Shown piece after piece: positions 1 through 64,000 of a stretch of 64,000 bases of DNA. The DNA comes from Urechis unicinctus (lineage: Eukaryota > Annelida > Polychaeta > Xenopneusta > Urechidae): the NCBI GenBank assembly GCA_034190875.2, contig CM067343.1:27200954-27264953 (forward strand), read 5' to 3'. The notes under the pieces were generated by a model. The model searched no databases. It was given only the letters and a program-made list of their open reading frames with translations, and was not told the DNA's origin. The position numbers and the translations under genes are program-made. Position 1 is the stretch's first letter. The number at the start of each line of letters is the position of its first letter.

Positions 1-1529
1 CCTGAAAAACCGGTTTAACGTACAGATGACCAAACCTTTGGAACAATCTAAATCTACAGTTTCACATTATAGTTCCGTGACGTCTGCATTAGCCTTAGCG
101 GCTTTCTTAAATTGTGCTTTACAACAGACGTTATGGCCCGTTGAATGTAAGACAATTACATCCACATCGGATATATGAGGGACGACAGTTGTGTTTACGA
201 TTCCACATAGAAATGTATATGCTGGCAATTGATTGAATGCATTTTACACATGAATGCTCAAAAATTGTGAGTAGCAGGTTGAGCTAAAACAATTATCAAG
301 TACGCAGTGAATGGTTGTTGCAAACTCAGGAACCATTTATTCCAAGTTGTTGCAAGAGTATTTGGTGTGTACGGTTCGTATTTCAGAGACACGGTCAAAC
401 CAGAGTACACAACTTGTTTCGGTGTAATATACATAGGTTTATCTTAATTGCCTTTTGTGTGCCAATATAACACGCGCGGACCATATACCAACCTAACTAT
501 ATACGGACATGCTATTACTTGATACAACCACTATAATCTGTTCAATTAGAGTTGTGCTTTACATCTTATCATTCTGCTTATCCATCAAGTCAATTCGCAT
601 TTCTAAACACAACCTTTTATATCCAGTGATTAGGAACGCTCTCACAGCTGCAAGCCTGCTGCTTGAAGGGTATATTGGATTTGCAGATAAAGATCTATCA
701 CAGCAAAACAAATTAAAGTTTAATTATTTATTAGTCACGAAGGACGTAAACGTGGTGTCTTGCTGAATAATCATTGACAAGATAAAGTATAATTAACAAA
801 TTGTTGTCAAGTATGTTAAGTCCATATCGATACGCATCAAGGATTAGGATGTCCATAATTGGAACCGTCAAGTACTTTATCAATACGCTGGTTAAATGTC
901 TACATTTTTCTAATTAACGAAGTGGACATAAACGATACCTTCGTGGTATTATAGTTAATACAGACATTAAGCTCGAGATCTCTTACGAAAACTCTACATG
1001 AACTATACGGCTTGCATGCTTGTCATGTCGTCCTATCGCATATGGTTTAGCTGACATTTTAGAAGGCAATTCAATTGATCGAATAAATGCATTAACATAT
1101 TTCCGGCCAATCATTCTCCTTGAATGAGGTAACAAATTCACTGAACGCGAACCTGCGATACAAGTCAGTCATAACATCTCAGCAATGTCCACATGCTTTT
1201 CCGATCTTCTGTGAACGTATTATAAATACAAGTATGCTCAAATGTGATCACCTTGTCCGTGGGAAGTTGCATTGACACAACAATTCTCAAATTGCATTAT
1301 AGACCAATTTTATTGCTTTCCTTACGTTGCGAATAAGTATTTTAATAACCATGCCCAGTAATGCAGTACCAGATTGTGTTGAGGCGTAACTCGCGATATC
1401 ACAATGACCGCTGGCTTGGAGAATATAATCCGCCCACTTATTTCATATTCATAGTCCTTTTCACAAGAAACGTCAGAGGTTGTTTTGTTTTGCACGAAGC
1501 TTATCAAAGAAGCTATTTGTACTGAATAT
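1..1529. other. intergenic, nothing recognised
   Basis: AT-rich sequence with stops in all frames. Short open stretches such as 509-766 (+) and 1,322-1,507 (-) show no domain, no Cys or Gly pattern and no splice structure that I can support. I see no RNA gene here. Confidence 0.6.
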
Positions 1530-2620
1530 TAAGAACGCATTCGTGCCCATCATCATGGTTTTGATACCAACCCTTTTCATCAAAAGTAGCTGATCATGTT
1601 ATCAAAATAATTGGCAATTCTGTCAGTTTGTTATCTGGGTAGCGCTTACTGTCAATACAGGTTTCTGAGACAAACTATTCTAACAAAGCGCCTATCATGG
1701 TACTTGAGAACCACCCATACACTATAACATTATCATCATTGCTACTTCCAGTAATCAACTGCTTTGAGAGCAAATGCGCTATAACATTTTATGTTGCCTT
1801 TATAATAGCCCAGCGGCCTTGACGAGGTCCCTTTGATATACATGTTAAGACTACATTTCTTTGAACACGTACGCGATTAGCGGTAGATGAAAAGTGGAGC
1901 CACGGGTATCATTGGCAGAATCTTTCAATAGAAGAAACATAGTGTGGTCAAGTTTCTGAACCAGTATATTTCTGGTTGGTATCCTCACTTCGTTAGTTGT
2001 GAGCATTGTTCTGAATACTGAACGTATTGAAGTGTTACTATGAAGAAATTTTGTTGAGTTTAATGATCAATTTCAATGACATCATAATGACACCCACACA
2101 AAAAGAACGTTTGATGGATGTTGACAATAAGACATGAGTATGTGATATAATGATGTTAATAGCATAACATCCATGACTATCCCCCATATCACTCATGTTG
2201 GTTGTAAGCGTTCATTTGTAGTATGATTTAGTATTACAGCATATGTGAGGTTTATGACCGCGAGTCCTAACTTTCCTTCTACCAATTTAATTGCCCATTG
2301 TATTCTCATTGTGTGACTGTTGGCTTTATATATGCTCTATACAATTAAAATAAGCTCCAATCTCCTAATCATCGGCTTTTACTTAATATGTGTAATCAGA
2401 ATATACTTCTATATGGTAAAGATTTTGGAAGGTTTAAGTCACTGAATTCAAGAGGCAGTACGATGTGCTCCCCCGTAAGTCTGTATACTTGGGTAGCTTA
2501 AGAAGGTAAATCACCCTCAGGTGTGACAAAGAGGTTTAGAATCCTGTTTCAAACGATCATTCAATAAGCGTACTTACTGATCTTACTTGTCTGCTTTGTA
2601 ATCAGTGCTTGCAAATGTAT
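1530..2620 (+). repeat. 1.1-kb direct duplication, copy 1
   Basis: This stretch is colinear with 25,785-26,880 in the same orientation. Shared landmarks in the same order include a block beginning GAACGCATTCATGCCCAT-like, then GTTATCTGGGTAGC, GTAATCAACT, CGGCCTTGACGA, CATGTTAAGACTACATTTCT, TTCTATATGGTAAAG, and GACAAAGAGGTT with an AATCCTG. By eye identity is about 70-80% with small indels, so it is an old duplication or two copies of one long dispersed repeat. I see no coding content in either copy. Confidence 0.75.
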
Positions 2621-5600
2621 AATTTAATACTATTTATATATATTTACATATATATATGTTAATTTCTATGTATATACATATAAACAAATATCTATAGGTA
2701 AATTTTCACCGTGGTTTCACACAGAGAGTATATATGACGATAGCGTGTCAAACATATTATTTCACCTCATGTCAAGGATTGGACATTTTAAATGGGCTCG
2801 ATGCGGAGCAATCAGCGTTTATTTGCTTAATATACCTTATCTTACCGCCAAAACTTCTCGGATATTTAAGAACCTACCGTAGTTAATTAAGCAAATACAT
2901 GCTTTCATAACTTTTAAGTCATAGCGCAGTTGTCATGCACTGCTGGTTAAATAACACTGAATAATTTATGAATACATCATGGTTATCTTATTGGAACTTA
3001 TGGTTGACGATCACTTATTAGATTACTAAGTACTAATTTATACGAACCACTTTATACAAATGCACACTGTCAAATACTAATCCAATATCAGATCCATGAA
3101 TTAACTACCAAGTAGGCAACCAATTCAGCAGATTTGATTAGTGACATACTCGTTACTTGGCGAAGCTTTAGACAATAATGTACAATGGTACTTGATGCTT
3201 CCGTGTTAAGTGAGCTACATGCTGTTTATTGGTTGGCATTGTTTGGCTTCACGCTATATGTCGATGGGTTGTTTCATAGATTTGTGTTTTCTAGTCTCTA
3301 GCAAGTAATGGTCGCGACCCTCTCTACACAACGGAATTTATCACAACAAGCCGAGCCACTTTTATTCAATGTCGAATGTTCAGAAGGTTTAATGAGTCTA
3401 CAAAATACGACGCTAATAATAGGAGGAAATATGCAACCGGTTGCAAACGTGCGAGTTATTTTCTTCTGTGACGTAAATGCCGAAGCTCTGGAGCGATTTG
3501 CGCTTTCACTTTGTCGGTTCAAATGATTTCGCCTTTACCAGAGCATGTTTGTCATTCATACTCCTCTAATGGACCCATTGAGTCGCGATATTATTTCACC
3601 TGGTGAGGCATATCTCGTATGCACTAACACCTTAGCTGTATATGCGATCTGTGAATTTTCAATTGATTGAAGCTTTGAATATACCTCGCTCATGCACCAA
3701 ATGCTGCGTAGCCTCATTTTAGTCTCCACGTAGGAATCACTCGGTATCAAACCTTTTAAGATGGCGACAGCCGTCCACACACTTGCCTTACATGAAATAT
3801 GCTCTTAATATATCATGACCAATAGCTCGTATAATTTTGTTTATAATTTCGAGGTACACTAGATAACGAAGAAAATTCTGCCACATTGATATGATAATTT
3901 AATGTTCTAGTTCCGTCAATCGGATTATGATCCTTGGTGAATGTTTAAGTGTAACAGTGTATCCACACTGACCGTTTTCCAATACATCCCTGTGTCCTTT
4001 GAAATCGATCAACGCCGCCATGATTAAGGTTGTACTGATTACTTTCCTCAGGCACAATATCTTTGCAGGGGTCATATCAACATAAAAGAAAACTCCATTC
4101 AAAGCTTCCAGGGACTTTGTATAGCAACTACAAAAAAAGTGATTGAATGATCTTTATGTAAGGTTAATCTCATAAGGCAAAAGTAAAAATACCATAAACA
4201 ATGTGGCAAATGTCAGATATTGAGTTCCATGCATTTTTTTCGTTTCCTAAGGCTCATGATTGTTAACATGTATATGATTCGAAGGACATTGTATCGATAA
4301 TATATTAGCTCAAATCATACTGTAGTGGGCGGTAGGGCACCTATCAAATATAGTTTCCTTGTAAATGCAGAGGAGGCAGAGAATATTGCAAGCCTCTTGA
4401 AGCAAAAGATTGAATTTATCCAAGGCTAGGTTGTTTTATTGGCCGCGACAAAGTGTAATAAGGTGGCACAGGCAATAAGTGTAATGCCATTACTGCCAAG
4501 TGACAAGTAAACTAAACGATTCGTCATCACGAACATCCGCTTTAAATATATTTGTTTCATCATGGTAGTGAGCTGTTTCATCATGGTAGTGATAGTCGAT
4601 GGTCGATAACTGATTATAACTCTCTCGGGATTACTAAATTATCAGTTTAGAAAAGCCGTACGTTAAACAAAGGACATGGAAATGTGACGAGGAGGAAACC
4701 CAGCGATGTTTAACTGCATGTTGTCTACCGGCCGAGGCTTCCTGTCATCTCTGTTGATGTCACGTTATATTAGATCATTTAGGAAGATGCTATAGCGCAG
4801 GCGGTCGAACAACACAGGGTACATTCGACTGCTATTTGAGGCACATTACCAGCAGGTATTCCGAAACCAATTAGAGAAACACCATTGAGAGTTCTGAATA
4901 TAGATGATGTTATTTCTATGTGATATTGCCTTGGTGCTTTATGCTGCTGAATGGTCGCACCAAATGCGTGGCTCACCGGATGTACGTTGGAAAACCTTCA
5001 AAGAGGGAATGGAGTTTAATAAGCCGGTTAAATCAACGGGTTCATGCTAAGTAATAACGCATGAGTGGACTCATCCCTCACATCGCAATTTTATCAGCAT
5101 CGTACTTTCATCTCGTTTTGGATAGTACAGTCCATGGCATTGGCTTTGAGGCAAAGTATAAATACATCAAATGCTACAGGGTACATAGGCAGTAATTCAA
5201 AAGCACAGCTATGGGACCAATGAGCATTTTAATACGATGCTTGAAAGGTTGTGATGTTTTTTTCAACGTTTTGCATTAATAAGATCACCACCTACATAGT
5301 GGATGACTCTTCCGTGAACATAATCACCTCGCCTCCCAGAATTAATGGCCTTTCTCGACCATCAAAATAAAACTAATAAACACAAAAACATCGTCCTTTG
5401 GGAGATATCCCAAAGTTATTTTGACTAAACAGTATGCATGTGTCACAACCATTCACGTAAATAGTAAAACTGCATAATAACATAATAAAAGGGTACGCGC
5501 TACTGGAAGCTGTATGGATAAGACTAGTGGTGAATAACTTTCGCGGTGAATAACTTTCTAAGTTGAGTTTGCAAGCATAATGGTTTTCTGGGAATGTTAT

Positions 5601-8600
5601 GACAATACACTGGGGGTTAGCTTTGTTAAAACGTTGATGCATAAATGAGAATATTGTAATAAAATAAATATAATAAATGCCTGAAATATCATCACTCGTT
5701 GCATCAAGAGCTAGTTTCTCATCAACAAAACCATGTATGGCATTACTTTAAAACGAACTTTGTCAGGGTTACAATTTAAACAAAAGAACCAAAGAAACTT
5801 GATCGCATAACTTGTTTGACAGATGTGAGTTATCTGTGCAGGCATATTGCGCAGAAGACAATTACGGCAGTGTCCTGACTACAGAAAGGTCCAGGTTCAT
5901 AAAGACATAAAGTGTGCTTCACGTGTAGGCATTTTGCTGGTCTACCTGAGTTTGGTTGTGTGGCTGTACAACGTTTGACATGCCGAAGCATTTTCGCTGT
6001 GCGTGACATAACCAGCTGTTAAAACAAATTGAGTAGTATTGAATGATACATGTGGTGGATAATTTATTGTAAAAATAAATTGAACTATAAACGAATTATT
6101 ATAATTGCAGCGACTGTCCGTGGCAGCACCATTGTATTAAATACACCTACATTATTGATTATTGCACAACTAAACATTAGACAAATCGGGCATATACTGA
6201 AGGCTTCCAGAACATTATCTTTGCTGGGTCTCAGCACGAGGAAGTCGGCTGATGCAATGGTATGGATATTGCTGTCAGGGGACTATTTACATAACGCAAA
6301 TGTGAACAACCGCCGTTAACATTATAAGCTGCAAAATGGATATGTTTGGAAGCAACGACCGTAGTACCCATTTATCTATTCGAGGATTTTATTTGATACC
6401 TTTGAAGATGTCCAAATAATGTTACAATTATAATGCCCTCCCCCACCATAACCTTATTCCAGTGAATGCATACATCTATTAATTTGCTGTATTCTTGATC
6501 TTATGAGGCTATCTAAAATGAATGGAAAAAAACTTGTCCCTGCTGTTTGATAAACGCATAATCAACTTACGGGTTCAAATCTGCATAATTTGCTCAAAAA
6601 CATTCCAGGTTACCTGGCCGTGTCATTGTACGGTTATATAATGATGATATATTAAATTTAGTGGATTACCTGTTCAGCCTGAATTTAATCGCGTGCAAGA
6701 ATTAGACAAAAATGCATTGTCTGAGATGATTTTATACATTTATATACAGAGAATGCTGTGTATGGCCTTATTATGTGTAAACTGTGGTATGCGCAATGCT
6801 ACCTTGTTCATTCAGTCATAAAGCGAAAACGGAGTGCGATTTTCTTTGAGCTCAAATGCCTTATGTTCCACCATATAATGTAAAATATGCATCTATTAGC
6901 TACGCGCATCATGACACGGTTTCCTGCAAATGAAAACACAATGACCCTACGCATTTATAGGATTGTCGAAACTGCAATAGGTGGGCGAGCCGTTGGTGGA
7001 CAAACAGCATAGCTTGTCTAGCTACTGGTGCTGGTTTGATATGGATATTTATATATCTTGATATCGGATGATATGGGCAAGATGATTTCATTCGGCGAGT
7101 AAATACAGAAACATTTGGTACATAGAAAACATGTTGTGTGCAGTTTCCAGATCTGACGTAACTATAGTGTATGTGGCTCCGCAAACAGGGAAATGCAGAT
7201 AATAAACTATGCGGATGTGAAATTAAAGCTAATGATAATAGATGCATATCACATAAAAGAATCAATTAAATTATATGCATAATCCTATAAGCAACGATTT
7301 GCGGTTAAATGACGGCGAGATCAGTATGTATTATGAATAGGTCAATTTGGAACCTAGTCTGTTTGGTGGTGACCGAATGCATCAATCAATAATCTCTAAA
7401 ACATTGCTTTCATGCAGGCGTATGTTGCTATCCTCTAATTGTCATTTCACTACATTATCAGTGGAACCAATTATCCCAAGTTAGATTCAGTAGTCTAAAA
7501 CGGATCCACATAGAGAATAGTTGGCGATCTAGATCCTGTACAAATGGTCACCATAAAACGTGCAGTTGACAATAACTATAACGACTCTCGCAAAAGCGAA
7601 ATTGTCAAGACATTATTGATGATATAAAAGCACGTATCGTGATTGAACAGAAGTATATATTCTATCGCTACAAATTGACTTTTTTATAAACCATTAGAAG
7701 GTGTTTACTAAATTAATCACGAAGCATATATATTTCAGGATTTTTCATAAAATGTTGCTATTGTCGATGCTAGTTTACCTAGGTATTTGTCCGTTTTCCT
7801 ATAATGACTTGTGGTTGTGATGCTACAAAGAATATCATTAAGATAAAGCAATATGATTAATGGATGGATTGTTCAATGTCATAAACTGTATCAACTACAT
7901 GTGCATGAAAGGTATTCAAACGGATGGAACATGCGCATTGCTCTGCTCATCTGAAAGCGGACTGCACGTATACTTCAACGAATGAATAAGTGACAACGAT
8001 TGGTCGATCCACCAATGAAATATTATGCTTTTGAAACAGAGCAAGTACGATCGTGTTAAGTGAGCAAAGAGAATGATACCCATTCAGTTTGCTATTAACT
8101 GTTCCGCTATTTTTAACATATATCTCTATTTCTATATGGTAATCGAAAGGCAGAGTCAATCATATAAATATTTACCTTGATTTCGTACTGCGACATGTCT
8201 TTGACAAGCGTTTGAGTAGTACCAAAGCGCCTACAGTTAGAACTTCAGCTGTAGATGGATGCAACCTGTGATGCTATATTTTGACAACAAAAGCTGCATT
8301 ACGGAACTATCAGGTCAAACAAGCTGGTCTTGCGTAATACCATAGTTCTAAAATACTCACATCAATAGGTCTCAAAATACCTGTAAACTATGATTATCAT
8401 CGAATTATAATTTCAACAACTTAATCGATTTGAAAATCCGATCGAATATATTTTGTGTATACTATATAATTTGTATCTGCCGTACTATCATCAATGGCTT
8501 GAAGCGTTCGTTATTTCGACCAGTCTATTGATCTGTCAAAGTCAAATGACTTGAGTGTAAGCCACTCTTAACAGTAAGGATAGTTGTCATTAGACTATTT

Positions 8601-8788
8601 TCTCTCATGTTTATAATGTTTGCAATCCATTCCATGTTGCACACAAACCAATTAGTTTGAATTGCGATCCAATCTATTTTAATCGAAATCGTATTTTTTT
8701 TTATTGCAGTTTAAGAACACGTTAGTTCCTTTTATTATGATTGTTATCATTAGAATAAGACAATAAGGCAATATTTAAAAATAACGCC
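2621..8788. other. intergenic, decayed repeat DNA
   Basis: No gene recognised. It contains a perfect 2-copy tandem duplication around 4,553-4,592 (unit TGTTTCATCATGGTAGTGA plus two bases) and a 16-bp double near 5,525-5,560 (GTGAATAACTTTC core). It also holds a segment at about 7,010-7,180 that is recognisably related to 14,753-14,950. The longest open stretch, 6,909-7,265 on the minus strand, lies over that repeat and has no recognisable domain. Confidence 0.5.
7010..7180 (+). repeat. diverged dispersed repeat, copy 1 (pair with 14,753-14,950)
   Basis: The two segments share, in order, GCTGRTTTRATA, TTTATATATCTTGAYATCGG, a TGGGCAA block, a TTCGGC-AA block and a TTGYRCACA block. Identity is about 60-65% by eye. 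No function can be assigned; it is probably a fragment of an old transposable element. Confidence 0.45.
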
Positions 8789-9370
<582 letters not shown>

Positions 9371-12329
9371 TTGCAGAAGTGTTGTTAGAAAACCGGCTGA
9401 GAATAATTGCTTCCTACTGTTTTACGACGGCATTTAAAACATAGCAATTATGCTTCTCGGCGACGGAATTATTTACATGCAATAAAACAACGTCTGTTCT
9501 GTACCATTGTTAACTGTAGACTGCGCAGAATGCAGCCCTCTTCAGCCTCTTTCATTGCACACAATTTAATGCATGCACCTGTTGCCAAATGAAAAGCATC
9601 TGTACAATCCTTTCAGTACATGCTATTGATAGCCACTGATTGCTTCTGCTTTTGTTTGTTCGAAATGAGTGTATGCATAAGTCCGGGACTTTGGTTCCAT
9701 CATCACAACCTCCTCCTTGTTTGTCTGACGTATCTGCGCTTTACGTTGTGCTTGTATCATTGAAGGGTGTGAGTCGGAAGACAACACCGCTGAACCGTTC
9801 ATCCTTTGATCCGCACATAACTGCATACCCAACTATGACCTTCGCCAACATATATGTATAATCTGTTTCTCATTTTGATGAGGTAATGCTATAAGTTTTC
9901 AACTGAGATGTCTGCATATATGTCTGGGAAAATGGAAAATTCATGACAATGCTTGAAAAGCATCATTAATTGATGTGATTTATTTCGTATACATAGTATT
10001 AAGGATAGTGCATGGTAACCGACGGTCATTTGTGTAGTTAGACGAGCCCAGATCAGACAGCTATTGAATTAGAATTTTTTTTATCAATGTGCTTTTTAGA
10101 CAATAGTAAAGGAAGCGGGTGCAGAAATCAGAATTCGAAGTATATCAAACCGTTTTGACATGCTTTGTGTTATTTTCTCTCGGTAACGTCGTTGTAATAT
10201 ATGCAATAATGCGAAAACCGTGCAGCAGTAGCTCTATGGTTCTCACACGTAATGTGACTGCAACATCCCGTAACTAGCCAAACAAATACAAGTTCAGCTT
10301 ATATTGTTGATTGTCAGATATTATCAGTTTGGTGCTTTTATCTGTCATGGATACTTTAGATGTTGGCTGATGGCTATGAACTCACGGTTAGAATCGGCGA
10401 TGAGCATGGCAGGGTCAACGCGTGGGGTTAGCGTAGAGTAGTGGCAAGGGTAAGGTTGGAATAATTCAGGGAATTAGTGTCGGGTAACAAAAAGGATAAA
10501 CGCGGGTTACAGTAGGGAAAAATGACGGGAAGTATTATAAATAACTGCAAAAATATCGCAGAAAAACCGTACTGTGTCTTCATTTAGCAATTCTGGGTCA
10601 TTTATAGCTTATTTTTTGGCTTGTGAACAATGGTTTTTTTTTAAAAGCATGAAACGTTCTGTCTATATTATAAGAGTGACCTTAGTGTGGTGCATGTGGA
10701 GAGCTTACACGTGCTTCCATTATCGATGAATAGGTAATTTACTCACCAGAGCATGAAAGCGTGGGCAGTTAAACGTGCAGTCACAACCTGCATTGCTTGG
10801 TACTAAATATTGAGCATTGTAATAAATTGTAATGTTGTATACTTGTTTGTTTCCCTAACAAATTGTTGAAGTAAAAATTAAGAACTGAATCGTTAAAAGG
10901 ATGAACACATAAAAATCATATGGATGCAAAGTTACAACGAGCAAGGCCAATACTGCCGTGTTCTGAGTCCTCAATTTATAGACATTACGATGATGATCAC
11001 ATTAACGCGTTAAATTATACACCATTGCAGCGTATTGGAAACTAATAGAGTTAATTAAAAAGCGTATATATTGGACGCCCATGACGTATCACCAACTATA
11101 TAATACTGCACATGATTCAGCATAGCTCCGTCTGGGTACCACCACATGCGGTGTTTGTATTCCGTGAAGTGCCTTAATGGAGTAAATTGCCACTAAATGC
11201 GCTTAGCGGTAGGATACCTTAGGTGAGAGGCTAATGTCAACGTTCTCATATGAGGCTTACAAGCTGAGTGTTCACTTCACATACACTTTCGCTAACTAAA
11301 TTAATTAGAAGTGGCGGAGGGGCGGAGGGAGGCACTCCAATTACTTACCTTAAGGTTTTTGTGACAGTGAAGTATTAACAAATGGCTAGAGGGTGCTGAG
11401 AAAAGGTTTTTGATGTAATTACAGCGACATCCGGTCGGTTAAACGACGCCGTTTTGTATAAGGTGATTTTGGATATACATGCTTCGCCAATGTCACTATT
11501 TAATGAAGCGTCCATTGAAACTAGTCACAATTTCCCCTACTCGTGTACGAATCTATTTCTCACATTTTCTAAACTATAATATGTACCTTTAACTTTGCTT
11601 TATATCTAGCTTCAGGGTATTGCGACAACAAAGTGATTTACAAACAATGTCTCGTCATTTATGGGATAACTGACACCTGTTCTTATAAGTTGCATTTGAA
11701 TTTTATTATAGGATTCAATGAATGCATGAATGCCATATATGTACCATTCCCATCCATCATTAGCCACTGTACCTGTGCTCATATTCCCATGCTTACCACC
11801 ATGTGTCAGATGATTCATCTGTACAATGTTCTTAGTGTACTCTTTGTGTGTACGTAAGCCGCAGGCGTGTCGGTCAAATTTACAATTGAATTGCCTTGCG
11901 CGTAATGTCCTTGGCGCACGCAGGTGTTGTGCAGGGCAAGTAAACACCAGAAAGGGAAAATAGAATTGAAATGAAAGGGAATGCAGTCAATGATAACAAA
12001 TATTTGAACGACGACGAAATCTTTAGGATTCACAAATTAAGATATAGTTGCCCACCCTATACATTTGATTATTAACGCGAGGTGAGAATATCAACTCTGA
12101 GCATTCAATATTGACTCATAGAAACCATTTAGACATTTGACCCTGCAAAAGAAGCCAGCCAGCTGGAAAGGCCACACATCCTTCTGTTAGGCAAGCTCAC
12201 GAAGTTATCAGCATAATTTTATTAGGAAATATGTCACCCACACGCCCAAAACCACTACTTAAATAGTTCTGTCTGGAATTCATTTTGGCTTACTTTAACT
12301 GCTTCATTGTAGTTCAGCATCAAAGCACG

Positions 12330-12700
12330 ACAATGGAAACGAGCACAAATGGCATTCAGCTTGCATGTTTTTGTCATGTTGACCCGCATGCTGCAGTATT
12401 AACCATTTAGCCAAACAGCGACATTGTGATTGCCTTAATCTGATATGCACTGCAGTAAAGGTGTTTTCAATAAGAGGTTATGAATGATCTAGAGTATGTT
12501 AGTTCAACCTAATGATATTTCCCCGCCGCATTTCCTGACTCACTACATGCTGAGACCCAGGAGCAGGGCTTACACAATATACAATTAAGCTTGTCATCAA
12601 GATGTGGGGCAAATACGTTGTGACTGAGGCTTTTGCAGATATCCAATAACAGCAACAGCATTCGGCGCTTTGTATGATATGTATTGGTGCAATATAGAAC
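12330..12700 (+). repeat. old dispersed repeat, copy related to 18,220-18,560 and about 20,190-20,260
   Basis: It shares AGCGACATTGTGATTGCCTT with 18,262-18,290, then GCATTTCC, CTGACTCAC and CATGCTRAG blocks, and a final AATAACAGCAACA block, all in the same order. A TGTCATGTTG...TGCAGT...ATTAACC block is shared with about 20,211-20,245. The copies are heavily diverged and no coding sequence is preserved. Confidence 0.55.
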
Positions 12701-14752
12701 GAGAAAAACGCTCCGCAATTATACCAGGTATGTTTTGTTCTTAAATATACCAAGACTCTTAGACGAACGAATCGCAGATAATTGTCTTTGGATGGTTGTG
12801 GATTTTTAGCAATTACGGCAAGCTTTAGAAGCCGGAGCATGGGTTTATTGCGTTGTTCACACACATCGACAATCATATAAGCGCAAGTATTTAGAAAGAA
12901 CAAAAAGCTAAGGCACAAAGATTTGACATGCTGAAGAAGCAATTTACGCTTCTAAGAACTAAACCTGTCTGTCCACGAAAAAGCAAGATTTATGGGGTCA
13001 TGTAGTACTAATTGCTTGCGGATAATTACGGGAAGGTGTAGGGGCCATGGGAGAGAATGGACATGTGATCTCAAGGGCAACTAATTGCGTGAGCTCCCTT
13101 TACAGGTGACTTGGTTTTATCCCAAACTACAATGATTGCTTGATTAGCATATACATATCATATCTTAATCAAGTCCATATGAATAATAAAGATAACCGTT
13201 TTTGTCTTTAAGACCCGGTGCACTATCTTGGTGTTGAAAAACAACAACCCTGGAAGTCACGACCATATCACTCGTCGTGTTGATGGAAACAAATGCAACG
13301 ACCAAGGGACTTTACCAAATTAACATATGTAGTCAAATCCTGTCAATTCAATGATAACCAATTTTCATCATTTTACTAACAAAGAGTCTAATCGTGAAAG
13401 TCATTGTCATCATATCTGACAAAAGAGTCGAATCAGGGTGATCTGATAACTTTCATCCTTAACATGTTGGCAGAATTTTTATAGCAATATCATGATAAAT
13501 ATCAGTATGAATATAGCCACAACTCTTATGTATAGTAAGGTTTCAAAGAATAACGTTAATAATATAGAGCTTGTATTTTATACAAAGCTATGGACTATAA
13601 GACGATCATCCCGACACCTCGCGGAATTCTGCTGACCGTCAAAAGCTTGGCATCCGCAATGGCGAAATATGGTTGATGCAGCTTAAAAAGTGTTGGTAAA
13701 AGATGTCAGCTAGGGAGGTCGAAATCAACAACCTTATCCTAAATGCAGTCTGAGATCTTGGGAGATTTGCCTAATGCATCACCATCCAATGCAGCTGATA
13801 CAATCATGGATTTGGCCATTCCTCTTATATAAGGGAAAATGGATAAAAAGTCGCTTTATCAGACTGTTATATGCTGAACCTTCTTCCAATCCCATGTGCC
13901 GGCCGTAAAGGTTTTCTAAATGTGCAAGCGGCTGTGACAAGATAACAGCATACTCTCGCAGCTGGGTAAGTGATGATTAAAGTGCGAATATCTTACGCAG
14001 CAGAGGTTCTATCATCATGGTTTTATGCATTGCACCAAACACTGAAAGTTATTGGTTCCTTCAAGTTCTGGTCTAGAAAATACGTTACTATCAAGTCGCT
14101 AGTGATGAAAGTTAGTAATTTATTCCCAGGAAGTACTGTCGTTAAAATGCCTCGTTCAAAAGGCTCGGCATAAAAATGCGTTGTCAGGGTCACGACTACA
14201 ATCGTAAGCCTTGAGGACCTCGATACTCTTATGTTATTTGTGCCGGCACATTGCTTCACGGATAGTTTACGCTATCTGGTATAACTACATAAGTCAATAA
14301 CCCTTTCTATAACTCTTTTATACAAGCATATCTCCTCGTGTAATCATATAGTAAGATTGACTGTGGGAGGTTTGGGATTCAAAAGCATTGTTTTAGCAGA
14401 CTTCGTTTGTGTTGTCATGCTTATAATAGCAAAAAAAGTAGTAGTTCGCTCAACATAGTATGATACTGTCCCACAGTGCAGTTTTATTACAGCTGTTCGT
14501 AGTTTAAAGTCATTTATGTCAACAAAGTCTACATCAAATATATTTCTGGATGCACTCATCTCTGAAGAAATACTTCTCTGATATGTGTGCTTGTCATGCT
14601 CAATATTTGTAATAGTTCAAGAAAAGTAGTATTGCTGTTGTGAATAATTAGCACCTGTGGAGCTGTTGAGGAAAACCTTCGCTATGACTTGAGCTCAAGA
14701 AGTCATTATTATCAAGTAAGCTAGGCCCCGACGTTATTCATGGTTAACAACA

Positions 14753-14950
14753 TTGCCAGTTAAACGTGCTGATTTAATACGAATTATTTTATATATCTTG
14801 ACATCGGGAGGCATAGACAATGTTTCTATATTGGGCAAACGGATATCGTTCGGCAAATATATATATTGGCCCCGTCTGTTGCACACACTAAGATATGTAG
14901 CGTCCATAGCAGCCAATGTACGTCGTTGCCAGTCCGGCATCACCTGAAGT
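14753..14950 (+). repeat. diverged dispersed repeat, copy 2 (pair with 7,010-7,180)
   Basis: Colinear with the segment at 7,010-7,180 as described there. It can be read open on both strands for 64 to 77 codons, but neither translation resembles a known domain. Confidence 0.45.
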
Positions 14951-17441
14951 GTAAATGGTTCATACATTTAATCGCGAAACGACTGTCGCCATTTGAATGT
15001 TAAAGTTATCTATTTTACAAATTTGCGAATATTACCAAGTAATTAATCAAGCACGCATTGTCGGATGAAATTATATTTTTTTGCTTAATGACGAAACATT
15101 ATTGACATAACGACAGATCTTTCATGATGTTATTCGGTGCTTAAAGCATGCAAATATATTATCATAGATAATTCAAAAGCAGTTTTTTTTACCAACCACC
15201 ATAGAGGAGGTTGTTTTAAGGTTACACACGGGGTAAAGTTGTCTGTGTAGGTCGCATAGAGATGGTGATCAACTAGCATGCTGCGGATTCCAAATGAACC
15301 GCTCTCTCACGATCGAATTTGTCATTGCTTTACTGATAACGTTGTATTCCGTCTTATATATCATTGGTATAACGCTACCTTTCCGGATCAACATGATATT
15401 TCTGTAATAAATTCTAAGCATTAGTACCAGCATTTCCTATTTGACCTGGATATTTGACGACAACTATCTCAATTGAGCAAATATTTCCTGCTATGAAGAA
15501 GCAAGACACCGTGAAGCAGAGTAGACGATGTTAGATTTCTAGGCAAACTTTAAGAGTGACATTATATTGTAGGGATTTATGCCACTTTCACTTGTAACAT
15601 TGTTTTGAGTCTTCCACTCCCTATCGGTTACCCTTGTAATTATGTCACAAATTAATAAATAACTTGTTGCTCCCGCTATGAACAATTCTGAGCATTAAAC
15701 TAGGATTTGCGTAGTTGCGAACTTAATACACAGTATTTAAACAATCCTTAATAGCCTGCAATATTCCTCTCACACACTCAGTACAAGGGGATTGGTAGCC
15801 CTTACAGTTTTTAAGTCTTAGGCGGCTTTGCAAGAACAAGCGTATGGAAACGGTTGTTACATTGTAGTTTTGCCTTGTGGTCACTTGTTAAGGCAAGAAA
15901 CGCAGAATGGAAAGTTATAAGGAGCCACATATGTCGGTGCCCATGACAACAAGTTGGCATTATTTGGCTTACAAGTAAGACGGAAGTAAATTGCGATATA
16001 GACCTGTAATGTTTAACGCATGAATCCCAATAACACTATACAATCGTCGTTGATATCTTAAGTATGACGTATTTTTTATCATGACATCTCCTGTAGCAAA
16101 AGCAATATACAGGTCTAATCGTCAGGTGAATAATAAACACACATTGTGGTAAGTGAGGTGAGGCAGATAATGGTTGCAGATTTGCAACACAATCACGCGA
16201 ATATAAGATCAACGATGAGTGAATGATGTGAACTCTCATAACAGGTAGACGTTATTGGACGATTGAATAAACCGATAAATGTTTAACTCATGTTTCAGAC
16301 GTATTAGACATGGCTGAAACGTATGTTCTTTTAGGCTTAAAATTATGTTTACAAGACCTATATGTTAACACAATATAGGTATCACAACTACGATCATATA
16401 AGGGCAGTGATGGTAGACATGTATAACTCATGTCAACTGAGGTTGAGGTTTTATGATCGGAAAGCAGTGATGATTGCAAAAGGGCAATTATTCATCTGCT
16501 GTGACAATAACGAAGTTATTGGGCTGAGAACGATAATAAAAAAGGAAGGATTGGAAGTTAGAGATTCATATTGAGTAGTGTGTCTGAATCTGTACACATC
16601 TGTTGGCACATGTAATGCTGCGCGTGATTCAGCTCGACATGTATAAAACCACATATGTCGTCAGTATTCAGTGAAGTGTTTAGTGTCAATAAATGCTTTG
16701 AGCAGGAAGAGACCGGAGGACAATGGCAAATATAAACGTCCGCTCTGAATAGCAACGACCTGAGTGCTTGCCTAACATAAACTTGCTTTAATTAAACCAG
16801 CGGATAGAGATGCACTATTGTTCAGTGAAGACGGTGAAAAGAACATTCTCTCTGCATCTTCATCCATTCATCAATATTCAATGCAATGCTCCTGCTGCCA
16901 CATAAAAGACATTCACATGAGTCTTACAGTGCATACCGTTTGCTAGTCACATATTGCGTCAGCTGCTGTTAGTTCCAGGCACTTATATGCAGTGGTTAGG
17001 AGCTTTGCTTACGTCTCAACTTGGTCTATTGATCGTCCGTTACGTCTACATGCGTTATTTTGCGGAGCATCGTGCACGTGTCATTGTATGGAGCGAGACT
17101 GAAGACAAAACAGCCGAACCGTTAATCCTATAATTTAATCATAAATGGATCATTGACCATTACCTGATTAAACACATGCGCAAAATCATATCAAAGTAAT
17201 GCTTTTTTAGATTTCAGAGAGTTGTAGCTGCCTCTGGCACCAAGTGAATGGCAAACAATCCCACCACTGCGACTGGTTTAAGTAACATTAGGATACATGT
17301 CAAGAGCTTCTTGTAGTCAACATAAGATATACCCTGAACACTTTCGACATTTATCTGATAGCATAGAGGAGTAAAGGAAATAATTGAAAAGAGTAACCAT
17401 TTGCAATTAAAGAACACAGATTAAAGTTACTGTGATATAAA

Positions 17442-25784
<8,343 letters not shown>

Positions 25785-26880
25785 AACGCATTCATGCCCA
25801 TCGAAAAATGAACATACATCGTTTTCATACCAACCCTTTTTATCGAACGTAGCTTATCATGTGATCAAAAATATTTGTGATTTGTTATCTGGGTAGCTCT
25901 TTCTTTTGTAAACAAAGTATTCCAACGAAGCGCCTCTTTTGGTACTTAGGAGCTACCCATGCACTAACATATTCTCTCTTATCATGATTGCTACTTCTAG
26001 TAATCAACTACATTTGAGAGCAAAGGCGCTGTAACATGTTATGTTGTCTTTCTAATAGCCAAGCGGCCTTGACGATATTTAATTGAAATACATGTTAAGA
26101 CTACATTTCTTTGAACACTAATGCAATTAGCCGTAGATGGAAAGTAGAGCCGTTATTAGCAAGGGTTTCAATAGATTTAATACTTGTCGTCAGTATATTT
26201 CCGGTTGTTATGCACACCACATTAGTTGTGAGAAGTTTTCTTAATACTGAAGGTATTGAATGGTTGCAATGAACAAATTCGCTGAAATTAATGTTCAAAG
26301 TCAATGTCATCGTAATGGCATCCATACAATAAAGAGCTGCAGTGGATATTGACAATGAGACGTACATATATGACATTATGATATTAATAGCACAACATTG
26401 GTACCAGATTAGTAGTTATTATGCATAGCATGCATGTTGTTTGTAAGCGTAGTTGGAAAATATGATTTGGTACTACAACATATGTGAGGTCTAAGACCGT
26501 GGGTTCTTACTTCCAATATAGCTTCCAACTGCGGTCTGATTGTATGGCTGTTGGCTTTATCTATGCTTTATTGAATTGGCATAATCTCTAATCACCTAAT
26601 CATCTGCTTTTACTTACTGTTTCTAATCAAAATATATTTCTATATGGTAAAGGTTTAGCAAGGTTTAACTAATGAATTCACGAAGAAACACAATGTGCTC
26701 CCAATTAAAGCTGCAATCCCGGAGAGCTTGTGAAAGTTAATCACCTCAGGTGCGACAAAGAGGTTCGGAATCCTGATTCTAATGTCAACCAATAAGCGTA
26801 CTCCGAGATCCTATGTGTCAGTATAAACCTGCTGTGTAATCAGTGCCTGTAACTGTATTAATACAATTTCTATTACGATA
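25785..26880 (+). repeat. 1.1-kb direct duplication, copy 2
   Basis: Colinear partner of 1,530-2,620, about 24.2 kb downstream in the same orientation. See copy 1 for the shared landmarks. Confidence 0.75.
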
Positions 26881-28509
26881 AAAGCTGCAAAGGTGTATAT
26901 AGTAAAAGTGCAATATTGATTGATCGAGGGCTTTAATTGTACGAGTATGCTTCAGATTGTGGTTTATCACAAACAAACCTCACCAATTTAGGATAATTCC
27001 TGCTATTTACTCGATTATTTACCCGTCTTGCTCATAAGGATGATAAATAGAAGTACATAAATTGATTACTTGCTCTAAGCAAAGATGTTTGGATAGTTGT
27101 GGGGAATATTGTCCAGCCACCACTTGGTTGTCAGGAAGCATCCGATAAATCAAATCGGCTAGAATAATAAATTGCATTGGTTTAGATATCTGCCTTACCT
27201 CAAACGCGTCTGCCTAATCTAAAAGCGTTAAATATTGAACATGCGTTATAAGAATGTTTCTGGACATTTTGTGATCATCTGTGTAAATTTCATGCATGCC
27301 AAAGTTCACAATGTATTGGACGAAAATGGAACGACACATCGCCGGCGATACTATATATTTTCAGGACCGATTCTGCCTAGTATGGTTTATGCATAAAAAT
27401 ACATTTCAGAATCAGGAATAACAGATATTCAATGCCGCAGTAGAGCTTAACGCATTCACTGCTTGCCATTCAAGGATGTGAAATTGAATTGTTGAAGTAT
27501 GAGCCACTCCTAGTCTGCAACGAAAGAAATACTTAACCATATGAGGTAATTCAGCTATGAGATAAGAGAACACAAGCTAGCAACTATCGATCCATGGTTA
27601 TGTTTGATGACTATAAGCTGCACCAAATGACGAAGTCAACCGAATCAATTGCTCACCAGAGTTTTGCGCAATGGCATAATTGTACAGTATGTAAGAAGGT
27701 GAAAGACATAAAGACATCCCATTTTCTGTCTGAAAAGCTACCCGAGTATATTAACACCTAATTTTCATAAAGTTTATGCCTTCCGCCTCCCTCGTCTTGC
27801 TTTTTACAGTACTGCCTCTGTCGTACATCACTTGCCAGTCCTACTCCTTCCGTTCCAGGAGAGGGCTTCATTGGGTCTGCCGACCATGTCTTCAAATTTA
27901 TAACAAAAACTACCATATAGGCATAGAAATATATTTGTGATGACTAGGTCGATTTGGCATGTAGCACACCTATTGAACGGGATCGGTGGGCTACACATGC
28001 TGCGCCACCCGATAGCTTTTGATATGAATATTATACCACACTTTTTGCAGGCATATTGCATTATCGTTTCATAACTGGGATGTCCAAAATGTGATTTGTG
28101 TGATATCAGCGGCCTCCTTCATCTAATCAGTCTTTGGCAACAGATAGATTCCGAGCAGATTATCGGCCTATGGTTCGGAGCATGAGATTAGCCAACAGCT
28201 TGTGTCTCGCATATACTACTTGATCGGCGAAATTCCCTTACCTCTGAAGAGAGAAAACATTATTATTTTCAGCCGCGTGAAATGTATATGTACGGTCATT
28301 TATGTCAAACACATTGAGTAAATGTCACAATCATGCATTGAATTAATAAATCAACAGTGGCCGATGTTAGCGAAATAAGTCAACTGATGGTTTGCTCAGG
28401 GGTGTAATGTTGATCGACACAAAGCCTTGTTTTTAGAATATTATCGGTGTGGAGAGGACAGAGGGGATACATTTGTAGGCTGTGACGCTTTGTCGAGCGA
28501 ACTGTTCGT
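26881..28509. other. intergenic, nothing recognised
   Basis: No supported gene. A 77-codon minus-strand open stretch at 27,828-28,061 contains five cysteines in two C-x2-C pairs plus one. It has no homology that I can name and no flanking exon. Confidence 0.45.
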
Positions 28510-28755
28510 CGACATAATGAAAACGTGTTTGCAACTATGATAGGAGTAACAATGGACAAACATGTAGCAAAGTTATCTAAATCAGCATAATATTCAGAAT
28601 GTGGATTTAGGTCTTGCCGTGGCGACTGCTGTGGACAATAAATAATCTGTTGGCATTAAAAGGCATCGAAGCAGCTAAAGCCATAGACGACTACAATAGA
28701 CGTTGTGTGGTGTGAATCCTTAACAGAAAGAAAGCGAAACAATGCACATTGTGTC
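28510..28755 (+). repeat. start of tandem receptor unit A (upstream flank, part 1)
   Basis: Matches 38,070-38,286, the upstream flank of gene B, in the same orientation. Shared words include AGTAACAATGGACMAACATG, CAGCATAATATTC, GAATGTGGATTT and GACGTTGT. It marks the left edge of the duplicated unit carrying gene A. The match breaks off near 28,755 and resumes at about 31,769, so the block between is an insertion into unit A or a deletion from unit B. Confidence 0.75.
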
Positions 28756-28823
28756 GTATCGCAATCTATGGTGCCTACCTGGAGTGGTCGATTTATTGCA
28801 TCTAAAGAAGAAAAGCAGGGCTG

Positions 28824-29186
28824 ATGGAAAACGGGTTATGGTCGTTTTGCTTGCGTATGCCCACTGCCCATTCAAAAAAACCTAAATCTGTGTCCTTGGA
28901 TATGGTCCCCATTCGAGCTTCACGTTATTTAACCTTAATCACACCGATTTACTTAAAAGCGAAACAAATTTTCCGAATGTCGATGGTGACTGCCTTACTC
29001 CATGTTCACTATCGATATAAAACTTATTGTGAAAATTTGATTGACAACCGGTGTGATTGGAATGCGACGCACTATATACATAATACAGGCTTGTATACAT
29101 CGAATATTAGGGGAGGTGGGGAATATAACAACAATGACTGCTTTAATCAAATCACCGTCGCACAGCACACAGCTGCTGTGACTTAA
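28824..29186 (+). other. 120-codon open stretch, unrecognised
   Basis: An ATG-initiated open frame inside the insertion upstream of gene A. It has basic and hydrophobic patches but no repeat, no signal peptide and no motif that I know. No clear splice sites link it to another exon. It may be part of the inserted element or chance. Included only because it is one of the longer open frames outside the receptor genes. Confidence 0.12.
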
Positions 29187-29759
29187 ATCTGAAATAGTTT
29201 ACTTAACCATTAAACATGCTATCGTGTGGGCTGTCGCCCTATGAGGCAATTAAATTCAAATGACACACAACCACAATGAATCAATTTAAACTATTGAAGG
29301 AAAATCGCAGGTCCAGAACTGAGCGTCATTACGTCATAAGGATTGAATCTTTATTACAACAGGCCGCGGTGCGGAAGCTGTAGAAAGAAAAAGTCAGGTA
29401 AAAGTTTCCCTCCTGCAGCTGCCAGGGTCGAGTTAGACGGGCCGACTTTGATCGTGTTTCTTGCGTCTATACGAGAAGCACTGCAACTTGACATTGCTTT
29501 GTTGTCGACCATGTTAGCTGCTTAGTGTTTACAACCTTAGGCGTTTGTTTTTAACTTGTGGGATGGTGTGTGTGCTGGTGGGGAAGTCAGCTGGGAAAGC
29601 GGACTTGGGGGTAGGGATTATAGAGGGGGCAACTGAGAATCTGCGTAAGTTGAGGGAAGGAATTTAGCTGAATAATTGGTCTGAGAAGATTGGGTTGGCT
29701 TTGGTAGTGATTGTGTGGGGGACAAAGTGGCATCCACTTTGGAAGGGGTTGGCAATGCT

Positions 29760-30870
29760 GGGGCAGAATTCCATGTAAGATCTCTGTCATGTGATGTCTG
29801 TGCAGAAGTGGGTATAGGATCAGAGATGGGAATGGTAGATAATGTCGGGTTAGCAGTCAGCTATGAATCAGAGCGAAAAGGGGGTTGTGATGTCTTTACT
29901 GAAGTGGGTATAGGATCAGAGAGGGGAAAGGTAGGTAAAGTCGGGGTAGAAGTTAGCGCCGGTCGAACGGTAATATAAATATATATACCGTTATGCTTCA
30001 ACATTTTGGGCGCACATGCGTTTGGCTGAAGTGCTGCATCGCGCATCTAAAAACCAACGTATATCAAGAGCCTGTAAAAAAAGCCATAGCGCACCAAAAT
30101 ATCCGAAATATCGCGATACAATGACCGCCATTTTGCAAAATATTGGGTCGCGTGATTTCCCGCGATTTCCCGCCGCCTTATCTGCAATGCCTCCCTGCTA
30201 AGCATGCGAAGCACTTTGAATACAATCGGCTGTATCTTATCGAGTTCAGACACAGGAAGCAATAGTCGTCCATGGGTCAGGCCATTCTGAGCATGCGCAA
30301 TGTACTTTGTCTTGAACTTGAAAAAAACCATGTTGCGTGTTTGGACTTTCTACCTCTTCCACATTGATCGCACTAAAACTAATTACCATGGAAACCCCCC
30401 GCCGCAAAGTGAACATCATTGCATTCTAAAACTACATCATTTGGGTATGTTTGGTGTTTGGTAGTTGTCTGAATCGATCTCAAATTTTTTAACATTGCGT
30501 CGTTCCCAATCAGAGTAAGACGTCTACTCACACGTCTTTTAAGGCTTGGTAGAAGTCAGATTTGAATCAGAGCCAGAAGGGGTTGGTGATGTATGTGCAG
30601 AAGTGGGTATAGGATCAGAGATGGGAAGGGTAGGTAATGTCGGGGTAACAGTCAATTATGAATCTGAGCCAGAAGGAGTTGGTGATATCTATGCATAAGT
30701 GGGTATCAGATCAGAGATGACAATGGTAGGTAGTGTTGGGGTAGAAAGTGGTTTTGAATCAGAGCCAGAAGGAGTTGGTGATATCTATGCATAAGTGGGT
30801 ATAGGATCAGATATGGGAAGGGTAGGTAATGTCGGGGTAGAAGTCAGCTTTGATACTGAGCTAGGAGGGG
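29760..30870 (-). repeat. 96-bp minisatellite, Pro/Thr-rich when read on minus strand
   Basis: The word GGGTAT recurs at 29,810, 29,906, 30,605, 30,701 and 30,797, spaced 96 bp within each of the two groups. Each unit carries GGATCAGAGATGGGAA, GGTAGGTAATGTCGGGGTAG and GAATCAGAGCCAGAAGG variants. Ninety-six bases is 32 codons. On the minus strand the unit reads as a Pro/Ser/Thr-rich repeat (SDPIPTS, PTLPTLPI). This is consistent with the tail of the protein whose body lies at 30,882-31,538. Confidence 0.75.
29957..30548. mobile_element. 592-bp insert splitting the 96-bp minisatellite
   Basis: Minisatellite sequence stops after GTAGAAGTTAG (29,946-29,956) and resumes at GTAGAAGTCAG (30,549-30,559). 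That is a near-perfect flanking direct repeat, as expected of a target-site duplication of about 8-11 bp. The insert holds an imperfect hairpin at 29,977-30,003 (ACGGTAATATA / TATATACCGT arms). I see no matching inverted ends and no coding region, so it is non-autonomous and its class is open. Confidence 0.6.
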
Positions 30871-31538
30871 TTGGTGAGAGGTTAACAAAAGTTGGCAGCA
30901 TAGCAGGATTTGCGTTTGTTGAGACGGTGGGAATGAGGTTGGCCAAATGGTTGATGGGGAGACGATATATTGGCTGTGAGCGCTTCCAAGTTAAGGGATG
31001 GAGCAGCATCAAGGGGCATTTTAGAATTAGGTGCGTCTGTTTCAACCGCTTCTTGATCCTTTTGTTCGACTAGTGTGGCTGATTTCGCTTTGATTGTCGT
31101 GACATGCGCTACTCGATCTTTAAGCTCTGCTAAATTCGTATTGATTTGCATGAGAATGTCATCAAATTTAAATGGCGCCTTCCGGTAAAGTATAACATCC
31201 TCAACAATTGACTTCCAAGTATCACGCTGCCTAGCCACTTTGCCACTAGACTCCAATAACTTCTGAACTTAATCCTCATTCAATTCATGCATTTTCACGC
31301 AGCACTCACGAACATCACGTGATTTCTCATTCCCTATCTGACCAAACTCTGCTCGCGCTATCGCCACACGCGAACTCCCTCTGTTATACCTCTCCTGTGC
31401 CAACAAATAATCTTCCTTCACGCTTTCATAATGACGCACAACTACATGCAAACGACCTAAACCCTGATCTTTTGTTATATTTATCCTGTATGGGAGAACC
31501 TCAGATTTATTTTGCGTATTTTCAATTTCCAATGACAA
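30785..31538 (-). pseudogene. broken coding remnant inside the insertion, possibly element-encoded
   Basis: Minus-strand open segments (31,269-31,538 and 30,882-31,256) share one style: charged, predicted helical, rich in Glu, Lys, Arg and Val, followed by a Ser/Pro/His-rich stretch that runs into the Pro/Thr minisatellite. I see no zinc knuckle, protease, polymerase or integrase motif. A structural protein of a mobile element (helical body plus Pro-rich tail) is one possibility, and a host gene relic is another. It is broken at least once. I cannot name the family. Confidence 0.35.
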
Positions 31539-31768
31539 ATCAATTTGAACAGACCAGGGAACGACTCAGGCACGCTACCCCGATTCTCATGGGACATGCA
31601 GTAGCTAGGTGAAAGGATGGGCGTTGCGTAGATATGGGGTATGTATGAGGAGATGGACCGGGGGCTGACATATGACACATAGGTCACTCATGGGCATGAC
31701 TGAGAGGGGCACGTCATGATGATGGAAGAGGTTGTGTCATAATGTACTTTTGACACTCCAAAAACTGT

Positions 31769-32336
31769 ATTGGGACAGACATGCCCAGTTAATATATTAA
31801 CGAGGGACGATGTAAACCCCTTTGGTCTCATTCAAGAAAATCATTCATTTGCGGTCATATGTTCAATAGCATAATTAGACGCATGTCACAGTACAGCACA
31901 CACGAGTTTCACGTTATCAGCATTTTGTTATTTGGCTGACGTTAGTTACGTGTTGTGCGATCATATCCATCTACTCATTGTCTACCCTGAAATAACCGCT
32001 GGTTCTAATTTGGCGATATCTTCTTCTCTGTAGTTGTTATCACATTGGAATCGTCGGAACATGGTTTTACTAGTGTCAGTTCAACAATTGTCAAACATCC
32101 GATTGTCAAGCGGATTCCAAACAGCGTTCTGTTAAAGGCGCTCGCACATTACTTTCTATGCATGAGTCACAACGGATAAATCAATTTTTCGCTTAGTTAA
32201 ATAACTGCACGCACTCAAAAAATTGAGTTCATACAGTCTCGTCTATGGTCTCGCGTGTTTAAGCAGAACCAGGATGTTAAGGAATAAGGTCGGCTCGGGG
32301 TTTGCCACGACTGTGGAAAGCTCGTTTCACAGAGCC
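31769..32336 (+). promoter_or_regulatory. upstream region of receptor gene A, conserved with gene B
   Basis: Aligns with 38,556-39,089 upstream of gene B. Shared blocks are ACAGACATGCC, ATATTAACGAGGGACGATG, GCATGTCACAGTACAG, ATTTGGCTGACGTTAG, TTTCTATGCATGAGT and CGGCTCGGGGTTTGCCACGA. The last block sits just before the ATG. No TATA box is obvious. An AP-1-type TGAGTCA occurs at about 32,163 in A, and the B copy reads TGAGTTA. Promoter and 5' leader lie somewhere here; the transcription start cannot be placed. Confidence 0.5.
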
Positions 32337-35300
32337 ATGGCGACCATCAACACCTCCTGTAGTCTATCGGTGATAATCGTTCTACTGATGGAAGGATTCT
32401 TGTCACAAGGTTGGTTATTTGAACGTAGTGATTTCTACTTATGTTGATATTGTGTCAATTTGAAGTTGGTAGTGTTTGACTCGAAAATACTATGGGGCTT
32501 CATTGTAAAGCGAGGCGGACACGCAAAAGTTGTTTCAGGTCAATACAGTAGGAAATGCAGCTGTGGGGGATGCAAGAAAACCTATAATGACTGTATGATT
32601 ATATACCGTTCTAGACTTGATGGTCAACTGCTTTTTTTGATACTATATAATGCGAGCAATATCAGTTGGTAACCCAACAGCTGGATATGACATCAGAATG
32701 GCGTTGTAAGACTAAGTGGGTTGACAAATCACTGCTATACGAAAGCATCAAGCATTGGCTTATGCCCGAGCATAAACAAACATCAGCAAGTTTCAGTTGT
32801 CATTTGGAACAGCCGAATACTTGATGAATCTGACCAGAAACACATCATCACCCTTTCCCATCTCAACAGTCCCATTTCTCAGTCCCACACCCTCTCTCAC
32901 ACACGCTCCTCTTCCAATAGCAACAAATAGTCGGATAATTCACGGTGTAATTTCTACGTTTAATAAACGAGAAACACGTCATTGTCTATTGTCTATGGTC
33001 GTTATTGCTTTCCAGCGTGTATATTTGGTCGACCCCATCAAAATTGTACTTACACCTGTAATTGCGCTGCGGACAGAAATTGTGATGCGGTGACTGGTGC
33101 ATGTGATGATGGATGTAGACAGGGTGCACCTAAACCTCTTGGTAACGAGAGGATCTTTGACTGGAGAGGACCGGGATGCAGGATAGGTAGCGATGACTAC
33201 ACATATTAACGAATATTATATGAATAGCAAGCATTTCACATTTACACATGTGGATATCTATCAATATATGATGTGTGACAAAACAGGTAATGTGGCTTTA
33301 AATAAACCCGTAAATCAGAGCGGAGTTGGTGGTGGTTGGGCGGCTAGCAACTCCGTGGATGGTGAATTACAGACAAAGGATCATCACCTCGTGCATTGCA
33401 CCCATACTGACCCAGCTGCTGTTGATTTCGCTTGGTGGTACGTGGACCTCGGCGAGAACTTTTACATCAACAATATAAGTATATTCAACCGACGACACGG
33501 ACTGAGTAAGTAGGGTCGCAATGTAAATACATTTAAATTTTTCAATTCAGAGAGTGATTTTGTTTTTACGTACAATACTAATGCATTCCAGGCTCTCGGA
33601 GAACCGGTTATTTCAACATTCGTGTCGGAAACAACAGTGATATTATCAGCAACACACTATGCACGTATTACGAGGGTCCTATACCTCCTGAAGAGAGTGT
33701 TACTCTATCTTGCAATTCAAACCTGATAGGTCGCTATGTAAGCTTACAGAGAACAGGAGGACCGGAACCTAACATCATTAACATATGTGAGGTGGTGGTC
33801 ATGGGTCATGAGTACGTCACAGCAAGTAAGAGTACATTTGTAAATGCTTAACATGAAATGATATGTATTTACATCTCATTGCTGATTTTAATCTGCATAT
33901 TTCCAACGTCAGTACTTTCTCCTACGGTTCAATTAACTATGTTGAGATTTTGTAAAGTCTTGAAAAATAGTCTCAGGCTTATTGGATCAGCTAGAATTAA
34001 TAATTTTGTTCACTCCTTACTCGGTACTAATTTGAGATCTATCTAAAAAACAATTTGTAATGAAAAAACAACTGTCGAAGAAAATAATGTAATTGCAAAC
34101 AGCACCTACCAAGCAGATCACTATGCACATAAATACCTCTACAGATTGAACTATGTAGGAGAACAAATCAATTTCAGATTCGACAAATTGCCTCTCCGAC
34201 AGTGACAACGTAGTGGGTTGTTTGAGTTGTTCTGGATTTGAGCCACCGCTTTGCACAACACGTAAGAAAACACCCACCACTTTCATCTATTATTTTCCAG
34301 CATTTACTATCCTTTGTAAAGCAAACGGAAAACTTTCATTGATGGCGTTCATGGCCTGTGCTTATTGCAGCATGCATCCGTGGACAATATGGGATAAACT
34401 GCAATACTTCCTGTTCTACTCATAAATGTCTGAATGGATCCGAGGCGTGCAATATGTTCACGGGTGAATGTCCAGAAGGATGTAGTATGTGGTTTTACTG
34501 GCAAGCAATGTACCATTGAAATAAGTAAGAATTGAATTGAAACTAGTGACCAGTAACGAATTTGTTACACAACCCTGAGAAAAAAGCGTCAACTTCTTGC
34601 ATTAAACGCATTTGCACCTCCTAACATTGTGTGCAGAGGTTGTTGACCTTGGCGAGGGGGCAAACTTAACCGTTATCAATGTAGGCACAAATGAAGTCAC
34701 GCTCCAATGGCAATCTGCTCGGGATATCTTACCTGATCTGGCTCACAACCACGGTTACCAGGTGCAATATATAAAGGCAACATGCAACAGAGTTCATCCC
34801 TGGTGTCAACATAACCCATGATGCTGATAAAGCAGAGCATTCAGCGACAGTCCACGGTCTGGAGTTTGACAGGCTATATGCCTTTCGAGTTAGCGCTTAC
34901 AGAGTGTGGCAAAGCCTATTCGAAGTGTCAACAATGCCATCCAAGGAAACGACTGGGAAAACATTGTGTAAAGGTACTGTTGATGTCTTTTCAGCATTAG
35001 TTTATGTTTGAAATCAACGAATCATCGAGTAAGTTTTGTTGTAACATTGATTTTTACTGATTTTTAGCACCAGAACCTGCAACAATTGTGGACGTGATGT
35101 CCCGAACAAACACACCACCATTCTCTGTACATGTTATATGGCAGGTTAGTCACGGATATGTATAGCCACATAACACATCAACTACATTAATTGGAAACAT
35201 TTTATCTGTCAGCTCTCTGTTTTTCACAGCTGACATCGTCAGGTTGTGACAGCATTTTATCCATACAGGCGCTGTACCGCCTAGCGGGTACTGAAACGTG

Positions 35301-36343
35301 GATGAGGCATAACGTATCTGATCCCAGAGGAACCATTAGTGCCAATTTGACTGATATTGCTGAGCCAGGTAGACTCGATGTCCGGATTAGAGTTGTTAAT
35401 AATGCTCACCTGGACTCTGAATCAACGACCCACAGCGTGATACTGGGAGGTACACTCTCCACATGGATAGTGATATTTGGCAATTTGCTGTTACTTTGTG
35501 TAGGCTGCCACTTCACCATATAAATCTATATTCGATACCCCATAGACCGTGGTCATGGTATATCTTGCCTTTTATTTAATACTGACCATTATCATGATCT
35601 TCCAGAAACGAGCACGATGCCATCTGTTGGAAGCTCAACAACAACTAATGTTTCGTCAATAGGTGCCGACAATTCATATTCATTGATGAATTGATTCCGC
35701 TTGGTCTATGTTGGGTTCTTTAACACCTGCTAGCAGAATTATGCAAACCTCGCTTCTGTGTCCAGTTGGGAATCCAACAAGGAATGAAGTAAATATAGGT
35801 CTCATAGTGGGACCAGTCGCAGGAGGCATGCTGCTTATTGTTATCGTCGTTGTCATCGTCGTCGTGTGTGTCAGGTCAGATGGGATGTATTATTTATAGC
35901 TTTGTCTTCATGACAGTTGATTATAATAACAATGATCCGTGTAAATCCATAATTCGCAACTGTGTTCAAAGGCAAACTATGAGACAGCAATTGTCAACAC
36001 CTGAATACGACCACTTACAAATGAAAACTAGAAGTAAGCATTTCTTGAATTTCTGACCCACATTTGAAACGCATCTAAATATAAATAATAACATTTTAAC
36101 TTTTGATTATTCGTTTACATAATTAGAGAAGTCTTTCAATAATGATCTTATCATGTTGGTCTGGTACATGCAGATCAAAGTACATCGGGGCAACAAGATC
36201 GCACTCTGGGAGATGCAACGGAGCATCCAGAAAATACTATTTATGAGACCTTAGTGGTCGAATCTGATGCAACAAACCAGGGTGAAAATGCAACTGTTTC
36301 CAACCCTGAACAAGGGACAACTGCTGCCATATTGGTGTCCTAA
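32337..36343 (+). CDS. receptor A: EGF / FTP-lectin-like / EGF / FN3 x2 / TM / short tyrosine tail, no phosphatase
   Basis: Thirteen exons: 32337-32409, 33016-33186, 33287-33505, 33592-33825, 34178-34261, 34371-34524, 34637-34973, 35068-35144, 35230-35449, 35606-35662, 35766-35874, 35972-36033, 36174-36343. Order: hydrophobic signal peptide (MATINTSCSLSVIIVLLMEG), Cys-rich EGF-like exon, FTP (fucolectin/tachylectin-4/pentraxin) domain with CTHTDP and WWYVDLG, second EGF-like module, two FN3 domains, Thr/Ser stem, a Val/Ile transmembrane helix, then a tail with PEYDHLQ and NTIYETL and a TAA stop. Most exons match gene B at about 85-90% by eye, introns included. Exons 6 and 7 each hold one extra base relative to B and so shift frame. 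An internal donor after 34,484 would restore exon 6. Skipping exon 7 (the first FN3) would also keep frame, giving 529 residues. So A is either a variant receptor, a decaying gene, or affected by sequence errors. The canonical fucose-binding motif is not evident. Confidence 0.75.
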
Positions 36344-37119
36344 CTAACGACGTATATGATCCAACTGTCAGGAGACATGAAGAGCGAGTCACATTATGGA
36401 AAGATCGAAATTTGCGATGGGTTGACCAAACAGCTCATTGCGAGTAATATGCCTGATAACCTTTCATTTCAGAAACATTATATTTTAAATGTGATCAAAA
36501 CAATGTCGATGTAATGTGCTACAATAACCATGGCGTTATAATGAATGCTCATTCACGTCATATAAAACAAATCTTTAACAAGAGTTATTTGTTCAATGGC
36601 GTTAGTAATGAAACCTGTTCATATCAACAGGTGCTTGACCAGGCTAAATCATTATTTCTTCCGCCCATTTAAAGTAATCATGCAGTGAGTCTGATCGTAC
36701 GCTAAACTGACAATTACCAGATTGAATTTAAATTCTAAACAGCGTACCAAAGCTTTCGACAATATAACAATTGCATTTGAAGTAAACTACTGAATGACAT
36801 GTTTCAAAAACCGTCATCCATACGTTGTTTACCTACAATGGATCAATGAAAATCATTCTGAAATCGATGATATACTTAACGTAACTGGGCGGATGTGGGG
36901 AGGTTGGGTGGGAGGTAAACTTGTTTATAGGTTTTGAGTAGGTTGTGGGGCTGTAAACGTTCAGCTGCTCGAAACTATGTGGTCCACACAGAACATTGAT
37001 GAACATTCCTTTAAGATGACGTAGATCGTTATCATATGTTTGGACTATGCGGTCATTGTTAGTGATGTCACAGTGATCATCCGAGTTATTTGAAATTATC
37101 AGTTTTCACATTAGGGATC
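36344..37119. other. downstream of gene A, no phosphatase exons
   Basis: I searched this stretch for the phosphatase landmarks found in gene B (KNRY-like, DYxNASY, KCxxYWP, HCxAGxGRTG) and found none. A G-rich block lies at 36,890-36,955. No convincing AATAAA immediately follows the stop of A. Confidence 0.55.
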
Positions 37120-37750
37120 ACAACCACAGCCTATGATGGAAAGACAACGCGCATAACAGCGAAGGTTTCATACACGAAACAATAGCAGAGTATCCTCATT
37201 GATCTTAATTACAAAATTGATTTTACCAATGTACTCCCTAAACGATTTACACTTAAACAGTGCATACTTCAAGCCAAGAAGGATGTCGCAAGGCAGAGTT
37301 TAGGACAAGCTGTCTCTGCAATAGCCCTACAGCTGTTGATGAAGATGGACTTTGATTCTGTATGAATATTTTCAACCGCTTTTGATATCAGGATAAGAAA
37401 GCCAGTGCCCATTTGACTGCTTCCAAAATGTTAACTTCAATGGCGGACGCGTTTCAATCGATTGACTGACACCATCAATCTATGCCAGTCATGGAAAAGA
37501 TACCAAGAAGTTTATAAGAGCGATATGGAGTCACAAAGAAGCTAACAAGGGGACCATCTGCATATGCAGTATTTGGCCAAAGTTAATACAGTTGTTATGT
37601 ATCCACTCCTCAAACAAACTTTGACAATTGACCTTGAAATGTCGATCATTATTAACATTATTACGTGTAGCTTTACTCTTCATATCGAAATGCATCCTCA
37701 CTGACCATACTCGCCCTTAAGTAAACACCAATCTTTAGCGCCATCCCCAC
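37120..37750 (+). repeat. unit-boundary flank, copy 1 (pair with 63,140-64,000)
   Basis: Same-orientation match to the last 860 bases of the window. Shared words include CAGAGTATCCTCATTGA, CTTAATTACAAA, ATCTGCATAT, CTCCTCAAACAA, AACATTATTAC and CGCCATCC. It lies directly before the solo EGF-like exon, so it appears to belong to the 5' part of a receptor unit different from A and B. Confidence 0.7.
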
Positions 37751-37821
37751 TGGGTATTCACAAAATATTGTCACAGTTCCTAATCCAATCGCTCATTTAT
37801 CATTCCTGCTGGTTTATTTGT

Positions 37822-37975
37822 CAGATTTGGTGAAGACTGTCCTTACATCTGTAATCGCGCTGCTGGAGTTTGCGATGCGGTAACTGCTGCATGTGATGGT
37901 GGATGTAGACCTGGAGTACCACGACCTCCTGGTAATGAGAGCAGCTTTGACTGGAGGGGACAGGGATGTATAACT
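37822..37975 (+). pseudogene. solo EGF-like exon, degenerate receptor remnant
   Basis: Clearly homologous to exon 2 of A and B. It keeps the CDAVT, CDGGCRPG and FDWRGQGC blocks. It differs from a working module in that the first Cys and the middle Cys of the TCNC motif are replaced. The intact 3' donor seen in A and B (after GGATAG) is not preserved. No signal-peptide exon precedes it and no FTP exon follows before the gene B unit starts. It is best read as the last trace of a third receptor copy between A and B. Confidence 0.8.
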
Positions 37976-38069
37976 GTTGGGTTGATTATATACTTCATCA
38001 CTGTTATGATTTAGTTATATCACTCGCATATATTCACATGATTGGTGACTGTTTTGTTTATTTTGAGAA

Positions 38070-38286
38070 ATGATGCAACTTGTTTTATACTACAATGAAA
38101 GAAGTAACAATGGACCAACATGTAGCAAGATATACTAAGTCAGCATAATATTCTGAATGTGGATTTTTGTCTTGCCGAGGCGACTGCTTTGGACAATAAT
38201 CTGTTGTCGTCAAATATAAAGTATTTGAGAAGGCAGCTAAAGGCATAAACGCCAACAACAGACGTTGTAACGCGTAAAACATTACA
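38070..38286 (+). repeat. start of tandem receptor unit B (upstream flank, part 1)
   Basis: Partner of 28,510-28,755. It establishes that the duplicated unit begins well upstream of the coding region and includes promoter-proximal sequence. Confidence 0.75.
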
Positions 38287-38509
38287 CAGGCCCGTAGCCA
38301 GGAGGGGGGGGGGGGTGGGGTTCGAGGGTTCGTTCGTTGCCCAGAAAGGTCCGCCTTATTCCAGCGCATTTGTGTATATACAGATATATCGTGTGTCGAT
38401 GGTGCCTTTGATTATGGTCTTATAGCCGCATCAGTATGAGCCAAGAGAAAGGTGCACTAAGGGGAAAAGAACCCCCCCACCCTCACTTGAAATCCTGGCT
38501 ACGGGCCTG
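38287..38509. mobile_element. 223-bp MITE with 17-bp terminal inverted repeats
   Basis: The left end CAGGCCCGTAGCCAGGA (38,287-38,303) and right end TCCTGGCTACGGGCCTG (38,493-38,509) are perfect inverted complements. They are flanked by ATTAC on both sides (38,281-38,285 and 38,510-38,514), or a 6-bp duplication with one mismatch. A run of G with one T follows the left end, and a C-run plus C/A block precedes the right end. There is no coding capacity, so it is a non-autonomous DNA transposon. The insertion is absent at the matching place upstream of gene A, so it entered after the duplication or was lost from A. The superfamily cannot be fixed from the ends alone; a hAT-like origin is possible. 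Confidence 0.9.
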
Positions 38510-39089
38510 ATTACCAGAAAGAGGGCGGCACAATGCGCAATTTATACGGACAGACATGCCTAGACAATATATTAACGAGGGACGATGTAAACCCTCTTTG
38601 GTCTTATTCACGATAATCAATCATTTGTGCCACATGTACAACAACAGAACAAGGCGCATGTCACAGTACAGTGCACACGAGTTGCATGGTATCAGCATTA
38701 TATTATTTGGCTGACGTTAGTCACGTGCTGTTCGACCATATCCTTCTACTTCTTGGCTCTCCTGAAATATCAGCTGCTTCTAACTTGGCGATATCTCCTG
38801 CTTTGTAGTATTGATCATATTGGAATAGTCGGTTCAACACTTGACAAACATTCGCTTGTCACGTGGATTCTAATAAGCGGTATGTTAAAGACTCACACAC
38901 ACCACTGATATGTTTACTTTCTATGCATGAGTTACAACGTATAGGTCGCTATTTCTCCCGCACTTAGATAGCAGCACGCCCTAAAAATCTACCCCTTAAG
39001 GTCTCGCGTGTTGAAGCAGAACGAGTGAGTTCCTAAAGATTGTCGGCTCGGGGTTTGCCACGACTTTAAATAACTCATTTCACACAGCC
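38510..39089 (+). promoter_or_regulatory. upstream region of receptor gene B
   Basis: Conserved with 31,769-32,336. The MITE places its right end about 580 bp before the ATG of gene B. The block CGGCTCGGGGTTTGCCACGACT just before the start codon is shared by both copies and probably lies in the 5' leader. Confidence 0.5.
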
Positions 39090-42000
39090 ATGGCGAGCTT
39101 CAACACCTCCTGTATTCTATCGGTGATAATCGTTCTACTGTTTAAGGGATTCTTGTCACAAGGTCAGTTATTTGAAGTAGTGATTTCTGCATATGTTGTC
39201 ATTGTTTCTACTTGAAGTCAGTGGTGTTTGATTTGACAAAAACATACTGGCTTCATTATAGAGCCCGGCAGACATGCACAAATTGTTTCAGGTCAATACT
39301 GTGAGAAAGGCCTAAATAATTATTGTGTGATTACATCTTGTTCTAGCCCTGTTTTTCAGTTGCTTTTGATTCTATATAATACGAGCATTAGGAGTTGATA
39401 AACCAGCTAGCTATACGTTAGTATCCAGCATTGGCATATACCTGTGCATAACCAAAATATCATCCCGTGACAGTTTTTGTTTGTAAAAGCTGACCAAACA
39501 CACATCACCACCTCTTCCTATCACAACAGCCCCATTTTTCAGCCCCATAGCGCTTCTCATGCTCTCGCCTCTTCCAGTAGTAATAAATAGTTTGATCATT
39601 CACTTTGTATGTTCAACCTTCATTAAACAGATGCAAAACACTTCATTGTTTATAGTCCACGGTCGCTGTTGCTTTCCAGCGTGTATATTTGGTCGACCCG
39701 ATCAAAGCTGTGCTTACACCTGTAATTGCGCTGCTGATGGTGATTGTGATGCGGTGACTGGTGCATGTGATGATGGATGTAGACATGGTGCACCACAACA
39801 GGGTAACGAGAGCATCTTTGATTGGAGAGGACCGGGATGTAGGATAGGTAGCAATAACTACGAAAGCTAACGAATTATTATACCATGAATAGCAAGCACT
39901 TCACATGAACACACGTTATTATTATTCAACATATATTTGTGTGATGAAACAGGTAATGTGGCTTTAAACAAATCCGTATATCAGAGCGGAGTTGATAATG
40001 TCTGGTGGGCTAGTAACTCTGTGGATGGTAGACTACCATCTGGATTTGCAGGCACTCAGGACCTCGAGTACTGCGCCCATACTGACCCATACGCTGCTGC
40101 TTTCGCTTGGTGGTACGTGGACCTCGGCGGGAACTTTTATATCAACAATATTAGTATATTCAACCGGAAACACCTGGAAAGTAAGTAAATTGCAATGTTG
40201 ATACATTCCAATTTTTCATGTCCGCGAATAAGTGTGTGATCTCGTTCATTACTGATGCATTTCAGGCTCAAAGAGAACCAGTCATTTCGACATTCGTGTT
40301 GGAAATAGCAGTAACATTACCAGCAATACACTATGCCGGTCTTACGTAGGCCCTGTACCTCCTGAGGAGAGTGTTACTCTATCTTGCGATTTAAACCTGA
40401 TAGGCCGCTATGTCAGCTTACAGAGAACAGGAGGACCGGAACCTAGCATCATTAACATATGTGAGGTGGTGGTCATGGGTCATGAGTACGTCACAGCAAG
40501 TAAGAGTACTTAATTAGCATTAACTTGAAATGGTACGAATCTATATCTGCCCGCTGATTATCATCTGCACTTTGGTTCTTTCTGCTAAAGATGAACAAAC
40601 AATGTTTTGAACAGCTTGAAAGCATTTGCTTCGTGCTTGCAGAATCGATCAGACAACATAGTTGGGTTAACTCATTGAAATACATTTGTAATTGCTGATA
40701 AAGATTAACGATATTTTGTCAAAGGTAAAAAATGTACGCTCGTAAAATTACAGATTCGACAAATTGCCTCTCTGGCAGTGACAACGTAGTGGGTTGTTTA
40801 AATTGCTCTGGATTTGAACCACCGCTTTGTACAACACGTAAGAGAACACACCACTTTTCATGTATAATTCTATATCATTTGTTCTCCTTTGTTAAGCAAA
40901 CGGAAAACTTAGAGAGAGCCATATTCATGGCGTTCATGGCCATGGACAATATGGGATCAACTGCAATGCTTCCTGCTCTGCTCATCGATGTGTGAATGGG
41001 TCAGAAGCGTGCGATGGTTTGAGGGGCGAATGTCCAAATGGATGTCAAACGTGGTATATTGGCAAGCAGTGTACCATTCAAATAAGTAAGAATCGTGTTA
41101 CTAAATACAATACTAGTGACCAGTCACTAATTCTGCATGTTACATGGCCCTGAGAAAAGGCCACAACTTCAAACATTATAAGCATTAGCAATAACAAACT
41201 CTGTGTGCAGAGGTTGTTGACCATGGCGAGAGGGCGAACTTAACGGTTATCAATGTAAGCGCAAATGAAGTCATGCTCCGATGGCAATCTGCTGGGGATA
41301 TCTCACCTGCTATGGCTCAAAACTACGGCTACCAGGTGCAATATAAGAGAGAAAATACAACAGAGTTCATCGCTGGTACCAACATAACCCATGATGCTGA
41401 TAAAGCAGAGCATTCAGCGACAGTCAGCGGTCTGGAATTTAACAGGCTATATGACTTTCGAGTTAGCGCTTACAGGCTGTGGCAAGGCCTATTTGAAGTG
41501 TCAACAATGCCGTCCAAAGAGACGACTGTGAAAACATTGTGTAAAGGTACCACTTATGGATGTTTTTTCAACATTAGTTCATGTTTGAAATCAACGAACC
41601 ATCTAGTAAGTTCTATTGTAACATTGAGTTTAATTGATTTCAGCACCAGAACCGGCAACAATTGTCAACGTGAGTTCCCGAACAAAAACACCACCATTCT
41701 CTTTTCATGTTCAATGGCAGGTTCGTAACAGATATGTAACGTCACATAACACACCCACTGTATTTATTGGAACATTTTTCTCTGTCAGCTCTCTGTGTTT
41801 AACAGTTGACGTCATCAGGTTGTGACAGCATTTCCTCCATACAGGTGCTGTACCGCATAGCGAGTACGGATACGTGGATGACACATAACGTACCTGATCC
41901 ATCAGGATCCACTAGCGCCAATGTGACTGATATTGTTGAGCCAGGTAGACTCGATGTCCAAATTAGAGTTGTGAATAATGTTCACCTGGACTCTGAATCA

Positions 42001-45000
42001 GCGACTCACAGCGTGACACTTGGAGGTACACTTTCATGGTTAACAATGATATTGGCAATTAGCAGTTGCTTTGTGAAAACTGCCCCTACACCATTGATTA
42101 ATTGATTGCGATTGGCTTTGTCATGTCTGCTAATACCTGCAAGCAGAGTAATGTAAACCACGCTTCTGTGTGCAGTTGGGAATCCCACAAGCAGTGGTCC
42201 AAATATAGGTATCATAGTGGGACCAGTTGCAGGATGTTTGCTGCTCATAGTTATCGTCGTTGTTATCGTCGTCGTGTGTGTCAGGTCAGATGGGAATGTA
42301 TTACTTATTGTTTTGCCTTCAGGAGAGTGGATTAATATAATAATGAATGATCAGGAGAGTGGATTAATATAATAATGAATGATAAGCATAAATTTATATT
42401 TCGAAATACTCTCGAGTTTCTCATATAAAACACCTCCTGTGGGTGAAGGGCTATAGATCCACAGTATCCTTCACTGTGTCATAAGAGGCAACTAACAAGG
42501 GGCAATCAGTTTGCCATAGGCTGCGATTCATGCCAATGAACTTCACCTTGAAATGAGACTTAAATGGCCTGGTCCAGTCTATCAGTTGGTTGTGATATAT
42601 CTTAGGATAATCATTCGCATATGTATTCTGCACAATTATTGTTGATTTTTATCCTTGTGGATTTCCCCCTTTTTTTCGTTAATCATAAATAGGTGGCTAC
42701 CAAATCAGGTCAATTTGATCTCTTTACATTGACTCAAATTTTGTAAGCACCACGGTGCAGGTGCCTGTTTATTCTAAACTTGTTGTGCTCTGTACATTTG
42801 TTTACCCAAGAAGACGGAAGCCTCATAAACCCCAAAACTATGGTGTTGACAACGTACAAATGTCAAGACGCTGTAAGCATTCTGGTTTTTCTAACACAAT
42901 TCGGAATGAGATGCGATAGCAATCCAAAATGGGACCAGATAGCTATTGATTACACAATGACTATCAATGTTCTGTAAAGCATCCGACGGGTCCTTTGACA
43001 AACCTGTCGGTGTTGTCGGACCAACAAGGAAGCCTGACATCGTAGCGAAGCCCAATATGGCTCATGTGGCAAGTGCAGCCCCTGGAAGCAGCCCGGTACC
43101 AATGGTAGCACAACAAGCTCTAAGCGATCATGCAGCTGTGTCAGAAGCCACAGTGCAAACAGAGTCATTACAGCATGATCTGTCGAGTCCCTATGCCAAC
43201 ACTGAACCAGTGTCGAAAGCACCCATCATCTTATCCCGATTGAAGTTGCATATCCGTCAGCTATCACAGCCAGTACCGCGAGCTGATGCCGTAAAAACTA
43301 AAGACGGGACGAGGTACATCACGGACGGGTTTGAGCGAGAGTTTGATATAAGTAATAAGTTGAATTATCACTTCGGCAATTGCGCATTATCAAATTGACC
43401 TCGTGCTTAAAAATGTCCGATATTCTATGCACACAAGGGCTTACCAGGACCAGACATTAAACAACGCACCGTTGGGAAAACACAGGCCAACCTTATTATG
43501 AATAGATTCAAGAACATTCAACCATGTAAGTATCTTTGAAAATCATTACAATTACGATCCAATTCGTGATTTTAAACATTTTCAGCAATGCCTACCATGA
43601 TATCGCCGTATTGTTTAAGATGACGACAACCGCGTTGTCTTGGAAGCAGTTGACGAATTGCAAGGCTCTGACTACGTCAATGCCAGTTACATTATGGTAA
43701 CCCACCTCCATTGTAAACTCTTACTACAGTAAGCATCCCATTCGTACATGATCTCTGTTATTCGTTATTGGGTTATGTTTAATGTTATGCGTTTTCATAT
43801 TTAGGGATATTCCGAGAAGACTAACCACTACATAGCCACACAAGGTCCGTCGATATTTGCTATGCATGGCTTTGTTATGCAGCCATTGATGACTTTCATT
43901 AATAAAATTTCTCTTTTGCATGAATCAAAATATTAATTTCTCATGATGACAATATGTTTATTATGATTAAGGTCCAATGACGGAGACAGTGTCAGCCTTC
44001 TGGTTCATGATATGGCAACAGCGTGCTAACCGTATTGTCATGCTGACCAGGCTGAATGAGGGAGGCAAGGTAATGATCGTATACATGTAGCAAGATGATT
44101 TTGTTAATGCATTTGGAAACAAATATCAGCCAATTTGGAGGGGAGGATGTTTTATAAACTATCAGTTATGTTAATCCAAGGATCTGTATGAATTGCTGAG
44201 TTCAGACAAAATGTGAGAGGTACTGGCCCGATGATGACGAAGCCGACGAGGACGTAAAGACGTATGGACCCTTTAAAGTTTCCCTAATGGTGACCGAAAC
44301 CCATGCCGATTATGCATACCGGAAACTACGACTGAGTTACAAGGTGCCCATTTGACTCTTTATTTTAACACCATTCAACATTTAGTGATAAAACTGCAAA
44401 AACCTTATGCAAACTGATGGCAAGGGAGCTTCGATTGGGTACAATTGAATAAGACGAGACGTTTTCATGTTCTTCAATTTGACATTTAATTGTGTAATTA
44501 ATTTTGAGGGCGAGGATCGGGATGTCCACCAACTTCATTTTAGAGCGTGGGACGATAAGAAGCCCCCTGAGGATAACTTTCCACTTCTCGCGTTCAGAGG
44601 TCGAGTGTTACGTTTGCCATGTGAAGCAACTGGCCCACTGGTTGTGCATTGCAGGTATTAATCTTTGCCAACAAAGATTTGTGAAATCAAAATAGCTTCC
44701 TCCACATGTACAAGTGGATTATCGTGAACGCGCTCAGTTTATTCATGCGTTTATTCAAATGTTTCAGTGCAGGTGTAGGTCGGACGGGTACGTTCATTGC
44801 GTTGGATTTCCTGATTAATCAAGCAAAGTGTGAGGGAGGCATCGATGTGTTTCATTGTGTCCACCGCCTGAGAACGCAGAGAATGTACATGGTACAAACT
44901 GAGGTATGCAGCCTCCTCTGTCTGGCCCCCTTTCTTTCCCCGGCGTATTCAATTTAACAATGCTCGGTAGATGTATACAATATTTGTTTGGGCAAAAGTT

Positions 45001-46210
45001 ACAGTACAAGTTTCTGTACCATGCTACACTGGAAGGAGTTGAAACGAAGATGGGTGAAACTGGAATTCCACAAGCGCAGTTTGTTGCTCATTATACTACT
45101 CTGTGTCAGGACACAACATATTCAAACCAGAGCCCTCTTCAAGAGGAATATCAGGTCAGAAATTTTAACAGCCCTTTATCAAATGCGCAATAATGTTTGA
45201 TCTGAATAATTCTTATATTGCAATGTAGATTTTATGCAAGTACATACCACTGGCCAATCCATCCCCCAGTTTTGAGGACAATAAGGCGAAAAACAGATGT
45301 CAAGATGTTCTTCCAGGTAACAACCTAAGTTATGTGTAGTATAAGATCACAGATGACTGAATACAGTGCGTCTTTTTCATCCTTATGGCACAGAAAAAAT
45401 GCATCTTTTAAGAAATGTTATGTTTTGTAAATGCATAACACCTACCCAAATACCTCCTGTTATATTATTCATGTTGTTTTGTAACCTGTGTTTGATCGTT
45501 CTGAAGCCGACCATCGACGTCCGAGGTTGTCGACACCTTATTCTGGAAGTAATGATTACATTAATGCAGTTTTTGCGGACGTAAGTGGTATCATCACTGG
45601 TATATAGCTAAAGGCTCATTGGCTTATGTACTTTCATTCAATCTAACAGAGGTTTGTGAATTCCCATACATATTCAGTATTCTCATTTTAATTGCAAGAA
45701 TATCTTATTGTTTACCGACATGTCCTTTATGTGAATGCAGAGTTTTGGCAAAAAGAAATCCACAATTCTGACGCAGATGCCTCTTCCAAACACCGTAGTT
45801 GACTTTTGGAGGCTTATCTACGATCATGAGTGCAATTGCATTGTCATGCTCAATGAAATGGAAACGGCCGACATGGTAACAACATATGTTATATTTTCAA
45901 AAGCATATTTGTTTTCATAATTTCATTGTCTAAACTTTTTTTCAATTGCAACCTCGGTAGTAGTTACATCTACGAACTGGAAGAATTTCGATTTCTTTTG
46001 CAAGCAGCATAGATTAAATATGTGATATTGTGTTTTGAACAGACTGATACACAATACTGGCCAGGCGAGGAAATATCTCACAAAAGTTATGGCCCCATTT
46101 ACGTCCAACTCGTCAGCACTGAGCATGAATCAAATATGCAATTCTCTTCCAGAACCTTCAAAGTGTACAACGAACGTCGAACGGTTTGTTGTTTGCCTTG
46201 ATAGATGTAC

Positions 46211-46245
<35 letters not shown>

Positions 46246-46994
46246 CGTGTGTGTGTACTATATTACATTAATGTTGATTTAGTTTTGCACCTGCCATTAT
46301 AAGCGAAAGGTTGTTTTCAAAATTATGTTATGTTGCCTTATAGATGCGGGAAGAACCTCGAACAGTCCGTCAATTCCAGCTATCAGGCTGGGCAATACGT
46401 GACAAAGTGCCACCCCAAGCTGATCTGTTCATTGATCTGATACAGAATGTGACATATTGGCGACGTAATCAAGAGGGAGGTTCTACAGTTGTGCATTGCA
46501 GGTAAATACGCCTCCTGATAATGTGATTTCAGTTTACGATGTTCCCATTTAATCCGATGTCCAATTTGTGTGGTTCAGGGACGGTGCCGAGCGAAGTGGA
46601 CTGTTTGCAGCAGGCAGCTACTTACTGGATTTAATGCAAGCCGAACAGGAAGTGGATGTGATGCTGGCAGCTCGTTACATCACATCTAGACGACCGGAAA
46701 CCATCAGCACTCAGGTAGTTGAAAATATATTTGATAAAACTTCCTATATATCAATACCCCAATGAGCTGCATGCTCATTACGCCAATTTCAACACAATCA
46801 TCCCAGTACTATTCACGGTGCTTCAGGAGCAGTACAAGTTTCTCTTCGAGATGGCCTATAGCTACACATCCGGCTTCCACACGTATGGTAATGCTGAAAC
46901 TAAGGAGACCACCAGAGGCCGCCGCAAATTAGGGCAGCGAGTGCGCACATGGCAACATTATCGTAAGACTATGGTCGATACAGTAGCTTATTAA
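39090..46994 (+). CDS. receptor B: FTP-lectin-like receptor tyrosine phosphatase, tandem PTP domains
   Basis: Twenty-seven exons: 39090-39162, 39680-39847, 39953-40180, 40266-40499, 40754-40837, 40897-41085, 41211-41546, 41644-41720, 41806-42025, 42176-42284, 42812-42873, 42980-43351, 43448-43525, 43620-43696, 43805-43844, 43972-44069, 44206-44343, 44509-44654, 44768-44903, 44999-45154, 45229-45316, 45507-45580, 45741-45875, 46043-46183, 46344-46501, 46579-46714, 46827-46994. They sum to 3,921 bases, that is 1,306 residues plus TAA. Every junction is GT-AG and phases agree throughout. Layout by residue: signal 1-24, EGF-like 25-80, FTP 81-234, EGF-like 235-325, FN3 326-437 and 438-536, transmembrane about 548-571, juxtamembrane to about 717, PTP D1 about 718-1010, D2 about 1035-1290. 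It should be a plasma-membrane phosphotyrosine phosphatase with a putative carbohydrate-binding ectodomain. The ligand is unknown. Least certain are the starts of exons 6 and 20. Confidence 0.9.
39680..42025 (+). other. gene B ectodomain exons (EGF, FTP, EGF, FN3, FN3)
   Basis: All these exons except the paired FN3-2 halves are phase 1-1, which allows modules to be gained or lost without frame change. The first EGF-like exon has the C-x3-C-x-C spacing (YTCNC) and CDAVTGACDDGC. FTP spans two exons: NVALNKSVYQSG, ASNSVDG, CAHTDP and WWYVDLGGNFYINNISIFNR in one; RVGNSSNI, VTLSCDLNLIGRYVSLQRTG and ICEVVVMG in the other. FN3-1 is one exon (EVMLRWQSAG, GYQVQYKREN, RLYDFRVSAY). FN3-2 is split after a conserved Trp-Gln. 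Exon 6 differs from A: the acceptor used in A (TTATTGCAG) is missing, and an upstream acceptor keeps frame and adds about 15 residues rich in His and Gly. Confidence 0.85.
42176..43351 (+). other. gene B transmembrane and juxtamembrane exons
   Basis: The TM exon encodes a Gly/Ile lead (NIGIIVGPVAG) and a hydrophobic Val/Ile core ending at Cys-Val-Arg, followed by a stop-transfer cluster RRKPHKP from the next exon. That 62-base exon has exactly the length and phases of exon 12 of gene A. Exon 42,980-43,351 is a 124-residue linker rich in Ala, Val, Pro and Ser, with SPYANTEPV and then PIILSRLKLHIRQL, as in the segment before D1 of other receptor phosphatases. The Thr/Ser stem exon of A (35,606-35,662) has no counterpart in B. 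Confidence 0.85.
42319..42382. repeat. 32-bp tandem duplication in a gene B intron
   Basis: Two perfect adjacent copies (TCAGGAGAGTGGATTAATAT plus 12 bases) lie just after the transmembrane exon. Being perfect, the duplication is recent. It does not touch an exon. Confidence 0.9.
43448..45154 (+). other. gene B PTP domain 1 exons, catalytic
   Basis: Landmarks in order: NRFKNIQP, YDDNRVVLE, GSDYVNASYI, YIATQGPM, FWFMIWQQ, KCERYWPDDD, the WPD-loop position reading WDD (W875-D876-D877), VVHCSAGVGRTG with catalytic Cys909 and Arg915, and MVQTE of the Q-loop. The phosphate-binding loop is fully canonical and the general-acid Asp is kept, so activity is expected. The loop Pro is replaced by Asp. 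The distance from the loop Trp to the catalytic Cys is the usual one. Confidence 0.92.
45229..46994 (+). other. gene B PTP domain 2 exons, probably non-catalytic
   Basis: Recognisable by KNRCQDVLP, SNDYINAVFAD, VVDFWRLIYDH, DTQYWPGEE, then VRQFQLSGW and VVHCRDGAERSG, and EQYKFLFEMAYSY near the end. The C-x5-R frame survives (Cys1205, Arg1211), but the first loop residue after Cys is Arg rather than Ser. The WPD position reads WAI, without the acid. Membrane-distal D2 domains of receptor phosphatases are commonly weak or inactive, and this one fits that pattern. The protein ends with a basic tail and TVAY. Confidence 0.88.
46209..46257. repeat. (GT)n(GC)n microsatellite in gene B intron
   Basis: Alternating purine-pyrimidine tract of GT with an embedded GC run, a sequence type able to form Z-DNA. 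It sits in the intron just after exon 24 of gene B. Confidence 0.95.
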
Positions 46995-47865
46995 GAAGCT
47001 CAACTTTATATTATATTGACTACACTAATGGTTATGTAGCCACTGTGTACAGATATCTCTTTTATTATTATATCTATATTGTTCAGTCAGTGCTATGAGG
47101 TGACGATACGGATTCGAATTCTGCTATAAATCTATGCATCGAATGAGTTGTCATGAATGTATATAATCTAAGGACTTGAATTTCCAACGTGTATTGCTAA
47201 GAAAACATCAGCTCAGCGCACATAACACTTACAAAGCAGAGTTGAATTATATCTGACAGGAAAAGTTTTAGCTGTCATTTGCACGAATCCATAGCAAACT
47301 ACTTATACGAAGTACTTCAAGCCCCAAGCTTCATGTATGAGGTTAACAAATAGCGATTTTCGTTCTAATGATATGTTCTATTGATTGAGTCACCGTAAGT
47401 TACGACACATTTCATTTTGATCATAGAGCAATTCTGATATGAGAATCACATACCCTTGATATATCGTCCAACATGATTAAGCTGGGCGTTTCGCAGTGAG
47501 TCACACCCTTGCTGAACCACTTCACCTTTCCCACGATAACTTCTCTATAACAAGACAGCAAAATTGTAATACGATAGCTTGTGAATGGTATTGATTATTC
47601 GTTGCGTGAAATGTTTTGGGGAAACCCTTGATATACAAAATGAAAGAAAAGTAGATAGTCGTTCTTTTCAGTCAACAAATACACCTTTAACAACGCTGCG
47701 GCGGGATGGTTGGGTGTTCATTGAACCATATCAGGGATTGCTGTGTCGGCTTCGACATCGTCTTTGCCCCGGGACCTGTTATTTTGTAGTTTTCAGTTGA
47801 ACGACCGTCCGAGCTACTAAGTTCGCAATCGAACCAAGAAGACATACGCAAGACAATATATTGTA

Positions 47866-47871
47866 AATAAA
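47866..47871 (+). promoter_or_regulatory. possible polyadenylation signal of gene B
   Basis: AATAAA about 870 bases after the stop codon, the first exact hexamer that I see downstream on this strand. The 46,995-47,871 stretch would then be the 3' UTR. An earlier variant signal cannot be excluded. Confidence 0.35.
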
Positions 47872-48352
47872 ACGGTCTGATTCTATTCATCAAATGCAAA
47901 TGTTCCGCTCACTGGGCTGTACATTTTACGACCGTTATGATTCTTTGAGCGTTATGTTCATGAGAGAGACGTCTTTAAGGATCGTACGGTTAGGGGCAGG
48001 GGTCGCCTCGTGTTTCAAGTGGTATAGAAGCTCGGAAAACGAATTCACATGTTACAAATATGCGGACCACATACATTAATTCTTTACTCGGTATACTTGA
48101 AAAAAATTTCATTGCTGTTTTCACGATTGAATGATAATTGATTGGTCAAACGGACATTCCTCTACCGAATCAACAAGCTGCATTATCGTCGATGGGTAGC
48201 CATGTGCGGACGTATCATTTTATTATGTGGTACTGTTTTATGTATACCTGGTTATTTATAATAATAATAATTTTATAATAATGAATTATAACAGGATCTA
48301 GCGCACACAGAAAACATTGATGCAGCCTCAGTGTTATCATCATTAACTAAAT
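47872..48352. other. intergenic, nothing recognised
   Basis: No gene, repeat or RNA recognised between the putative 3' end of gene B and the AT array. Confidence 0.5.
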
Positions 48353-48382
48353 AGATATATATATATATATATATATATATAG

Positions 48383-48418
<36 letters not shown>

Positions 48419-48530
48419 CATATTTAAATATATATATATATATTTATATAAATATATATGTTTATATATATAGAATATATATATATACATATACATATAC
48501 ATACACATATATTTGTATATGTATATATAC

Positions 48531-48561
<31 letters not shown>

Positions 48562-48625
48562 CATCACTATATATATATCAATATATATATATATACATAT
48601 ATATATATATGTATATATATAAATC

Positions 48626-48713
<88 letters not shown>

Positions 48714-48716
48714 GGC
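48353..48716. repeat. AT microsatellite, compound
   Basis: AT dinucleotide runs broken by TTTA, TACA and GATA-like variants. Same type as the arrays at 8,826 and 17,445. Confidence 0.95.
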
Positions 48717-50449
48717 CATTTGATAACCATTTGGTTTTCAATGAAGAGTTCGTACAATGCTATAAAACACTAAGAATCTCAGTCAGAGTTGCTTGCTATA
48801 ACCACAACTGAAACGAGATCATCATAATGCATTAAGTGATAAACAACAAGCACACTAAAACAGCGAACACTTCAAATCAGAGCTTGATTCATCCGTATAA
48901 AGATTAAACAGGTAGGTTGACAATACGCCTCCCACTCCTACGCCATTAGGCTAACCAAATCAGCCAGACATAGTTCTGGCCCATCTAACACACACATCTG
49001 ATTGGAATACCATGCACATTTGTTTAACAAGCTCTGCCCCCACCGCAACCTTAGTGGCAGTAGTCCTATGTACTGGTATGGAAATATGATCGAATAGTCG
49101 CGGTACGTCTGATATAGAGGGCTTTCAAAGATGTAAATAAACATCAATATTTGATTTTAGGGAAATATACACACACAAAAGCTATCAACACAAATAAGAG
49201 CAAACTCTTTCATGTATGAACAAATGCCTTATGATTTTCCCCTCCTTACCGCCCCTTAAGTTATGGCTAGTCTGTCTCGCGGAATGATGTCACATAATGT
49301 TCACCATACTATATTTTACAGCAACATGACACTTACGCGATTCCCCGTAAAGGTGCTCTAACGGGACCTCTTTAGCAAGAATGGTTACAAGCCTACCTTT
49401 CTTTTGTTTAGGGAACCGAAAGTGGCGTATATCCGCACAGTTCTTGTCACAATTTAAACAGTTTATGGCAGCGCAGAAATGCCCATTAGTGTTTTACTTC
49501 CAGACAGAGATATTCGCAAGTCATAACGGAGTTGGTTGGTACTTGTGCGTCGTTGAGTGGTTTCCACAAAACTAAGGGCGCTGCCTTCACGATGTCAAGG
49601 AATTTGTCTGGTGAGTTACGAGTCGGGTATCTTATCATTACAAGATCTTTGACCTAACTACCTGTGCTGTACATGTCAGCTTGCGGTTTGCCAGCAGTTT
49701 GGTTTATTACATTTGCTTTTTATTCTGTTTCCTGTTTTTTTTGTAGCCTGCTACACTGCCCATTATTAGGCAACATACATCGGGTATTCTCCATCATTGT
49801 TTATATCAAAGAATATTTACTTTCATTGCCACTCCCAATTCAGTGGCCGCTGCATATACCATTAGAGAGCGTAGTCAATATATCAATTGTAACCTCAGTT
49901 GTCACAAATCTAGACTCTACAGCAGTTACAGAACATCGTGCCTAAGGTCTTGACCTATTGACACGGTTATCAGATGTCGACGACCACACTAGTAAGGTTA
50001 ACTTGAAAAAACAATTCTCTCGAGAGTAATTATAAGCTGCCCTGTCACAGGGAATATATAAGAAGTAAAAAAGTACAACACTTGGCGACAATGCATAGCG
50101 TACTAATTAGGTATGAAAACATTTGACAAAGAGCATTGATATTAAACATACCCCTGCGGAGGTCACGATGAAAATGGTTGTAATGACATCAGATATGCAA
50201 TAAAGCCTTCTTTTGCTCACGGGTTGTTGTTTTCGTGAATCAACTTTCGTGCTACAGCGCTCGATTCACAATGTTGGGCTCCTCAGTACCACCAAGCAGA
50301 TAATTGGAACAAGCAGAGGTCCGGGATCCAAACTTCCGGGATATATTGGTGATTTATTGTCCTGAAAACAAACAGGGTCACTGGTCGCTTCGCGTTTACG
50401 CCAGTCACGTGAACACAACACAATAATGGGGACGTTTTCCTGTGCGTCG
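48717..50449. other. intergenic, nothing recognised
   Basis: Short open frames (49,381-49,575 and 49,664-49,945, both +) show no domain. No tRNA-like box structure was seen. Confidence 0.5.
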
Positions 50450-53400
50450 CGACTTTTTCAAGTTGTTCTTTTGGCTCATTTATGGTAACGATATCTCATA
50501 CAATGCATTGACAGATGAACATTCATTTAGTTTACAGCAAAGTAAAGAGACCGCTACTGCTATGCGAAGACACAAGCCATCTGCAATTTACAAGCCGGAT
50601 GCCTGTTTGGTCGACTTCGTCACTTGCAAGAAGCAGTCTGATAACTATCTCTCACAAGTTCCCAACGATCTTGTGAACAAGGTAACATATTTCCTTCATG
50701 CATTCTTACATGATTTGTATATCTCACATTGATTCACCTATGAGTCCGAGGCTCTGTCATCAGTGGCAGATGTCATCGAATTTGCCACAATGACACAGAT
50801 GAGTGAGATATAGAAAATTTACTGAAAGGAGCTTATGTCACCCAATCTTTATATAGAGAAACATCTTTGATGACCAGGTTATGAACAGCCCCCAGGAAAT
50901 TGGTCCCAGCTATGTGGAGTCAGGGCAAGGAGAGCAACACACCAGAGTATTTAGGCCAGAACCCCGATGAAAATGAATTTGAACTGAGCATTCATAATGC
51001 TTAACGTCAACTGAAAATGCTTGGTATCGATAACCCCCCCCAGCTACAATAAAGCCCTGCAGACATAAAATGAACTTATCCAGAAAACGAAATAGTCATT
51101 ACGAAAAATGTCTGAGCTTGTGCCTGATGGCCACCGCCTACTACAGGGCCTTGCTGACAACAAGAGATTCGCTTTAAGGGCAAAATGTGGGCTCTCTTCG
51201 GGAAAAATATACCTTCCCCCACAAATTTACGCTAAATGTTGGTAGTGTTCTTAAGATGCCGCCGAGTATATCGATAAGCGCACCTGTGTCAGATTCGTCG
51301 AAGCGTTTAATACAAAACATTACTTTATTTTAGTCAATTTCAAGCAGAACATAATAACAACTGACAGTTCTATCATTCACACGGGAGTCAACATATCCGT
51401 CATAATCTACTTGTGATTTAAACTATTTTAAGGAACTCTTTATAAATCAATATGATGACCAACCCTATTGATGACCTCCATTTTGCGCAGGCTTGCAGCC
51501 TTCAAATCCATAAGAAGTTCAGTGCATCGCAGAAATTTAATGGGGAAATCCAAGGCAAAATGCAAATACAAAATGGGAGAAGCCAGGTCTAAAGAAAACC
51601 GTACAGGTGTAAAACCACTGCAAAAACCAAGAAAGGCTGCAAAACCAAAGGCTAAGAGACATCCCCGTCATTTGACTCAAAGCGGTGGACAGCTACAAAT
51701 GGCTTAGACACCTTGCCTATGGTCACGTTATTTAACCGGCAAACAAACAAGGCGGGCCCGTTGGGGGATGGACCCAACCCGTCCTTCTCTCGAGTAAAGC
51801 TCCCCTAAAGTGAGCAGGCAACACAAAATGAAGCATCCTGTATAAGCCATGATTCAACGTGTAGTATAGAAAAGGGTGATAGACCAGAACCGCCACTTTA
51901 TATACTACTTTGACCGTCACTGCAAAGGCGGATTATATGCGCCTGGAGCAGTACCATAGTGGTGCAGCCATGCAGAGAGCGCTCGCAGAAGAACTTGCGC
52001 AGTTCGTGCTAACTCTGATTGTACAGTATGTGGTTCAGGTCTTAGATCCGGGTGTAGTAGAACCTGCCCGATTGTTCGGGGAATATAACTAGGCTGTTGG
52101 CTTATTTGGTAGATGATGGTAGCATTGTCCCATCTGAAGACATTTAGGGCGAGGTTATTTTGCTTCTCAACCTTCCCAATCTAGGAAATGGAGGTTGAGA
52201 CATCGATGCCTGTTAAATCCAGACCATCGTCTGTGTTGTACTTGGAAGGCAATTGCGGGTCTTTTGTGGATGGTATCAGGGACTTGCGCTTGGACCATCA
52301 AAGGCAGTCGTCATCTGTGTTCTTCACGTTTATTTCCACCTTTTTCCTTACTAGCCCATCTGGCATGGGGAAGTAGCAGCCGCCTTTGAGAAACTGGTTG
52401 CGGGCAATGTCGATCCACTGTGTTGCAACTTACTAAAACTCCCAGCCTGAACCTCTGTTGGTTCACTTCTTCAACCACTCTTGTATATCGGCGCCACACC
52501 TATTCAGGATATGGCAAATATCGTCTGCCGCCTGCCAATTGTGCAGTACAGGCTCCACATGCTCATTGTCGCTGCCCCTGGTTTGCTTCATGAACCACAC
52601 CTGCAGTGCAAACTGACACTTGATACCGTCCAGCTCTTCAAGCTCATCGGCCAGCTTTTCACTCATCTGCCTACGCACGCCTCTTAAGAACATCTTAGAG
52701 TATTCGGCTAGGGATGACCCTCAGGAACGTTCATCACCCACCCAAGCAGGTAGTTCCTTTGCAGAAATTTTCTGGGCGCATGTTTTGCGCGGCGTAGGCG
52801 CTGGTACTGTTACGTTCATGGAGTTGGGACTGGAGGAGTTGCACCAGCATTGGCATCTACAGCTGTCTGCATTCTGTCAGTAATTTTCTTATACATGGTC
52901 TATGCCAGGCTCTTTTCGAGTGCTTTTAGGGCCGCCCGTGATCTGCGATATGGAATATTCTCCCCTGTTTCTGCAAAACACTCTCTACGTGAGTGGTGAT
53001 TATGCGTCATAACCAATTATATTATATTTATTAATTATTCTTATATGCAACAACATAATATATTTGCGCTTTTACTTTCTAGCTTAGTATGGTGTGGCTT
53101 AACAGTTTAAACCCACAATCCATGCACACTACTAGTTAATGTCCTTTGGCCTTCTGACAAACCCGACAAATAATATTAACAATTCGGTGATTCATCTTAA
53201 ATCTGTGTAACTCTTATGTACTTAGCCTGTTACAAGCGTTAGCTCTTTGAGACCAACCAAATGTCCGGGGACTATAGAAGATGGATTTTGTGCAACTACT
53301 TTTGCCTTTATAGCATCTTTAGGGCTTTTTCCCGCAAAGCGGGTCACCTCATTGTGTATATCAGAAAAATAGTTTGCAGCCAAAAACTCTCTTGCGGTTA

Positions 53401-54980
53401 ATGCATTCCACAATAGCCAAGTCTCGATGGACATCCACATGGCCAATTACCCCCACCCCTTATTTGGCCATTAACTCCCGTCTGGGGTTGACCTGAAGCA
53501 GTTGGGGGCAATTCAATCGGCCTCACTTGTATATCATTTCGAATGCTGCTGCAACGCTTTTAGCCTCTTCTGTAGTCAACGGCTCTGCAGCTTTGTGGTG
53601 TGAGGTCAAGTCTACTACTGTGAGGGCATGCTTGTAACACTGGCGTTTCTCAATGTCATGAGGAAGAAAAAAGTGATCGACTTGGTGAATCTCATAGGGG
53701 CCAGACAAAATAAACTTTGGCCAAGGAATGTGTTTCCGGATAGGCAGGTATATCATAGGCCATATAGCTTGCATTGTAAGCCAACCACGAGCAACTTCCT
53801 CTGAAACTACCGCAGCTGTAATGCCCTTCCAATATCCCATGGGGGCTATAGAGATTGTTTGCATGATGTGGTCGTGTGACCCATTGTTATATTCCAGCAA
53901 AAGCCTCTAAATGATATGCAAGTCATGGATGTAGGTCCCAAACAGCTGATCTAATACAGAGTTTGTATGCCAACAATTTAGCGAGCCTGTAGACCACCAG
54001 ACCGCTCCATAGTGATGTTATGCCGTTTTCAGTTGGGTGCTTCAGAACTTGGAGAATCAAACGATGCTCACACAGAACGCAAATGCATTGACTAGGACAC
54101 CACCAACAAGAATTGCAATCGAGGCCATTGCCCTTGCTTTAGTGTATCACCTGGTATAATACCTTGTTTAATTATGATGTCCTTTGTGGCCATGGCTTTG
54201 GTTACGTCGGCAATAGCTAGGCCCTGGTCGTGTGGCTAGAGGGCAACCTTCGGAATATGCCCTCTCAGAGCCATCTTGCCAAGCTTGGCGTACCCTAAAG
54301 ATATACCAGAAACAACTGCACTGTGGTATAGCGCGTTGTCTAGCATTTTTGTCATCAGTAGTTGGGGTTGTCAATGTGCTATTAGAACGATCTTATTCCG
54401 TATGAATGGGATCTTGTGATTTTACTTAATCGACATGGCTATGTTGTACAACAGGCGCAGGAACGACTCTGTGTTGGCTGTACAACCACCATGCAAGTCC
54501 ATACAACACGACGACACAAGCAGCCCAGTGCTCCCATGTAGCATTATTTGCCGTCGGCCGAAACTTATAAGGCGAAGATGGCCTTTTTGCCACTTTCGTA
54601 GACTTAGGGTGAGGCCGAGAAGGCCTCTCTGTCGTGGTCTCAACTCTAAACGTGGCCTTGGCCTCAAGGAGGTCACATAGTTTGTTTGTCCACATTGACA
54701 GTGCTTGGCTGTTGTTAAGCCAACAGTTAGCGGGGTTAAGTACATGACATAGCTGTGATGCATCTCATACGCAGGAGTGCTTAGAGCGTATGCGACAAAG
54801 TTAGCCTTTACTGTTGTTCTAGTAGGATCGCGAGTTTCAAATCCACAGGATGAGCGGCGTGTCTGTAATGAATTTGCCTCTGAAGACCGTGAACGGCTGC
54901 GGACACAAATCAACTGCATCAGGCAAGCAATCAACGAAACTGGCGCAGGACGACCTGACTCAACTTTACACACGCACTGA
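50450..54980 (-). mobile_element. Polinton/Maverick-like fossil
   Basis: The minus strand carries an integrase core relic (about 53,220-53,900) with the QVDHFFLPHD and ALTVVDLTSHHKAAEPLT style typical of Polinton integrases. A second relic (about 52,463-52,693; KLADELEELDGIKCQFALQV) resembles a protein segment often linked to Polinton polymerase regions. Further coding shreds occur at 54,422-54,973 (-) and possibly on the + strand at 50,440-51,700. The element is clearly broken, with many breaks, and looks old. Its outer ends and any terminal inverted repeats could not be found, so the limits are approximate. The family call rests on remembered family style, not on a search. Confidence 0.65.
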
Positions 54981-57900
54981 AATTATACAAGATCACCAAA
55001 CCATGAATTCGAGCATTAACAGCTTTTTCCCTTATGGAATAAGATAATGCGTTTCCGGAAGGGAATCTCTGCAAACTTGATCTATTATCTACCAGCAGTA
55101 TAGCACTGATAAGGAACAAGTGATATATAAGGGGCACAGGAGTTGAATTTTGGTTGAGACTGGATTGGACAGCTGACTGTCAGCGTAACATCGTGTGAGG
55201 ATACAACACAGGGGCATAAAATAGCCATGATGTCAACATAATGACAATGATGTATTTCATGTGCTTCAAATAGAAACAGAACGACAGTTCCGCTTGTAGC
55301 AGAGTTAGCTAATACATGAAGTATCACGAAGTTGAGAAAACAATAGGAATCCTGTGGCAGTTACACAAGCATCAGAGCAACGTAGCAGGCGATGTTGTTG
55401 CTAGCCATGGCTGTGGGCTAAATTAAACTTTTACAGTGTTCCTGACCTCGAAATCTTTATATCCGCATCACGTAACCCGACCCGCTCGCAACTAGTTAGA
55501 TGTTGGTGTCATGGCAAAAGTTAACTCAGCTCAACACTTGTTTGATATCAAAGTATTTCCACACAATAGACTTTTTCTTCTGCATTATGATTTTTATCGC
55601 ATTCTGATGAATCATAACTCTTTGTTAGGAGCAGTTTCGACCATTATAATCTTATATATTGACCTTCTGATTCCTGCATTGGGAACGGTTGCAAACAACA
55701 TAATTTCATGTTGTGATTTGATTTCTGGTAACTATCTGTGTAATGGGAACGGTAGCAAACATCATATGTGATTTATGCATGATAATATGGTGACTTATTC
55801 GCTTGAATTAATGTAGTGTTACTGACGAGGGGTTCAATCACTACACATATTGTCTTGAATCGGCGTAGGGTGTGTATTATAGGTCAGGTGCGACCAGCAG
55901 TATGGTTTTTTACGTCCGCTGTGAATTGGTGTCTTGCTCTCACTCGGTAACTGTTCACTGTGTTGAGAACTGTTGGTACCAACACGCCTCTTTAATCAGC
56001 GCGATGAAGTATCCTTGGTAAACTTGATGTACTGTGAAGGTATGGGATCGCAAAGCTAACATGGGCGTGGTGGCATGGGTGTAAATGTAAACCAGCCAAG
56101 CAGCAAGTACCAGAAAGTCAACACCAACAATCTGTATCCTATAAGAACCGCATCAGACAATGACAATTGAAAGTGGACACCATGTCCACTGCGGGCGGCC
56201 TCTGTTCTGTCCTGACTTGTTTAACTTGCTGAACATAAGTATTGGATGGTTTCCGACTTTAAATGGTCATTGGTAGGGCCCAATCAGTTGTGAAATGATT
56301 GAGTACTGATATCGTGACTGTCTAAGTGTTCCACTCGCAATGTAAGCTTTACTATCGCGTGATTGTATTTGTTATTACATAATTATTCAATGACGGTATC
56401 GCTGGATCCGTCACTTGTACATTTCTGATTCTAATTTTCTAAATAAGATCTAACCACATGTCACAAGATACTCAGCGTATTAACCGAGGTCTTTGTATGT
56501 GAACGAAACAAGTAAAGGATTGTGACGGATATTACAGAACTGGCGACGACAACAGTAACATTGCATGCTCGTCACTGCTCCACTCTCACTGCTGCTTCTT
56601 CAAGCATAACCGCATTCGACGATAATACTTTCATCAAAGTGATATGATGGAATTGCAACATGAAAAGGGCTTTGTATGAAGTGTTCCACAAAGAACACGA
56701 AGAAAGCGAAAGTATCTAAAGTGCACTCAATCATCAATACTTAGACAATGTAACGAGGAGCAGCAACCTTACAAGCACTTGTCCCTACTGTCATAATGCA
56801 CACTTGATGGCACAATAAATCTCTTGTTGTACCAATTCGTACAAACCTTGATCCGGGTGTTCGTTGAATTCCTCGGACATCCAGCCCAATAAAGGTATTC
56901 AATGCAGAATGTATGGTTTCCCTATGTGATGAATGCCTGGGTTTGGTTACATTATGCGAACGAATGGTCGTCTTTATCTGCCGTTCGTGGTTGGTTGCTT
57001 GATGTAGGACCACATGGAACAATTCGATTTAGGTCTTGTGGTTTCATGACCTTCTCTTTAGCACAATGGATCGAATAAGCACACAGGTGTGTCAATACGA
57101 GTCCCCTCATTATTATCGAAGTCGGTTAATCTTATAACAGTTCTAGGCATTTCGCTATAAAGCCGGTGTTGGGAAGCCCCAGTAAGATACTACACGTTAA
57201 GTGCAATCATGCATCTATAGTAAGCTAGGTTGAGGGCAATGGTTCTTGTAATTTCAGGTTGAATACATGTTCTCGTGTACGTAATCTTGAACGCCAAGCG
57301 ATCGCACACTGATTCGTACAATGCATACATAAACTTATCAGCTGGTGCTACTGGTTGGCGCTGACAAAATCCTAACAAGTAAGCGGCAGGATTTTGTCAA
57401 GGCGTTAGCAGTCCTTTGATGTTGCCAATAGTGTGTGTACTGATCCATCAATACAGCCAGGTGCGCTGCTAGTTTAGTGCTAACAACATATGATCGAGTA
57501 AGAAAGGTAAGATAAGCTTGGTGACGTCATTTTATGTTGGCGGCTAGTCTTTGACTTATCCCATTTATATTAAAATCAGGTAAGCGCATCTTATGCATAA
57601 TATATCGCCTAGTATACACATGATACGCTGTAATGACAAATCAATCTGCTTTGTACCGAGGCAGAAGGGCCGATTTGTCCGAAATTTCACACAGGTAAAT
57701 ACAGAAGTACCCATTTTTATTAGAAATACACGATTCCCGCTAAGCAATATTGTTATTCTATATAAGCAGCTAAAATTTCAAATGTTTGGTCATCATTTTT
57801 TTCCAACAGATACTTTTATGTATTTGCACTATATATTAATTATTGCTACACAGTTCACGATCGTTGGATCATTTTACTCAGGCATTGTTTTTGTCCTCCC

Positions 57901-60900
57901 TATAGAAAGCTGTAACGGATATGCATGGCCCTTAAGGCGACGAAGAGTGGTTCTTTATCTGCTTTGTTATCTTGGATAGCAAGCTTTAGGAGGTATCATA
58001 CCCATCACAATAAACATCGATAGCAACGGAGAACACTCTTTTGAACACCGCTTATATATGCTGCGTCGACATAATATTGTTCGTCAAATTTCAGCTTCAG
58101 TTCCATAAAAACAATTTGGATTTAATCATAGAGAACGCTGCCTTCAGTAGAAGGCGTTGCGTTAAATTCAATGAACAACTTCTTGGGCTCTCCGTCAGTG
58201 AGACATATTGCACCTTTCTCCACCGTGCTGACGTCCGACGCTCCTTCAACGATTATGAGAACATTTACATATCATCTGCAATGCGGCCTGAAGCAACCTC
58301 GGCCATGATAGATCCAGTGGAGTGTTATTGATTAAGTTAACGTCACTTGAAACTCATCCAAATTTGGAGAAATTGCAAGACGCAAACCGGCGAATATACA
58401 AAATGGCTCTAAGGGCTTTGGATATTGATGTAGAGAATATTCATCGGATATTATTTCATGGCCTTTTTAAATTTGGTTGTAGTTGTTGTGTTCTTTAAAT
58501 AGACAGTAGCGTAACCGACTACATATTCCCAAACCATTAAAAGCTAACTATGAGAAATAAGATCATTATGTTAGTTCGTATACTGTTGAACTGCTTAACA
58601 ATATTTTGGTGACACATTCAAACGGTATATTATCCACACTTCTATCATCGCTCTCTAGCTTTATGACATTAAAGAATGTTTGCCAAAATGTTTGCTCAAT
58701 TCCAATCATGCAGCGTCAATATGTTGTATGTAGCGTTATTTCACACTTATCTTCTTTATTTCAGGCGAGCTATAAGCTGAATCGAATAAGTGATCTTAGA
58801 CACCTGCAGTGCATGCTGTGGTGGGTTGAAGGGATTGGCGGTTGCCAAGACAAAGCGGGCTTAACGTGATATGTTTTGCATTTTTCATTTTGGCGGCCGA
58901 AAAACTCAACAGTGCAGGGTGTATTGTATTTAAATGATAATCCATTAAGCGAGAGCAAAATGTGTGTGGAAGCAACATCGTATATTTCGGTGCAATAAGT
59001 TGTACTAATCGACCAAGTTTCTTTGGTTGATGCTAGTAATATAGCAATACTGTAAGCTTAACTGTTTATAGGTTCGATATGCTCATTGATTTAGCATTCG
59101 TAACACGTTGGATAGATATCATCTCCATCGAGGTACAAAGAGGCCTTATTTACATCTACACTACAGCAATGATGATTATTTATTCTTTTATACAATTTAT
59201 GACAATCAAAATGCAATCATTGCTGATACATAAAACATCATGCGAAAATATTATCCAGCGTTTTTTGTTACGATAAGCTCCGTATATAGTCAACTGTAAT
59301 AACGCAGGCTCCTCACGTTGTGATTCAAAAGCGCAGCAAATAAAACTTTCATCGCCAGTCGCCAATTTATCCACCACTTTAGATTAATACACTCGCATTT
59401 GTTTTAGCATATCTGGCTCTAGCATATACAACGCCACAATTCGAAGAAGTTTTGTCAGGGTCTTGCTTTTTAACAATTGCAGAATCTACATAACATTGAC
59501 TGAATGCTACTTTCAAACCGAACTTATTGGCTCGCGTCTGGTCTCCTCCTTGCGGCATATCTAATTTTATTCCACATTTCATCTCCGCGGAGATTTTTGA
59601 ACCGTATTCTTCCGGATTGCTCACATGCCGCATTTCCTTTTTCTGTCATGCTTGACCAGCGATATGGCTATAATTCAGATAAAATGCTTCCAAATTCCGA
59701 GTAAACTTTACAGCGTGGCCTGATGGTATTATATGAGTGTTTGGATTTAGCGTAAGTGACACTTACATTTTCTGGTGTGCAGTTATGCATTTCTTGGACA
59801 AGATAACCAAGATAAAAACCCAGGCCTGGACAATATAGATAAAAATGAAAAACAAATACTGTACAATCGCCCGTCGCTCAAGAAAACGAATATCTTAATT
59901 TTCGGTATTACTTTATCACATGCCCTGATTCTGCTGCTAAGGAGGTCTTAATATTCTGTAGCTCATTCTTACGTACAACTCGTGTTGCAACGCTCGCTAG
60001 GAATACCATGAACCTATGATTACAGGAGGTTGTAAGTACTGTAAGGATATAAGTACCCGAATGCTTGATCCGTCGTTGAAGACTATTCGATGGTTGTAAG
60101 TGTAAAGGCTGTTTCTAGTTTCTATGGTGATCAATATCGTCATCAGTGACACTACAGAGTGAGGCAAACCCCACCTGTCATTCACATTTGCATATGTCTA
60201 TTTGACTCTACAATCGTTATATACTCTTGCGCACATACAAGTGAACAGATATCGACTTCATTCAAAGGACTGAACTGACCAGGAAACGCAATTTCCTACA
60301 TCATCCGTACTTTGTATCCAGACCCGATCTTCATTGGCATCACAATACAACATCCACAAGAGAGGCGACTCTTACGACTGAATGCGAGATCATCTATGAT
60401 AACATAGACATGCATGACAGTTAAGCCAGCCTTATAATTCGACCATATCATCATGACATTTCTGTAAGTATTCTTTCGCAGCTGTCAACTTAAATGGCAG
60501 TCTAATGTACATTGTCCAGTTCATTCATGATATACTTTTATGAAGTAAACCTCAATTTTAAACAGCAGCAATATTTGTACCTACCTAAATGATTTTGTTG
60601 TTGATAGGACTTATGTAAGTAGACATCAGAACTGTAAAACCTGATTTGCTATTATTTGCTTGCATTCATTTCACAAAACCCGATGAGGCTACAAATTATA
60701 GTGTGGTTATCAATATGAAACGCTGGGAGTCCCAAAAACACTGTCAAAGAATTATTACAGAATCAAAATCCGATTTGGATTCCGAGTCTGCTGTGTGCTT
60801 GTGGGCTTGGGGTTTGTTGATGGCAGCGAGGAAACCGATGAGCAGCAATGTTTATGCACAAACTGCGCTACAAATCGTGCAATACATGCAGAACTCTTTC

Positions 60901-61579
60901 ACCCAGCATCCAAGCTTTGTTTCCAACTGCATGGACCAATATATGCCCGAGGCATCCAGGCACGAATTTATACAGATTGGTGGCCATATTGGTGACGAGA
61001 TTTGCCCCAATGAGTATGTCTGTACCTCATTATAATTTTATGGAGAGTAATATGTACTTTCCAAGTTGCACTGAATCAGACAGCTATGAATAATGGGCTT
61101 TCATGTCCCAAAGAACCTAGTATATCAACAAACATTGGTAATGGCTGCAGGCAAAAGGTGTTGGACTCATCATTTAGTTCATCCCTAAACCTGTGTCTTC
61201 ATCTCTGGGTACTGTAAAACCTATCTGTTAATTTATTTGAACAAAATATCACACGAACAAAGGTTTGTTGATCAATATCTTTTTCACTTTATTTTTACAG
61301 AAGCTATTCGTTTTGCCATAACAAAAGAACAATAACAGTCACTGTAAATCAGCATAACAAAACTGGTGACTTATTCCTAGGCTGCCCTCACATTTTGTGC
61401 GTACCTCTGTACATCAGTATGTTACATTGCATCAGCTATATGTCTTATGCGTAGAAAGTCTACATGTAATATCATAAAATTAATTTGCAACAAGAATTAA
61501 TTTTTAAAAACATGACAATCATGTACTGAATATGCATGGTTGTGAATATTCATATGTGAGAAATTATTATAATTGTTCA
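54981..61579. other. intergenic, nothing recognised
   Basis: Open frames of up to 129 codons (60,646-61,035, +; 57,593-57,979, +; 56,741-57,022, -; 58,041-58,331, +) were read for domains without success. The 60,646-61,035 stretch has an overlapping second open frame with several Cys and His residues but no family that I can name. Confidence 0.45.
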
Positions 61580-61668
61580 CCTGATCCCGATCATTTCGTT
61601 GACCTTATTGATAACGAGACTGAGTGGCGCCAGCAGCAGACCAACGGGGTCACTATCATACATTGCAT
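61580..61668 (+). pseudogene. solo receptor-phosphatase D2 exon fragment
   Basis: Reads PDPDHFVDLIDNETEW... and ends TIIHC, aligning without gaps over 29 residues to gene B exon 25 (PQADLFIDLIQN...TVVHC). It is followed by a GTAAGT donor in the same phase (2) as in gene B. The first half of the exon and the rest of D2 are not recognisable nearby, and a clear exon carrying the next motif (DGAxRSG) was not found. This is the trace of an older receptor-phosphatase copy downstream of gene B. Confidence 0.75.
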
Positions 61669-61779
61669 GTAAGTCAGTACTTACTTAATTGTAAGGCATT
61701 TGTAATCAAGGAATCAATCAGTTCGTCCTAATCATTGCCATTCATCCTACATACCAGTATCATGTATTATGTTTGGCAT

Positions 61780-61930
61780 GTCAGGTGGATGTAAAGGTTT
61801 CGAGCGAAGAGTTTATAGCTACGCTGATCTGCGTGACGATTATGAAATTTCTCGAAAGACACCCCCGACATCAGGCGACGATACCATGAAATCAACAAAA
61901 GCACATGGGACTGTTGATCTAACATATTAA
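61780..61930 (+). other. possible remnant exon with YADL and YEIS words
   Basis: An open stretch ending in TAA near 61,930 reads RRVYSYADLRDDYEISRKTP in one frame. It lies 115 bases after the D2 exon fragment, where gene B has its next exon. A GAGCGAAG word is shared with that exon, so it may be its scrambled relic. The YADL word recalls tyrosine signalling motifs, but no intact acceptor-exon structure supports it. Confidence 0.2.
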
Positions 61931-62499
61931 GGCTCGGCGGCTGTTAAAGATATGGAGTCAGCTGATAAGTCGATACGACTACAGCTCCAAAGTAAACAGA
62001 GCATTCCACGTGGTTTTGATAGACGCTATGACAAGACGCTATGATAATAACGCTTTGGCTAACAGGTGGCATCTTCACATATTTCCTCGGGCAGAAGCCT
62101 CGAGTTAGCTCTACTAGCGAAGCTATAAAGTCATTGGTTGTATTGAATGTAATTTCTTAATCCCAAATCAACTTATTGAAGCTATGCTCTTGATCTTCAC
62201 ATGACCCGCCAAATGTAAGAGTCTACCCTGGCTAATTCCTTTGCTGTAGAAGCTTGTTGACTGTCTAATATCACCATCTAGAGCACGAACACAAACGGAC
62301 GTGTATATTATCGGCGCGGACGAATACTAAAGGACGAGAATATTAACAGCGCGGACGTATATGTATGTATATGTGTAAGTATATGTGTCATTTTGTCAAT
62401 GATTATCTTATGGCAATACCTACATTAGAGGGGGATATGTATTCAGCGATATCACATTGACAATTGAAAAAAGATAACACTTATGGATTCCTGCAGCCT

Positions 62500-62695
62500 G
62501 GAGGGGGCACTTGGCCTTGTCCTTAGTAGGGGTGTGCCCCGGGATCTCAAAAACCCGTACTCATCATACAAGTTGCAAATGGCAAAAGCATACCCCGTCC
62601 TACAAATATGAGGCCCAACAAAACCCGTCGGGAGGCCGAAAAAACATACCCCGGCACATGTATACTACCTCTATATACTTGAGTGCCTCCCCCAC
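62500..62695. repeat. GC-rich short element with hairpin-like ends
   Basis: The stretch opens with GGAGGGGGCAC and closes with GAGTGCCTCCCCCACCC, an imperfect inverted pair. The interior is rich in GGGATCTCAAAAACCCGTA and CATACCCCG words, unlike the AT-rich flanks. This is the look of a dispersed non-autonomous element. There is no coding capacity, and no second copy was noticed in the window. Confidence 0.6.
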
Positions 62696-63139
62696 CCTTG
62701 GGACCTGCTGCAACATGGCGTGTGAAACTGAAACTGCGTAATGTGACGTCATATTTCCAAGAATATTTCTAAAGTTGTGATTCTCAAAGTTCATGTGACA
62801 ATTGCTAAATAATCACGAGACAGTGGATAACCAAAATAGTGCGGTTAAACGGATATTCATCTCAATTCTCGACATATACAGGTACGTAAGTACACACCAT
62901 TGATGAGAAGCTATATACGACGGTTTAAATTTATATTACCGTCGTGCGCGGCTGGTGTCCGACGTGTTTTGGCAGCGGAAATGACATTTTTCCCGTTCTC
63001 ATCAATCACAGTGATGTCAGCCCATTATACCCACGTGCGTTTGTTTATCTCACGGTTGTAGTGTATTATAATTAGGTAAGCGATCATCACAAAGCCTCTC
63101 GAAGTGAACCCTTTTAGTATAGCTGTAAACTCTCTGATC

Positions 63140-64000
63140 CCACCCACAACCTATGTTTCGAATGTCGTCGCACATAACCGCTTCGCCACATGCACCGACT
63201 TCATACACGTAATAATGACAGAGTATCCTCATTGAGCTTAATTACAAACTATACTTTAACAATGTACCCCAAAACACTTTACACTAGCAACAGTTACACG
63301 GGCCTGCGGTGATGTAAGGTGGCGTTTGTAATAGCCCTTCAGCTGGCGATCATAATGGATATCGATACTGTATGAATATTTACTACCGCTTTGTCAATCA
63401 CACAGCAGTAAAAACCTGGATACACACGTTTGGAAGTGTAATGATGATGAGTCTCGCTGCGGTGTCCGAATATCAGTATGAACTGGGCGCAAAACTCCAT
63501 TTACCACACCCGATTTACATCATTGAATGTTATGCCGCTGATTAGGACGATGCTTATGATGTCAGGAAAAGATAGCTAGCGCCTATCTGACTCCAACTAA
63601 ATAGTTACATTGACGTCCATGGCTGATGTAATGAGATCGATTGATGGCGATTAAAATACGCAGCAGAGACTGATACCATAACTCTTTGGCAGTCACCGCC
63701 AATGGACCACGCTCTTTCCAAATTCTCCAGTTTTAACCCGTATTTGAGAATAATCCATGAATAAAGTAGCTATATACAATTTATATGGGGATTATCTGCA
63801 TATACAATATTCGGCCGAAATTAGAAATGACGTCATGTAATACGACTTATCGACTCCTCAAACAACCTCTGTCACTGTCCGAAGTTATGTCATTTACTAT
63901 AAACATTATTACCTACAGATTTAGCCATCAAAACAAACAAAGCATCTACACCGACCACATTTGCCATGAAGTAAATATCAACTTTCAACGCCATCCACTC
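63140..64000 (+). repeat. unit-boundary flank, copy 2, running off the window
   Basis: Same-orientation partner of 37,120-37,750, including the final words before the solo EGF exon there (accordant CGCCATCC near both ends). The match continues to the last base of the window, so the repeat extends beyond it. Confidence 0.7.

Follow-up and report, generated by a model that had tools for sequence, protein, structure and literature searches.

The window, a stretch of 64,000 nucleotides from Urechis unicinctus, raises the question of whether two adjacent forward-strand genes, A and B, are paired receptors. Paired activating and inhibitory receptors are known mainly among the Ig-type and C-type receptors of vertebrates. 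The initial annotation proposed such a layout here, in which a phosphatase receptor and a receptor lacking catalysis carry related lectin-type outer parts, and this is well upheld for the surrounding gene array but poorly for the A/B pair itself. The array supports, at the sequence level, a paired-receptor-like system. It is an even call whether A and B form a single module within a clustered family of receptors working in the manner of paired receptors, and the window's own pair is a poor and probably decayed example of the layout.

The window lies inside a 3.4-Mb array (C2:25.5-28.9 Mb) of at least about 90 genes or gene pieces, all built on one F-type-lectin/EGF/FN3/TM plan. A and B belong to this cluster of about 90 paralogs, so their likeness is beyond chance. 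Three endings occur in the array: receptor phosphatases (RPTPs) with the catalytic Cys (class 1, including B), RPTPs with Ser in place of Cys in the first phosphatase domain D1 (class 2), and tails that lack a PTP domain (the A type). The counts rest on hand-compiled lists of matches, and they are lower bounds, with the best 40 to 150 candidates scored per search. The lists omit matches on C11, FTPa matches beyond the array that fall below 60% (88 of the 150 remain), P7 matches lying elsewhere than C2:25.5-28.9 or 73.6 Mb, and one class-1 match at C2:26253679.

Gene B is a tandem-domain receptor phosphatase, as first described. The gene model, built by hand, runs from 39090 to 46994 with 27 exons and 1298 amino acids, and AG/GT borders are found at 26/26 introns. 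Ten exons (39090-42284; gene model and Pfam) encode the signal peptide, EGF1, FTPa, FTPb, a linker, EGF2, FN3-1, FN3-2a, FN3-2b, and the transmembrane (TM) segment. Two juxtamembrane (JM) exons of class-1 type follow (42811-43351), and at least 42 class-1 JM-like matches are present genome-wide. Exons P1-P8 encode D1 (43448-45154; gene model, PDB search, and Pfam), and exons P9-P15 encode D2 with HCRDGAERSG and a stop at 46994 (45229-46994; gene model and PDB search). The D1 motif HCSAGVGRTG is intact and is split after HC by the P6/P7 intron (44632-44790; gene model and pattern search), while the WPD loop reads WDD. Pfam identifies two stretches of Y_phosphatase (E 1.7e-132) together with fn3 and F5_F8_type_C_2. 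B has the TM segment, PTP domain, and HC(X5)R motif of a receptor-type PTP, and A does not have this combination. The EGF2 splice acceptor is missing from its usual place in B, with an in-frame AG upstream, but is present in the class-1 genes L002 and L006. From their motifs, the class-1 phosphatases are predicted to be active.

Gene A has the same exon series up to the TM segment (B gene model, Pfam, and exon comparison), and its coding exons span 32337-36343. The signal-peptide exon (32337-32409) starts with ATG, is in frame, and has a GT donor. Exon comparison places EGF1 at 33016-33186, F-type-lectin (FTP) exons a and b at 33287-33505 and 33592-33825, the linker at 34178-34261, FN3-2a at 35068-35144, FN3-2b at 35230-35449, and a 109-base TM exon at 35766-35874. 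The EGF2 exon (34371-34524) is one base too long for its frame and leads to a stop, and the FN3-1 exon (34637-34973) has a second frameshift. Neither is found in the three nearest relatives (L039, L040, and L041), suggesting private decay or assembly error. A is rejected as an intact receptor, and as assembled it most likely represents the non-catalytic arm in decayed form. A conserved stalk exon at 35606-35662 is also rejected, as the frame is not kept in other loci.

The cytoplasmic end of A consists of a JM exon with EYDHLQM (35972-36033), each position of which is kept in 29 or 30 of 30 loci, and a last exon with TIYETL (36174-36343). The last exon has at least 47 matches in the genome and is closed by TAA. 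Searches by tblastn with B and with class-2 PTP exons found no PTP exons between A and B, so the short tail reported initially stands. A separate signaling tail of different origin is rejected: this is the juxtamembrane exon of class 2, whose reading frame in relatives continues toward a PTP domain. The class-2 PTP exons are lost at a deletion junction at 36479-36482, where position 1102 of L061 joins 4652, and the sequences of L039-L043, L046, and L047 run contiguously through it. Judged by the shared deletion and the shared stop, PTP-less genes like A are derived from the Ser class.

Other elements of the window outside the two genes also lie on the forward strand. A block upstream of A (28534-28706) matches 38092-38268 upstream of B in a blastn comparison of the window with itself. 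The same comparison identifies 28510-31772 as upstream DNA of A with 96-base repeats, about 2.8 kb more than B has, and it is rejected as exons. A third, stray EGF1-like exon lies between A and B (37838-37968; sequence match). Further downstream are a lone relic of a class-2-type D2 exon, P13 (61558-61763; 75.7% identical to L059 and 81.1% to L061), and a match to the 3' flank of class-2 genes (63495-63999; 68.6% and 70.1%, respectively).

A and B are not a matched pair. Exon identity, computed exon by exon, is 86-92% except for FTPa (79%) and EGF2 (80%). The earlier estimate of 85-90% with introns and upstream DNA included is too high for non-coding DNA, as the long intron-containing blocks are 74.7%, 82.2%, and 82.4% identical and the upstream block 80.2% (blastn). 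The claim that the ligand-binding parts are near-identical is not borne out, with 49/72 identical residues in FTPa and 63/77 in FTPb. FTPa is 79.0% identical in DNA, and B ranks 12 of 21, with 11/21 class-1 FTPa exons closer to A. The two also fall in different clades of the FTPa tree. The end phase of the A TM exon equals the start phase of the B JM exon, and these compatible phases would allow splicing of A's TM exon to B's phosphatase exons, the arrangement that the initial annotation named as a refutation.

At the level of the array, catalytic and non-catalytic genes are distinct and ordered. The Cys pattern has 95 sites genome-wide, 33 of them in the array, and the Ser pattern has 27, of which 26 are in the array; reversed-pattern controls gave 0 for both. 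All 34 C2 Cys sites tested precede class-1 P7 exons, while 24 of 26 Ser sites precede class-2 P7 exons and the other two precede neither. No site crosses class, so the cytoplasmic ends are opposed in sequence, with catalytic Cys on one side and Ser or no PTP on the other. The class-2 P6 exon ends in Ser at 14 of 15 loci and in Ile in L029. Non-catalytic genes tend to sit directly upstream of catalytic genes on the same strand: among adjacent same-strand pairs within 20 kb, 19 have this order and 3 the reverse (0/20000 shuffles). This count includes fragments, and its PTP-less genes are those with a tail exon where no class-2 PTP exon was found.

Neighbors of opposite class share the first lectin exon. 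Near-identity of neighbors' ligand-binding parts was measured on FTPa, and other exons were compared across classes for B, L002, and L006. In 19 pairs the mean FTPa distance is 0.104, versus 0.169 when permuted (0/20000), and in the 15 pairs without segmental copies it is 0.123 (0/20000 permutations). FTPa identity is 100% for L086/L064, 99.6% for L048/L064, 98.7% for L047/L064, 97.7% for L041/L067, 96.4% for L079/L080, and 95.5% for both L040/L069 and L087/L062. The neighbor is the nearest of 21 class-1 FTPa exons in 9/19 pairs (6/13 class-1 partners), and in 10/19 it is not. Class is unclustered on the FTPa tree, with 12 changes versus a shuffled mean of 13.5 (IQ-TREE, with the bootstrap just short of settling at 0.989). 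In the tree and the neighbor test L050 is counted as class 2 because of a read-through codon, and no PTP exon was found there. FTPa is common to opposite-class neighbors and the cytoplasmic parts are class-specific, indicating that ectodomains have been exchanged or homogenized locally. The order test, the neighbor test, and the scatter of classes on the tree support recombination keeping the ectodomains of clustered partners alike.

The lectin domain has the F-type fold by sequence (PF22633, E 6.2e-11; 3cqo, E 8e-16; 1k12, E 6.5e-8). The most variable part of FTPa covers the sugar-pocket loop, with a loop dN/dS of 1.08 versus 0.47 in the remaining FTPa. These values cover 45/51 rows; stops or frame breaks removed four, and L075 and L076 were set aside solely because their first residues do not fit the filter. 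A value near 1 also fits relaxed constraint. The fucose motif is given as HX24RXDX4(R/K) in the available text of PMC5712786. A and B retain its His, Arg, and last basic residue, but do not match the full motif: His stands in place of the acidic residue, and 28 residues separate the first His from the Arg.

The non-catalytic arm has conserved tyrosine motifs. Among 30 loci read, out of at least 47 tail matches, YETI has Y, E, and T in 30/30 and I in 29/30, and YDHL has Y and H in 29/30 and D and L in 30/30. Thr at position -2 and the flanking VVES are also conserved. An ITAM has two YxxL/I motifs 6-8 residues apart, and an ITAM is rejected because about 28 residues separate the two motifs here. 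The ITIM consensus is [SIVL]xYxx[ILV] and the ITSM consensus is TxYxx[VI]. T[IV]YETI fits an ITSM in most of the 30 loci, the exceptions being A (TIYETL), L012 (NIYETI), and L026 (TNYETI), and position -2 of the ITIM is Thr in the non-catalytic tails. Class-2 D1 is constrained, with dN/dS of 0.40 in P5 (15 loci) and 0.29 in P6 (13/15 loci, two with stops being excluded), while the values are 0.91 in the JM exon and 0.94 in the TM exon. Plain pseudogenes are rejected for class 2, since its D1 exons are constrained, although many whole genes are damaged. With PTP sequence constrained and the catalytic residue gone, class 2 appears to be a pseudophosphatase RPTP, predicted to be inactive.

We tentatively propose an invertebrate paired system in which sister RPTPs may be antagonists. 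An inhibitory arm with an active phosphatase would oppose an arm that is either a conserved natural Cys-to-Ser trap or a tail lacking PTP and bearing two phosphotyrosine motifs. In many pairs the F-type-lectin sugar pocket would diversify in step by local recombination. The two arms of a matched pair would bind the same or a similar glycan on one cell. A Src-type kinase would phosphorylate YDHL and YETI, so that SH2 proteins are recruited, and the dead D1 may also retain phosphotyrosine substrates, as is reported for PTPRU. The class-1 partner, brought to the same ligand, would strip those phosphates and set a threshold, so the inhibitory arm would bear its own phosphatase. Weighing against this reading are the lesions in A and in most of the non-catalytic genes examined, the unshared FTPa of A and B, the 10 of 19 neighbor pairs that are not nearest partners, the JM and TM dN/dS values, the lost EGF2 acceptor of B, and the WDD loop of its D1.

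Other explanations account for part of these observations. YDHL and YETI each match YxxPhi, an endocytosis motif, and with an F-type-lectin ectodomain the non-catalytic members could be receptors for glycan uptake and not for signaling. This is improbable, as conservation of Thr -2 and VVES exceeds what YxxPhi needs and the pairing with RPTPs is left unexplained. A more serious alternative, though still unlikely, is a birth-and-death array in which most non-catalytic genes are pseudogenes or were left behind when RPTP genes crossed over unequally, A is simply dead, and the likeness of neighbors is gene conversion without pair function. The two frameshifts in A, the stray exons at 37838-37968 and 61558-61763, and the JM dN/dS agree with it. 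So does the state of the non-catalytic genes: 18 of 21 examined are flagged one or more times over 12 exons, for a frameshift, a stop, a splice site, or an exon that is missing, while both class-1 genes checked are clean over 7 exons. However, the three flag-free genes (L047, L048, and L051) have intact ectodomains; L047 and L048 are near-duplicates, and both are intact tail-only genes. Most of the at least 47 tail matches lack a stop, and the D1 constraint, the near-invariant YDHL and YETI, and the one-way gene order also argue against decay.

There is also a slim chance that the dead and PTP-less forms act as dominant-negatives or decoys, which would do no more than draw ligand or phosphotyrosine substrates away from class 1, without signaling themselves. 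The Cys-to-Ser change at the catalytic position, the complete absence of PTP from the A type, and the description of PTPRU as a substrate competitor (PMC7320164, in the part available) fit this reading. YDHL and YETI are kept in both the dead and the PTP-less kinds, and a decoy does not need them. Near-invariant tyrosine motifs make the decoy function suggested initially unlikely as a general reading.

If the paired system is real, an invertebrate evolved paired receptors separately and from different parts, with a sugar-binding F-type lectin outside and a phosphatase that is built into one partner rather than recruited. The array would then offer many naturally occurring sister phosphatases, active and Cys-to-Ser, on matched ectodomains, in which ligand steering of RPTPs could be tested, and it would be a candidate for self/non-self recognition via glycans. 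As a caution, looking at one pair by itself singled out a probably decayed member; the signal resides in the array.

Parts of this family resemble known proteins. In a PDB sequence search the PTP domains of B best match 4bpc (E 2.5e-117), 2fh7, and 1lar, from the tandem-domain RPTPs PTPRS and LAR, but the B ectodomain is EGF/F-type lectin/EGF/FN3 and lies in a large tandem array. Eel agglutinin, FBP32, and oyster bindins (PDB search; text available from PMC5712786) share the fold and part of the His-Arg-Arg triad, and the sugar-pocket loops vary as in oyster bindins; that text describes the lectins with no attached PTP, whereas the Urechis proteins are transmembrane receptors. In the snail Gigantopelta aegis, fucolectin is reported as an expanded immunity-related family and the legend of the same figure names PTPRK, but the portion of PMC7895826 seen describes no joint fucolectin-PTPRK receptor and no pairing. 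A search of the open literature for RPTP expansions and F-type-lectin RPTPs in molluscs found no description of the A/B family, which does not prove absence.

Parallels also exist for the dead phosphatase and for the paired layout. The D1 of PTPRU, itself an RPTP, is inactive yet binds the substrates of active relatives; according to the sections available of PMC7320164 the catalytic cysteine of PTPRU is present and blocked structurally, whereas here a Ser codon extends across a whole class that adjoins active partners with shared lectin exons. The Xenopus CEACAM paired receptors comprise more than 80 clustered genes with similar ligand-binding regions, opposing cytoplasmic ends, and gene conversion, but they are Ig-superfamily members with ITIM/ITSM versus ITAM-like tails, and the accessible part of PMC5112662 reports no receptor-borne phosphatase. 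Siglec-11 and Siglec-16, as covered by the extract of PMC5701461, are lectin receptors of opposite signaling whose ligand-binding exon is homogenized by gene conversion, and one partner is often a nonfunctional allele. They are a single pair of sialic-acid-binding Ig-like lectins, while the Urechis array has F-type lectins, dozens of genes, and a tandem PTP on the catalytic arm.

Genes A and B, neighbours in the window, belong to a large array of RPTP-related genes whose anatomy, two catalytic classes, order, and sharing of the lectin exon FTPa are evident in the DNA. The window is C2 (CM067343.1) 27200954-27264953 of a 1.19 Gb genome. The gene list was built from searches with FTPa, the A tail exon, D1 exons P6-P7, and P7; for FTPa the best 150 of 355 candidates genome-wide were scored. 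The array (C2:25.5-28.9 Mb) holds, fragments counted, at least 37 class-1 genes (catalytic Cys in D1, as in B), at least 35 with class-2 PTP exons (Ser there), and at least 18 tail exons of PTP-less genes like A. The A tail exon has at least 47 genome matches, at least 46 of them on C2. Exon searches also found FTP and PTP copies that are more distantly related, both at C2:23.6-25.1 Mb and on further contigs, and tail-exon and D1 exon searches found one A-B-like pair on C11. Many further P7 matches lie on C6, C9, C11, C14, C15, and C3 (best 150 of 277 candidates scored), and RPTPs look widely multiplied in the Urechis unicinctus genome.

Gene B is a complete-looking receptor gene. The hand-built model (39090-46994) has 27 exons, AG/GT at 26 of 26 introns, and 1298 amino acids, ordered as signal peptide, EGF, FTP (two exons), linker, EGF, two FN3, TM, juxtamembrane (JM), and two PTP domains. 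Pfam matches are fn3, galactose-binding F5_F8_type_C_2, and Y_phosphatase in two stretches. B does run on into two PTP domains, as the initial annotation proposed. The nearest relatives in a PDB sequence search are PTPRS and LAR for the PTP part and FBP32 and eel agglutinin for the lectin part. The D1 signature is VHCSAGVGRTG and the WPD loop is WDD. Sequence comparison shows that the EGF2 exon lacks the acceptor present in loci L002 and L006, so another AG is needed or the exon is skipped. Exon P8 possibly starts 6 bases earlier than modelled (44999-45005), giving two extra residues before YKFLY.

The ectodomain exons of B recur in gene A (32337-35874), where they are followed by a JM exon and a final exon that stops at 36343. 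Gene A is frameshifted in EGF2 and FN3-1, and its nearest relatives (L039, L040, and L041) are free of those frameshifts. The initial annotation was right about the common exons, but its 85-90% identity with introns included was too high: exons are 86-92% identical, but FTPa 79% and EGF2 80%, and intron-bearing blocks reach 74.7-82.4% (blastn, window against itself). Nor are the ligand-binding parts near-identical as had been claimed, with 49 of 72 residues shared in FTPa and 63 of 77 in FTPb; in an FTPa tree of 40 rows, four copies labelled class 2 group with A (support 100/99), and B is placed elsewhere. From about 35650 through the tail, introns included, A is 94-100% identical to L039-L041, but over the ectodomain mostly 60-90% (FTPb 93-94%), indicating that these genes are mosaics. 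Extra DNA upstream of A contains minisatellite-like copies at about 96-base spacing (29791-30877). A dispersed repeat pair occupies 1533-2639 and 25784-26873 (72.6% identity, 1151 columns). A minus-strand open frame of 127 codons (53523-53906) has no Pfam match at E up to 0.01; by eye we take it to resemble a transposon integrase.

The two catalytic classes are distinct along their PTP exons. In class 2, L059-L061 have the D1 signature VHS|SAGDGRVG, and P6 ends in Ser in 14 of the 15 loci reaching that point (Ile in L029). The Ser pattern occurs at 27 sites genome-wide (26 in the array) and the Cys pattern at 95 (33 in the array); reversed-pattern controls gave 0 sites genome-wide. A class-1 P7 follows all 34 C2 Cys sites tested, a class-2 P7 follows 24 of 26 Ser sites, neither kind follows the other two, and none of these sites crosses to the other class's P7. 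The lone Ser-type P6 site beyond the array (C2:24539453) lies in an older RPTP cluster that is otherwise Cys; it may mark an inactive D1 that is ancestral or arose independently. The class-1 JM exon, read in B, is of a different type from that of class 2; among the at least 41 C2 matches to the B exon, a class-1 P7 lies 1.3-2.6 kb downstream in 31 and a class-2 P7 in none.

The A tail exon is a class-2 JM exon. Its relatives' copies read on (..ILVSQLKTYMIQLSGDM..DGKIEICDGFARQFD; B counterpart ..DGTRYITDGFEREFD), with PTP exons 1.5 kb further downstream. Gene A is without these exons: in alignment, L061 position 1102 is joined to 4652 at A 36479/36482. Seven tail-only loci (L039-L043, L046, L047) align to A unbroken over this junction, and alignments of class-2 L044, L051, L059, and L061 break there. 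The same TAA is common to 10 of 12 tail-only loci read, with tail indels in the other two. A single origin is the simplest account of the PTP-less kind. A D2 exon relic of class 2 (61558-61763) and class-2 3' flank sequence (63495-63999) lie upstream of the next class-1 gene, whose FTPa is past the window end at C2:27267528.

Non-catalytic genes (N; class 2 or PTP-less) tend to precede class-1 genes (C) with similar lectin exons. Adjacent same-strand genes at most 20 kb apart comprise 19 N>N, 19 N>C, 3 C>N, and 3 C>C, an N>C excess matched in 0 of 20000 shuffles. Pairing non-catalytic genes with the class-1 gene that follows downstream gives 19 pairs, one of them on C11, with an average FTPa distance of 0.104 versus 0.169 under permutation (0 of 20000); with segmental copies removed, 15 pairs average 0.123 (0 of 20000). 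Of 21 class-1 FTPa exons, the neighbour's is the closest for 9 of the 19 pairs, which involve 6 of 13 class-1 partners; for the other 10, A/B included, it is not. Class labels are unclustered on the FTPa tree (12 changes for class 1, shuffled mean 13.5). FTPa of class-1 L064 (C2:26189905) and its tail-only neighbours L086, L047, and L048 is 98.7-100% identical, either through very recent exchange or through assembly duplication. L041 (C2:26508800-26516200), a tail-only gene with no recognisable signal-peptide exon, adjoins an inverted class-1 gene with FTPa at 26510344 on the opposite strand.

The lectin pocket combines a variable loop with a fixed Arg. In 45 of 51 FTPa rows used, dN/dS is 1.08 for the loop GRLPSGFAGTQDLEYCAHTDPYAAA versus 0.47 over the remaining exon. 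The His52-equivalent is H in 31, D in 12, N in 1, and Q in 1, and the Arg79-equivalent is R in all 45. Both align with sugar-contact positions of eel agglutinin described in PMC5712786, and A and B depart from the strict fucose motif as worded there.

A paired mechanism can be proposed for these genes. One glycan would co-engage both members of a matched pair, YDHL and YETI would be phosphorylated and recruit SH2 proteins, and the class-1 phosphatase would take off the phosphates. Among 30 tail loci read of at least 47 matches, YETI is invariant at Y, E, and T and keeps I in 29; in YDHL, D and L are invariant, and Y and H are each kept in 29. Since dN/dS is 0.60 for the tail overall (24 loci) and 0.91 for the JM exon (28 loci), the conservation is concentrated in these motifs. 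The same motif-bearing genes might serve as decoy or dominant-negative receptors, or in endocytosis, and we consider each of these improbable.

Of the 21 non-catalytic genes examined, just 3 show no flag (missing exon, frameshift, stop, or splice site) over 12 exons, which weakens the paired mechanism. A decaying array whose members have no function as pairs is a possible but less favoured reading; dN/dS of the class-2 D1 exons is 0.40 (P5, 15 loci) and 0.29 (P6, 13 loci), indicating constraint. Overall the chances for and against the paired mechanism appear about equal.

A precedent is PTPRU, whose inactive D1 is reported to bind substrates (PMC7320164). The literature searched yielded no case of the combination seen here, RPTPs with an F-type lectin standing in tandem with sisters that are Cys-to-Ser or PTP-less. 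The array resembles the Siglec-11/16 (PMC5701461) and CEACAM (PMC5112662) pairs, in which recombination is reported to keep ligand-binding parts similar on opposing signalling ends, but it belongs to neither family.
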